This document shows, piece by piece, positions 1-64,000 of a DNA stretch of 64,000 bases (its first letter is position 1; the number at the start of each line of letters is the position of its first letter). A program made the translations under genes and the position numbers. This DNA is from Polytrichum commune (Eukaryota; Streptophyta; Polytrichopsida; Polytrichales; Polytrichaceae): positions 622,501-686,500 of the forward strand of contig OX485808.1 in NCBI GenBank assembly GCA_950295325.1, written 5' to 3'. Under the pieces are notes generated by a model, which had not been told where the DNA came from, did not search any database, and saw only the letters and a list, made by a program, of their open reading frames with translations.

Positions 1-1586
1 CCAACAAACTCATTTCCTCCTTTCTTTGCATTTGGGTCCCCCTTGTGCTCCATAGTATCTATTGTTGGTAGAATGGTCTCACTTGTTTCTTGAGTTTGAG
101 GCTTGTTGGACTTGTCCATCTCCACAACATGGTTCATATTGTTTGAAGCACTGCAATGAAGTTCTTGCCGAATTTGACGGAGCCTCGAACAAATATCTTG
201 AAAGGTTGGTCTTTCTGATGGTTCAAAAGACCAACAATCTTTGATCAAAGATGCCAATGACTTAGGGCAATCGGGTGGCAAACTTGGCCTCTCTCCAGCT
301 TGCATCCTTTCTTTGACCTTGGCTCTATTACCTTCCGAGAATGGAATCACCTTCGTGAGAATGTAAGAACACACCATGGCAAAGCTAAATACGTCACTTT
401 TGAAAGCATTCACATGAGGTTTCAATAGATCATCAGATCTTGAAAATGTCTCTGGTGCCCTAAACCCAGTCGTACCTAGATTATTGGATGTTGGCTCTTC
501 GTATGCATCTTGTGCTTCAATCTTTGAAATTCCAAAGTCCACCAATTTAACTTTCATGTAGCCTATGGAATCCAATATGGGATCATTCAAAGAGCTCACA
601 AGTATATTATCGGGCTTCAAGTCACGGTGTGCAACATTCATGTCATGGAGATAGAGCATTCCGCTTGCAATTTGGAACATGACATCAACGACAACAAGGT
701 TGGATCGTAGCAAATCAAGGTTCTTGATAATTGCAACTCCAAGATTTCTCTCCATCTTCTCCATCACTATATATCGCCATTTGCCATCATGGTCATATCC
801 TTCACCACAACATATGAACTTAACAATGTTTGGATGACTCAACCCTGCTAAGATGCCCGCTTCTTTCTTGAAGTTTTCATACGCTTTATCATCATAACAT
901 ATGTCAACCGGTTTAAAAAACTTCATAGCCAATTCCAAGCCGAAGCAATTTGTTTCGTATACTTGTCCACAAGCACCGCCTCCCAACGGAGTTGATCGTT
1001 CAGGAATCCCGTTGTACGTTGGAAATGTTCCATAATTCAACTCAACGCCTTCTCCTTTCATTAGACAAACCAACCGGTCGTAAGCATACTTTGCAACTAC
1101 CTCATCCTTCAAGGACTTTGTTGCATCAGTATGTTTCAACAATTGTACGACCAATGCCTTTCGGTCTTTCTCCACTTCTGTAATATTGATTGGATTGAAA
1201 TCTATGGACTTTTGAAGGCCCATGGTCATTATCCCCAATATTCGGAATTGCTCACACAATGTATTGAAAATATAATTGAGCTCTTCAAGCAACTCACGAA
1301 ACTCCTCTTCATTATTTATCTGCCACAATGATGCATGAATCCAATCGTCCCTACCGCAATCTTGGATTAATGCCTCGATTTTACACACAACTTGATATAA
1401 ATCCTCCATATTTGGTCCAAGCTCCAGTTTGTGATGAGTTTGTCGATCCAAAGTCTTGAAATATTCTACAACACGGTTCGATATGATTTTCAAATGCAAA
1501 CATTGTTTTGCATTCAATAAAATTTTCTTTTGTTCCAATTGCTCCAATTTTTTTGAGCACTCCATAAATAACAAGGAGTTGTCCAT
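1..1586 (-). CDS. DUF1221/MLKL-like protein kinase, C-terminus cut by window edge
   Basis: An open frame of 528 codons runs from ATG at 1586 to the left edge without a stop. An in-frame TAG at 1622-1620 lies upstream and no other Met intervenes, which fixes the start unless there is an upstream intron. Residues 1-150 are helical, with an NAKQCLHL...EALIQDC pattern like the plant DUF1221/HeLo-type region found N-terminal to some plant kinases. The kinase domain follows: Gly loop LGGGACGQVY (201-210), Lys222 in LAMKFF, HRD at 320-322 (AHRDLKPDN), DFG at 350-352, an APE-like RAPE near 376-379, and CW...RPT near 451-461. The catalytic residues are intact, so phosphotransfer to Ser/Thr is expected. 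The polar tail after about residue 480 continues off the window. No signal peptide or membrane segment is seen, so it is likely cytosolic. The kinase call is firm. The DUF1221/MLKL relation is from motif memory. Confidence 0.88.
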   Translation of the reverse strand, partial: MDNSLLFMECSKKLEQLEQKKILLNAKQCLHLKIISNRVVEYFKTLDRQTHHKLELGPNMEDLYQVVCKIEALIQDCGRDDWIHASLWQINNEEEFRELLEELNYIFNTLCEQFRILGIMTMGLQKSIDFNPINITEVEKDRKALVVQLLKHTDATKSLKDEVVAKYAYDRLVCLMKGEGVELNYGTFPTYNGIPERSTPLGGGACGQVYETNCFGLELAMKFFKPVDICYDDKAYENFKKEAGILAGLSHPNIVKFICCGEGYDHDGKWRYIVMEKMERNLGVAIIKNLDLLRSNLVVVDVMFQIASGMLYLHDMNVAHRDLKPDNILVSSLNDPILDSIGYMKVKLVDFGISKIEAQDAYEEPTSNNLGTTGFRAPETFSRSDDLLKPHVNAFKSDVFSFAMVCSYILTKVIPFSEGNRAKVKERMQAGERPSLPPDCPKSLASLIKDCWSFEPSERPTFQDICSRLRQIRQELHCSASNNMNHVVEMDKSNKPQTQETSETILPTIDTMEHKGDPNAKKGGNEFV

Positions 1587-3335
1587 GATGCAATACTTGC
1601 CACAACCCCTCAAATATATCTACTTTATAGAACCATAATTTGAAAGGAATTTGTACTACGAAGGAAGCTTGAAAGATCATATTATCATCTGCACATCCAA
1701 GCCAAAAGTCAAAAATAACAATGCACCTCCATGTACTTCACACTTGTTTCGACTTATTGCATGCAACATATATGACATTTGACAAAGTCAAATCTAGGAT
1801 TTAAGAATGGAAACATGTATTCTAAAAAGTCCTCCTTACTGGTTCCAACGCTATATAGTCTACCATGAACATACACAGCTTAATCACTTCATGTGATAAA
1901 CATGTTTGTAACATAATGTAGGATGTTAAATGATCTTGGGCAACCTTGACTTTCTACATTTATAAAAGATATTAAGGTGTAAAGAAACCTTCATAAACCA
2001 TTCATACAATATAGCATGAGCATTGTACTATATATAATACAAGTCTTTTCAAACTTGTATAATGATATTATTCAAGTATTTGTATTATTACATATATAAT
2101 CCACTTTTACATCTAATGACACTTACACTTTGAATTATTTCATCCATAATGTATAATTCATAACAACCTCACCTTAAAACACACATGATTTGGATGAAAT
2201 ATGGCAAATTGGATGAGAATGATACATCTATTCTCAATCATATCTCTACATTTTAAAAGCTTCTTGTGTATTTTGTATAATTTACTTGGAAAGTTGTTTT
2301 AACTTTCCAATTACCACAAAAATATGTACCAAACTAAGTAAAACATGTATCTAGAAAATCTTCAAAATATGTACATTAACAAGGAATTCTATCATATGTT
2401 GATACATTTTCCCCCATGTACATGTACCAACGCATGATGGAAACAATATCCTCACATGCATTATTATTTTCGTATAAACTATTTTGTCTAAATTTAATTA
2501 CATCCTAGTACTCTATTAGATGAGCATAACATTCGAACCTAAGCGAGGCTGCACTCAACACACTTGGGTTGACGGATTCAATCCAAACTAACACCTCTAT
2601 GTGACCAGATGAATAACATCCTTTTAGTCTATTCACAATTCTCCTCAAGCAATTAGTTTGCTCTTAAAAATAGTTTACGATTGCACGTGCCACTCAATAC
2701 CATTATCACGCACCACTATCCCTCCGAGTCATTCAACTATTCCCAAATAGGACGGGAATTTCGACCCAAGAACATGGTGGATGGAAATTCCTACATGAAT
2801 CATGCAAGCACATGATTGTGTTGAAATAGAAAGATTTGCAACTATGTGAAGGGATAGGATATACCAATGATGGTGGTGATGTGGTAAGATTGCCCTTGAA
2901 GTCAACTTCCCAATCTTCATGATCCATGCTACCGGGGGAATCACACAAGTCCCTACTCTACAACACCACACTAAACACTGAAGTTAGCATGGCCCACACC
3001 AAATGTCGTCGACCATATGCATCTATATGTCTTGTAGTCACTGAGTGGCAACTAGGGAGGGGTGTCATACCACACTTGGTGCTACATGACAAGTCATGAA
3101 GACAACTCCGATCAACATGGCCCGCCGTTTTTAATCCCACACTCAATGTCTATGGTCTTGATTTCTCACTAAATTGTTGGGTGCACAAAATCCCTACGAA
3201 CAACCGTTGCTCAACTCAACATCGAGGCAACCAAGTTTCTTCCCTAGACAACCACCAACAAGTATGATCCACAAAGAAGAGCCTAGGTAAATAGGAAGCA
3301 ACCTACATGTGAAGTAGATTACCTCGTAATTACCC
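1587..3335. other. AT-rich upstream and intergenic stretch, no supported gene
   Basis: This stretch lies 5' of the kinase gene. It is strongly AT-rich to about 2500, has only short incidental frames, and shows no repeat pair or domain that I can support. It probably holds the kinase promoter and 5' leader, but no single TATA or transcription start stands out. Confidence 0.4.
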
Positions 3336-3590
3336 ACCTCTCTGCATGAAAAACACCTACTTCACTTCAAGATATTGATACGTTCTCAAAGAAACAAACA
3401 AATCTTCAGCTATGGGTAGAACTACAAGTTGCACACAAATTGGTCGAGCCAAGCGATATTTCTAACGGTTACATACCGTTTCTTCATCGTTGCAGAGTGA
3501 AACAAGAGGTAGCGTCCAACAAAGCCTGGAAAGCGAAAGGGACGAGGAGCCCAAAGAATAATAAATCAGTGGCCATGACCCCAAGTGTCA
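3336..3590 (+). repeat. Direct repeat, copy 1 (partner at 5617-5872)
   Basis: This block begins CCCACCTCTCTGCATGA and runs through AGCCAAGCGATATTTCT to an AAATCAGTG segment. It recurs about 2.28 kb downstream in the same orientation with scattered substitutions. Both copies carry the same short open frame (start near 3440 and 5731), which is shared by descent and is not evidence of coding. The copies diverge abruptly at both ends, as expected for a dispersed repeat or an unequal duplication. Confidence 0.75.
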
Positions 3591-3779
3591 TGGAGGAATT
3601 CCTTTTAACAATTCTTGATGTCCTTGAAAAATACACCAGGGGGAAACTGCAATAGCGCAGGTATACCAATTACTCCACTTCTCTTCCGTTTCCAGAAATC
3701 TGAATGTGAAACGTTTGTACAAGAAGCCAAGGCTCTAGAAAAGATGCAGCAAGCAGATCTGTCGTCTCTTTTAGTCCCC

Positions 3780-3995
3780 TGCACCTGATGAAACTGCTTC
3801 CTCCTTGCCCCTGGTTATATAATACTCAGGGAAAGCCTCTTCAATGTATGACTCCGAGCGCCTCCCCTCTGGGAACCACACCCTGGGCTGGGCTTCTGCA
3901 AGAGAAGCACCCAGGCAGCCCAGGCTCCCCGGCAGAAAAGGGTATATCTTAAGAATGTCACGCATCGAGAATCCCTGTAATAATTACGCACACTC
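3780..3995 (-). other. Possible exon-like GC-rich block
   Basis: On the minus strand an open 64-codon frame (3965-3771) follows a plausible 3' splice site (TTATTACAG). It is GC-richer than its surroundings and ends at TAA. No domain is recognised. It may be an exon remnant of a host gene captured between MITE copies, or chance. Confidence 0.2.
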
Positions 3996-4167
3996 CTTGC
4001 ACTTGCCAAACTGCTTCAAAATAAGAAGTTTGTCACATTCCTGAAACAAGAGCCAAATCCTACCTCAACAGAGTACAGCTCAAGTGTCCATTTCAAGGAA
4101 ATCCTTTGGTCAATAATCTGAGATGAACGTGAGATTAACCTTCAACTGAGGTCTCTGGACAATATAA

Positions 4168-4440
4168 AGTAGGCAGGCCTTAAATGGACACTTTAAGCTC
4201 TGCACCCACATCACCTAGGATACAATCACACAAATAGTGCGAGATGATTGTTGATGCCAAATCGTGTTAGTTAGTCATTTGCCTCATTATTTTCATATTA
4301 GTATCTTATAGTTTATCAAAGTAAAAATTCTCGTGGACATAAATGGTCATATAGGTCCCCCCCAATTATGATGACTAACCACACACCACTCATGTATAGC
4401 TGTCTAATTAGCAAAAGTGACCATGAAAGGCCCGCTTACC
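4168..4440 (-). mobile_element. MITE copy A (GGTAAGCAGGCCT-type ends)
   Basis: The terminal inverted repeats read AGTAGGCAGGCCTTAAATGG on the left and, in reverse complement on the right, GGTAAGCGGGCCTTTCATGG. The interior is homologous, in opposite orientation, to copies B (4750-5101) and C (7549-7914): shared blocks include GAGGCAAATG, ATTGGGGG and GTGCAGAGCTTAAA. There is no coding capacity. It is a non-autonomous DNA transposon. No clear target duplication is seen. Confidence 0.7.
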
Positions 4441-4749
4441 TTAGCTCTTTGCTGGCTCAAATTCCCTCACTAACAGTCCAACACAACCCCCTCATCCAAT
4501 TACCACTACAGAAACTCCTCTTGCAATTGACCTCGTCTATGGCTACCCCTGTCCAAAACCCGTCGGACGTCGGGCCCAGGGTGCACACCTCCAAAAATCC
4601 CGACAAGCTCTCCAACTCCACCGCTCCTCAACCAAATGAGGTGATTCCTGACTTCAACCCACGCACCTGACAAGCCAAACATTACCGGCAAGTAAACCCC
4701 CGCACTTAAATTACCCACCCTCGCTCCTGCATCCTCAAAATTCGCATGC

Positions 4750-5101
4750 GGTAAACGTGCCTAATTCCCACCTAGCAATAATTTGGACGCCTGTATTTGA
4801 TTGGTATGTGGTTAATAGTGGATCTAAGAACGGGCACCAAAAAGACATGTGTTCAAACTATACTAACTACTCTAGGCTCAATAGTCGACATGATTGGGGG
4901 ACCTATATGACCACTTAATGAGCACAAGAATCTTCACTTTGATAATGAATAAATCATTCAGATGAGATCCAAAAGCTATGAGGCTAATGGCTACGGACAC
5001 GAATTGCAATTGGCAATCATCTGCACTAATTGCGTGTTTCATACCTTACTTCCCTAGAAGTGGGTGCACAGAGAGAGGTATCTAAATTAGGCACACCTAC
5101 C
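4750..5101 (+). mobile_element. MITE copy B of the same family
   Basis: The ends read GGTAAACGTGCCTAATT and, in reverse complement, GGTAGGTGTGCCTAATT. The interior shares GGCTACGGACAC, TTGGCAATCAT and CTAGGCTCAATA-type blocks with copy C at 7549-7914, and the same blocks inverted with copy A. It is diverged and non-coding. Confidence 0.65.
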
Positions 5102-5616
5102 TTATCCTTACTCTCGACATCCAAAACTACCCGATCCTAAAATACGATAATCGACGCTCCAAGGTAACACGAATGTTCTTGATAGGAAACAAGAATCACA
5201 AGACATCATCATCAATTCATCCAATCCTCTTCCCAAATTCTCAATTCTATAGACGAGTCCTTTACAACGTAATCTCACTCACAGTGGTGGACCAGAAACT
5301 CCTCGTGAGCCGGCAATGCAGAACAACAACAACGATGAAAATTGAAGATTCTCACCTTCTCACAACCAACCACAACCGCACCGACCTCGATCAGGATTTG
5401 ATGCTCCCACCACGGCCTGCTTAGTGACGAGAAAATCAGCGGAAAAGGGTGTTCACCGCCGCATGAGAGCACCAAACCCCCTATGTGGCCCGCAGGACCT
5501 TGGAACAGCACAGAATTTGCGAAAGAAAGGGATTGGGAGTAACGGCAAGAGGAGAAGGAGCGCACGGAGGGACGCATGTAGTGAGGGCACACGTGGATGG
5601 CATGTGCGGGGAGTGG

Positions 5617-5872
5617 CCCACCTCTCTGCATGACAAACACCTACGTCACTTCAAGATATTAATACATCTAAAAGAAACAAACAAATCTTCAGCTATTGGT
5701 AGAACCACAAGTTGCACACAAATTGGTCGAGCCAAGCGATATTTCTAACGGTTACATACCTTTTCTTCATCGTTGCAGAGTGAAACAAGAGGTAGCGTCC
5801 AACAAAGCCTGGGAAGCGAAAGGGACAAGGAGCCCAAAGAATAATAAATCAGTGCCCATGACCACGAGTGTC
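5617..5872 (+). repeat. Direct repeat, copy 2 (partner at 3336-3590)
   Basis: It matches 3336-3590 in the same orientation, including AATTGGTCGAGCCAAGCGAT and the following segment that ends in a TGTCAT motif. Differences are mainly single-base changes and a few short indels. It is non-coding. Confidence 0.75.
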
Positions 5873-6087
5873 ATCAGAAACCACTGCCGTTGCCAGCCAC
5901 GAACCACCATCACCAAAGAACCTGTAAGTTATGGGAGTTGATTGATCGTGAGAGCCAAAGTGGCGAACAAAGGCCAGCAGGAGAAGAAAAGGTTGGCTAT
6001 AGCAGAGAAGAAGGCGCTTTCGTCCAAAGGATCGTGGTTCCCAAGTCCACGTCCATAACGTAATGGGCAAGGAAGACCCGGACTTGG

Positions 6088-6378
6088 TCACACTGGGTCA
6101 CCGATGCCACGGACAAGACCCACGCTGGCAAAGTGTCTGTACTTACTCGAGATTCGTTCTCCTTGTATTATTGTCTTGCCTTTAAGAGGTGCACAGTCAG
6201 AAACCTTAAATTTTTCAATATGATAATGTTTCATGCCTTGCGGATTCCAAGTGTACCTTGGGGAATTAGCAACACTTGGACCTTGGACCATTATTGGGTT
6301 TCCTCCCTCCACCTTAGTTGGCAGGCTAGCCAAAGTGTCTGTATTTAAATCACTCCACGTTTGCGTCCGTGCCAGCAA
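6088..6378 (-). other. Unrecognised open frame, possible exon
   Basis: A 96-codon minus-strand frame holds a stretch with balanced composition (PTKVEGGNP, SPRYTWNPQG, HYHIEKFKVSDCAPLKG). It is followed by a good 5' splice consensus (CTCGA then GTAAGT) near 6140. No family is recognised. It may be an exon of a degraded gene. It lies among local repeats that share AAAGTGTCTGTATTT, so chance is also possible. Confidence 0.22.
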
Positions 6379-6680
6379 CCTAAGCTACCCTCCTCCACAC
6401 TTCCTCTAGTGCTCAATATAATAATTGTTCACACATAAACAATGGATCCCACAGAGTGCATGTAGTTACATTAAAATATTTATATACGTCTATGCTACAT
6501 TTCAAAAGCACACAAGGGACAAAAGTGTCTGTATTTACATCACTCGATATTTGCGCCCTTTACAGACACAGATGGACGATCCCAACTTTGGATGCACGCA
6601 ACCCTCAACCCTCAACCCCTGCCTGCAAGCTGTGTTACCCTCCACAACACTTCCTACAGTGTTCAATATAATAACGTTCA
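6338..6680 (+). repeat. Diverged tandem duplication
   Basis: The block AAAGTGTCTGTATTTAAATC followed by CCTCCACACTTCCTCTAGTG and CAATATAATAA (from 6338) recurs from about 6526 with an insertion of roughly 40 bases. A third partial match begins near 6131 and a weak one near 6808. No coding meaning is evident. Confidence 0.55.
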
Positions 6681-7548
6681 TGTTCCCTTGCTGAGTCAAG
6701 CTAATGTGATTGACAACAGAGAAATAATTGTGCAACAAGGCTGAGCACTTATACTTAAGAGTCCTAATTTTTACCCCCAAAAACCTGATTCCCTCCATCG
6801 AAGCCAACACTGTCTGTACATTTACTGCACTTCTCCATAAAGGAGTCACATTTTGCACATTTTTGTGAGACTCTCCAACATGTTGGTGAAGTTATCGTTC
6901 TCTTAAGATTTTTGAGATGCTTCTGCTTCTCCTGTTGGCTGCACAACATATAAACAAGGCATGTTATTTTTGGTCACTGCACAACAAGCTTAGGATTAGG
7001 CATTCAATGGTGTGGTGTTTAGAGTATCCTTGTAAGAATTGTTCTTCAAACGATCATTGCAGATGAAAGCACTAGTACTAAAATAAGAATGACCAGAGAT
7101 GGGTAATCCAGAGCTTTTAGGGTTACATACTCAATACAAAGCTATCAGAAACTAGAATGAAAATAGAAAATAAAAACAGACATGCTGCAATAGCCAAATG
7201 GTGGCAAGCCATATGACCAGGGACCATCCACAACATCCCCACTGACTTCAAAAGTTCTCGATAATGGATCCTTGTCTTGAGTTTCTATTACATCTCCAGA
7301 GGTAAGGGGAAGACTCGAGCAACTTGTTGAATAGCATGTGTACCAAGACCTCTATTTCAACGCAAGGAACCCATGGGAGATAAGACAAACCCCTGAAGTA
7401 GGAAGAATGCTAAGAAGAGTGGAGTTAAGAAGCTCAGAAGAGTGTTGGAATTGGTGATGTACTTTGTTAGCACAATGCTATGTTCTAAAGAGTGGGCTTT
7501 TGATGAAACTGTGAATACCAGAGGAAAATATAATGTTTGTCATTGTAA

Positions 7549-7914
7549 GGTATGCAGGCCTTTCATGGTCACTTTCTTTAATTGAGCAGCTATATTTGAG
7601 TGGTGTGTGGTTGAATGTGAATGTAAAAACGGATACCAGAAAAACATGTGTTTAAAAGAAATTGGACTACATACTCCAAATTTGTTAACCATTCTAGGCT
7701 CAATAATCAACATAATTGGGGGCCTACCGTTTGATGAGCTTGAAAAAGCTCACACTTTGTTAGTGAATGAAATATTCATATGAGCTCCAGAAGCAATGAG
7801 GCAAATGGCTACGGACACAATTTGGAATTGGCAGTCATTCGCTCTAATTGCATGTTTTGCATCCTAGGAGGTATGAGTGCAGAGCTTAAAATGTCCATTT
7901 AAGGCCTGCTTACC
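7549..7914 (+). mobile_element. MITE copy C of the GGTAAGCAGGCCT family
   Basis: The left end reads GGTATGCAGGCCTTTCATGG. The right end in reverse complement reads GGTAAGCAGGCCTTAAATGG. This is the best-preserved of three copies; copy A is inverted relative to it. It is about 366 bp with no coding capacity. The 7- to 8-bp flanks were compared and no convincing target duplication was found. Confidence 0.72.
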
Positions 7915-8027
7915 TTAGTCTTATTGTACAGATGCAACAAAGAATTCAGATTAATGTGTGTCGGTGGAGCTGATTGAGAGGGCAATACAGAGCATCATAA
8001 CAAAAAAAGGGAGAGAAAAATAAGAAC

Positions 8028-8158
8028 CTTGTCTTGTGCATAATGCCATGAGATGCCACGAGTGATGTTGAAAACCAGGTTTCATCCAACCCAGAGTGTG
8101 GCGAGCCCCAGCCCTGCTATCACACTTTTGTATGCGACATCTGCAAACTTCACCATCT
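8028..8158 (-). pseudogene. Exon of a small membrane protein gene, with nonsense codon
   Basis: A polypyrimidine tract and TTATTGCAG (acceptor at 8159) precede ATG at 8156. The frame reads MVKFADVAYKSVIAGLGLA then a short hydrophobic end, then TGA at 8084-8082. It continues in the same frame as NLVFNITRGISWHYAQDK before a weak donor (AAG then GTTCTT). Continuity on both sides of the stop suggests one exon with a GGA-to-TGA change. The segment around residues 10-24 could be a membrane helix. The shape resembles very short organelle membrane proteins, but I cannot name the family. A possible 5' leader lies at about 8640-8990 on the same strand (CT-rich, with AGGGTTT). Confidence 0.35.
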
Positions 8159-9240
8159 CTGCAATAAATTACCTGTAGGTACAAAGTTCCATCAATTTAG
8201 GGCCGATAACATCCACTTCCAAGCCCTAAAAGCCAGGAAATACTATTAAATACTAAAGCCTAGTTTGTTTGCGTCGTGCACCCTGTGCCAACTACACATT
8301 CCCTGCAATACCTGAAACAAGAGTAAAACCCTTCCTCAACTAACCGACACACAGCTGAAGTCCACTTGCAGTCAGTACGATGGTAAATGCTTCGAATCTG
8401 TCAATTTCTCACAAGTAAAAACAGCGTGATCGATTGACTAATTCACGAAGAATCTCTATCTCCAAACCTAGTACCACAATAATTGATTTCAAGACAGACG
8501 AGAAACAGCTCTCCAGAATAACATGAATGTTCTCTGATACGAAGAACACTCGCGAGAATAGAATAGACTACAATCTCCTACGTATCCTCTTTCCACACTC
8601 ACTTCGACTCGGTAGAAGTCTACTAGTCTAAATCCCCATGGACATTGACTCTAACAAGTCGTTCAAGATCTTCTCCAGTAATTCGGATTGACATGAAAGA
8701 ATCCCCTGACCTTGCCAACACCAGCCACAATCAAATCAAACAGCACCAGAACTTCATACCCTACAATGAACAGAGAGAGAGGACTCTCACCGCAACAACA
8801 GAGCACCAAACCCCAACCTCTCTCTCCAACCGCAAAACAGCACGGATGTTGGCGAAAATTGGTGCCCTGCTCCGGCGAAAGGTCAGAAATTAAGGAACAC
8901 ACGCAATGTCTAGACGATGGGTGCAGCGTGTATGCGAATGGGCATATGGTGGGAGCGTATTGGCTATGGCGGAAACCCTAAGTCTGGGTTTCGCGACAAG
9001 GGAGCGTGGAGGACCGCCTCCAAGGCCACCACCGCTCTTGCCTCCGTTCCCACGACGATCACGTTGCGTTCCCTCTCGTTCCCAAACGAACTAGAAAGAC
9101 TACATTGGTGACTAGCCAAAGGAGCATCTACACCAACACTACACATTAAGTCAAAGACACGTCAAAGTGGGTTTATTATTCATTACCCTTTAACCCCTAA
9201 ACGCTCATGCCTTCACATTCCATTTTCGGGCACCTCCAGC
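8159..9240. other. Possible 5' leader of the 8.0-kb gene remnant; otherwise nothing supported
   Basis: On the minus strand 8990-8640 is CT-rich with an AGGGTTT motif and candidate splice donors. A diverged counterpart of parts of it appears at about 5640-5270 (minus). Short frames on both strands are present, but none has a recognisable domain. Confidence 0.25.
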
Positions 9241-9530
9241 ACTACACTAAATACGAACTCATGCACTAAATATCAATAACCTATAAAAGTAAGTAACATT
9301 AAATGTAAACTCAAACACTAAATATCAACTATAGTAACATGTGAAAATTATATATTCTAAATGAATGTTAGTAAGGATATGACAAAAAATTAACAATGAT
9401 AAAAGAAGAATTCCAACATATTTTCTAGCATATCTTCTAACTATCAAAGAATAAAAAATTAGTGTTGAGCATGGTAGGGTGATAACAATATTAAATATAA
9501 TCAAACACTAAATATCCTATTTAGTGTAGT
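9241..9530. mobile_element. MITE with ACTACACTAAATA ends
   Basis: Perfect 13-bp terminal inverted repeats (ACTACACTAAATA at 9241, TATTTAGTGTAGT ending at 9530) bound a 290-bp AT-rich interior with repeated CACTAAATATC motifs. A fragment with the same end, extended to ACTAAATATGATATTTAG, lies at 9887-9912. A fuller relative is at 48480-48857. It is non-autonomous, with no coding capacity. Confidence 0.7.
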
Positions 9531-10118
9531 TCCAAAAAAAATTATGTAGGAAAATAAAATATGTTTTCTTTGAAATCCATCCAACAACGAGGAGCCGCAA
9601 CCAGTACCAAGCCGAGAGGAAGCGGAGAATGAGCATAAAGCATAGACCTCTACCGGTCAATGGCCGGGATGACACCCGGATGATACCATAGGGGGTCATA
9701 GGGTATCTAGAATATTTGAAATCCCAGCGGTAGATATCTTGCCATGCACTTGGGGAATTGAAAATTTTCCGATTTCAATAACGGCCCTACCTCTTTATAT
9801 CCGGCCGGGTCCATTGCTTTCCCAATTGTCCATCCGATACATAGTCATGCCAAACGGCTATTAGCCAACCCAACTGGTCGGCATGTAACTACACTAAATA
9901 TGATATTTAGGGTCATATGGCTTTAATTGCGTGTATGATGTGTGTTATCAATAATTTGTCCAGGTGATTGTTTGGGGAGGAGGGGTTTCGTATGTGTTTT
10001 TGAAGCTATCTATAAATATGAACATGTCGGTGGTGAGTATCTTTGTGTTTTCTATAGCGATTAGTATTGTGTATAGTTATGCCCTTGGTAAATTCGGGTA
10101 ACCTAGTAGTATGGCAGC

Positions 10119-11272
10119 TACCGTACGTTAAGGGCAGCTTCGGCACAAAATAATTCTAAAAATAGACGCCGAAAATTTTAGAAAATTATTGACATTTTTT
10201 GCCGAATATAAAATTAATTAATTTTCAAAATTGCCGAAAAGTAAGAAATTTTAACTTCTCACTAGAATTTTACTTACACTGGAAGCATATATGAATTTTG
10301 AAGGAGAGAAGGTGCTCCTTTTGTAATCAAGCTCACTTACATTAGTCCACAAAGAATATGGGTTAAGAAGTAGCAAGACTCTAAGTGAGGCTTTTCAAAT
10401 GTGTTGTACACAATTTTTTGGAGTCCAATTGAGCATAGAAGATGAAGTTTTATAGAATTTTGTCCAACTAACAAAAGTTGAGAAATCAAGTAATCTTCCA
10501 CCCCCAACAAGTTTTGTGTCAAAATAAGTCTTTATGCAAAAGATATGGACAAAACATTGCAGCTGTGTAGAGATCAAAAAATTAAAATGCGTTCATAACA
10601 GTTTTTCGGAGCTCATTTGTGCATAGAAGATCAACTTTTTTGGAAATTTGTTGCTCGAAGAAAAGTTTAGAAATCAAGTAATCTTCCACCTCCAACAAGT
10701 TTTGTGTCAAAATAAGTCTTTATGCGAAAGATATGGACAAAACATTGCAGCCGTGTAAAGATCAAAAAATTAAAATGCGTTCATAACAGTTTTTCGGAGC
10801 TCATTTGTGCATAGAAGATCAACTTTTTTGGAATTTTGTTGCTCTAAGAAAAGTTTAGAAATCAAGTAATCTTTCACCTCCAACAAATTTTATGTCATTT
10901 GAAGACTCTATGCAAAAGTTATGCGTGTTATAAAAATGAAGTCTAACTAGGTGCTTCACCTCAAACTTTACATGTCCCATATGCATTGTTGAACACAACT
11001 CCACTCTACTTGTATAAAGCACAGAGCATTCTCAACTCTTCACAAAATTGTGAAAGATTTATATCTTTTGTAAAACTCTTCACACAAATCGTGAATGAAC
11101 ATCCTTGTTTACTGTTAGATAATAACTTCTTGGATGTATGCCGAAATTGCATTATTAAACTATTTAAAATGCCGAAATTTTTAGTATTTTTTTTTTTGCC
11201 GCCGGACACTGTTTTTTTACTTTTAATAATTATTCGGCAAGAGAGCGCCGAAGCTGCCCTTAACGTACGGTA
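10119..11272 (+). mobile_element. Non-autonomous TIR element, copy 1 (TACCGTACGTTAAGGG ends)
   Basis: Terminal inverted repeats of about 25 bp (TACCGTACGTTAAGGGCAGC then TTCGGC) face each other. The outermost TA may be the target duplication. Subterminal regions repeat TGCCGAA/TTCGGCA several times at both ends, as expected of transposase-binding sites. The interior has a roughly 190-bp tandem duplication (about 10500-10690 and 10690-10880, AAGTCTTTATGC...GTTTAGAAATCAAGTAATC). The only frames are short (for example 10986-11339) and run through the terminal repeat, so I do not treat them as genes. Copy 2 at 48889-49854 is inverted, near-identical, and has one unit of the duplication. Confidence 0.85.
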
Positions 11273-12620
11273 TTTGAACTTCGAATGGGTCGTTGAAGAC
11301 ACCTACTCCTACTATGTTGTCATTGTCGTTGATGTCTAAGGGAGTAAAGGACCCACCCATGTAGTATGATTGGGATGGTAGTTATTTGAGTGGGTGGATG
11401 TTGGTGAGTTCGGGTGGGAGGGGTGTGTGTAGGGTTTATGTTTAGGGTTTTTGAAGATTTTGATGATTTTGTAGGGTGTTTTTTTTTTGGGGGGGGGTTG
11501 GGTGATTGTGTCGCAACCCTTGCTAGCCCCCTTAACAATCTTGCCAATTTTCATTCTTAGCAAAGGGTACGAGCGCTAACCCTTCGCATTCCGCCATGCT
11601 AATGGTTAGATCCTTCTACCCCGGACCTTATAGTTCGTAAGAGGGGAACCAACCCTCATATTTTGCTTTTGGGACTCACCCCTTATTTGGTAACCAATCC
11701 TTAGATGTGGACTTCCATCCATGGAAGTCCAATCTTGTGTTGATCATCGCATTGCCGGAGCAACACTACAACAACCCGAACCATACTAGGCAACTATGGC
11801 CTCACATTGGGCCAATGCCCATGGAGGTCGTGCCATTCGGCCTCGGGTGGGTGAGGCCACACCACCTCACCCATATAAGCCTCTAGGACTCTACGTGGGG
11901 CCCCTACACCACCGTCAATAAACCTTTTGTGTCTCTACCAAGAGTTGGGGCCAAGTAGACATTTTCCCTTAGCCGTTGGGCCTAGAAGCCCTAGCAGCTT
12001 CAGATCATCATAACTTCCTTGCATGATATCTGATGCTAACAAGCAAGCACTCCATTGTCATCTATGATTCACGTAGATGATGATGGATGACTTACTTGCC
12101 CCATTCAGGCAAGTATTGAGGAAGTAATGCCTGTTTGAACCTTGGCAGTCTCGGGAATCACTCCCAGGCACTGCTGTACCAGGGCGCTGTCCCGGGACAG
12201 CGCCCCACTCAAATTGCCATAACTCCAACCTCAAACCTCCGATTGAGGTGATCTTGAGCTCTATGGAATCATCACGCCATAAGCTACGCATGGCTCATGG
12301 TTTTACCCCCGTCCGCGTCATTGAGGCACGGATTAGGGAGCCGGGCCTGTGGGCGGCTCCCTAGATCTGAGCCGCTCACTGGGTGAGCTTCATCCAACGG
12401 TTGGAAAAATCCTAGGTGGCGGGCGCCCATGGTCGGGCACGGTCCCCAAACGCGGGCGGGCGGGCAGGCAAGCAAGGTCCGGCACGGGTCCCGGAACGCA
12501 ACTCCCCATTAAGGGCGGTCCAAAGTAATTGATGTCAGAAGTAAATGAGGGGCTCATCATGGGAACGCCGCTTGATAAGGGCACGGGCACCTAGGGTGTC
12601 CACAATCTATAAACGCCCAA
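11273..12620. other. No supported gene; GC-richer block
   Basis: The block includes a G-rich homopolymer stretch (T9 then G9 near 11481-11498) and a GC-rich part at 12290-12600 with GCGGGC repeats. Open frames are short and unrecognised. Composition resembles retroelement LTR sequence, but no paired copy is in the window. Confidence 0.3.
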
Positions 12621-12721
12621 GCAACTAATTCTAATGCCCTCTCCCCACTTGACATTAGCTAAGCCTAAAAGTGGGTTTTTAAAAATGAGCATTCACACCA
12701 TCGACATTTTCTAGTGCCGAG
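12621..12721. repeat. MITE-end-like fragment bounded by a 14-bp direct repeat
   Basis: GCAACTAATTCTAA at 12621-12634 recurs at 16133-16146. After the left copy comes TGCCCTCTCCCCACTTGACA, then AGTGGG...TTCACACC...AGTGCCGAG. This order is also seen at the left of the 52863-53392 element and resembles the 41838-42130 ends. The 3.4-kb LTR-type element begins at the end of this fragment. Confidence 0.5.
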
Positions 12722-13339
12722 TGTGAGCGCAAAATCTCACTCACATGTAAGTACCGAAAAATTAATCAAAAAAGGGTTAATAAGGCTAAGTAAGGTTTAA
12801 GCAATTACGGGAGAAACAAGGAATTATTGGTGCATTCCTACTAAGACCTTAGCCTAGGTGACCACATGGATTAATGAGGAGAAGGAATATTGGTGAGTAG
12901 GCAAGGTGGACCCCTAAACTAGAAGACAAGAAGGCTAGGTCAAATTACATTATTGGAAGGGTCGGTTGCGGGCAAGCGAGAAAAGAAAAGGGAAGGAGGA
13001 GAGGGCGAAGCCCTGCTCAAATACTTGGGTTCGGTATGCAAGGATGGGAGAGGTAAGGTGTTAAATACCTCGGTGAAATTAGGATAAAAGGTGATTATGA
13101 GCTTGAAGAGAATTTAACCTTAGGGGGATAAACGGGGAATAAGGCATAAGCGTTTCATGGGAGTCTAGTAAAAGCATGCTTAAAAGGACCAAGAAAAACC
13201 AATAGAATAAAAGGAGGGGTCATGACGATGACCGTTATTTATTGAATGATATTTACACGGATAGCTCAGGAGAATGGGTAAGCGCCGGTTGGTTGGGTAC
13301 TAATTTCCTGCCTAGAAATCACTAGCCAAGTCATGTGTA

Positions 13340-13430
13340 ACACATGACATGATCACACGAACTCGACGGGAGTTGAACCTGGACCGTTTAAAGTGTCGTA
13401 CAAATTCCCTCCCTCAACCAACCGAGGAAA
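13340..13430 (-). ncRNA. tRNA-like pol III promoter motif (SINE-like)
   Basis: On the minus strand, GGTTGGTTGAGGGAGG (A-box-like) is followed about 30 bases later by GGTTCAACTCCCGTCGAG (a good B-box). Spacing and order fit a tRNA-derived promoter. The flanks do not fold into a convincing intact tRNA, so a SINE or tRNA relic is likelier. A perfect small palindrome, GTCATGTGTAACACATGAC, lies just downstream at about 13332-13350. Confidence 0.35.
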
Positions 13431-13526
13431 CATGACTTGGTGACCACAACCATAACGACTCACAACTTATACCACAACGCGAGCGTGATTACTTGGTAAC
13501 AACTATGGTGGGTTACTTTTATCTCA

Positions 13527-13570
13527 TCTAATTATCTATCTATCTAGCTATCTATGAGTTTTATTTATCT
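13527..13570 (+). repeat. CTAT/ATCT microsatellite
   Basis: Short imperfect run of TATC units (ATCTATCTATCTAGCTATC) followed by a decayed tail to about 13570. Confidence 0.7.
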
Positions 13571-16500
13571 ATGAGGCTAGGGGGAGAAGAAGTCAATGGA
13601 AGAAAAGGGAAAGTGGGTTTGGAAAGGGAAAAGGTCCTAACCCGTTTTTTTCTCTCGGGCGGCCCGAAAGATGCCGGGCAACCCGGGAAAAAAGGTAGAG
13701 GTTGGAGAGGTCTCCGGAGGTAGAGGCAAGGAGCCTCATTATGCATGCTTAGAGGTAGAGGTGAGAGGGAGAAGGTCAAGGGGGCGAAGCCCTGTCAAAA
13801 TGCATGTAGAGAGGTAGAAGAATAGGGAGGAGGTAGGAGAGGGCGAAGCCCTGCTCCGCTGTGGAAGGAGGGTTCGGAAGTGCCGTTGTAGACCGGTGTT
13901 GTCGTGAATTCTAAGGTACCGGGAGTCCTAGGCTACGAAGGAGGATGTTCAGTGTATGAAGGGAGAGTGAAGGAAGCCGAAGGATGCAGAGCAGCGGCAC
14001 ATCGGAATGCAACGAGTGGCTAGGTTAGGATTGGGTGTAGAGGGAATGGAGTCAATTCGATGCGACAGGGAGGGATTGAGGAGATGATCCTCAAATGCCC
14101 TGTCTTCAGTCTCTAGAGATGCCTAGTTTTCACGGCCTTTAATCTCTAAATGGCGCACTTGCTGGAGGAATCGGCGAGGAAGCGTGGAACTGGGACCACT
14201 CCCAGGCGTGCAGAGTGGAGCAACTCATCCATCAGATGGGGGGGTCAAGCAAGGCTCGATAGGGAGGTAGTGGAATCTCCCCATAATCTTGGGTGCCGCC
14301 TCTCTCTGTTCAGCAGTGATCAATATCGACCGTGGTGGGCGACACCAGAGGCTTCGTTAATCCCGGAGCTGTACCCTCTTGTTACAGACAATCGCAGTTG
14401 CGAGAGCTAAGCCTGCTCTCAACCCTTGACTCTGAATTAACCAGATTAGTACAATAGGAATGAAGCTGGGAGTGAGAGTGCGGTGGTACAGTGGGGTGGC
14501 TGTTACGGAGTGGATGCACCAATGGGGTAAAATCCGGCGCAACCAGAGAAGAACCGGTAGGATAAGTAAGGGAGCTCGATAGTAGCATGTTGCGTCTCTA
14601 TTGCTCAACCCTTAGGTGAAATTACGATTGATGTAAGGACAACATCGTCGGGAAGGGCGGAGAACAATTCATGCTAGTTGCACGCATGCTTGCTCCCCTG
14701 GATTGGGTCTCGAACTGTAGTGAGGGTTGAATGAAGGAATCAGTGGATCGCTACTGAGGTTGTGAGGGAAGCATACCCTCGAGGTGCAGGGCAAGCGAGA
14801 TCCCGAAGGAATTAGGGAGGCAGGTCGGAATCTAATTATCCTGGTAGTGCTCCTTCACATCTAGATGGTCAGCAATCGGGAACAGGAGGATAGGCCGTGA
14901 GTGAGGTCTCAGTGAAGGAGGACCGACCTGAGGCTACAAAGAAATGCGTTAAGATGGGAGTCACGATGCCTCAGGCTAAGTTTGAGGGAGGGTTCTCTTA
15001 GGATGGATGTTTAAGGTTTGCTAATCCATCAGGTTTTATGGTGAGGCGTGGTTGCACGAATTCCAGTGTTAGCAGTAGACGCTCGGGTAACTAGGTGGGG
15101 ATGAGATCGGAAAAAACGAATAACCAGGGCGTAGATATCGACTGACAAGTTGCAGAGTTGGGTGAATTTTGATAGCGCCACAGGGGCAAGACTGCATGAG
15201 ACATGCCGTCTGTGGCACATAGCTGACAAAAGAGGTGGCCGGGAAGACGGAATCGTGCCTGGATTGTTGAGAGGAATGAAATTGCTTCTCCGGCGAAGGA
15301 CTTTCAAATCCTATACTGTGCCAATTGGTTCGGTGAGGGCGAGGGTAACGTCTGTGGCAACTGCTGGGCACCTTCAAGGGTGAGGGGGGGTAATTTGGTT
15401 TTCTGTCATTGTGGGTTGGGTGGAATGCGTTGTGCTGTGTTGTGATGTAGGTGGGAACGGAGGTTGCTGAGAGGGTGAAGAGCACTCAACATCGACCTGC
15501 AATGGTGTGGGGGGTTACAACAGCATTGTGGTAGTTGGGATCAAACTTGAAGGTGTTGATGAGACTCTGAGGGAAGCGGCAAGGGACGAATAAGCGATTG
15601 GCGATGGGTTCTCGTTGTGGACAGGAGGCATCGAAGATGAGGTAAGGAGGAGTTGTGCAAGAGCCTTGTCGCAGGGTCTGCCGAAGGTCGGCCAGCTGCT
15701 AGGTGTGTGAGGAGGAGCCCGGGGTTGACTGTGGCAAGGGGGACGGTTGCTCTCCACTGCCGGTGAGCAAGGTGTTAGAGCGGGTTCAAGGAGGTGCTAG
15801 GGAGGTTGGATTGAGGCCGAAATGGGCGTGAGCAGGCAACTTAATGTAGGGTAGGATGAATTCCCCGCTTGAGGAGGAATGGGTTGAATAGACTAGGAGC
15901 TGGGAAGGTTTAGTTTTGTTGTGTTGTTCATTGGCGGAAGACATTGGGTGTGGCTAAGCATTTGTCAATGTTTTTTTTTTAATTAATGAAAAAGAAAAGG
16001 GTGTTATACACACCACTTCTCCCAATCTCTTCCTTGTTTGCACTTGTGACTTGCTAATGCGAATGTGGCTCATGAACCCTCACCCGGACTAGGACGCAAT
16101 CGAAGGGTGAGGGGGATTTGTGCTCACACCGAGCAACTAATTCTAAGCATAGTATTTGAAGGGCTTAGTATTTGCAAGGCTTAGCATTCATTTTTTGGGC
16201 TTCCCATTTATTTTCTCAGTTGGGTCATTTGAGGGATTGGTTGCAAGACTCTGTTTTGGACCTTGTAAGGCATGGTAGTCAGTATGTTTTTTCTGGATAT
16301 AACCATTATTCATCCCAACACTTGCAACTATATTGGAGCTTGTTTTACATTGGTGTGACAACGACAAGTTTGTGGATTTATTTTATGTGATGCAATGGAG
16401 CAGTATATTTTGACCCTTTTGGTTTTCCAAGAGTTAGAGGCAAGACCGGTGGTTGAATTGTAAGAGCATCCGCACCCTTCTCCCTTTAATTCACTCCTTG

Positions 16501-16744
16501 ACCACTATCATCACATCCAAAATTTGGTACGTCATTATTGTCCGTCAATTTAGAATACCGAGCCCTTCTTTTAAATAGTTGTAGAGGGACGTATTCAAAT
16601 ATCCATATATTGTGCTCATATTCATTGACTCTCTACCCGCCCATACAAACATTTTTCTTTCAGTTTAGAGAATCACTTAGTTTTAGTGGTAGGATGCGGA
16701 TGGTCTAAGTTAGAGTAAAATTGCTTTTGGTTGTGGCTGGAGAA

Positions 16745-17518
16745 ATGGAGGAACTTTTCAAGCATGTAGGAAGCTTAGATGAGAGTGATGATGATGAGTA
16801 TGTTGACTTCTCTGAAAAAGAGGGCGAAGGGTTTTTTAAAGAAGAGGGCGAAGAGTTTTTTGATACAGTAGATGAGCAAAGTAGAGAGGTTGAGTCTATT
16901 GGGCATGAGCACTTGGAGGGATTGGATCCACTTACACTTCGTTCATATCACAATTGGTACATGTTTACCAAAAGTTCCTACTCTTTTACGATTCAATGTT
17001 TACAAAGCCAGTTTCAACCTACTGGTGAAAGCATTCTCAAGGCAGACCCTTCATTCTATGTGCCTCATGAATCTCTTGAAAAATTGCATCAGCATGTTAT
17101 AAAAAAATGGAAGGCTTTAGAGGTTGCTCTAAGTGTGAGACCAGATCCACTAAGTGGGGAAATGAGGCTATACAACAAGTCAGGGAAATTCTCCCACCTT
17201 TGTGTTCCATATGTAGAGGAATGGGAACAAATAGTCAAGGATGCACATGAATCCAAACAACCACATTATGGAGTGAAGGCTACACACAACAATATTACCA
17301 ATATGGGGTGGTTAGTAGGAGCTCGAGTACATGGATTGCCAAGTCCATATTTGGAAAAATATGTACGTACTTGTTTTTTGTGCTCAACCCCAAGGATTCC
17401 ACATGTTCCAAGTTCTTCAAATCAACCTAAAAAGAAGTGAATTCAATATGATTGTGTTATTCAAGTACAACCCGAAGAACTTTATGACAAAGTCAAAGAG
17501 ATCATACACCAATACAAG
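16745..17518 (+). pseudogene. MULE exon 1: acidic N-terminus and HHCC finger
   Basis: The ATG at 16745 is the first true Met of the frame. An acidic stretch (DESDDDEYVDF) is followed by a domain ending in HYGVKATHNN...VRTCFLC, an H..H..C..C arrangement. The frame meets TGA at 17438 but continues without a break as IQYDCVIQVQPEELYDKV to AAG at 17518. There the intron would begin with GC (AAG then GCATGT), either a rare GC-AG intron or a mutated donor. Confidence 0.65.
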
Positions 17519-17705
17519 GCATGTTCTTAACCCCAACATCCATTTCAATTTTATTGATAATTTAGGGCATGCAAACATATTAATAAAATCGGGTGTTTTA
17601 GTTATTTTTCATGTGCATTTTAGAAAATCTACAAATACCATATAATTTCTCTCACTAACCATTTATTAACAAGATTAATGAGATTATTGTCTTTATATAT
17701 ATAAG

Positions 17706-19023
17706 GTATCTTTGGTGAAGAAGGATTTGTGGTCGATTGCAAAAACGCCATATCCAGCAGAAGCTACATTGTATCTATGCAATCGTGGTATAATCTACAA
17801 TCATGGGAAGAGAAAGAGGATTGAACTTGACCAAGAGAATGTCACACGAAAACGTCAATATAGTAAAGCAAAGTATTGCGATTGTGGATTCAAGGTGAAG
17901 ATTGTAGAGCCAATTGACAAAGATAAACATGTTCAGGTACGTTTAATAGCCCTCTATGGATGTAAAGAATAACAAATGGTTTATTTGGAAGGGTGGAGGG
18001 GGGGAATCTTGCTCATAACTTCTACTCCCTTAAATCAAATGGCATTTTGGAAATGCCAAAATGAGTATATTTAAGGGGTCTATATAATTGTTTAGAATAA
18101 AACAAAGTAAATTTCAAAAGAGAATCATGCCTAAAATGGAGTTTAACCCCTAAAGGACCGCGGTTTTCCTGTTTTTGAGCATCATTTTCACCTCTTTTTA
18201 TTAATTTTCTTGTGAATAGTTTTTTTCCTCTTGATAGAAAATACCAAATAAAATATTTAAATGAAATTCAAGAAAATTTTGAACTAATTTAACAAATTTC
18301 CCCATGTCTTCAAAGACGGTCAAAAAATATCCAAAAAACTGTAATTTCATCTTTTTCGCTTCAAACGCTATAATCTTGCAATCTGCACGGTCAAATTCCA
18401 TGAAAATTTTACCATACACTCTCTTGGTAATCTTTAACAAGATCCTACAATTAAAGTTGAAAAATAATAAATTTTTAGGTTTATTTTGAACCCTGCCCGC
18501 ACTGACCATTCTCCCCCAAAAAACCCGTTTTGTTCCATAACTTCCACATAAAAAGTCGGAATAAAAAAAAATAGATCCTCATTTGTGTATTGACATACCA
18601 AATTCACATGATTTATTTCAAAAAATAAAAGTAAAAAATTGACACCATGGGAACCTACCCAAACATTGAAATGTCCTAGTTAGGACACTTGGTCCTTTAG
18701 GAGTTAAAAGAAATTTTAATGTAGGAATTATAAAAGTCATGTCCATTGAGAGTTAACAATAATTATTATACAATATTTCTATGCACATTTCATTGCCTTT
18801 TTATTTGATAAAATGCACTAATTAATGTGTTTCATTCTATATTTCGTATTTTAATGTATATGTTAGATTTCAATCCACAGCCAACATTCGGGACATACTC
18901 CAGGCTCAGATGAAGATATTCTATTTCTACCCCTACATCCAATGGCAATTAAACATCTATGGGAGAATCTGCACAATTTGAATGATGTCCAATCAACATT
19001 GTCTGCAACAAGGCGACGTGCAT
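17706..19023 (+). pseudogene. MULE exons 2 and 3 with intervening intron
   Basis: Exon 2 (17706-17936) is 77 codons in phase 0 between ATATATAAG and a strong donor CAG/GTACGT. It includes IYNHGKRKRIELDQENV and KYCDCGFKVKIVEP. Exon 3 (18867-19023) follows TATGTTAG and reads SQHSGHTPGSDEDILFLP then a helical part, to a donor GTATGA. Exon 4 at 19232 keeps the phase. The intron at 17937-18866 is long and AT-rich and carries only chance frames. Confidence 0.62.
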
Positions 19024-19231
19024 GTATGACTGTGGATTAATGTATACAAATTTTTATGTTATATCTAAGTATTAATCTAATATCTCATAGACAATGATTT
19101 TATTGTAGTATTTATAAATATACCGTATTATACATGCAAAATCTTGTATTGAACGTCAATTAGATTATTATGTACATATTGTATATCTAATATATGTACT
19201 AATATATGAATATGGTGTGTATTTTAGGTAG

Positions 19232-20208
19232 ACTTCAAGAATTGGTTGAGCCATATGAAAAAGTTTTTTTATCGATTTTTCCCAACTTCAAAAGAAGTGG
19301 GGAACTTGACATACACATTACAAAAAGAAAGCGTAGTGCACAAAAATGATTGGATGAATGTTGATGCAAGTATATCTGAGTGGATTGAAAAAGACATGGT
19401 TATTTTTCACCAACGCTACAATCCAGGGCATGAGGATCCTGAGAAGCAACCCTTTGTTTTAGTCATACAAACAAAGTGGGTGCGTGAATTGGCAATGAGT
19501 ATTACTCCTAATTTTGTATGGGCAATTGATTCTACATTAAAGATAAATCAATATGGTTTGCCATTGTACGCAACTATGTGTCCTAATACAAGGATGTTAG
19601 AGATGCCCATGTTTCTCATGCTCTGTTCAGCAGACGTGGATAAAGAACATGAAGCTGTGGCTTTAAGATTGACTTTGAAGGCTATTTTTGAGAAAATGAG
19701 TCAAGTTAGATCAAATGTTATAGTCATAGACAAATGCAAAATTGAATACAAGGCTTTCAAATATATCATAGATCGTGACGAGGCATGTTGGGAGAATAGT
19801 GAAAATGACAGAATCCAGACAAAATGTCATCTTCTTCTTTGTTGGTTCCATGTCAAAAAAACATGGATAGAACATATAATTCCAAAAGTGATTGAAGCAA
19901 AGAGGAATCATTTATACATTGTCATGTGCAAACTATTGGACTGTCTCAAAGAAGAGGACTTCAACAAAAAATATGAAGACTTCAAGTTGAAGTATGCAGA
20001 TGAAAAATCGGTTTTAACCTATGTAGCTACGGATTGGGCAGGGGTGGGATGCATATGGAGATGTATGTGGCCCCGATATAGTCGTTTATATCAACATGAC
20101 TATATGAACACAACTAACATTGTAGAGAGGTTATGACACTATATTAAATACAATTTGCTTAGGAAAAAATGAATCGAAAATTAGACACATTGGTTTGGGC
20201 TATTATAG
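19232..20208 (+). pseudogene. MULE exon 4: DDE catalytic domain
   Basis: It is open from the acceptor GTAG at 19231 to TGA at 20134. WAIDSTLKINQYGLPLYAT carries the first Asp (D95 counted from 19246), VIVIDKCK the second (D162), CWFHVKKTW the C..H pair, and NIVERL the Glu (E294). After the TGA the sequence still reads HYIKYNLLR, then needs a 1-base shift in an A run to give NRKLDTLVWAII before a donor at 20209. All three catalytic residues are visible, so inactivation came from later nonsense and frameshift changes. Confidence 0.75.
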
Positions 20209-20371
20209 GTAAATAAAACCACTTTCTAATCATGCATGAACGATGTTGAAGTTTAAACTAGCTTCTATTATTGATTGAATTATTGATTTATCATATTTGA
20301 AATATCTTTACTTATATACAATGTCAAAAATTGTATTATGATATGTGAACCTAGCACATGAGATCAATTAG

Positions 20372-20695
20372 GTGGAGTAACATTATTGGCATGCCAACTG
20401 TGAGAGTGAGTCTATGAAGTATTCTACTCGGGGTAGAGATAAACATTCTACAACACGACTACAAAGAGCTACTCAAATTGTGACATCTTTTCAAAAGGAT
20501 CTCGAAAGACATCTCCAAATCATTGATAAATTCAATATGAAATTCATGATTCGAAGTCAAACCAAGAGTGAAGTTTGGTATGCTCTTTCATTGAATACAA
20601 AATGTTGTGAATATGATGATCGTGTTGCGATTTGCAAGCATTTGTAAGCCGTACGAATGCTCATGAATGGAGAATTACAATACTTGAAGAGGTTG
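20372..20695 (+). pseudogene. MULE exon 5: SWIM-like finger, truncated by insertion
   Basis: After ATTAG at 20371 the frame reads VE, TAA, then HYWHANCESES, a long helical stretch, and CCEYDDRVAICKHL. This resembles a SWIM finger, but one residue is missing from the CxC pair. A TAA at 20645 follows, then AVRMLMNGELQYLKRL continues in frame to about 20690. There the sequence switches to a GC-rich, strand-asymmetric block, marking the insertion or breakpoint. Confidence 0.55.
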
Positions 20696-20959
20696 ATCCT
20701 CGGAGGATCCAAGGAGGGACTCGATGGAGCTCCGCACGCAGGCGCACCGCAGCGGCACCAACAAGCAATCAACACCGAAAGCAAGCTCCTCCCCAACCAC
20801 AGCAGCACCGAAGACCACACCGAACTCAACGCCGGAGAAAGCCACACCAAGCACAGGCACAGACACAGAGGAGAGAAAAACCCAGCAGGCGCATCCACAC
20901 CAAAAACACCGAAAAGAAAAACAGAGGCAAGCACGTAGATCTCATCACAGGGAGAACCC

Positions 20960-23350
20960 TCGGTGGAGCCACTTTATAACCCTAATAGTATTCTACATAC
21001 TACTGAACAACAATGCACCCACTACGGCTCCTAAACACTACCTAACCTGTAAAAAACCCACAAGCCCTACCCTCGGACAAGCAAATCTACCACCGCGCGC
21101 AGATCCACCTCGGCGCTCCAAATACTCTCCACCAAAACTGTCAAGAAGCGTGTCGCCCACAGGGAGTTACTTCGCAGGAGAGAGCCACCCCCGAACACGC
21201 TCCAGCTTCACCCCCAACACCGCATGCGAAGAGAAGGCCACTGACACCCAGTGACAGGCGGGAGTCGCACGCTGCAGCACCACCCTCCCCAGCACCAACA
21301 ACCACTCCAAGTTAGACAGCCCCGAAAACACTCAAAGGTACACCAATAACCCTAACCCTATCTCCCGCGGCCATTTCAGTGCCCAACACTTCGACAGATC
21401 CAACCATACAAAGCTCACACAATACCTCACACAAGGATGCACACAAAGATCGCTACACAACAATCTACCACACAAAGACTACACAAATAACCCGCACAAG
21501 CAACACATACGTACCTGCCGCCGCCCTAAAGCAGCCACGCCTCAGCACCACCCACGCTCTGAACACAATTCACCCACGAAGGCCGCCCTCCTCCACACCG
21601 CGCAGCTCCGCACACAAGGCCATACACACTCATCCCCTAACAAACAGACCACAAATCGACCACCTCCACCCAACCAGCATACCCACACATGCCACCCCCC
21701 ACAGCCACTCAACCCTCTACCAACCACATGCCCAAAAACACACAGACACTCACATTCCCAAAGAAAACCACCCATAGCCCCAAAAAAACCCCACTACCCC
21801 ACATTAACCTTAATCCAGCACAAGACAACACCCAATTCACGCACCACAGCTCACAACGACCTCAAAACACCTCCCCCCCAACTCTCACACACACTAAAGA
21901 TACCACACACCCACAGAAACCCCCAAACACGTAACCCCGCCACACCACCACGCCAAACACTACCCACAACCACCAGCGCACACACAACCCCCACAAACAA
22001 CAAGACAAAATGCATAACAAACTACAATGACCGCCAACAGACTGCCACTACCACAACAGACGAACTAAAATCACACACTGCTACCTACATTAGAAACCAC
22101 ACAAAGCTACTTAACCAGCCCACCCAGACATCCCACAACACCCATTACCTCCCTCTCTCGCATTCCTCCACACACCCCTCCCACCATTCTCACAGATTTC
22201 ACACTCACTCCTCAATCCCCTCTCACACCGCCCCCACTCACTATCTCTACATCACGTACACTCAATCCTCATCCCCCCCTCACAACCCTTCCACCCACTC
22301 CTCCTCACTCTCACATCCACCTACACATAACACCTCTCTCCACTCTCCTAGCTACTCCCACATACTCTACAATCGCACCCCTCTCCCCTCGCGCACCCCC
22401 GCCCAAAACACCATCCCATTCTCTCCCTACCAACTCCCCAAGCTCTGCAATCATCCCTCACTACCTAACCATCACCTCAGATACACCCATCCTCCCACCA
22501 CCCACGCCACCCCAATTCTCAGGCCCAACACAATTCCCAATTCCACACTCCCAACCCCCCCAACCACATCCATCTCCTTCCACTCACACTACTGCACACA
22601 ACACACGGCGCCGTCCCCAACACCACGACTTCGGAGACGGCATCCCGACACCCAGCGAGTCGCCATCCAGGATCCCACGCCGACCACCGCAACAGGCGCG
22701 CAACCTGCACACCCCACTCCGCGTATTAGCCGACAGCATCACAACACCGGCGCCGACATAAGCAACAGCCCACCCCAACACAAAGAGGTAAGCTTCAACT
22801 CCACCCACTCCCACTCAATTCACACCATACCCAACATCACATTAACCCCATGGTTGATTCCATACAGATTGCTCAAGAAAACCAAACAGCACTCCGACAC
22901 CAACAACGAGAACTCCAATCATCAATCCGACACATCAATCTATTGGCGAATTCAGCAGACACACGACAAGCACTGCCGCAACCCAGCTAGAGGTAAGACT
23001 CCCCCGACCCGCCTGCATACCACCTCTCGCACACCCAATCTCCCCTACCTCACACTACACACACTCCAGCATACACTCACACATTGCATGCACTCCCACA
23101 GACTCAAGCAACTAACAACCCCCACACCGAGACGGAGACGCATGCACCCCCAGCTAACGGCCCTTCACCGGACTCGCGCAGCACTAGACCCCAGCTCAAC
23201 GGCTCTCCACCAAACCCGAAAGACCCCCGTCCCCAGACCCACAACTCTGCACCGAACCGGCACGGCCCACGGTTATACACACCAGCTAGCCGAAAAGACT
23301 AGGCCAGCCGGCCCCCAAGAAAGCAAGCCGTCCCCTCACACACGGTCACC
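20960..23350 (+). other. Strongly strand-asymmetric A/C-rich leader
   Basis: The + strand is very poor in G and poor in T across more than 2 kb. Sampled lines are about 75-85% A+C, with stretches such as CTCCCCCCCAACTCTCACAC. The two + strand frames inside, about 21379-21777 and 21689-21934, have the Thr/Pro/His/Asn bias that this composition forces, so I do not call genes there. It may be the untranslated leader of the element. Confidence 0.6.
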
Positions 23351-23354
23351 AAGG

Positions 23355-24809
23355 ATGATGGAGGCCCAATACACGTCATTTCGAAACCAAGTTCAAGCCC
23401 AGCCGCCAACTCAATCCAAATCACTTCAATTGCCCCTCGACATGGAGGCCGAAGAAGACTTGGACATGGACGCCCAATTGGAGAACGTGTCACCGGAACG
23501 CGGAAGGAGCTCCCTACAAGTCTCACTTGAAAGACACTCAATCCAAGCTACACAAGCAACACCCCGTAAGTCCATACACATCTCCGAAAGTACACCACCC
23601 ACATTACAATACCGCAATCCCCGGTTGGAAGACGCCTCGGAGAGCCAAACTACGAAAAGGAGAAAAGCCGAAGACTACACCGCCACGTCCACACCCAAAA
23701 TCTCAAGTAAGCACAACACACCCTCCGCCCATACAAAATCCCAACGCACACCCACATTAGGCATTGATATGCTTAGCCACATGTGGCTAGGTTTCCAAAT
23801 GCAAGAGGCACTCCTAACCCAACATGGCAAGAGTACTTTGAAGGAGTCCCGGACAAATGAAGAATTCCTTGCCATAGGTACGCCCCCCACCGAAATCCAA
23901 GAATTCCGCTCACTCCGACACGCCTTCCCAAGGACGAAACAAGTCTTATACCCATCCGAACGACCGGACGCGGTCCCGGGCCAACATCTACACCTCACAC
24001 AAATCCCAAGGCACGAGAAAATATCCAATGACACCGGACTCACCGAAGGTTTTCATGTCACCATAAGGTTTGATGGAGAGTACAAAAAGCTTAGTCGGAG
24101 GGAGGTTAAAATAGCTTGCATAGAAAGGCTCAAACTCATGAACATGACGTTAGGTACCTCATACTCTAACCCCGTGGACATAGGTATCAACACAATCACA
24201 CGAAATTGGGCCGGATTTATTAAAATCCACCTCCAACACCCGAAACGGGATGCTTTGGCCCTCCTCCGTGGAGAAAGAGCTTTTGTCATAACTATGGGGG
24301 ATGGAGAGAGAATCATTGGGAAAGTTGAGAAGGGCTTCAAACTCATCACCAAAGCCCGAAACATGCGACTACACCTAAAGGGAGAGGCCCTCCGCGACAA
24401 TACGGCCACCGACATACTTAGGAGCATCATGAGGGACTCCTACTACGATGGCCGCGAAATAGAGATTCTCTCCCTCACCAAGTCGGACACCGAGAAAGAT
24501 TTCGCCTTCATAACCCTCACCACCGAAGAGGCTAGAGAGGACATCCTCAACAATGGTCTCACATACCATTCCGAACGCCTCAAAGTGAGCATCACCAAGG
24601 ATAAAGACTTGGGCAACTATGGAATACAATATGCACGGCTGCTTCGCCTTCGCAGCCGCTACCGTCGCCGCCGCAGCCTAGCGCTCGCGGTTGCACCCTG
24701 GCGCTCGCTGCTGGAGACTGTAGAAAGGACCAGGTACGCTTTGACGGGCGGTAACCGGTCATTGCAGGTGAAGCGCATCTGCGAAACCGGCCACTGCAGG
24801 TCAAGATAG
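23355..24809 (+). CDS. ORF1-like retroelement protein with RNA-binding-like core
   Basis: The same frame is open from 22854, but the first plausible Met after the biased leader is at 23355 (MMEAQYTSF). Residues up to about 210 are low-complexity and basic (TTKRRKAED). A compact region follows at about 24040-24610, beginning GFHVTIRFDGEYKKLSRREV and including KDFAFITLTTEEAREDIL, with the alternating pattern of an RRM-like or LINE ORF1 fold. The tail after DKDLGN (about 24617) is Arg/Leu-rich and looks like readthrough past a breakpoint. Its role would be RNA packaging of the element. The family is not recognised with certainty; a captured host gene is possible. Confidence 0.4.
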   Translation: MMEAQYTSFRNQVQAQPPTQSKSLQLPLDMEAEEDLDMDAQLENVSPERGRSSLQVSLERHSIQATQATPRKSIHISESTPPTLQYRNPRLEDASESQTTKRRKAEDYTATSTPKISSKHNTPSAHTKSQRTPTLGIDMLSHMWLGFQMQEALLTQHGKSTLKESRTNEEFLAIGTPPTEIQEFRSLRHAFPRTKQVLYPSERPDAVPGQHLHLTQIPRHEKISNDTGLTEGFHVTIRFDGEYKKLSRREVKIACIERLKLMNMTLGTSYSNPVDIGINTITRNWAGFIKIHLQHPKRDALALLRGERAFVITMGDGERIIGKVEKGFKLITKARNMRLHLKGEALRDNTATDILRSIMRDSYYDGREIEILSLTKSDTEKDFAFITLTTEEAREDILNNGLTYHSERLKVSITKDKDLGNYGIQYARLLRLRSRYRRRRSLALAVAPWRSLLETVERTRYALTGGNRSLQVKRICETGHCRSR

Positions 24810-24898
24810 GACATCATGCCCGGACGGGCTTCGGGGGTTGCCCGCGAAAAAAATTGGGGAGCGGACCGCCGTGTCCCGAAAAATAGCTTGTGCCTGTG

Positions 24899-24944
24899 TC
24901 CATGCCTCAGCTCCAAGGCCTTGGCCTTGGAGCTGAGGCATGGA
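24899..24944. repeat. Perfect 46-nt palindrome
   Basis: Arms of 22 bases (TCCATGCCTCAGCTCCAAGG then CC, and its exact complement) flank a 2-base TT centre. It would form a very stable hairpin. It sits between the retroelement block and the TIR element that starts at 24966. It could be a terminator-like or terminal hairpin of the upstream element, though the CTRR end expected of a Helitron does not follow it. Confidence 0.85.
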
Positions 24945-24965
24945 AAACGGTAACAATATTATAAC

Positions 24966-26875
24966 CGGTCCTAATATTGCGCAACAATGTTCATGTTGCC
25001 CTTATGTTGCGCAACAATTGCTCATTGGAAATTCTCTCACTTCCATCACAAACATGGAGGGAAAACATGAAATTCACCAATTCCTACATGCAAAATCCTT
25101 GCCAAGAGTCAACCAGAAGAGATTCTCGTCTCCTGCCTTTGCTGATTGCATCCATGGTGTCATTGGAGTCTCTAGTCTCACAAAACGGTGGAACCCTACT
25201 CCGGATTTTCTTGTGATTCATTGGATTTCTTCGTGACCGGTAAGCATTCTGATGTATCGCCTACGAGGTGAAGAATTTTTCTTAAGTGAGAATTGCGTTT
25301 CTGTACGAAATCAGTAGTAGCTTCCTGATCGATATATGATCAAACATTCAGATGTGTGGGAGCTTTGAATTGAACAATTCGGATATGTTTTGGAGTCTTC
25401 AAGGGCTTGAAGTACGAGCTGCAGTCCAAATGTAGGGTTTGACATGCATTCATACATAGATGCATTCATAGGTTTCGCAGTATTTGCATCATACATAAGT
25501 CTTTGCTGCGTTAGGAGCCTTTATCTCGCAAATGCAGACATCAGCACTGAAAAATTCTTTCCTAGACACAAACATAAGAGATTGTCGTCTACCCTTGCAA
25601 AATATACTTCATTGGAATTGATTTCTCTAGTCTCAGGAGACGGTGGAATTCTACCCCGGAGTGATCAGCAGTCTAAATTTAGGGTTGAGACCACCACAAG
25701 TTTGGCATGCATTCATCCATTAGAGCTTAGTGCACGCAATGATAAAGGGATTAGTAGTAGAGGCAGCTATGGCAGAGAGTAGCAGGAGCGGATTGGCAAG
25801 TGGATTATATCGACCTACAATTCGCCATTTTTTCTCATGGTCAAGATTTTGCAGTATTTCTATGTGCTCCAGTAGGAGTGTTTTTCTTTTGTGGTTCTGC
25901 GAGCAACAAGAAGACGCCTGCAACTTTCCTTATCGCAGTGCCAATGGGCATAATAACCAAATCCAATAATTCTTGATTGTTTCATAACATACTGCGCATT
26001 GACGATCAAACCACTTGCAAATGGAAGAGGAAGAGGATCATCAGGACTGCGGCGCACCAAATTGGAATCAGCACTATATAGGGGGGAATGTTCTTTATGA
26101 AATCAAATGCGTGTCTTAACTTGTATGAACTGACAGTTTGGCCTACCTGATCCTTCCAAAGAGGGACCACCAAATCTATAAGTCCACCCATTTTCAGGGT
26201 AGGAGATTGCAATACATCAACTCATATGAAAAAAATTGTATGCCCAGAAAGAGATTTAAGTGTGCCCTGGAATACTCATCCTGGATGGTTTATGAAAATA
26301 CTTCTTGCAAGTTAGCATGTGATGCGTGGCTCTGTTTGCTATCACTTCATCCGTGATAACATAAATTGCAGGTTGAACATCAAAGAACTTCTGGGCAGAT
26401 GTTGGATCTCATCACCACCCCAGCTGGAGAAGTTGATCACATATGTGATCTTTATCTACTTCCTCATCAATAGTATATAGGAATGTGGATTTTAGGACTG
26501 AGGATGTATGATAATACGTAGCTTATGGTGTGATCGAATTTTTGATGTGAAGATTTTAGAATAAGGACCAGAATTCAATAAGGTCTAAGAAAGGACCCGA
26601 ACTGTGCAGTGAATTTGTACCTGTCTTTCAAAGAAATTCTTGCCATGCCCTAATATTGCGCAGTATTAGGGCGGCATTTTTAAATTCTAAAATATCCACC
26701 CCCTTGGTAATCGGGCAAGATTGTTTGTCTGGATTTCATCCGTTCTGAAATAATTTTTCTTGCATCCAAATTACGCATCATCCCACTAGATATTCCCAAA
26801 ATAAAATAAAATAAAATTCTAATTTTTTTGCCTGATATGTCTTGTCGATGTCAACACTGCGCAATATTAGGACCG
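24966..26875. mobile_element. TIR element with CGGTCCTAATATTGCGCA ends
   Basis: Perfect 18-bp inverted repeats at 24966-24983 and 26858-26875 bound 1.9 kb. A third, palindromic copy of the core, GCCCTAATATTGCGCAGTATTAGGGC, lies inside at 26647-26672. The interior has a diverged tandem duplication (about 25040-25230 and 25550-25680). No transposase or domain is visible, so it is non-autonomous. No clear target duplication was found. TTGCGCAACAAT also recurs just inside the left end. Confidence 0.68.
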
Positions 26876-28196
26876 TCTACCATACTCAACACTAGGCTTG
26901 GGAGTTACAGTGATCAACTTGTGCCCCGTGAAGCAATGGTTACTCATTGGGCACGTGATTACCAAGTAAAGTTTTTCTCAGTTTGGTGAAGCTTGTATAC
27001 ACTTGTATGCTCAGGCTCCAATACACCTTACACATGGTATATCCATGTGCAAGTTTGACGTCCCACAGTACATTGGGTGTTAATCTAGTTCTTCCTGATA
27101 TGAAGAAATGTTGTTGGAGTCTCCATACACTTTATGAATAGGTATTTTGGCTGAGCATGCATTTTGTGCTCTTCGATCTGGTAAGATAAAGTTGCTATAG
27201 TGTTTGGGTGAAGATCGGGCAGCCAAACAGCCCTCAACGGCTCCATGAGCATGTAGTATGAAAACTCCTTCCTTGGTGTGATGAAACCTGCACATAGAAG
27301 GAGAAACTGTATACATTCGTGTTGCAAAAACGAGAGGCACAAACCCTCATGTCCTGGGACCAGCTATTGATGTATTATTCCAAGCCACGGATATTATGTG
27401 GGCAAAATAATTTATGCAAACTGAGGTGTAGGTACCAAGACGTGTAATTTCACAGGCTAAACGACCAAGCCTGGCTCCTGCTACCAAGCAGGTGGGTGGA
27501 GGCATGTCACATAACGGATACTTGTCAGTCTTGCAAACTTAAACCAAAAGCACTCAACATCTACGGTGATGACCTTTTCAAAAGCATCTCATGCTATCCA
27601 ATCCCAGCGTTTTCCACTATTATGTAATCCTTTCCATCCCTACATCCGAAACAAATTGCAAAGCAAGCAAGCAAACTAAGTCACCCTTAATCACCTTGTA
27701 TGACTTCGATCAGAGAATAAGCAATGAAGATCTTTCCGTATTGGCTTATGATATTGCTCTCGTGCAAACCGATAAGGACCATAGGCATCCCCACTATTGT
27801 CAGTAGCATCCCTCTTATTATGATTTTGCAATACAAAGCCTCACAGCTCTACATATGTCTTTTGAGTACGCCATAGTCTCATACACACGAGGTTAAAGCT
27901 CCAAGTTTTGGTCCATAGTCTGTTCCGTCAGTATCCAGTGATCATAGGCCATCATAGTTAGTATGTGTCCACAACATGTTTCAAGGGCATCCCTCAGTTC
28001 TTAAAGGCGATTACTTAAAATGATAACACAATATTTGACATCCCTTTATCTCCACAAAACGGGCAAATTTAACATAATATTCAAGACTACATTATTGAAA
28101 TTTGCACAGAGTCTAGTTACAAGTCACATTAACTACGAAGCGGAGGCTAAGCGAATAGGCTAAATGAGATTCCCGGTCGAGTCCAACAGCGAGGCT
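26876..28196. other. No supported gene
   Basis: The stretch has mixed AT-rich sequence with short frames on both strands (for example 27080-27340 minus and 27591-27806 plus). None has a recognisable domain, splice context or repeat partner. From about 28140 it grades into the minisatellite at 28197. Confidence 0.3.
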
Positions 28197-28602
28197 ATGG
28201 TCCAAGTCACAAAAGTAGAGAGAGTCTAGTATCAAGTGGCAGTCAGTCACAAGTCGCAAGTAGAGAGTCTAGTTCAGTTTCAAGTGGCAGTCACAAGTAG
28301 AGAGTCTAGTTTCAGTATCAAGTGTCAGTCACGAGTAGAGTCTAGTATCAGTTTCAAGTGTCAGTCACGAGTAGAGTCTAGTATCAGTTTCAAGTGGCAG
28401 TCACAAGTGTAGAGTCTAGTATCAAGTGGCAGTGGCAGTCAATCACAAGTAGAGAGTCTAGTTTAGTTTCAAGTGGCAGTCACAAGTAGAGTCTAGTTTC
28501 AGTATCAAGTGACAGTCACGAGTAGAGTCTAGTTTCAGTTTCAAGTGGCAGTCACAAGTAGAGTCTAGTATCAAGGAGCAGTCACAAGTACGAAGTCTCA
28601 TG
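28197..28602 (+). repeat. Minisatellite array A: GAGTCTAGTNTCAAGTGGCAGTCACAAGT type
   Basis: About ten irregular units of 35-45 bases are built from AGAGTCTAGT, TTCAAGTGGCAGTCAC and AAGTAG. The array is followed at 28674 by a TATA-like TTTATACCTGC and then CTCCCAAACAATATGGGAC. The same order is seen after array B (31660-31860) and, with changes, after array C (39190-39740). This fits tandem repeats in the U3 part of an LTR. Confidence 0.75.
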
Positions 28603-28669
28603 AAGTAGTGCAGGCCATAGTCTTCACTAATAGAGAAGCGTCTAGTCACGACAGCCTAACTGGTCCTCC

Positions 28670-28715
28670 ATCCCTTTATACCTGCCCTTGTTTGCACTCC
28701 CAAACAATATGGGAC
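28670..28715 (+). promoter_or_regulatory. LTR-like core promoter after array A
   Basis: CCCTTTATACCTGCCCTTG, then ACTCCCAAACAATATGGGAC. The same pair, TTTATACCTGC then CTCCCAATCAATATGGGAT, occurs at about 31900-31945. The array C version is CCTTATAAACTTGCCC then CCCGAACGATATGGGAT at 39750-39785. Conservation of a TATA-like box and a downstream motif across several copies supports a shared promoter. Confidence 0.45.
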
Positions 28716-29759
28716 AAGACCCATCCAGTCTTCCTTCAGTTGGCTCCTCCTTTTGTTCACGACCCTTCGTCCTCCTCATTCGGCGTTCTGCTTCGCGATC
28801 CTATTGGCCTCATTGAATTCCATCCCCTTCACCTGCGATCAGTCTGGGGGTTCTCCACAGGGTTGTATTTGACTCCATATAATTTGAAGAGTACATCCCG
28901 CAGTCATCGCTCATCATCAATCTCATTCAATCATCGAGATCTCACTGGAAACAATGCAACCCTTCACGCTTTGCAACCGAACAACAATTCTCAATTCCAT
29001 TGACTACCGATATGAGCAAGATTGATATGACCATCTCCCAATGACCTAATCGAAACAGAACATGGCATCAAATCAGATGTCTTGCAAATTATTTGGAGTT
29101 GTGTATTTATTCCATAGCACAACAATTATAGGTTCACCCAAATTCCTCAAGGGCAATCTATAGGTCTCCCAAATTCCGATGATCACCTTTGGATCAAGCC
29201 CACTGGTTGTTGTATCCATATCCAAAAATCCTCCTGCATCCATCCACTTTTTGCTTTGTAGATGGATGCAGATGCACAGGTTGCCATGTCTTCATCTGCA
29301 ATTGGGGTAAACTTCATAGAGTTCATGTTTTATTCCAAAAAACCATGGTCAGGAACTCATCAATTCAAATAGTAGTCCCCAATTAACCTCCACCAATCTT
29401 CCTCTTCTCCCAAACGTCGACTACATTCTTCTGCTCATTCATGCATTGCAATCAGAACCTTCCAAAGCCATCTACAGCTCCATCAATCTTCTTCTTGAGA
29501 GTTTATATGAAAGGTACATGGGCCTTATTTAGTAGCTTTTGTTGGTTTGTAACTTACAATACTTGGATTCATGGTGTTCAAGTTTATGCTCGTCTGCACA
29601 CATGTACATGAAGGAGCTAGGGGTAACGCTGCGAAGTCCTTGAACTCGAATCATATTGATATGGATTCGAGCAAGTCCACTCACAGGGTGCCATAAAAAG
29701 ACTATGGCCGATGCCCTGCAATTATGTTCACTATATTCAGCCTAGATCGCCAGTGAATG

Positions 29760-30560
29760 GCGCCTTAAACCCATATCGTTTGGGTGAGGGCCGAGAGGCA
29801 AGGATATAATGAGGGTCTTTTTTATCCTATTGTGTACACTAGGGCTGGGACTAGGTACTCAGACAATGGTCCAGACTACTTGCTACTTGGGTCACTCACT
29901 TAGACTATGGTCCAGACTACTTGCTACTTGGGTCACTCACTTAGACTACTTGCTACTTGGGTCACTCACTTAGACTACTTGCTACTTGGGTCACTCACTT
30001 AGACTACTTGCTACTTGGGTCACTCACTCAGACTATGGTCCAGACCTACTTGCTACTTGGGTCACTCACTCAGACTATGGTCCAGACTACTTGCTACTTG
30101 GGTCACTCACTCACACTATGGTCCAGACTACTTGCTACTTGGGTCACTCACTCAGACTATGGTTCAGACTACTTGCTACTTGGGTCACTCAATCAGACTA
30201 TGGTCCAGACCTACTTGCTACTTGGGTCACTCACTCAGACTATGGTCCAGACCTACTTGCTACTTGGGTCACTCACTCAGACTATGGTCCAGACCTACTT
30301 GCTACTTGGGTCACTCACTCAGACTATGGTCCAGACCTACTTGCTACTTGGGTCACTCACTCAGACTATGGTCCAGACTACTTGCTACTTGGGTCACTCA
30401 CTCACACTACTTGGGTCACTCACTCAGACTATGGTCCATACTACTTGCTACTTGGGTCACTCACTCAGACTATGGTCCAGACTATTTGCTACTTGGGTCC
30501 CTCACTCAAACTATATGGTCCAGACTCCTTGACAATTGCCACTCGGGTTACTCAGATCAT
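29760..30560 (-). repeat. Minisatellite array D, about 17 units of 29-43 bp
   Basis: The unit on the + strand is ACTTGCTACTTGGGTCACTC, then ACTCAGACTATGGTCCAGAC. About 17 units run from 29878 to 30530, with shorter 29-bp units at the left and decayed relatives out to about 30840. Read on the minus strand the array is followed by GGCCCTCACCCAAACGATATGGG (29763-29785), matching the motif after array C. So it is the same LTR-like family in the opposite orientation. The unit lacks stops in all three + frames, so three overlapping long frames (29957-30842) are artefacts. Confidence 0.8.
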
Positions 30561-31659
30561 GACTATGGTCCAGCCTACTTGACACTTGGTCCACCCCACC
30601 ATGGACATTTGTTACTCAAACTATGGAACTGCATACTTATTTATTACTTGACACTTCACACTTGGTGGCACTGGTTAGTTGCTAATTGGATACTTGCTAC
30701 TGAAGAGTTTGGAATTGAAGTGAGACACAGTACTCAGACTATGGTTTACAGGTTTACTGGTTACTCAGGAGTTGTTACGAAGACCATGGAACTGCATACT
30801 TACTTGATACTGATGTACTCAAGACTATGGAGTTGGACCTAGAATCTGGTGACTTAGTTTCCGCTCGATTAGCCGGTTCGTAGTTCTTGTCACTCGTTAC
30901 TACTCTTGTCAAATTCCGCCTTTAATATAAGTTCATACTGATTTTGGTCCGACAGTTATCGGTGATTGACGTCGACAAACCTTTTTTTTGTGTGGAGCAA
31001 GCCCCCCTAATTGCACTTCATAAGTTTATGGGTGCGGGTATGTTGGATGCACAATATCTTGCTGAAATTATCTCATGCCCTTCATTCATAAGTTCACTTC
31101 TCCATGGGAAAACTACAAGGTGTACATTCCTCATTCACCAGCTCACAGTGATCACCCTTTCAAGACTGACTCTCTCTCTTTTGGAATCCTCTTCCAAAAA
31201 TTAATCTCACAATTTCATCCAAATAGCTCTTCAACCTTGTTCCATGCATGAAGCACTTTAATCCAACATCATGATTCTCGTACTTACTCACCCATCAAGT
31301 CATTCAAATGAAAAAAAGTTCACAATCAGAGTCTACAGTAATTGCGAACTTCACACCCTTATGTGAATATTGTGGTTAGGTTTGTAGGGTAGGGTTCAAA
31401 CTCCGAAAAACCCCAGGGAAGACCAAATGAGTGTCAGATGTATCTCTAGTTTGTCACGATAAGGTTAATTGATAGGTTAAAACGTTTATGGTATGCTTTT
31501 GACAGTCAATTAACTTAAAATTTACTCCCTCATTTGCACTTGGTTATCACTTGCTAGGATAAATTAGCTTATAAGGAGTAAATTACTTAGCCACAATTTT
31601 ATATCTCATGAACTCTTAGTGCTCATAAATAAATTATCATGCTCTTATGTTTAACAAAA

Positions 31660-31945
31660 GTCTAGTAACGAGTGACGGGAACATAGTCTAAAGCGTGCGA
31701 ACCGGCCTAGGATAGGACACGAGTCTAGTAGCGAGTATCGAGTCAAGAGTCTACAGTCCAGAGCCACAAGTAGACAGTCTGAGTTCCAAGTAACAAGTAG
31801 ACAGTCTGAGTTCCAAGTAACGAGTCTAATCACCAGTAACCAGTAGCGAGTCTTGTTGTGTCATGAGAAGCGTCTGAACACATAGTCTCTGAGGTGAGAT
31901 AGGTTTTATACCTGCACTAGGTGGGGCTCCCAATCAATATGGGAT
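31660..31945 (+). repeat. Minisatellite array B and LTR-like promoter
   Basis: Irregular AGTCTAGTAGCGAGT and CAAGTAGACAGTCTGAGTTC units (31660-31860) precede TTTATACCTGCACTAGG and CTCCCAATCAATATGGGAT. This matches the order downstream of array A. It is probably another partial LTR of the same family. Confidence 0.65.
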
Positions 31946-34204
31946 AAGTGGGTGCGCTATCCTCTCCTCAGCTCTTCCTTCAGGATCTCCCGCGTTCGCT
32001 TCTACAGCGGTTCCCCCACGATTTGAAACACGATCCTCCTCGCGACCGCTTAACCTGAGATCTATCTTCGGAAACACCATGCTTGACACGTAACAGGGGT
32101 CACAGATTTCCAAGGAAGACGAGCATTCTTCATTCCTTGCAAACTTTCAAGTTGGGCAATTTCAGAGCACAATCGAATCTCCCAGCCATTGTGATTCAAC
32201 CGACTCCTGCTCATTGAACGAATAGAAGTATTGAGGAAAAGTTATTACTTATATCCTCTTCTAGGAGCCGGTACAGGGGAATTACTTTCTAGAAAGTGAT
32301 AATTCGACAGAAGAAAATGGTGGCTCAATCCTCTTCAGGGAACGAATTCTCATGCTCGGTTGTGAGGATGTACTGGGTTTGCTTTGACTGGTGCACTTAG
32401 AATTCATCTCATTGATTATGATGAACCCATAATAATCTACTTACTTCTCAACATTGACACTTCGGGATGAATTTAGGAACCGAAAGATTCGCTCTTTCCA
32501 TCCCCACATCCACACTGTGAGATTCTACACACGGGTAATTCAAATATTCTTTCCATCAGTACAGCAAGTGTTGATTCTGTGACTGGTTTGAAGATTTGTA
32601 GAGGGAATTAATTACGCATGACACTGATTTCACGCATTCATGGAAGCTTTTTGCTTACAACAGAAACTCTCGGAGAACATCGGACAATCTCCCTTTAAAG
32701 ACACCAGAGGGAACTACAGTGACTTCATTCACCTGACTGCCTCAACTAATGGTGATGAGTAAAACCATGAGGTTAATTACTGAAAACATGAATAAGTCAG
32801 CTTAGTTCAAGCCCCGAAATTACATCAAAATCACTGAGAGTGTCATAGTCAGAAAACCATGGTTGAACTCACAAAGGGAATTATGGGGACTAGGGAATAT
32901 ATTCTCACTTATGTAGAATTCACATTCTTCCACCCGAGTTTCACACCCACAATATTTCCTCTCTTCCATGCAGAGAATATAACCAGCGACCAAGATAATG
33001 AATTAAAACTTCAGAATGCTGGTGTTTAAAAAGTACGCACTGATTACACAGAGCAAATGCTTCACGCCAGTCCTATTCTTACACAATAATTTATGATTTC
33101 AGGAAATACACTCTCTTCCCGAGAGGGTTTGTTTATTCCCATTCTCCTTGCGACTCAAAACTTCCAATTGACAAACGACCTAATCTCCCATTCAACACGT
33201 CATATGAGATTTATGATCGATCTCACTTACTGTCTATGGCCCTACGAATTGCTATCGTGCAACTATTACTTAAGTTAGACTACTTCCAACTCCAAGTGAT
33301 ATGTGTAATAGCTTGCCACTAATTTTGCTTTATAAAGTGACATTTGTCTGTCCATATCAACTAAAAATACCGAATGTCATCAAAACCCAAAATTTTTGGT
33401 AGACATAGACCCCTCCTTTACTTGCTGGAGGCCCTCCCAAGTCGAGGACGTTTCACCAATTCTCTTCTTCCTTCCTGATCGTCATCCTAACGCCCCTGAC
33501 TCCTTGATTTTGAGTGTTGTCGGGCCTCCTTCGCCTCCTGTCGGAGTACAACTCGTTGTAAATCTTCATCTCGTGCTACCGCTTGTGGATCGTTATTCCG
33601 TTGCCATTTGAGAAATCTTTCGAATGGCCCAGCTCGAGCAAAAGGGAACTCGTTGATTTAAACAAAAATTATGCGTTTCCTTAATGGGGGCCTAACTACA
33701 CACCAATCAAATTCCTCAATTGGGTCCAACCAAAGCAGCTAAAGAGTGCACTCCTGAATAGTGGACGCGTACCTTATACAACACAACTAAGACAAGGTCG
33801 ATTGCCAAGAGACCAGAAGCACTTCGGCAATTACACTGTGATGATAGTGCATTTTGCAAGGCTTCCATGTAGCTCTCACTGTGGAAATATCTCCTCATAT
33901 GTCTGTCACAAATACTAGTCCAGACTCACCGGACTCAATGTCAATTAATTGCAAGTGGAAACCAGTGCAGTCTTCAATATATATGTCCAGTCCAGGCTTC
34001 AAATGAACATTGTTCACGTACCAACATGGGCTGAGGAGGGCAAAGGCCAATACATATATTAATTGTAAAATTCGGGTTGCAACGACAAAATCAATGTACT
34101 TGGCTACGAAGCAAAATCAAAATACCTTCAAAATGCACCCACACTTCCAACACAATCTAATAACCCATCGAATGGGGCCCTTGTAGCGAGGCCATTGATG
34201 TCAG
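31946..34204. other. No supported gene
   Basis: The stretch lies between the array B LTR-like segment and the 3' end of the HECT gene. Short frames occur at 33093-33278 and 33396-33611 (plus) and 33716-33898 (minus). A minus-strand Arg/Gln-rich reading near 33600-33420 looks weakly coding but contains a stop. It may include the interior of the retroelement that owns array B. Confidence 0.3.
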
Positions 34205-34459
34205 TCAGATGAGGCCGTACCCCTCGCAGTTTGCCGTAGCCATGCTCAATTTCCGCGCCATCAGCTCCTCGTTGTCATACAGTGGCATGTACAGAGTGTT
34301 GAAACATGTGGCCGACGTTGGCAATTTCTCTTGAGACCATTCTGGCTTCCCAATAATCCTTATCGCTGCGTAGTGGAAGTACCGAGAGTCGGTGATGAAG
34401 AATAGTAGGTTTTGGAGCTCGCCGACGGGCAGGCCTCGCACGCATGCCTCAAATCGATT
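34205..34459 (-). CDS. HECT gene exon 6: HECT C-lobe with catalytic Cys
   Basis: 84 codons and a TGA stop. FFITDSRYFHYAAIRI is followed by LPTSATCFNTLYMPLYDNEE and a C-terminal EGYGLI. The Cys in ATCFN aligns with the thioester Cys of HECT ligases, and the terminal hydrophobic EG(F/Y)GL pattern is also kept. Confidence 0.75.
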   Translation of the reverse strand, partial: NRFEACVRGLPVGELQNLLFFITDSRYFHYAAIRIIGKPEWSQEKLPTSATCFNTLYMPLYDNEELMARKLSMATANCEGYGLI

Positions 34460-37400
34460 CTGCATTTTACCATTTACATGACACGTGTGAGCATTGTGAT
34501 TGATTGCGCATATTAGCCCAACAAAGACTGATTACACTTATAAAAGGCATTGGGTTCTGAGAATAATTACTTGGACGGCCTTCTTCATGTTCACGTACGC
34601 GCAAGTGCCCAAGAAATCTTCGACATCGAGCCCCAAGTCCGCTCCAAATACGGGCTCATAAAATTGTGGCGACCCCCGGAATTTTTCTTTTGTCTGCACG
34701 ATGCTCTTCTTTTGAGTAAGTGTCAGGTCTTGGGACTCGACGATGTTGTCGATGCAGAAAGTGAATCCTGCATTCAAAGCCTCCCCTACTGCCGCACAGT
34801 CTAGGAACAACCACTTGTAGACTTGGGTCTTCCGCAGTCCCTCGATGGCTTCTACGAATCCAGGCCCTGGTTCTAACTTCATGATTGACCAAGCCAGCTC
34901 CGGGCAGTCTTGGACTGCCACCGAGTCCAAGGCCCTCCGCTGTGCATCTACGTCATCAACCAAGAGTTGCTTGAATGCATTATGAACTGAGGGCTTGTAG
35001 GCAATGAAGTCAGCATCCCATGAACTCAGGGTCGGGTCATCTGAGCTCAGGGGGGTGGACCCACACGCAAACGCCATTGTTGCTTTGATAAAGGGCCTGC
35101 TTACACGGACTCCTTTCAACATCAACAAGAACATGAACCACCCCACAAACATCAACTCTGAACGCATCTTCGAGGTCAACTGGCCATTTTGCGTGGGCCG
35201 CAAGTGCAACGCATGTCCACACTCAGCCCTGGAAAATATGTCCATGCACATCTGCACACGGTTCAAACCATACGATGATTATCTGCTCGCTTGCCCTATC
35301 CTAGTTCATGGCAAGCCAACATTGGAGCAGCCTAAAACGATCATACCAACATTTTTGAACGGGTATATAGTACAAATTGGGAACTAGAATTGTCACGGCA
35401 TTTGAGCATTGAAATGATGGACCAACTCATTCGCATTCTTGGCCATGAAGTTGCCAAGTGGAACTCACCCCCATGTTGTCCCAATATTGGAACCATGCAG
35501 TGGACAGAACGCGCTTGGTAGGCCCCCCGCAATCACAGGTTCCCGACTCATTCAGGTCGAACCCTTCATCTCCGATTGTGTACTCGACATAGAATGGCAG
35601 CATGACACCTCCTTTTTTTTGGCTCTGGCTGAAGTATTCCCTTAATGCTCGCAACTCCTCTCCTGCACGGACCTGGCCCATGTGCCCCAAATATCAGAGA
35701 ATGAAATGTATTGACGTCACATCATAGTTAGTGTGCATCTCAAGTTTGGCGACAATAAACGAGTCATGCCTACAAGCTAGTTTGTCCATCCAGATCATTG
35801 CGGGCTATCATGACATGTTCTGGTTAAGGCGTATTGTACTTACTGGAAGGGGTACGACTGGGAGTTTCAGGAGTGCTGCTCGATAGTCACCTAGAGTCTC
35901 ATAGCGGATTGCGCACAGGCGGTAATAATTCCAAGCTTCATTCCGGTTCCTGTATGCAACCAAGTAATCAATCTCCTTGTTCCGAGCCCCCCCGGTCGAT
36001 TCGGCTTGCCTCCAAGTATGCAGCCGAGCCACCACAGCCTCCATTGAGGCCTTGTCTCCAACTGTTGTTGTCACTCTGCTGCCCAGTTTCTCGCACACTT
36101 TCTCTGCCGACCATACTTTGACATCATCTTCAGGGAAGCACTTTTCGAGGATGTCCCACACCCACCAATCTGGTTGTGCGATGGCATTGAATGCTGCCAC
36201 AATGAACTCGGTGTTGTAGGCATGCATTGATGGGCACTCGCGGAGAGTGGCAACCTCGTTAGTGATCATATGTGGTGTCAGCCCTCTGCAACTTCCGCGG
36301 CGCCGGGCAAGTGTTGTTATTACCTGCCCCTCCACGGTGTCCTCACAGCTTAGCCCAAGTTCAGCCTCGAACGCTTTCCAAAATTGCTTTCTGGAGGCCA
36401 CTACTGCCAACACCTCGTCCTCGACCGCTTGTGCAACCGATCCCTGCCACACAGCCACACCGTCACACTCCCAAGCGCAGAATTCGTGTCCAAGGATACC
36501 ATGGACATATGAGGATACACAGAGGTTTTGGGTTATTATTGTGCTTACATGTTTCACTGGCTCATTGAGATCCAGGACATCCGCAGTTTGTGCTTCGCAT
36601 GCCGTGTTATACTTCAAGTCAGCAGCCATGAAAGCATCCTCCGCCTCTTGCAGTGCATCGGCAGCTCTGTCTGCACCCGCTGCAGGGCCACTGCGCAGAG
36701 GTCGTTGCATATGTGTGGCCCTCGGCACGTACTCGCTGGCATCGGAACTAGTCCCTCTGCTGGCATCGCTGTCAAGTTGGAGTTGCTCATCGACGACTGG
36801 CATGGCACATGCAGACTGAGCTCCACGGTGTGCGGCCGATCGTGAGCCACCTGTGGGAGGGGATATCGCAGACAATACATGGACAGAGTCAGAGTCGTCG
36901 GATGAGGCATCACTCCAAGGGCTCCGCTGAAGTGGGGTGCACACGCGAGCTCCGGGCCCGTGGTCCAGGCCATACTGAGGGGTTCCCACAATGCCGGATT
37001 GTTGAGTGCCTTCGAACCCACCACCTGCCTCATTGACGCAAAGCTTCGTGCCGTTTTGGGCGGGCATCGATGTCCGGGCTAGGATTGGTTCTGATGCGAC
37101 CCACTACACGTCACGTGCCTCCACGTTGCGGGCTTGAGAGCACCACACATCGCCAACCTGCGATTGAGTCGTGGACGAAGTTGCGTCCCTGTGTGCGGAT
37201 AAGGAGACTCCACTCAGCGTCGCCCTACGTCTCCTACTTGCACAATTGCTGCCACCGCCCTCAGCATGGAAAGGGTGTGTGAATGTGGGATCGTAGGCGG
37301 AGTGTCTTGGTACCGCTGGGGGTGTGATGGTCATGGTGTCTTCGTCGTCGGATTCTTCAAGATTGCCAGTACTGTCGATCAATAGTGGGTTGGGGGTGGA

Positions 37401-38561
37401 CGATGTCCCAACCTCCCCATACATGTTGGGGCTAGTGGGAGCGCCTGGTCGTAGTGGCAACTTCAAGGAGCTGATGCGCCCTATGTGTAGGGCATATTGG
37501 GCCACTTGAGACGGCATGAGTTGCCCTGGAGGATCGGGCACATAAACCACGGCCACAACGTTTGCTCGTCCACCAACGTCCTTGAATGTCGAACCAGCTG
37601 CCATGACAAACGGTTTCGCGAAATCAACGCAGCCGATTGATCCCGCCTGCATGGAGGGCACACACCAAGATTGAAGCCTATCGAGTATTTCAAGTATATT
37701 TTGAAAGATCTCAATGTCATTTGCAAAGTAGTCGAAGTATTTGCAAAGCCATGCAGCTTGGAGCTCAAACTATTTGTGATGCAATAATGATGCATTAAGT
37801 GAGAGCACAAACATTTGGCATATTGTTCAGCATAATAGATTGTGACTAGCCGAACATGAATTGTTGGGGTACTATACCGATTTGCGCTTTGGGACAACAT
37901 GGTAGAAGAATCCCCCAATGTGAGCAAGCCTGGGATCATTGTACTTTGTTGCGGTGGCCTCTGCCACAGCCTTTTGTGTTGTGCCTTTTGGAAAGGGTCC
38001 GGGGCCAAGCAAAAATGGTGCCCAGGGTGTGGCGGGGTCAACTCTCACTTGGAGAGGGTCCTCTGTCAATGACCTCACCACTATTTGTGTAGCACCCTCC
38101 ACGCACACAGCCTCCATACGATGGGGCAACCCGAACACCTTCCTCACTGTATATTGCTTCGGTCTTGGCGATGTCCGAAGAATGTGACGCAACGGCGGTG
38201 TCCTTGCTCCATACTGGTCTAGGAATGCGGCATCATTCACCAATTCTGCGCAATCCACCACCGAGTGGGGAGGGGGCGGTGTGTTCGACGGATATGCGTG
38301 AATGTTCCCCACGGTCGGTACGAGAGTGGCTGCTCCGTCCAGCCGTCTGGCATCCCTGCCAGTTGGCGGCGGCTGCGGGTTGTTCGTTAGCCTTGGCACA
38401 GAAGGCCCCGCACTGGTGCCCCGTGACATTGAGGGGGGTGCCCCCTGTCGTGCTCGGCGGCCCCCTCCACGTGGTGACATCCCGGGTCCCATCCACCTGC
38501 CAAGACACTGCAATGACAGGCATGACAAGGAGCATCTTAGCGCGTCTAGTATAGTGGGCAT
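34205..38561 (-). CDS. HECT-type E3 ubiquitin ligase-like gene, six exons, one in-frame TAG
   Basis: Exons on the minus strand: 38561-37878, 37646-35844 (with TAG at 37106-37104), 35672-35469, 35251-34571 and 34459-34205; if an intron hides the TAG, six coding segments. Every junction I could place has GT-AG ends and is phase 0: TCG/GTATAG, CCA/GTAAGT, GGG/GTGAGT, CAA/GTAATT, with CAG acceptors. The product is about 1,200 residues. The C-terminal third is a HECT fold: DCGGPTKRVLS (start of the N-lobe), ELMFVGWFMFLLML, then the C-lobe with LPTSATCFNTLYMP, where Cys is the ubiquitin-accepting residue, ending EGYGLI. HECT enzymes receive ubiquitin from E2 on this Cys and pass it to a substrate. 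The N-terminal 800 residues match no family I know. The start could also be Met at 38492, since an acceptor-like TTGGCAG lies between. The TAG suggests a young pseudogene or an unmodelled intron. Confidence 0.75.
34571..35251 (-). CDS. HECT gene exon 5: HECT N-lobe
   Basis: 227 codons in phase 0 between GTGTGCAG and CAA/GTAATT. ELMFVGWFMFLLMLKGVRVS corresponds to the F..iGr.lg helix of HECT N-lobes. Downstream VDDVDAQRRALDS and FTFCIDNIVES follow the family pattern. Confidence 0.65.
35469..35672 (-). CDS. HECT gene exon 4: start of HECT N-lobe
   Basis: 68 codons in phase 0 between GGCCAG and GGG/GTGAGT. It carries GDEGFDLNESGTCDCGGPTK, which matches the G.DG.D.GGP.RE signature at the start of HECT domains, with a short insertion. 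Confidence 0.65.
35844..37646 (-). CDS. HECT gene exons 2/3 (middle region, contains TAG)
   Basis: One frame runs 601 codons from the acceptor at 37647 to a consensus donor (CCTTCCA/GTAAGT), interrupted only by TAG at 37106-37104; the frame reads on immediately as WVASEPILARTS. The part before the TAG has an ordered start (VDFAKPFVMAAGSTF, ANVVAVVYVPDPPGQ) and a Ser/acidic linker. The part after it has a low-complexity linker, then helices (EAELGLSCEDTVEGQVITT, DWWVWDILEKCFPEDDVKVW). An acceptor-like TATCCCCTCCCACAG near 36850 could belong to an intron that skips the TAG, but no phase-matched donor is obvious. Confidence 0.55.
37878..38561 (-). CDS. HECT gene exon 1 (unknown N-terminal region)
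   Basis: 228 codons, Pro/Arg/Gly-rich at first (PRGGGRRARQGAPPS), then a more ordered part (VRKVFGLPHRMEAVCVEG, YHVVPKRKS). It ends in phase 0 at TCG before GTATAG. The intron of 231 bp ends CCTCCATGCAG at 37647. The alternative start at Met 38492 drops 23 residues. Confidence 0.55.
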
Positions 38562-39189
38562 TGAATATAATTACGTTCTTGCACACTACCGTTGAACAAT
38601 CACCTATATTTGAGTGCCTATTCAACAATTCTTGCAACATATTTGGGTACGCCGAAGCTTACAAACTATGTGGAAATGTGCGAATGTACTGTCTAGATAT
38701 TCGTGGTCGACGGCCAACTACCACCCCCGAGCATCCAAGTATACAAATGTTCATTGAAGTGAAACTTCAAATTCCGGTGCTCTCATTTCGTTGTCATGTT
38801 GACCAAATTCGTGCATTGACCTACACCATGAAATCAAGTTGTGAGATGACCAATACAGGTGGATTAGAGGTAAATTGTCATAGTGATTGTATAAACTTGA
38901 CGTTAGTATTTTTGGCACCTATTTTTAGCCCCTTCAAGTCATAATGCTCAACCACTCTGGTATGACTCTTTTTTCAAAAAATTCAAAAATAAGGTTGATG
39001 TGATTGAGACTTTCCATACTTTATAGGATAGGTGAAGACAAAATAGTCATTTCAACTGGGCACACAACGACTCTCGTAGTCCGAAAACGAGTCTTTAATT
39101 TACTGAATATAAAACCTTTCCCTCTCTGACCCAATTGATATCAGTTTTGTCAACTAAGTAAGTCCATATATGTAATTTCTCTATATAGC
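38562..39189. other. Upstream region of the HECT gene
   Basis: About 630 bases between the HECT gene start and array C. It has a short + strand frame (38561-38944) that overlaps the first exon in antisense and shows no domain. The HECT promoter should lie here, but no clear TATA was found. Confidence 0.3.
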
Positions 39190-39790
39190 AAAATTAAGAG
39201 AGTTGCCGCAATTAACAAGCAGTCTAGTAACCAGTATCCAGTAGTCAGGTATCTGAGTATCTGTCACATAGTCTAATTCGAAGAGACCATTGTCCAGAAT
39301 GTCCGACCATAGTCTATAAGTATTGGTAAGAGAGTTGCTGCAATTCACAAAAGTCTAGTAAGTGATAAAGGTCTAGTAAGCATTGGTCACTAAATTCCCC
39401 AAACCATAGTCTAAATCGGCGAGATCATTGTCCAGCATGTCCGAACAGAGTCTTTAAGTATCGGTAACAGTCCCATGTGTCACTAAGCTTCCCAGACCAT
39501 AGTCTAAGTAGAAGAGACCATTATCCAAGATAGCCGACCATAGCCTGTAAATATTGGTAACAGTCCCGTGTATCACAAAGTTCCCCAGACCATAGTCTAA
39601 ATGGAAGAGACCAATCTCTAGCATACACAGCCATAGTCTATAAATACCGGCGATAGTCTCTTTATCTGATCCCGTGTCGCAAGGCTATAGTCTTAGAATC
39701 CAGTAATAATCCATGCTTTCTTGTAAGTTAGGGTGAGTCTTGCCTTATAAACTTGCCCATCGGCCCTCACCCGAACGATATGGGATAAAG
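39190..39790 (+). repeat. Minisatellite array C and LTR-like promoter
   Basis: Irregular units include CCATAGTCTAAGTAGAAGAGACC, GTATTGGTAACAGTCC, and CCCCAGACCATAGTCTAAAT, with about six CATAGTCT cores. They are followed by CCTTATAAACTTGCCCATCG and CCCTCACCCGAACGATATGG. The last motif matches the minus-strand end of array D. This is probably the U3/R part of a partial LTR lying between the HECT and F-box ORFs. Confidence 0.65.
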
Positions 39791-40924
39791 GACACGGCTC
39801 AGACACACACGTCCACCTTGGTTCTCTTCTTAGCGATGTCCCTTAAAATTCCTCCACTCTCTTTTCCTTATTTCCAACTACGGTATCCTGTTGTCAAAAT
39901 TGTGTTGAAGCTCTAAAGGATGACTTATGTGCTATGCCGAGATTGTCTGCCAACCGGGTAAGGAGACCCCATAATCTTATCTTCTCGTGTCAAACCCCAC
40001 AACTAATTTTTTTTCCAACGCATCATCCTTGGCCCCGGTGTTTGAAAAAAGAGTGGACAGCGAGAAATGTGCTCATAATACATCTGGTTGTGTCCAAGCT
40101 TGTACCATAGTTGGTTGTGTTCAGAACTTCATTAGCTATAGCAACGACAAAGTCACACAAACATGGATCCCAATAAAACGCACGCACTCTGAGACATACG
40201 AATATGTCAGCTAAAGTAGCACAAATTTGACTCCAACATAGTACCTATGACTGAGAATGAGAAGGGCTTCATCCTTGGAGGTTCAAGGATCCTTAGCAAC
40301 TACTTCAGCACACTTGAGAGATGTCATTTTTTGCTATGTATTATCAGTGATTAATATGTCAGGTGTAAATTTACCTGCTTTCGACAGTTACAACAGCGCA
40401 GTTTCAATTGCACATGTCCTCATTGTGCGTTGTGCTGAAATCGCGTCTCCAATACTTCCTTTACCATCGGTACCTGCCCACATGTGAATTGATTACCACC
40501 GTTAGAGAATGCCCTCGCTTCATCTACTGACTGGTTTCAGTGTATAAACTTGATGATAATCCCAACTAGAAAATTCAGTTTCTGCGTGAGAGTGGACACA
40601 ATAGAGCTTCCAGTTTTGAATCTCTTCAGCCCACAAGTCCCCCATCCTATTCCATAGAGGTCATGACCTGGCCTCGGAGCCTCCTTTTTGCATCGCATAC
40701 TTTCTCACACTACGATTTGAAACACGGACCTGCACAGTCCACTGCCTGACAGAGAATAGGTCCCAAAATTGCTCATGACATCGACGAGGAACTAACACAG
40801 GATCTGAGTGATCAGTTAAAAAGAGTTGCATTTTGTTAAACTGGATAGAGATGAGATTATGCATGGAGCAAAGGCTATGTACCTGACGGTAGCATTGTAA
40901 GCCATGACATGTGCTAAAAATGGA

Positions 40925-41224
40925 CTAATCAGACGCGATGCCATCGTCGCTAGATGGGAGCTCCTCAACGAAGTTAAGCCACAGAAACATCCGAAATTCC
41001 TCTTCCTCCTGCTCTAATTCAATGGCAGCATAATACAACTCCTCAGTGTCATCAATCGTCTTCTTCCAAGCCAAAGCAACACACCGCAGTGTTGCCAACA
41101 ATCGCATACGTTCGAGGAGGGGGCGTGTCATGAGAATGTGGGGCAAGATGTGAGCCTTCACCAAATCGTCTGGGAAAGGGGCCAATAAGCATTGCCTATC
41201 GCGACCTCCACATTCGTCATCCAT
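40925..41224 (-). CDS. Small F-box-like protein or exon
   Basis: 99 codons, ATG at 41224 to TAG. Residues about 17-62 (FPDDLVKAHILPHI...LRCVALAWKK) follow the F-box pattern of LP.dLv..IL...P...L...r.Vc..W. An acidic helix (EELYYAAIELEQEEEEF) and SSDDGIASD follow. F-box proteins link substrates to SCF ubiquitin ligases through Skp1. The protein has no substrate-binding repeats, so it is either a short adaptor, a first exon, or a relic. It lies 2.4 kb upstream of the HECT gene on the same strand. Confidence 0.42.
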   Translation of the reverse strand: MDDECGGRDRQCLLAPFPDDLVKAHILPHILMTRPLLERMRLLATLRCVALAWKKTIDDTEELYYAAIELEQEEEEFRMFLWLNFVEELPSSDDGIASD

Positions 41225-41837
41225 CCCTAGCCGAAGAATTGTTTTTCCAAATTGATGACGTAAGTCCGTTATCCTGTAAACAAGTGCTGTTTATGAAAGT
41301 CAATCGATTTTGAGACCTCAGTGCCACGTAATCAATTGCAGATGATGGGACGATTCATTACATATGCCCCATGCGCACACATTTACGTGGATGCCGATGT
41401 GACAAGCAGTACCATGTAAGTTGTACAAGGTGGGGCGAAGGACATTGTGCACTTGTGGGGAGGTGGTCATCGTTGCCGCCCAATTTCAAAGCAATAAAAA
41501 AAATGGATCATATGTGGACTTCGATGGCTAATGATGGCATCCTATCTACACGATGCCTAATGATGGCAGCCTATGTACGCTGAGGCTAAGGAGGGCATCC
41601 TAACAATTGTTTAACGAGGATTACAATCCTTGATCTCACATTCAAGCATACTTTGGAGTGACCTTCAAATAATATGACAACATTATGCCACTTGTCAGAT
41701 GCCACATCGATATAATGAGCGTACTTCCCTAACTCATAGGTAAAGGTAATAACCTTTACCGCCTTCACACCTTACTCCACAATACTAATCAAGTGCTTAT
41801 GGAAACTATACCTGTTGTCCTCCTTGTCAAAAGCTTC

Positions 41838-42130
41838 TAATGCCCCCTTACCACTCGACTTACGGTAAGACTAAAAGAGGGTTCTAACAACCCGGCCTTC
41901 ACACCTTGCTTGGATCCATTGCCAAAAACAGATTGTTGGATTGGTTGGGATGTTTTAAGGTAGAAATGGGAGGGTCGGTGCTTGAGGCTTGAAACGTCCA
42001 CTTTTAAGTCATGCCAAGTCATTTGCCCACTAAGGTCGGCACGATGTAATGTTCACCATGTTCTGAAGGCCGGGTTGTTAGAACCAACTTTTGAGTCTTA
42101 GCTAAAGTCGAGTTGGAAGGGGGCATTAAT
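41838..42130. mobile_element. MITE with ATGCCCCCTT(A/C)C ends
   Basis: About 65-bp inverted repeats: AATGCCCCCTTACCACTCGA...GGTTCTAACAACCCGGCCTT on the left, and the reverse complement with AATGCCCCCTTCCAACTCGA on the right. The flanks allow a TA target duplication (TA at 41836 and 42131). The interior, read on the minus strand (GTGCCGACC...GGCAAATGACTTGGC, CACCGACCCTCCCAT), is homologous to 52950-53030 and to 54780-54880. Confidence 0.7.
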
Positions 42131-43509
42131 ATTGTACATTAACACATATGGTGTTTTGTGTAATTGTGGTAACTCTTCTAATGACATTTCTTAATAATTT
42201 GTTGAGAAGTATTGTTATCCCAATTTACTTCTAGTTCATCCAAATCTCAATTATGAAACAAAGTTTGGTAGAATATCCATCCTAACATTTAAGTGACGAA
42301 ATATTGGCACGAATGATTGAAATTTGGGTGAAAATTTGCTTAGTAAGTGACAGTAACTGCAACATTGTAAATCCAAAATGCCCAATTTTCCTTGCAAGGA
42401 ATGACAAGTAGTTACATTTACCATTTAGTGTTGGCGGCACTACACAAATGGTTTGCAATTAGTATTGAGGAAGACAAATAGGAATTGGTGATACTAATTA
42501 CACTATTTAGGATTAAACCAACGATGTATTATGTAAATGTTGTGTGCATATCTTTAATTTGTTTGTTGATTTGTATTGGTGGGATGTTGATGGTCTTATG
42601 AGTGATATACAATGTATTGGTCAAAAGCCAAACCACATCATCATGCATATTTAACAAGAAAACGGTAGAACCGCGAGGCTCTGTCCTTTGCTATGAAAGA
42701 CTACAATTGTAGCTGATTACTTTGCTCATGCCAATCCATGGTTATTAACTATACCAAACCTTCCTTGGATTTTGTGCACCTTCTTCTCAAATACGGGTCA
42801 AGGATTGAAGCTACTCATTTATCACCCGAAAATTTTAAAAATAAATAATCAAGAACTGCCGAAATAACTATAGTTAACTAGATTTCTTTCAATGCATTTT
42901 AGGGAGCACTTATATATATATAAACTATAGTTAGCATCCACATGAAATAAAGTGGACCAAATATAACAAGAACAAGTAATGTTCAAGTGTGAACACAAAG
43001 TGGTTAGGAAATTTGCTCTTGAAACGAAGAAGTTGATGCATAGTCTCTATCCTACAGACAAAACCAACAAACCCGGGGGCATGAATGACAAGTTCTTAGA
43101 CTTGTCTACTTTTATTTAGGGCCGGTTTAGACTAGGAGTCAAGGCTCAAAAATGGGTTGGGGTGAAAGAAATCCACTCCTCTCATTGGTAGAGAGGTTGG
43201 GACTCGCCTCTTCAAGTTTACACCATGAGTTGGGGCCAATTAACAAATAAATTATTTGATTCATCATGACAATGGCCTCAAGTCTTGGAAAAGAGAGCTC
43301 CCAACCTTGTGGACTCTTTCCCTCTAGTTCATGCCTTTGTCATAGCTTTTATTTGCTTGTAGTAGTTTATTCTTTGAGCATTGAATAGGAGGGGAGACAT
43401 TCTAAATTTGTTATACTTTAATCAAATACGGGTCAAGTAATTGTCAATTGTCAGTTGGTTGGCACATGTCACATTGCTTAATATAACTAGTTCAATTCTG
43501 GCACCAATA
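42131..43509. other. No gene; diverged MITE copy at about 42290-42520
   Basis: 42290-42520 is a diverged relative of the interior of the 48480-48857 MITE (shared GTGACnGTAAnTnCAACANTG, TAGTGTTGGnGnCACTAC). The rest to 43509 is AT-rich with no supported frame. Confidence 0.5.
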
Positions 43510-43767
43510 CAGTCTAACCTTGATAATGTCACCCTTGTTAATAGAACACCTTGATATTGTCACCTAAAAGTTTGAAACCGATTTTCATAGTGTAAAACTC
43601 CCTCGTTATTATCCCTATCACCCTTGATAATGTCACAATTTTTTTCAAAATCCGTAGTGTAAATGTGATAATATCAAGTATGGATGGATTGTATGGGTGG
43701 GCATGGGTTCGATATTATTGTTCATGGGTGAGCATGGGCTAAAGCAAAGCATATTGGGGGTCATTGA

Positions 43768-44784
43768 AAGGAACGATTGAAGCTTGTTTTCATTCACAAA
43801 GCAGTGTGTCCCAGATGCTTTCCTCGGAATTTTGATCCAAATAGGACAGTACACTATTATTCTAACAATTCAGCCTGGATGAATGATGATGTTTTTACAC
43901 ATTGGGTGAAGAGTGAGAACCGAAGAATGGCATTGAAAGACAGAAAGATTTGCATTATTATGGATAATGCAGGAAGCCATGATATTCATGGTGAGGTCAA
44001 GAAAGTTATAGATGGGTTTAATGCTTTTGTACTCTCCCATATCACTATCTTGTTCCTTCCACCAAATGTGACTTCAGTTGTTCAGCCTTTGGATCAAGGA
44101 GTGATTGCAACATTCAAAATGTGTTATAAGCGCAAGCTTGTTGCCTGGACTTTGCAACAAATTGATAACAACTCAAATGAAGATTTGGGGAAATTGAATG
44201 TTGATGTATTTCAAGCTATGCTATGGTGTGTGGCGGCATGGCATGAATTAGATGATCAAACCATTAGAAATTGTTGGAGAAAGTCCGCCATATTGCCTGC
44301 AGAGTGGAATGCATATATAAACAATCTTGATGAACGTGTGAAGTCCAAAATGGAGGAAGCAACTTTGGAATTGGGTAGACTCATCGCCGCATTAAATTTG
44401 GGTTTGGATGTTGAAGGCAAGCCTGTAGAAAATCTTTGTCCTTTGGAGTACATAAACATGGAAGGTGAAGATGATTTTGAGGTGGAATTTTCTACTGAGG
44501 AGCTTGTGCAATTAGCTTAAGATGGCGAACAGGTTCTTGATTCCATGGAAGTGGACCCATTGATTGTTGATAGCAGTGATGATGAGTCTAAAGTAGTGAA
44601 GCTAAGCGATGCACAAAAATATGCTAAAGATGTTTTGAATTTTATGGCTAGCCAAGGTTCTCAGATTTTCAGCACTCATGAGTTGTTAGAAATGGAAAAA
44701 ATCCATGACAAATTCATTAGAATTGGTGTTGCACATTTAACATCAACAAAACAATGTGACATTAGAAAACACAATATTCATTAA
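43768..44784 (+). pseudogene. Pogo/Tigger transposase, 5' truncated, one in-frame TAA
   Basis: The frame is open from after TGA at 43765, and no ATG starts it. It reads HYYSNNSAWMNDDVFTHWV, then ICIIMDNAGSHD (second catalytic Asp), then FLPPNVTSVVQPLDQGVIA (third Asp), the DDE_1 order. The first Asp and the DNA-binding N-terminus are missing. TAA at 44518-44520 interrupts the frame, which continues in the same register as DGEQVLDSMEVDPLIVDSSD and a helical tail to 44784. It would have cut and pasted the element in the nucleus; as it stands it cannot act. Confidence 0.8.
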
Positions 44785-44913
44785 AATGAGAGTTTTCCAG
44801 TGAATTGAGAGTACATAAAGCAAACTATTAATCCAAGAATGAAATGAAAACCACTGGAAAGTTGTAGAGTACAAGTAAAAAAATAACATTTGATTTTCTG
44901 CCATAAATTCCGC

Positions 44914-45531
44914 TGTAGTTTCCATTAAATTGAGAGTATGTTAAGCTGGGAAATCGACTCATTTAGGTCGATTCAACCTAAATTGACAACATATTGTCAT
45001 CATTAAGGTTGACTCAACCTAAATTGACTAACATAATTGTCCTCATTTAGGTCGACTCAACCTAAATTGACAACATAATTGTCCTCATTTAGGTCGACTC
45101 AACCTAAATTGACAACATAATGTCCTCATTTAGGTCGACTCAACCTAAATTGACAACATAATGTCCTCATTTAGGTTGACTCAACCTAAATTGACTAACA
45201 TATTGTCCTCATTTAGGTTGACTCAACCTAAATTGACAACATAATGTCCTCATTTAGGTTGACTCAACCTAAATTGACTAACATATTGTCCTCATTTAGG
45301 TCGACTCAACCTAAATTGACTAACATATTGTCCTCATTTAGGTCGACTCAACCTAAATTGACTAACATAATTGTCCTCATTTAGGTCGACTCAACCTAAA
45401 TTGACAATATAATGTCGTCATTTAGGTCGACTCAACCTAAATTGATAACATAATGTCGTCATTTAGGTCGACTCAACCTAAATGAGTCGATTTCCCAGCT
45501 TAACATACTCTCATTTTAATGGAAACTACAC
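44914..45531. mobile_element. Palindromic MITE-like array (13 units of about 42 bp)
   Basis: The outer inverted repeats of about 65 bp read TGTAGTTTCCATTAAA(T/A)T, GAGAGTATGTTAAGCTGGGA, then AATCGACTCATTTAGGT. Between them are about 13 units of 41-43 bp, CATTTAGGTCGACTCAACCT then AAATTGACAACATAATGTCC. Each unit holds a near-perfect 21-bp palindrome (TTTAGGTTGA-C-TCAACCTAAA type), and the unit ends GACA...TGTC. The whole element can fold on itself at every unit. It has no coding capacity. It is not CRISPR: there are no unique spacers, and the spacer-like part is repeated too. Confidence 0.8.
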
Positions 45532-45550
45532 GTCTGAAGTATAATCTAGT

Positions 45551-45626
45551 ATTTATCAACCTAACATGACTTTTAGGTTGATAAATGGCCAATATTATTT
45601 TGAGAGGATCCCACTCTCTCAAAATA
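45551..45626. repeat. Two adjacent hairpins
   Basis: ATTTATCAACCTAA (45551-45564) pairs perfectly with TTAGGTTGATAAAT (45573-45586) over an 8-base loop. TATTTTGAGAG (45596-45606) pairs with CTCTCAAAATA (45616-45626). The first shares the AACCTAA core of the neighbouring palindromic array. Confidence 0.75.
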
Positions 45627-46262
45627 TTGAATATCGTGTTAGAAGCTTCTTTGTCTCTAGTGAGAGGTCTTTACCTGATCTCAATGACACATTATGATGT
45701 GCTCTTGTGGTTATTCACAATTTTGAATTAGATTTTACATTCAAAAACATTGAAGTCTCGTATTTGTTATTTAAAAAATAATTTGTAATTATATTTTGAT
45801 TTTCTACATATTTTTTGATAATATCACATTATGCACAAAATGTGACATTATCAAGTATGTCACACCTTGTTTATATCACACTTTTTGGTGAAACGGAGGG
45901 TGTGACATTATCAAGGTTAGGGTCAATGTCCGGGGAGAACCGGTATTTAGTGTAATGGCGGCCGGTTGGTTTTGTGAAAAGTCCGGTTGGATTGGGAAAG
46001 TGGAGGATGTGAAACCGGTGCTTTTAAAAACAAATCGGATTTCAACCGGCAACCATTTTGAGGAGGAGGATTTTTACCCGGATGAATTGTGAAATAGGTG
46101 GATTTCATCCGTTTTATTCATCTAGGGCCGGATATCATCTGGTTCTAGGGTTTAGGTTATATGTTCGTTGTAGGCTTGTAGCGATTTGGTGAACGCCGGA
46201 CATACAAAGTTTTTGCTTCATTATTGCATTTCATTGTTGACGGCTAGTGTTTAGAATGTATT

Positions 46263-46442
46263 ATGTGTGTGTCTATGGAAGATCTTCGTGGTGATCTTGA
46301 TAACGTACTAATGGAAACCATTGCTTCATGGAGGAACTCTACAAAGTTTAGATGGTTGTTTTCACATCCACAAAGATACCTTTCAGGGCGTTTTCCTCTT
46401 GAAGGTGAAGATGATAATGTTGATTTTGACTCTAATAGTTGA
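46263..46442 (+). CDS. Small ORF 1 in the hAT element (59 aa)
   Basis: ATG at 46263 (a second Met at 46275) to TGA at 46440. It contains MEDLRGDLDNVLMETIASWR, then FRWLFSHPQRYL, and an acidic end GEDDNVDFDSNS. Composition is protein-like rather than AT noise. No family is recognised. It may be a relic of a longer hAT or host exon. Confidence 0.3.
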   Translation: MCVSMEDLRGDLDNVLMETIASWRNSTKFRWLFSHPQRYLSGRFPLEGEDDNVDFDSNS

Positions 46443-46732
46443 TGAATTTCATTTTTGTATATAGTATGGTATGTTAGGTTACTCTTTTATCATCCTATGT
46501 CCACAAATCTAATATGAGGTTCTAAGACCTAGGTATGATAGAAGAGTAAATCCATGTCCATCAACTGGTTGATGGGTTGTTTTAGGTTCAACTCCTGCTA
46601 TGGATAAATTGTTGATCATTGTTGTTGGATGTTAATATCATTACATATTATTGTTGTACATTGATATGTTCTTTGGACATATGTTGTTTGTAGATATAAT
46701 TTTGATACATTGGAGAATCGGCTTCCTTATCA

Positions 46733-46900
46733 ATGCCCAAGTTTCTGGCCGGTTGTCATTACAATGAAGAGGAAATTAGCCGGCACTTGAAAAATAATAT
46801 AGGACTTTGGCCGGTCCAAATTAATGGCAACAAGTTTGCAACCGGTAAAATCCTGAAAAAACCGGTAGAAGTTGTGAAGAGGCGGATTTTAGCTGGTTGA
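46733..46900 (+). CDS. Small ORF 2 in the hAT element (55 aa)
   Basis: MPKFLAGCHYNEEEISRHLK, then a basic end (KKPVEVVKRRILAG), TGA at 46898. The copy at 54375-54440 keeps PNFFAGCQYNEEEISRHLK, although it then stops early. The CCGGT subterminal motifs fall inside this frame, so part of the conservation may be at the DNA level. Function unknown. Confidence 0.3.
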   Translation: MPKFLAGCHYNEEEISRHLKNNIGLWPVQINGNKFATGKILKKPVEVVKRRILAG

Positions 46901-46934
46901 GCTCAAAAATCTCCCGAACCCTGGTTAGGGTGTA

Positions 46935-48479
46935 TCCTGAATTCTGGAATGTTTGAACTTGTCAGACATAGTCCAAGAACACCATCCTTGCCTTGTTTAT
47001 ATAAGGCATTGGCAATGATGGTATAAGGTCCCACCTTATATTCCAATCATTATTTTTGCTTGTCATTGTAATTTGTGATCCGCTGGAAAGGTGTTACTCT
47101 GTAATTAATCAATTATCTCAGCATAATCCGAAGGTATAACATTGATGACAAACATGTCGGGTGTTTGGAAATGAGTCATCAACAGGTTCATCCCCTAACG
47201 CCTCGTCCAAACGAAATAATTGGTCAGCATTGGTATGACTCTCTCTAGGTTTGACCCATGAGCCTAAAATCGAACTCCTCCAGGAGTAATACCCAACAAG
47301 CTAGACGTCCACCCAATTGGGGTTTAGGGTTTAGGGTTTAGATATACATGGATGCTAGTTGGGCATATGATTGGTGGGAGGGGCATGTGCATGGGAGAAG
47401 CCAGTCAAGGACCGTGTTCTTGGCACAGATGTCAAGGGCAAATTTTCATTGGTCATGCACTTCCAACATGTAAGATTGTGCGAAAAGAGTTGCCAAACAT
47501 GGTATAAGCCTTTGTTGTATATGTTAGTGCAGAGGCCTTTGAGGGCGGGATGATGGCAATTTGCAAGTACACGGAGCCATATGTTGATTTTGGGTCCTCC
47601 GAATTCACATAGTCGGCAAAATGTGGATTGGACGACTTGGGGACCATGAAATATGTTTTTGGCAAGTGCCCATGCATCGGACATTCATGATTTGTAGAGA
47701 TTGAGCGAGTTAGAGGGTCGGGATGCCCAAGTGCTCCTCCCGGGGTGGAGTCTTCATACCTCATACAAAGTAACATGAGGGTAAAAAGGTGTTTTACTTG
47801 AGACATTAGTGTATATGTTATACATATACGTGAGGTGTTATTTTTCCTAGTGTGTACATTTGAAAGGCTATTAAGAATTTTGAAGTAAAGGTGGATGTAC
47901 AAAAGGGGGTCCTGAGGTTTTAGGGGATAAAAATTTAGGTGTCAGATGTATTCCAAATAATATGTTCATCCATTGTTGTTGTACGATAATAGTCCTTAAC
48001 GACTATCTTGTCCGTTCATGTTAGGGTTTGCAGTTGGGAGTTAGGTTTTTACAAAATGAAGGCTCTTGGAGCACTCATGGGCTCCCTTTAGTTTTGCTCT
48101 ATGGATTGTGGCCAAGTTGTTGTGCTCTTTGTTTGTTTGATGCAATTGTTGAGTCACATGCCATGTATGAAAAGAAATGTTCATATGCTCGGCATACTAT
48201 GATCGCCATAGATTTTCCATATATTGCGATGATATAGTCCAATTTTTGATGCAATTGTTGAGTTACATGCCATGTATGAAAAGAAATGCTCAATAATTTG
48301 TAATCTTTGACCAATTAGAATTTTAGCTCCATTTTTCTATGCAAAAGCTCGTGTTTTGCAAGTTCATAAAAGGATGAGTTTTCATGTACTAGGCCCCTTG
48401 CCTGCCATATTCTAGTATTAATAAGGACAAACCCGCCCAAATGTAGAGGGAATCTACTGGGTAGGGTTCGCATGTGCCA
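46935..48479. other. No supported gene; local 42-bp duplication
   Basis: Overlapping frames occur on both strands at 47355-47902, but none has a domain. GATGCAATTGTTGAGTCACA and the bases after it (48139-48180) recur at 48250-48291 with one change. The rest is AT-rich. Confidence 0.35.
47319..47340 (+). repeat. Short telomere-like repeat (TTTAGGG)
   Basis: GGGGTTTAGGGTTTAGGGTT then TAG: about three units of the plant-type telomere motif at an internal site. Confidence 0.75.
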
Positions 48480-48857
48480 ACTACACTAAACATGATATTC
48501 AGTGTCATATGGTACTTAATGTCACTATGGTAACTTTTTGGATGGCACTACTTGTGACTAAGTCAACAAATATCGTCGTCGATGATGGATGAGTTCATCC
48601 ATTGTTCAAAGCCCTGCCTTCTCTTGTTAGTCATTTGTGTTGAAATATTGTCATGGATGACTCAAATTTGGATGAAAAATCACTTGGTTAGTGACGGTAA
48701 TTACAACACTGTAAATCTTTAATCTCCCAAAAATATTACAAGGACCGACAAATACTGTTAACTGCACATCTAGTGTTGGTGACACTACCATAGTTTACAA
48801 TTGGTATTGAGCAAGACAATTAACATTGGTGGCACTAAATATCATATTTAGTGTAGC
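48480..48857. mobile_element. MITE with CTACACTAAATATGATATT ends
   Basis: The left end is ACTACACTAAACATGATATT then CAGTG. The right end in reverse complement is GCTACACTAAATATGATATT then TAGTG. That is about 25 bp with few mismatches, and the ends are themselves palindromic (CACTAAATATCATATTTAGTG-like). It is related to the 9241-9530 element and to diverged 42290-42520. It is non-coding. Confidence 0.72.
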
Positions 48858-48888
48858 TACTCCAAACTTATGAATTTAGGCCCATTAG

Positions 48889-49854
48889 TACCGTACGTTA
48901 AGGGCAGCTTCGGCGCTCTCTTGCCGAATAATTATTAAAAGTAAAAAAACAGTGTCCGGCGGCAAAAAAAAAATTACTAAAAATTTCGGCATTTTAAATA
49001 GTTTAATAATGCAATTTCGGCATACATCCAAGAAGTTATTATCTAACAGTAAACAAGGATGTTCATTCACGATTTGTGTGAAGAGTTTTACAAAAGATAT
49101 AAATCTTTCACAATTTTGTGAAGAGTTGAGAATGCTCTGTGCTTTATACAAGTAGAGTGGAGTTGTGTTCAACAATGCATATGGGATATGTAAAGTTTGA
49201 GGTGAAGCACCTAGTTAGACTTCATTTTTATAACACGCATAACTTTTGCATAGAGTCTTCAAATGACATAAAATTTGTTGGAGGTGAAAGATTACTTGAT
49301 TTCTGAACTTTTCTTAGAGCAACAAAATTCCAAAAAAGTTGATCTTCTATGCACAAATGAGCTCCGAAAAACTGTTATGAACGCATTTTAATTTTTTGAT
49401 CTTTACACGGCTGCAATGTTTTGTCCATATCTTTCGTATAAAGACTTATTTTGACACAAAACTTGTTGGAGGTGGAAGATTACTTGATTTCTCAACTTTT
49501 GTTAGTTGGACAAAATTCTATAAAACTTCATCTTCTATGCTCAATTGGACTCCAAAAAATTGTGTACAACACATTTGAAAAGCCTCACTTAGAGTCTTGC
49601 TACTTCTTAACCCATATTCTTTGTGGACTAATGTAAGTGAGCTTGATTACAAAAGGAGCACCTTCTCTCCTTCAAAATTCATATATGCTTCCAGTGTAAG
49701 TAAAATTCTAGTGAGAAGTTAAAATTTCTTACTTTTCGGCAATTTTGAAAATTAATTAATTTTATATTCGGCAAAAAATGTCAATAATTTTCTAAAATTT
49801 TCGGCGTCTATTTTTAGAATTATTTTGTGCCGAAGCTGCCCTTAACGTACGGTA
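48889..49854 (-). mobile_element. Non-autonomous TIR element, copy 2 (TACCGTACGTTAAGGG ends)
   Basis: This is an inverted, near-identical copy of 10119-11272 with the same terminal repeats and TA at each flank (48889-48890, 49853-49854). It is about 190 bp shorter because it has one unit where copy 1 has a tandem duplication. The flanking DNA of the two copies differs, so they are independent insertions. Frames at 49175-48885 and nearby are shared with copy 1 and look incidental. Confidence 0.85.
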
Positions 49855-50913
49855 ACCTCCTCCTCCATGCTAAAATTGGGTCTTCAATCCTTTGATGCCC
49901 GAAACGTGTAAGTTAAATATTTTTTAGTGGATGCATGGAAATTTAGCGGCATGTGTCCATGGCCCCCCACATTCTAGCGGATTGCCATAATGTGTTTGGA
50001 TGACGGCTTGTGCTTAACTACATACAAACCCCTCCAACCCAATATTTTCTAAAATCTAATGGATGAGCAGCCTACATGGAAACTCACCATAAGCTTAATG
50101 GTCCCACACCTTGAAGTGCTTTGTGTAGAGCGAGCATGTAGAATATGTATAGGGTCTACTCTCTTGGTGATTGGTATTCCCAATTTAACAATATGGCTCA
50201 AGATTGCTATTTGATGTGTTACCATGAGGCGTTCTTAAAATGGCCACTTCACACTTTATGCAAGCATTTCACTTTTGCGGTTGTGTAACCAATTGTTGAA
50301 TGACCCAATGTAATGTTAGGTAGATGAGTCTTTAAATTGTTGTTTTTTCCAACTACCCTACTTCTTGTAAGATATGAAACACACTATGAGACTTGAGCTC
50401 AAGATGGTTAGACCCTAAATTGAGGTTTTAGCAACTCTCCTTATGATTTGTGGAGCTCGTATGAATATCTTCATGCAATGTCAAAGCAAAGATTCTTGTG
50501 CTCATTAAAGGATCATATAGAATCTCCGACCGTGTTGACTATTAAATCTAGAATAATTAAGTGATTTGAACACGAGTCCAATATATTGTAAACACATATC
50601 TTAATCACACCCACTATCTTTTATCACATGAGAATGATGGAGCAGGTTCCATGGCCTCTCAAATGTGCAGTGAGACTAGGACCACATCACAATCACCATT
50701 GCGAAGACCATTGTTTTCATGGATTGGAGTAGAAGTATGTGGGCCTATTGCATGCAGGTCCAAATCCACATATAATTTTAGCCATTGCATGGAGCCGACA
50801 ATATTGATTCTTACTTTGTAGACACCACACCAAACCACGTGCTACTCAAATATAGGCATCTAATAACCAAATATAACCAGAGATTGGTTGTCTACACTTT
50901 ACATCAAATAGTA
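49855..50913. other. No supported gene
   Basis: AT-rich DNA. No open frame of note, no repeat partner in the window, no splice-flanked exon was seen. Confidence 0.4.
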
Positions 50914-51249
50914 GAGTTATCCTTGAATTCGTCATGACTTTTGGTAGGGAGTTGGTTGTTTTCCTTACAAACCCTTCCATGTTTGGTAAGTTCTTGGTGC
51001 ATGCCTGGAGGTAGTGTGGAGGTTTGAACAAAGAACATTCTATATCGGTTCATGGAGGGCCAAATTCATTTTAGCACCTCTTGGCATGACAAAATGAGTT
51101 TGACCCTCCATGAACCAATATATAATGTTCTTTGTTCAAACCTCCACACCACCTCCACGCATGCACCAAAAACTTCCCAAACATGGAAGGTTTTGTAATC
51201 AAAACAACCAACTCCCTACCAAAAGTCATGTTGAATTAAAGGATAACTC
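50914..51249. repeat. Long foldback, arms of about 159 bp, 18-base loop
   Basis: GAGTTATCCTT...CATGACTTTTGGTAGGGAGT...CAAATTCATTTT (50914-51072) pairs with 51091-51249 at roughly 90% identity around the loop AGCACCTCTTGGCATGAC. A transcript from either strand would be a long hairpin. It could be a foldback transposon, a recent inverted duplication, or a young hairpin-RNA locus. Neither arm has coding sense. Confidence 0.85.
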
Positions 51250-51351
51250 AAATACCACTATCTTGACCCAAGCGCAAACTACAATCTGCCAATTACATTG
51301 TCCTTGAACCAAGTAAGAATGCTCACTCAATGTTCTTGCATTCATGCTAAA

Positions 51352-51405
51352 CCCCTTAAACCTTAAACCTTAAACCTTAAACCCTAAACCCTAAACCCTA
51401 AACCC
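51352..51405 (-). repeat. Interstitial telomere-like array
   Basis: Four CCTTAAA units followed by about four CCCTAAA units (TTTAGGG on the minus strand). The variant and standard units are in separate blocks. Confidence 0.85.
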
Positions 51406-52862
51406 ATAGTATTAAAATCTGGCGGAATTTCTTCCAAGCCTTGCACTTCGAGGTTATCTTATTGTTGTCATATTACTGAGGGAATACCGGATCATCTTAA
51501 TAAATATGAGCTTAAACATATATATACAACAAGTTTAGGCAATATAGATGGTATGAAATAAGAGCTTGTAACTCCAAACAAATACAAATATTTTCAAAAA
51601 CTCTTGATAGAGGAGTCCAAAGATTGTAGTTGGATTGACATCCCCCGCTACCTCATTTTATCATTAGAACTCTCAAATGAGAGGCAAGCAATTGGGCCTC
51701 ATGGTTGGACACATACACCTTCATTTTCATTGGGTTATAGCCATGCATATATTGATTGGGGACATGGAACGGTTTTTGGATTAAATTTGGACATAGTTCC
51801 AAGATTTGAACTGTGTGGTTGATTCATGATTGAATTGTATGGGCGGACACCCAATACGCTAGTAAAATACCTACTTTTCATGATGATACATGAGTTGACA
51901 ATAGATATTTGAATAATATAATATTGGAATATGATTATATTATGCCAAAAGGACATATGTTGAACATAGATTGGACTATATCTTTAAAATAAAGATCATA
52001 GTATGGCGAGCTTTTGTTAAATCAATTGACAAGCTCCCGTGTCAATTTGTTCGCGGGAGCTCAGGAGTGATCGTGGAGTGGTATATTCCCCACATTTGAT
52101 GCACCACGAGGCTCATAGCTCTTTATATGAAAGATGTGCACTCTCTTTATATGTAAAAGATAAATAAAGAATACCCAAATAATGTCATATTTCAAATGTT
52201 TTCATAACACATGTAGGTTAAAAAAATGTCGTGTTTCTATGCCTATCCCTTGATGACGATATCCTACTATATATTGATAGGCGTGGAGTAGTGTAGTGTG
52301 TGTCTAGATATATATATATATATATATAGTTTATTGATTTATCTTTTCCTCTTCACTTGAAAGTGCACTTCTTTAGATCGTTTACAAATTTTTATTGAGC
52401 AATTTCACTCTTCATACATATTTATTATGTCTATGTACAATGTTTGCAACTTATTGGTGTGGTGTGGTGTGGTGAGTATCCAAGTGCATACCACAACGGA
52501 CATCTTGGCATGCAATGCAATGTGTATTATGAAGCATCTAAAACTAAAAACACAAACACACACACACACACACGATAATGAATTTGGTCATAATACCTTC
52601 ATGACCTCTACTAGGATGTCGTAATCTTCAAGGGTTGTTTAAAAAAAATCATCCCGTTGCATCCCTCACTTAGCCCAGAATGTGTCTAATTCGGGTCCAA
52701 TAATATCCATGGAAAATAATTCCAATGATGGTAGATATACGTAACTTGCCAACATAATATAGTTTGGAGGGGTTCCACTTGTTGATGATCCATGTGAATA
52801 TTATGAGACAATGGAGTCAACTTGAAGAAAAGAAAAGTGACAAATTCTAAGAACAACACTAA
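51406..52862. other. No supported gene; microsatellites
   Basis: An (AT)n run lies at 52308-52327 and a (CA)n run at about 52553-52573. Frames at 51604-51822 and elsewhere show no domain. Confidence 0.4.
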
Positions 52863-53392
52863 TGGGGCATTCCCACCTGACATTAGTTAGAAGTAGTTTT
52901 AGTCTTAATGCGGTTTTAGTTATGTAGGGTTCACACATACAGCTCTTTTTAGTGCCGAGCCTAGGTGGCAAATGATGTGGCATGGCTTAAAAGTGGAGGT
53001 TTTAAGCCTCAACCACCGACCCTCCCATCGGTACCTAAACATGAGGCAAGAATATAGGAACATTAAAAGTGTCGCCTCCCGCCCTTGTGATTGGTTGCTA
53101 TTAGTCTTAGCTATGAGGGCACAAGGAGCTTCATTAACAAAAGCCGATTGTAAGATAGGTGAGTAGTAAGGCATTTGGGGATGGGACAAAAACTACCCAA
53201 CATTCATTGCTTGGTAGATAAAACCATGAACATGTGTGAAAGCTACTTAACTAAAACCTACTTGAAACTCTCCGGAGCAAATTCTTGTAGGTGCATTGGG
53301 ATAGTCGGATGCCTCGGCTATAACCGAGGGAGCTTTACCTGGTTTTTAGGAAATACTTTGGGTCTTAATCAAAGTCAGGTGGGAATGCCCCA
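52863..53392. mobile_element. MITE-like element with GGGGCATTCCCACCTGAC ends
   Basis: GGGGCATTCCCACCTGACAT at 52863 faces its reverse complement at 53375-53392 (GTCAGGTGGGAATGCCCC). It is about 530 bp. It shares TTTTTAGTGCCGAG, GGCAAATGATGTGGCATG and CACCGACCCTCCCAT with 12700-12721, 41850-42060 (inverted) and 54780-54880 (inverted). It is non-coding, although a short frame spans 53175-53459. Confidence 0.68.
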
Positions 53393-54169
53393 AAAGAAAT
53401 ATGGGGTACAGCATGATGTTCGTGCAAGGTATGTGGGTGTAGAAGGTGCATGTTTATGATCAATGTCTTGTAGTGTGATGTCATGAAAATTATGTTAGCT
53501 TACATTTGTTTCATTATGACCTTATTTGCTTAAACAAGTCATGTAGCTATGCATTTGTAAGGAACACGTAGATTTCTTAAGAAGAGAAACCAGCCCATGT
53601 ATTGAATTGATTTTAATTCTGCGTGCAAAGTTGGCTTTTGCAATGTTATCAAACAATGGAGAAATGTTTAGTGATACAACAATATGTGGATAACCATATG
53701 TTCTTATACATAGACATTGTGTGCATGTTACATTTGCATAATCCTTGAAACAATCTATCCACGTGTATGTTTCTTTGGCAATGTCTTGGCCTCTAATATT
53801 TTCATATGGACATTTTTGTCCAAATGATGAAAGTTTAGAATGGTGGATAGTTGATGGGCATGCAAATGAAGTCTCTAAATTCGATTGCATGGAAGTACAT
53901 GGCATGCATAACTACTTGTGAGGAAAAAATACACACAAGGTTTCATAAAGCTTTGCCCATTTCTTAAACCACAAATGTCTTCAAAATATTGTGCATTCCG
54001 AAAACATTTTTTTGCAAAATCCTTGAGAGCAAGAGATTTCCATTTCAAATATTAATTCGCTTGATACAAAAGTTGTGAGCATGGTCTTATAGAGTACATT
54101 CATGCACTTTATACATGGCTTGGTCCTTACCGAACAAACAATCCATTTTGGTTGTCAATTGGGGGTATT
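53393..54169. other. No supported gene
   Basis: AT-rich; the minus-strand frame 53905-53522 (127 codons) has a coding-like length but no recognisable motif and AT-driven composition. Confidence 0.3.
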
Positions 54170-54560
54170 TGGTTCAACTCCTACTACAGATAAATTATTG
54201 ATCATTGTTGTTGTTTCTCGTATGTAATGAATTGTTGATCATTGTTGGTGGATGTTCATATCATTACATATTATTGTTCTATGTTGATATGTTCTTTGGA
54301 TGTTGTTGTTGAATGGTGTATGTTGTTTGTAGATATAATTTGTAGTGCATTGAACGACCGCCTTAGTCCTCAAATGCCCAACTTTTTCGCCGGTTGTCAG
54401 TACAACGAAGAGGAAATTAGTCGGCACTTGAAACAATAATATAGGATATTGGCCGGTTCAAACTAATGGCAACAAGTTTGCAACCATGGAAACCTTGAAA
54501 AAACCGGTAGAAGTTGTGAAGGGGCGGATTTTAGCTGGTTGAGCTCAAAAATCTCCCGAA
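54170..54560 (+). mobile_element. Partial second copy of the hAT element (right half)
   Basis: From GGTTCAACTCCTACTAC to AAAAATCTCCCGAACCCTA it matches 46585-46923 with an insertion near 54210. The small ORF 2 homologue (NEEEISRHLK) is followed by a stop. The left half of the element is not present. Confidence 0.7.
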
Positions 54561-54779
54561 CCCTAGAATGAACCTTCAAGCCCCTTAAGCGAGGAAGGTG
54601 CACCACTCTATCTAGCAGGATTTCCTAGCAGGATAGGAAACATATACCATGTAATTCATGCACAAGTTGAGTATAAGTTTTGTATTTCATTTATTTATAT
54701 TCTTAGAGTGACGGCTTGGACGTAAACCAACCCTTCAACTAAAGGTCTAGCATATTGAAAGCCCTTGACAATGAAACTC

Positions 54780-54885
54780 ATATGAGGGCTTCAATCTTGA
54801 ACATTGGTCGGTGCTTGGGGATTAAACCCTCCACTTTTATACCATGCCACATCAGTCGCCAACTAGGCTCGTCACTATACCAGTT
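54780..54885 (-). repeat. Fragment of the CACCGACC/GTGCCGAG MITE family
   Basis: On the minus strand it reads GACGAGCCTAGTTGGCGACT, then GATGTGGCATGGTATAAAAG, then CAAGCACCGACC, matching the interior of the 52863-53392 and 41838-42130 elements. Confidence 0.55.
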
Positions 54886-54899
54886 AAGACCCGTTTACA

Positions 54900-56141
54900 C
54901 CAAGCTTACGAGCCAACATTTTTATTAGTTTTTTCAAGTGTGCGGGTCGTTCTCGACGGCGGCCCATTTTCAAGTCCTGATGCCGTGGTACCCATGTGGA
55001 GTTCGTCGCCTAATGAGCGTCCTTTGAACATGTACGCGGTCACATTTATCATCATGCACAACCCTGTCCGATTGCCACTCTTGCACTGTGGTCAACCGAA
55101 TTCCTTGCTGCCGCGGCTGAGCCATGGTGACGAGAGACATTGCCCTTGCCCAGACTACAAGTTTATGGCCAGAGTTGCGGCGGGTCGGATGTCAGTGAGA
55201 GTTGTCGCCAAATTCCTCTTCGCCCTCAGCTCGTCAGTGAGAGTTGTTCGCCCTTGTGTGCAGGGCCTTCGGGTGACCCAACGATGCGCGGCGCACCCAC
55301 CGTCGGTCCAACCGCGAGGTCCACCGCGGAAAACGTCGGCACACCTCCAATTAGTTGGAATGAGGAGGCATTGGAACCTCACTTGTTCCCAGTTACTGGG
55401 GATGTCCTCATCACCCTTGACCGCGCGAATATGGCGACCATTGCATACTGGAGCTCGGCCTGTGAACTGCCGCGCACTAACTCTACTCTCCTGGGCGCAT
55501 GGGTGATCAAGCTGTGCGACATACACACTAGGCCCGCTCCCGGTGTGGAGTTCCCTGTGGGTTTTCCAGAACGTTTCCGCTGCCTCTGGGTAATCACGTG
55601 GAAATTCGGAGAAGGGGTATGGGGACTACAAGGGTGCACGGATCTCTGCATTCCGAGGCTGATATCCCTACCGGAGGTGCCTGGATTGGGGCGCACGGCA
55701 GACCGCACGTCACCGTCATCACACAACCTATTTGTGAACTTGTTCATGAATAACATCCGAGTGGCAACGCCGATGTTGCAGGTGGAGTGGTGGGTGCCAG
55801 TCTTTGATCAACTACCAATCCCCAATTCATGGGTGCTCGGGATTTGGGACTGTCCTGCCGGGGATATGGCCTTTACTCGCACCCTATCCAGTTGGTATGG
55901 TGGTCGAGGAAGTACCTGGCTTCAAGATGGCGTTGGCGCCACATGCATTATCTCGACAACGCCTTCTGCCGGTGAAAACAATTGCAGGGACCTTGGACAT
56001 TCTGATGCGCACATGGAGCAGCAGAGATGCGCCACCGTCTGCAGGGTTGTGAGGCCAAACCCCCCACCCTTAAGCGTCCGTAGTCCGAGTAGTGGGTTTG
56101 GGCTCACATTCCTCCGCGGTATTGGATTTGGACTTGGATGA
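54900..56141 (+). CDS. Unrecognised protein-coding-like region, GC-richer
   Basis: One frame (54844-55506) covers VRVVLDGGPFSSPDAVVPMW, then NMYAVTFIIMHNPVRLPLLH. A second, in another register (55140-56141), covers EEALEPHLFPVTGDVLITLD, WVIKLCDIHTRPAPGVEF and VEWWVPVFDQLPIPNSWVL. A third short frame (55804-56052) has YPVGMVVEEVPGFKMALAPH. Higher GC and balanced amino acid use suggest a real gene whose frame has shifted or that is split by introns. No family is recognised. It lies between MITE fragments and the tandem repeat at 56184. Confidence 0.35.
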
Positions 56142-56183
56142 GTCCATAGTGCAAGGTTCACCCTTCAAGTGGTCTTGGATTTA

Positions 56184-56335
56184 ACTAGCTCCTTCATAAA
56201 CCCAGCTCCTTCATAAACCCAGCTTCTTAGCTTCTAACTAAACAAACCCAGCTCCTTCATGAACCCAGCTCCTTAGCTTCTAACTAAACAAACCCAGCTC
56301 CTTCATAAACCCAGCTCCTTCATGAACCCACAACT
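56184..56335 (+). repeat. Two-level tandem repeat (CAGCTCCTTCATAAACC)
   Basis: A basic 17-18-bp unit, CCCAGCTCCTTCATAAAC, alternates with a longer unit that adds TAGCTTCTAACTAAACAAAC. About seven basic units make up roughly 150 bp. Confidence 0.8.
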
Positions 56336-57546
56336 TTGTAGTTGTAATCCCCAACTACCTCACTAATTATTCAAGCCCTTAACTAATCTTCCTACCTAAT
56401 TTCCCTAATTCTACTAACAACCCCTTTCTAATCACACAATTCTTCTCTAATCCTAAAATCCTAAAATCCTAGAGAGGAGAGGGGGAGAGAGAATTTCCTA
56501 ACTTCACTAAGACTAACTAATCCACACAAGTATATTTTTGCACTCATCACAACATCAAGTGCTCAACTCTTAAACATGGAACTTGCAACCACGTGTATTC
56601 AAAACATGAACTTAAAGTACCACAAATTGGAATCATGAATTAACTTTAAAATCCTTCACGTCGACACTAATTCTACCAAGAGGTCAAGCCCTCTTCAAGG
56701 CTAACAAGCCTTGGCTCTCAAACTAAAAACTAAGCACACACATGTGCTCCAATATGGCTTCCCACACCCCCACTTATAACTCGTGGGGTGCCTTGGAGCA
56801 CAAAGGAAAGAGAGGATGAGTGAGGGAAGAATGAGGGATTATATAGTAAGCTTGAGGGGGTGAGCACCCTCAAGGCTCACGATAAGCCCTTGAGATTTCC
56901 TCCTACTTAGTAGGCACCAATCCTATCTTCTAAGCCTTCCTCCCTCAAATGATCAACAAGGATCCTAATTCGAACATTTAACTAGCCTTGGCTTTCTACC
57001 TACCACACTTTACCAAACTTGGGATGCTTCAACCCAAACTTAGCCTCCTTCGCTTTCCGCCGCCATAACTTTCTCCCCTTACTTTCCCAAATCGTCGCTC
57101 ACCACGTAATTCAAACCACGATGCTTAACTCGTGATTTGATTGGTGCTTTGAGAATTTGCTTATCCTCCACCTTGCCTTCTTCCTTGGGCCTTCCCCATT
57201 AAGTGGCCATGATGAGGTGGTCCACTTGTGCGCTCCATGTGATCCTCCATTCATCCCAATTCGAATGCACTTGCCTCTTGAGTCACTTTGGTTGTCTCCA
57301 TCCATTTGTACTAGCCTACTCACTAACTACTCAATCCAAGTTCTCCTTACCTATCCTCATTCAGTCAAATCCTTCCGAAGGTAAAAACACAATAACAACT
57401 CACATCCTAGCCTCTTACAACATGGTACTTCTAAGACTAACATTTCACTTTTTTTATATTTTTGTGAAGTAACATGCTACTTCAAAGTGCATCAACTAAC
57501 GTTTCAAGGGTCTAAGACTAAATGTGGGCACCCTTTTGGGCTCACA
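56336..57546 (-). other. LTR-like sequence next to the Gypsy ORF
   Basis: Read on the minus strand it starts TGTGAGCCCAAAAGG at 57546, resembling the start of the 3.4-kb LTR-type element at 12722, and has CTTACTATATAATCCC, a TATA-like site, at about 56852-56837, followed by a CT-rich run (CTCATTCTTCCCTCACTC). That fits U3 and R of a 3' LTR for the minus-strand Gypsy ORF. No second LTR copy is in the window to confirm it, and the left limit is uncertain. Confidence 0.42.
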
Positions 57547-57550
57547 TAAT

Positions 57551-57568
57551 TGGCGACCATCGGGGGAT
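57551..57568 (+). promoter_or_regulatory. Primer-binding-site-like sequence on the + strand
   Basis: TGGCGACCATCGGGGGAT follows ...GGGCTCACA and four bases (TAAT). TGGCGAC... and TGGCGCC... are known primer-binding-site forms (tRNA 3' end complements) just inside 5' LTRs of plant Gypsy elements. On the + strand this would place a 5' LTR ending at 57546, yet the adjacent gag-pol reads on the minus strand. Confidence 0.4.
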
Positions 57569-57607
57569 GAATCCAAACATCTCTTGCTCCAAGGGTAAGT
57601 TGCCTAG

Positions 57608-60600
57608 TCAAGCTCGGTACTCCTTACATCTACTTCCCGATGTACGGGTAGGAAAGAGCTCACCATTCAACGTTTCCAATTGAATTGAATTATTAGGAAA
57701 GACCTCATAGACAAGGTAAGGTCCTAACCATACCGCATTGAATTTCGCCGGAAATTCAAGCTTTCGTGCGTCTTGAATCATGACCATCATTCCCGGTGTT
57801 AGGGCCCTTCTCTTATGTCGTTTGTCGAAAGTAATCTTTCTCCTTCTTTGGATTGCCTCAATATGTTGAGCCGCCATTCTCCTCCCTTCGTCAAGTGCTT
57901 CCAAATCGGTTAGTCGATTTCGTAAGGATTGACTTTCGGTAAGTCTCGTACTCACGGCCACCCTAAGTGACTCGACTTCATATTCGATTGGTAGTGTCGC
58001 TTCAAGACCATAGACTAAGGAAAATGGTGTAGCACGCGTAGTTACCTTATAGGTTGTACGGTATGCCCAAAGTGCCGCCGTTAGTTTCGTATCCCAATCC
58101 CGCTTCGAGTCTATAACCGTCTTGCGTAGTACACTCACCAAAATTCCGTTAACCCTTTCCGTTTGTCCATTGGTTTGTGGGTGGTAGGGAGTAGTCTTCC
58201 GGTGATCAATTTTAAATTTCTCTGTCATCTCTCGAATCAAGTCATTCAAAAAGTGAGTACCCCTATCGCTTACTAGGATCTTCGGCACCCCGAACCGCGA
58301 AATTATGTTTTCGTACATAAATGTTGCCGCGTGTTCCGCCGTGTCGGTCTTCACCGCTTTGGCTTCCGCCCACTTGGTGAGGTACTCGGTTGCCACCACA
58401 ATATATTTCATTCCTTTTGAAGATTGGGGATGGACCTCACCCACATAGTCGATGCCCCATTTTTCGAAAGGAATTAAGGGTAATGATACATGTAAAGGCA
58501 TCTCCATTCTAAGGTCGTCTCGGGCATACCGTTGGCAAGCGTCGCATTTCCTTACATAGTCATGGGCGTCCTTAAATAGTGTAGGCCAAAAGTAGCCCGC
58601 TCTAAGTATTTTTTGCCCGGTGAGTTGACCCGAGAAGTGACCGCCGCAAGCGCTATCGTGGCAAGCGATTAAAATCGCTTCAACCTCCGTTTTTGACACG
58701 CATCGTCGTAAAATACCATCGGACCCCCTTCTAAACAACCTATGGCCCACTACAACAAATTGCCTACTATTTACCCTCACCTTCCTTCTCTCTTCTTTTG
58801 TCCACTCTTTGGGCAACTTGTGGGTTGTTAGAAATTCCACTATGCCCGCATACCACGCCGGTGTAGAAGTGACCACAAAGAGGCTATCATCTACTAACAT
58901 ATCATTTACCGGATTTTTTCCTATCTCCTCCGACAACCTAGACAAGTGGTCCGCTTGTAAATGCATACGACCCGGTTTATATTCCACCGCGTAGTCGAAT
59001 TCTTCTAATAACAAAACCCACCTAGCTAACCTACCACTTAACTCAGCCTTGTTAATTAGATACTTGATAGCCATGTGGTCAACAAAAAATACAACCGGGT
59101 TGCACATGAGGTAATGCCTAAACTTTTTAACGGAAAACACCATGGCTAGGCACTCCCTCTCCGTTGTAGAGTAGTTTCTTTCGGCGGGGGTCAATTGCTT
59201 ACTCGCATAAGCTATAGGTTGATCCTTCTCTTTTTCTCCCGTTGCTTGACAAAGCGCACTCCCTATTGCCACATTACTAGCATCACAATAGACGTGAAAA
59301 GGTTTACCCCAATTGGGTGGTATCAACACCGGATAGGTGCTCAACCTATCCCGCAATTCCTCAAAGGCTTTTTGACAAGCATCCGTCCACTCGAATTTGA
59401 CATCCTTTTTGAGCAAATGGGTAATGGGCACCGCTATCTTTGAAAAATTAGGAATAAGTTCCCGGTACCATCCCACATGTCCTAACAACTTAGAGATCCC
59501 CTTGGAATTGGTTGGAGTTGCCAAGTCGCTTATGGCCGCAATCTTATCCGGATCGGGTTCTCTACCTTTCTCACTAACAACATAACCCAACAACACTCCC
59601 TTATTCACTCCCAAAAATGTCTTATCCGGGTTCAATGCTAACCTCATCTTCCTACACCTAACCAATGCCTCCCTAACACAATGTAGGTGATCATCCACAT
59701 ACCGCCAATCCGCTTCCGACACATGTGCTTGCTCCTCTTTGTTCCGATACCAATCGGAAGGCACATTGGGGTAATCTTTCACATCTTGACCTACAACTAT
59801 CCCCGTAGACGTGGTCTTGAAATGTAAAGGCTCCTCCAATTTCGATGACTTAATAATCACATCCTCCTCTTGAGTCCCATCTACATGAATTAAACTAACC
59901 TCACCCTCTTCCACGTCATCTACCCAAGGTGTTAACCCACCGCTAATCCACTCTTCCTCGGTGAGCACCTCACATGGCTCCAACAATGAGCCCTCTCCTA
60001 AACTAACACTAGGAAATTCACTCCCTAAGCCTACTTGGTGAAATGTAACCATTACATCAACCTCGGACTCGGGGTACTCCCTTAGCCATTGGGCATAATC
60101 CCCATTATCCCCATAATTGTAAAAATTAGGACCTAGACTTCCCGAGCCCGAATCTATAACAACCCTTTGACCTTCGGGATGGACGACTCCCACCAATGCC
60201 TTGCCAATCTCATTCTCGTTTAAGTCATCAATTTCCTTCTCCAATGGCAAATACATCTCCTTCTTCATCCATCCTTCTAATGAACCAATGGACACTATGA
60301 CCCTATTACCCTCCGGACCATAAGTGATGGATGGTTTAGGTCCACCCCAATTGACCATAGCATTCGCCATCCGCAACCAAGGCCTACCTAGCAAAATGGG
60401 GAAGGTGTCCTTGTTGGAGTGCATTTTAATGACATGGAAGGTGACCAAGTACTCCTCACCTCCCGTAGTCATTCTACAATCCTTGATCATCCCCAAAGGC
60501 GTAGTCGAACTTTGATTTGCCATATTTATGACCAAAGGTGAAGGCCCCGTGAATCCAAGTCCCAATTTTTTCATAGTATCCTCCGGTAGTATATTTAGAC

Positions 60601-63166
60601 TACTCCCTCCGTCGACTAGCACATTAGGAACCACCTTATCTACTATAACAACTTCTATTTCTATAGCTTTCACGTCTCTTCCACCTTGTGATTGGATCCT
60701 AGCGGCTATTTTAGCTTTCACCTTCCTCATCCTCTTGTGTACCGGCATTCCCTCCTTTAATGTTTTCCTTGCCGTGGGTGAAATTTCCAATAGTTGGCCG
60801 AAAGTAATATCCGCCTTGAGTGTACTAAGGTCCGCCCACAAGTCGTACCCGGTAGATCTTTCCACCTTAGAATTACCCACTACGTCGAATTCGTCTACGG
60901 GAACCCCCGGTCCTTCCCATTCACCCACATCGCTATTATCCAAGTCATGTACCGCATTAGTCCTCTCCCTATCTTGTAAAATTATATTTTCCCTCTCCAC
61001 ATCCTTAGTAGCTCTTCTAGCTACCCTATCCAACTCGGAGAGATTAATCTCTTCATCCGAAGAGTAATTTCCTTGCTCTCCTATTCCTACCTCCAACGGG
61101 GCATCCCCTCTCCTAGCCCTAGTAGTTACCGCTAGTGCAGGTGCTTCTTCAACCACACCCTTACCCTTCACTAACTCATATGTAATAGCATTGGTGTGAG
61201 GAGGCCATTGACTTTGCTCCTCTCCAATTCTCGTTGGGAGAGGAAGCATGTCATCACATGTGGCCTCCAACACTCCATCCATGAACCTAACATCTTGGGA
61301 GTTAGATGGTCCCGGATCCGTTGGAGGCGCTTGTCTCCCGTTACTACCATTAGGTGGAACTCCTTGTCTATTTTGTATTGGAATGTAACCGGTTGTAGTT
61401 TGCAAGCCCGCCGGTGGATGAAAAGTTTGCCTAGCATTACTATGGTCATAGTATAAGTTAGGTGGCCTAAGTTCATTGGCCGGTACTCCTTGTGGCCTAG
61501 CACCTCGCATATTATCCCTTGCTTGTTGTTGTGGATTAGCCACCGGGTAAGGGACATTAATTATTTTGTCCGGTTGGCGACACGTATCCGAGGGATGACT
61601 TCCTCCACAATTGCTACAATTAAACTCTTGACCTTCGGACCAACATTGTCCTTGAGCGTGCCACCTTCCACAAAAGGGATGAAATTCCTTCTTCTCTAAA
61701 TTTTGGCCACCTTGCCCTCTAGGTTGTGGTCCTCTATTGCTTCCATTTCCATAGTGAGGTGGCGCTTGACCTCGTTGATTTTGTTGAGGTGGGTTACCGT
61801 TTCCTCTTTGGTCACGGTTTTGTCCACTTCTACAAAATTGACGCGTGTGGCCCGGTTGGCCACATTGGACACACCATAATCCGGAAGAATGCCTACCCGA
61901 CTCAACCGGGGGTGGAGGCCCCGGTTGTTGACTCCGGATCATTAATGACATTTGATCCGTGAGGCTTTGCATTTGTTTTATCATAGCCTCTTGGAATCCT
62001 AGTTGGCTAGCACCTAGTCTTCTCTCAACCTCCTCCAAGTGTGGATCCGTTCTAGGGGCCGGTAGTGCCAAAAGAGGTGCCGGTTCCCTAACCGCTAAAG
62101 GTCGGGGACCGGTGTCCACAATGGCATATGGAATTTGGTTCTCATACTTAGCGGGTTCTACCGCTACCACCCTAGGGCGTATGGGGATGAATTGTGGGAT
62201 CAATTCATCCTCCCTTCTCCATAGCCTTTCGTGATCTTTATCCAAGTTTTCAATATCTCTAGCCGCACGCTTGGCATCCGCCAAGGTCAAGGGATTCCTT
62301 TCTAGAACACCCCTAATAGTTCCGGACTTAAAAAACCCTTGAATGAAAAATTGCTTTAGCGTGTCGTCGTTGAGCATGGTACCCACAAATCTAGTGCACA
62401 CTAAATCAAACCTCCTAATGTAAGCCGAAATTTCTTCCTCCCTTCCTTGCTTCAATGACGACAATGCCCTTAATGCGGTACTTTGACCCACTTCCGGCCT
62501 AAATTCGTTAAGAAACTCCCTTTGTAATTGTTCCCATCCCCTAAAATGTCCCTCGGCATGATCCCGATACCATTCATAGGCTTCCCCCTCTAGAGTGGTA
62601 GGAAACCACACTAACCAATAACCCGGGTCGGTTATGAGGAAGCTAGCCAACCGTTCGATATACCGTTCCATGTGCCGAGAGGGGTCCTCATCCTTGGTCC
62701 CATAAAATTTAGGGAGATGAGATGGCATATCCATCGCCGCTAAATTTTGTGGAACCACAATTGGTAGGCCTCTTGGCCTAACCAATGGGTCTATTGGAGG
62801 TATAGGAGGTATGGGCGGAATTGGGGGTATGGGTGGTGGATCCATCCCCCGTTCCTCGGCCATGGTGACCGGTGAACTATTCAACAATCCCCTATCAACT
62901 TCTACCGGGAATTCTTCTCTAAGTGTGTAATTTTCCGAAGAAGTTTCACCACTCAATTTGGAGGGAGTGATCTCCTCTTCAAGTTGAGCTCCAAGTTCTA
63001 AGGTGTCTAGAATTGACCTAGTCCTAGGTTCGACGTTCAAACAACTCTCTATTCTAACATTATCTTGTTCTAATCTATCACTGATTTTAGAGGACCGCCT
63101 CTTTCGAGTAGATTTCTCTAGTCCTACTATCAAACTTGGTTTTTGTGAGCGAGTCCTACCTTGCAT
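57608..63166 (-). CDS. Gypsy (Tat/Athila-like) gag-pol with reverse transcriptase core deleted in frame
   Basis: 1852 codons, ATG 63166 to TAG. In order: a basic N-terminus; a Pro/Ile repeat at about 110-126; Gag core (FYGTKDEDPSRHMERYI to about 300); a CCHC knuckle CVQCGQPGHTRQFC (432-445); a second Cys-rich motif (CSNCGGSHPSDTC, 517-529); aspartic protease with VDGGSSLNILP (851-861); then VPSDWYRNKEEQAHV joins directly to HLHCVREALVRCRKMRL at about residue 1150-1165, so the fingers, most of the palm and the LPFGL-type region of reverse transcriptase are missing. The thumb (GYVVSEKG), RNase H (YCDASNVAIGSAL, TERECLA, ADHLSRL), integrase zinc finger (His1503, His1510, Cys1541, Cys1544) and DDE triad (Asp1573, Asp1634, Glu1670, with 35 residues between the last two) follow. 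It cannot copy itself but could supply Gag, protease and integrase. Confidence 0.9.
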   Translation of the reverse strand: MQGRTRSQKPSLIVGLEKSTRKRRSSKISDRLEQDNVRIESCLNVEPRTRSILDTLELGAQLEEEITPSKLSGETSSENYTLREEFPVEVDRGLLNSSPVTMAEERGMDPPPIPPIPPIPPIPPIDPLVRPRGLPIVVPQNLAAMDMPSHLPKFYGTKDEDPSRHMERYIERLASFLITDPGYWLVWFPTTLEGEAYEWYRDHAEGHFRGWEQLQREFLNEFRPEVGQSTALRALSSLKQGREEEISAYIRRFDLVCTRFVGTMLNDDTLKQFFIQGFFKSGTIRGVLERNPLTLADAKRAARDIENLDKDHERLWRREDELIPQFIPIRPRVVAVEPAKYENQIPYAIVDTGPRPLAVREPAPLLALPAPRTDPHLEEVERRLGASQLGFQEAMIKQMQSLTDQMSLMIRSQQPGPPPPVESGRHSSGLWCVQCGQPGHTRQFCRSGQNRDQRGNGNPPQQNQRGQAPPHYGNGSNRGPQPRGQGGQNLEKKEFHPFCGRWHAQGQCWSEGQEFNCSNCGGSHPSDTCRQPDKIINVPYPVANPQQQARDNMRGARPQGVPANELRPPNLYYDHSNARQTFHPPAGLQTTTGYIPIQNRQGVPPNGSNGRQAPPTDPGPSNSQDVRFMDGVLEATCDDMLPLPTRIGEEQSQWPPHTNAITYELVKGKGVVEEAPALAVTTRARRGDAPLEVGIGEQGNYSSDEEINLSELDRVARRATKDVERENIILQDRERTNAVHDLDNSDVGEWEGPGVPVDEFDVVGNSKVERSTGYDLWADLSTLKADITFGQLLEISPTARKTLKEGMPVHKRMRKVKAKIAARIQSQGGRDVKAIEIEVVIVDKVVPNVLVDGGSSLNILPEDTMKKLGLGFTGPSPLVINMANQSSTTPLGMIKDCRMTTGGEEYLVTFHVIKMHSNKDTFPILLGRPWLRMANAMVNWGGPKPSITYGPEGNRVIVSIGSLEGWMKKEMYLPLEKEIDDLNENEIGKALVGVVHPEGQRVVIDSGSGSLGPNFYNYGDNGDYAQWLREYPESEVDVMVTFHQVGLGSEFPSVSLGEGSLLEPCEVLTEEEWISGGLTPWVDDVEEGEVSLIHVDGTQEEDVIIKSSKLEEPLHFKTTSTGIVVGQDVKDYPNVPSDWYRNKEEQAHVSEADWRYVDDHLHCVREALVRCRKMRLALNPDKTFLGVNKGVLLGYVVSEKGREPDPDKIAAISDLATPTNSKGISKLLGHVGWYRELIPNFSKIAVPITHLLKKDVKFEWTDACQKAFEELRDRLSTYPVLIPPNWGKPFHVYCDASNVAIGSALCQATGEKEKDQPIAYASKQLTPAERNYSTTERECLAMVFSVKKFRHYLMCNPVVFFVDHMAIKYLINKAELSGRLARWVLLLEEFDYAVEYKPGRMHLQADHLSRLSEEIGKNPVNDMLVDDSLFVVTSTPAWYAGIVEFLTTHKLPKEWTKEERRKVRVNSRQFVVVGHRLFRRGSDGILRRCVSKTEVEAILIACHDSACGGHFSGQLTGQKILRAGYFWPTLFKDAHDYVRKCDACQRYARDDLRMEMPLHVSLPLIPFEKWGIDYVGEVHPQSSKGMKYIVVATEYLTKWAEAKAVKTDTAEHAATFMYENIISRFGVPKILVSDRGTHFLNDLIREMTEKFKIDHRKTTPYHPQTNGQTERVNGILVSVLRKTVIDSKRDWDTKLTAALWAYRTTYKVTTRATPFSLVYGLEATLPIEYEVESLRVAVSTRLTESQSLRNRLTDLEALDEGRRMAAQHIEAIQRRRKITFDKRHKRRALTPGMMVMIQDARKLEFPAKFNAVWLGPYLVYEVFPNNSIQLETLNGELFPTRTSGSRCKEYRA

Positions 63167-64000
63167 TCCATAAGAATCGATCGACCCTCACTTGACCACA
63201 CATAATCCTAGCAATTCCCCTCTTAATATTTTCACTTGTCTTGGTGTGGTTATAATTTTTTTAGGAGGTGAGGAAAAGAACCTACAAGCCCACTTAGGTG
63301 AAAGAATCCCAATAGGGGATAGGCATGTTCATGTTAATTTTTTGGTTAAGTCGGAGCATCACCTCCGCACCTTCCCGCAAATTAACACTCACCACAATAC
63401 CGATTGTGAGGGGGTGACCTTCCGAGTAGATTATGTTAAAAGTCGAGGCTTCACCCTTCAACTTCTCACACCATCCACAATTCGGGAATTACCCTCTACA
63501 ACGGATAACAACAATCACGAGTACAAAAGGCATTCCTTAATTAGTTAATGAGTTCACTTTGAAGAAATAAACATACCTTGAGCAATCGCATCCCCCTGTG
63601 AGTTAGCACTCCCCTCAATCGTGACTCAATGTAACAACACCATAAACTTTGTGAAATATTAATTTAATCTAGAGCATGAAATGACAACTCCCAAAACTTT
63701 GAGACTCACCCCGAGGTGAGTGTCAAAGTTCAATGTCCTAAGGTGAATTTACCCTCTAATGTTTTAATGAGCTACTCGGTTATAGGTTCCTTTTAAGTTC
63801 TTAGCAAATCCCCAAAAAGGTTGAGGACGTACCTTCGCCGCGCTCCTTCCTCAAAAATGAATTTGCGTAATTGACAATGCAATTCATTCCAAGGAATAGT
63901 TGAAATACAATGAATTCAAATGTAACCCAAAGAGAGAATACTTACCGAGTTTCGGGTGCTCCTTCCCTTCTCTCAAGTTTGTGTCTCCAATTTTTCCTAG
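63167..64000 (-). other. 5' untranslated part of the Gypsy element
   Basis: This lies upstream of gag. It holds short frames on the + strand (63192-63548) without any domain. No LTR end or primer-binding site was found before the right edge, so the 5' LTR, if present, lies beyond 64000. Confidence 0.45.

Follow-up and report, generated by a model that had tools for sequence, protein, structure and literature searches.

The HECT gene of the window

The window, a 64,000-nt stretch of the Polytrichum commune genome, contains on its minus strand a gene for a HECT-type E3 ligase with six exons (684, 1098, 600, 204, 681 and 255 bases, exons 1 to 6) and five phase-0 introns. We labeled the copies of this gene A1 (the window copy), A2 to A4, B1 to B3, C (a decayed copy) and D (a distant lineage). 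The parts of the window copy were as follows.

37878..38561, minus strand: HECT exon 1, N-terminal region without known relatives; start at 38561 or 38492
36549..37646, minus strand: HECT exon 2, with an in-frame TAG at 37106-37104
36444..36548, minus strand: fifth intron, GT-AG, phase 0; A and B share its splice ends and differ in its length and content
35844..36443, minus strand: HECT exon 3, a pre-HECT stretch that aligns with lineage D
35469..35672, minus strand: HECT exon 4, probable start of a diverged N-lobe
34571..35251, minus strand: HECT exon 5, putative diverged N-lobe; its 3' end lies inside the Pfam HECT match
34205..34459, minus strand: HECT exon 6, C-lobe; stop at 34207-34205

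The initial annotation of this DNA had proposed four GT-AG introns (37877-37647, 35843-35673, 35468-35252 and 34570-34460), and all four joined the reading frames in phase 0; it had overlooked the fifth intron, also in phase 0, and the TAG in exon 2. The start codon is uncertain, since the ATG at 38561 was retained among the A copies only and the similarity between A and B started near Met 38492. Because of the in-frame TAG, a full protein from the window copy would need read-through. The corresponding codon was not a stop in A2 to A4 or in B1 to B3, and C could not be aligned there. The window copy is probably a dead, decayed member of the element; other HECT copies with open frames exist.

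A HECT profile search, proposed earlier as a check, identified a HECT domain at the C-terminus of the window copy (PF00632 in Pfam, 3.6e-15; 56.8 bits, with the curated cut-off at 23.9), and the same profile scored 50.5 bits in B2 and 45.6 bits in D2. The catalytic Cys, encoded at 34306-34304, is that of ATCFN, and the last residues of the protein are EGYGLI. The motif S(A/S)TCF was common to A, B and D and aligned with the TC of HERC6, which together with UBR5, AREL1 and HERC5 gave the best PDB sequence matches. Like these HECT E3 ligases, the element protein has a C-lobe whose catalytic cysteine belongs to a TC motif close to the C-terminus; unlike them, it has a much diverged N-lobe and no Pfam domain except HECT. 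Of the two lobes called initially, the C-lobe was recovered but the N-lobe, which would bind E2, was hardly recognisable, as the Pfam alignment reached profile positions 193-305 only. One hhalign comparison with host HECT N-lobes returned a probability of 2.7% (E 0.017), and a single-sequence structure model of exon 5 had a mean pLDDT of 45, too poor for use.

The N-terminus had been described as matching no HECT class, and our searches agreed. Upstream of the stop the window protein matched no Pfam family at E<=1, the B2 protein matched nothing besides HECT in Pfam at E<=10, and a PDB search with the 284 N-terminal residues of B gave no chain at E<=1. Pfam detected none of the class-specific domains (ARM, UBA, WW, C2, RCC1), and the known HECT classes (NEDD4, HERC, ARM/UBA/WWE and plant UPL types) were not matched. 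One scan of viral_contigs for relatives of the HECT protein gave 24 pattern-matching stretches, of which 0 were confirmed. The gene belongs to a transposon and not to a novel host HECT class.

Copies, ends and integrase of the enclosing element

We found at least eight dispersed copies of the HECT gene in the P. commune genome, in subfamilies A, B and C, and a query with exon 5 gave nine loci. An eight-copy alignment indicated that the ends of the four introns noted initially were kept in A2, A3, A4 and B1 to B3, apart from a small deletion affecting the intron-3 acceptor in A4. Some intron ends were preserved in the decayed C copy, and the contents of the introns differed between A and B. Since the dispersed copies have their introns at the same places, the introns moved with the element. 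Exon shuffling, which had been offered as a source of the phase-0 introns, was ruled out because the better-preserved copies have these introns in common; phase 0 alone says little. The other option raised at that time, spread by a mobile element, was borne out, as dispersed copies proved to be bounded by exact terminal repeats and to have 6-bp duplications.

A 73,597-bp (73.6-kb) DNA transposon encloses the HECT gene. It extends from window position 24618 to a point beyond the window, and its terminal inverted repeats (TIRs) begin TATGGAATACAATATGCAC. Its features, the last two of which lie beyond the window, are listed below.

24612..24617: near-side target-site duplication (TSD) GGCAAC, 6 bp; the matching copy lies beyond the window, at C6:720715-720720
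24618..24638, plus strand: terminal inverted repeat TATGGAATACAATATGCACGG
24618..64000: in-window part of the 73,597-bp element
43510..46932: insert in the window copy, missing from A4 at the same point
43768-44520, plus strand: DDE_1 ORF within this insert
57608..63187, minus strand: 1859-aa ORF in the element span, with the look of a Ty3-type polyprotein as judged by eye
C6:714825-715879: A1 integrase gene, with stops in its first part
ends at C6:720714: far terminal repeat of the A1 element

Past 56047, A4 and the window copy had no match of >=250 bp. A further candidate coding gene at window 54826-56141, ~79% alike in A4 and B1, showed weak constraint (lowest value 0.51) and had stops.

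Exact matches to the TIR numbered 59 in the genome, as compared to 0 for the reversed pattern. All four HECT-bearing elements for which both ends were found had a PF24764 integrase gene and were flanked by a perfect 6-bp TSD:

A1 element: 73,597 bp, TSD GGCAAC
A3 element: 48,734 bp, TSD CTGTAC
A4 element: 38,056 bp, TSD GATAAG
B2 element: 60,300 bp, TSD CCAGAG

The element spans of 38-74 kb are partly owing to nested insertions. Among 14 TIR pairs examined, the 6-bp duplication was perfect in 11 and absent in 3; the smaller pairs had it in 6 out of 9. Many TIR pairs were ~5 kb, and the sole one fully read (L031) shared element DNA, none of it from the HECT or integrase genes. The termini of A1, A3 and A4 were TATGGAATAC...GTATTCCATA at both ends and the far end of B2 was TATGGAAG..., all of which fit the TA..TA / TAYGG..CCRTA form. 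Imperfect likeness between the two ends of A4 extended over ~100 bp. For B1 the left end was not found within the DNA read, and an extra TIR-like end was observed within this copy at C2:31747956.

The few copies and the long shared blocks, one alignment reaching 20 kb, might also be expected of an ordinary host gene family in segmental duplications, with the transposon signals contributed by small nested elements. We consider this extremely improbable, since in all six copies that were read at the 3' end the common sequence stopped at the TIR, with unlike flanks, and perfect 6-bp duplications lay just outside the TIRs in 4 of 4 HECT elements with both ends. For A1, A3, A4 and B2 the exact ends and TSDs refute it unless the assembly is wrong.

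The DDE integrase matched the Pfam Integrase core domain (PF24764, 3.3e-41) and had 34 residues between the D and E taken as the second and third catalytic residues. Seven of the 15 integrase loci (18 rows) were without such a HECT match within 60 kb. No integrase match was found near A2, and in B3 the integrase was ~105 kb from the HECT gene. The lineage D protein had 25-26% identity over ~590 residues, and the HECT gene was ~2 and ~7 kb from the integrase at two D loci; the ends of the D elements were not found.

Selection on the HECT gene and its place in the element

The dN/dS of the HECT gene between A and B was 0.26 (bootstrap 0.22-0.31 for A1-B2), with 0.36-0.41 for exons 1-2 and 0.10-0.22 for exons 3-6, the catalytic exon 6 having 0.10-0.13; the integrase core had 0.11. 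As judged from these substitution patterns, the HECT protein is under purifying selection between the two subfamilies. Selection has kept its sequence, suggesting that the protein probably helps the elements to survive or move.

The shared exact ends, TSDs, transposase linkage, common exons and purifying selection together indicate that the HECT gene is a resident of the element and not a chance capture. We disfavour as improbable the alternative that it is a host gene captured by transduplication and carried without benefit to the element. Other host pieces in the element are plausible, as B copies contain a RING-like ORF with Pfam matches under the cut-off, and fragments of genes are reported from GingerRoot elements. 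However, the N-terminal region was present at HECT copies only (9 rows, 8 loci), dN/dS between A and B was well below 1 in all six exons, and the very distant lineage D likewise has HECT beside integrase. The HECT ligase is best read as an accessory protein of the transposon.

Relation to known transposons and proposed role of the ligase

We provisionally assigned the element to the IS3EU/GingerRoot type (a Repbase superfamily; GingerRoot is from Selaginella lepidophylla) by comparing its ends, TSD and DDE integrase with published descriptions. IS3EU hallmarks are described as TA..TA ends and a 6-bp TSD (PMC10045372), with termini TAYGG..CCRTA (PMC12730594). The element resembles these in its termini, its TSD, its integrase-like DDE transposase and its occurrence in a plant, and differs by its gene for a HECT ligase. 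Neither PMC10045372 nor PMC12730594 uses the word HECT in its main text, and it is absent from the accessible part of a coral study (PMC12314368). In the literature searched, IS3EU and HECT never came together and no report placed a HECT gene in such elements. Polinton/Maverick elements have their own DNA polymerase and capsid genes, and those element ORFs submitted to Pfam gave no such DNA polymerase or capsid match.

Fungal IS3EU elements with TET/JBP are of the same transposon kind and, as described, have an accessory enzyme gene beside the transposase, the enzyme being proposed to counter silencing (PMC12730594). Those elements carry a dioxygenase and an alpha-kinase, whereas here the cargo is a ubiquitin ligase and the host is a plant. 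We consider it probable that the locus is a passenger-bearing, cut-and-paste IS3EU/GingerRoot-type transposon whose resident HECT gene would encode a working E3 directed against host silencing or restriction factors. The DDE integrase-like transposase that the element encodes would move it, with a 6-bp duplication on insertion. The predicted E3 would accept ubiquitin on the cysteine of ATCFN and pass it to a target that may be picked by the N-terminal region. The likeliest targets, at a guess, would be host factors involved in silencing or restricting the element, by analogy with the role proposed for TET/JBP. VANDAL elements of Arabidopsis, which encode VANC, would be a functional analogue, being described as plant DNA transposons with a silencing-countering protein; the protein is a different one, as VANC binds DNA while the element described here encodes a putative E3 ligase. 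The VANDAL transposase also differs from the element's integrase.

More tentatively, the HECT E3 may be a core gene inherited from the ancestor of a major IS3EU/GingerRoot branch, and may serve to remove silencing or restricting host factors, which would make this the first such DNA transposon lineage known. A ligase that ubiquitinates the element's own integrase, limiting copy number or timing transposition as self-restraint and not counter-defence, is a less likely proposition. It would agree with the joint presence of HECT and integrase in lineages A, B and D, as for an enzyme and its partner, and with the low copy number seen with the exon-5 query, but the lower conservation of the N-terminal exons relative to exons 3-6 is a hint of a partner that changes and not of a conserved transposase.

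Some other transposons encode enzymes proposed to reverse DNA methylation, while the cargo here is an enzyme from the protein-degradation system. It has been kept under selection and lies beside one kind of transposase in each of two distant lineages. If the ligase acts on silencing factors, it would offer a direct handle on the plant proteins that restrain transposons, because biochemical methods could be used to look for its substrate. In plant genome annotations, some of the HECT genes may be transposon genes.

HECT gene of the window copy and its relatives in the genome

The HECT gene, an E3-ligase-like gene (window 34205-38561, minus strand), lies within a 73.6-kb DNA transposon (the giant element). 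The initial annotation had proposed four phase-0 introns, and the spliced sequence bore out its junctions, with the exons joining as proposed and all introns in phase 0. The model had overlooked a fifth intron (36548-36444), identical at its ends but unlike in content and length between A and B copies, and an in-frame TAG (37106-37104) that breaks exon 2. This codon is not a stop in A2-A4 or B1-B3, and the C copy is not alignable there. The proposed HECT identity was confirmed by a Pfam HECT match (3.6e-15) in the part after the TAG; the part before it matched no Pfam family at E<=1, and for the B protein no PDB chain matched its N-terminal 284 residues at E<=1. Among solved structures, the best matches of the C-lobe were HERC6, UBR5, AREL1 and HERC5 (1.2e-07 to 1.4e-06). 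The N-lobe was so diverged as to lie beyond the reach of Pfam and could barely be aligned with its host counterparts (probability 2.7%, E 0.017), and modelling the structure of exon 5 by itself gave nothing usable (mean pLDDT 45).

Further copies, which the initial annotation had suggested looking for, were found in the genome (408 Mb, 64 contigs; all whole-genome counts are lower bounds). At least 19 matches to the RuBisCO small subunit identify it as a plant genome. The N-terminal query gave at least 9 rows at 8 loci, every one a HECT copy, and the exon-5 query at least 10 rows from 9 loci, of which the ninth (C2:26.09M) is a fragment.

HECT copies by contig (C1-C7; C6 holds the window)
A1, C6, window copy, subfamily A
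A2, C3:32.29M, subfamily A
A3, C4:2.98M, subfamily A
A4, C1:3.25M, subfamily A
B1, C2:31.76M, subfamily B
B2, C5:44.09M, subfamily B
B3, C4:43.60M, subfamily B
C, C2:58.59M, decayed copy

In pairwise comparison the copies were alike well outside the limits of the HECT gene. In the HECT block, A1 was identical to A2-A4 at 95.5-95.9% of bases; the B copies were identical to one another at 99.5-99.7% over long blocks, while A and B were roughly 73-87% alike in aligned blocks. B1 and B2 have HECT frames without stops from their first methionines onward, and A1, A2, A3 and A4 each carry a stop or frameshift. Exon 2 of B3 contains an insert of ~260 bp with mutually inverse ends (stretch L014), which looks MITE-like.

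Element ends and the integrase

The mobile-element option raised by the initial annotation, with its check for terminal repeats, was upheld by shared terminal inverted repeat (TIR) ends and 6-bp duplications around the copies. In the six copies whose 3' ends were read (A1, A3, A4, B1, B2, B3), likeness ends at ...GTGCATATTGTATTCCATA and the flanks are unlike. The inverse end, TATGGAATACAATATGCACNG, had at least 59 genome matches, many of them pairing up facing inward, against 0 for its backward reading as control; with <=2 mismatches, the 19-base end had at least 110 against 6. An exact 6-bp target-site duplication was present in 11 of the 14 TIR pairs examined (A1, A3, A4, B2, the short pair L031 and six of nine smaller pairs) and missing at C2:47115750, C7:21562035 and C6:37194162. 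A perfect duplication flanked every one of the four HECT-bearing elements delimited at both ends.

HECT-bearing elements with both ends known
A1, C6:647118-720714, 73,597 bp (starts at window 24618, runs past 64000)
A3, C4:2945602-2994335, 48,734 bp
A4, C1:3241636-3279691, 38,056 bp
B2, C5:44087797-44148096, 60,300 bp

Part of the element length is made up of nested insertions, such as window insert 43510-46932, absent from A4. The likeness of B1 to B2 breaks at C2:31742793; since there is no TIR there, yet B2 continues to a TIR with matching duplication, B1 is apparently interrupted or rearranged. A divergent second TIR-like end lies inside B1 (C2:31747938-31747956, L032), 2.2 kb from the integrase gene. 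Four TIR pairs (2 x 12.7 kb and 2 x 10.4 kb) cluster at C6:37194162-37321178, and the absence of a duplication in the first suggests local duplication or rearrangement. L031 (C2:493081-497952, 4.9 kb) shares blocks of 94-98% identity with A4, has no match to the HECT or integrase genes and is likely a non-autonomous form of the element. The 11.6-kb pair at C1:1726104-1737726 (L059, L060; duplication CACATC) matches A4 at its ends only; by eye, its interior is full of copia-like open frames. A3 apparently sits in a repetitive leucine-rich-repeat coding stretch with NCTSLTTIPEGLGNLSSL repeats (L023, adjoining A3).

The integrase gene of A4, in pieces near the far end and on the strand opposite to HECT, matched PF24764 at 3.3e-41 once its core was joined (Pfam). 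The gene is also within the A1 (with stops in its first part), A3 and B2 elements; B1 has it on the far side of HECT and B3 at a distance of ~105 kb, and the genome search gave no integrase match near A2. Among plants, GingerRoot elements are reported from bryophytes and lycophytes; they reportedly occur in animals too. PMC10045372 treats IS3EU and GingerRoot as one lineage with TA..TA ends and 6-bp duplications, and PMC12730594 gives TAYGG..CCRTA as the ends of fungal IS3EU.

A distant lineage, D, has HECT and integrase together at two loci.

Lineage D loci
C7:31.587M, HECT and integrase, ~7 kb apart
C2:33.389M, HECT and integrase, ~2 kb apart

The D integrase is 45-46% alike to that of A4 in the core, and ~590 residues of the D HECT protein align with the A/B protein at 25-26%. 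Element ends were looked for in lineage D and not found. The D-protein query (at least 21 rows) brought up further HECT pieces, mostly broken, one of them (C1:62.32M) 12 kb from an integrase piece. A HECT locus lay within 60 kb, a distance picked after the data had been seen, at 8 of 15 integrase loci against a random expectation of ~0.08 pairs (15 x 19 loci); independent pairings are fewer than counted, since each of the A and B sets consists of mutual copies.

Selection on the HECT protein and its possible role

Over 1081 codons, A1-B2 gave dN 0.194, dS 0.744 and dN/dS 0.26 (bootstrap 0.22-0.31), with values of 0.41, 0.37, 0.21, 0.17, 0.16 and 0.10 for exons 1-6. A2-B1 and A2-B2 also gave 0.26 overall (exon 6, 0.12-0.13). 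Recent copies hold little signal (A1-A2, 0.40), and B1 and B2 differed at 6 silent and 10 amino-acid-changing positions (0.53). The integrase core, compared in its own reading frame between A4 and B1, gave 0.11, the compared sequence containing a single stop codon; its N-terminal piece was less clear (0.49). We infer from sequence that the HECT gene stayed functional through the A-B divergence and that the window's own copy decayed.

At the level of sequence, the copies establish that a TIR transposon with an integrase distributed the HECT gene over several sites and that selection preserved the HECT protein. The protein would then be an active E3 working for the element's benefit, its target most likely being a host restriction or silencing factor that the ligase would remove. 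The main rival is that the ligase restrains the element's own transposase; the faster change of the N-terminal exons gives a thin indication against it, as a moving target fits a little better. Many HECT genes in fish and coral genomes are annotated as G2/M-specific ligase-like, and these may belong to IS3EU elements. Among the literature matches listed (titles and abstract starts, few subscription papers, Repbase reports excluded), there was no report of a HECT gene in IS3EU/GingerRoot-type elements.

Other features in and around the element

Window features
19228-20136, MULE transposase domain (PF10551, 1.2e-06), outside the giant element
20697-24809, long proline/threonine-rich open frames
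29945-30842, plus strand, minisatellite with three overlapping frames kept open
43768-44520, DDE_1 transposase ORF (PF03184, 2.8e-31), inside insert 43510-46932
57608-63187, minus strand, 1859-aa ORF within the element span, of Ty3-type polyprotein look (by eye)

The insert with the DDE_1 ORF probably represents a nested pogo/Tigger-like element. The apparent insertion point of the giant element, 24617, falls within the proline/threonine-rich frames, which presumably resemble a LINE first ORF. A 631-aa open frame adjoining B3 (L021) is closely similar to the 1859-aa ORF, and repeats resembling the minisatellite are present in A3 and A4. A4 and B1 are ~79% alike over window 54826-56141, a region that contains stops and shows weak coding constraint (0.51); ORF 55131-56141 had no Pfam match at E<=0.1. 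All three B copies carry a 183-aa ORF (L025, L026, L027) with RING matches below the cut-off (Vps41-type, 3.7e-4), possibly a captured host gene fragment.
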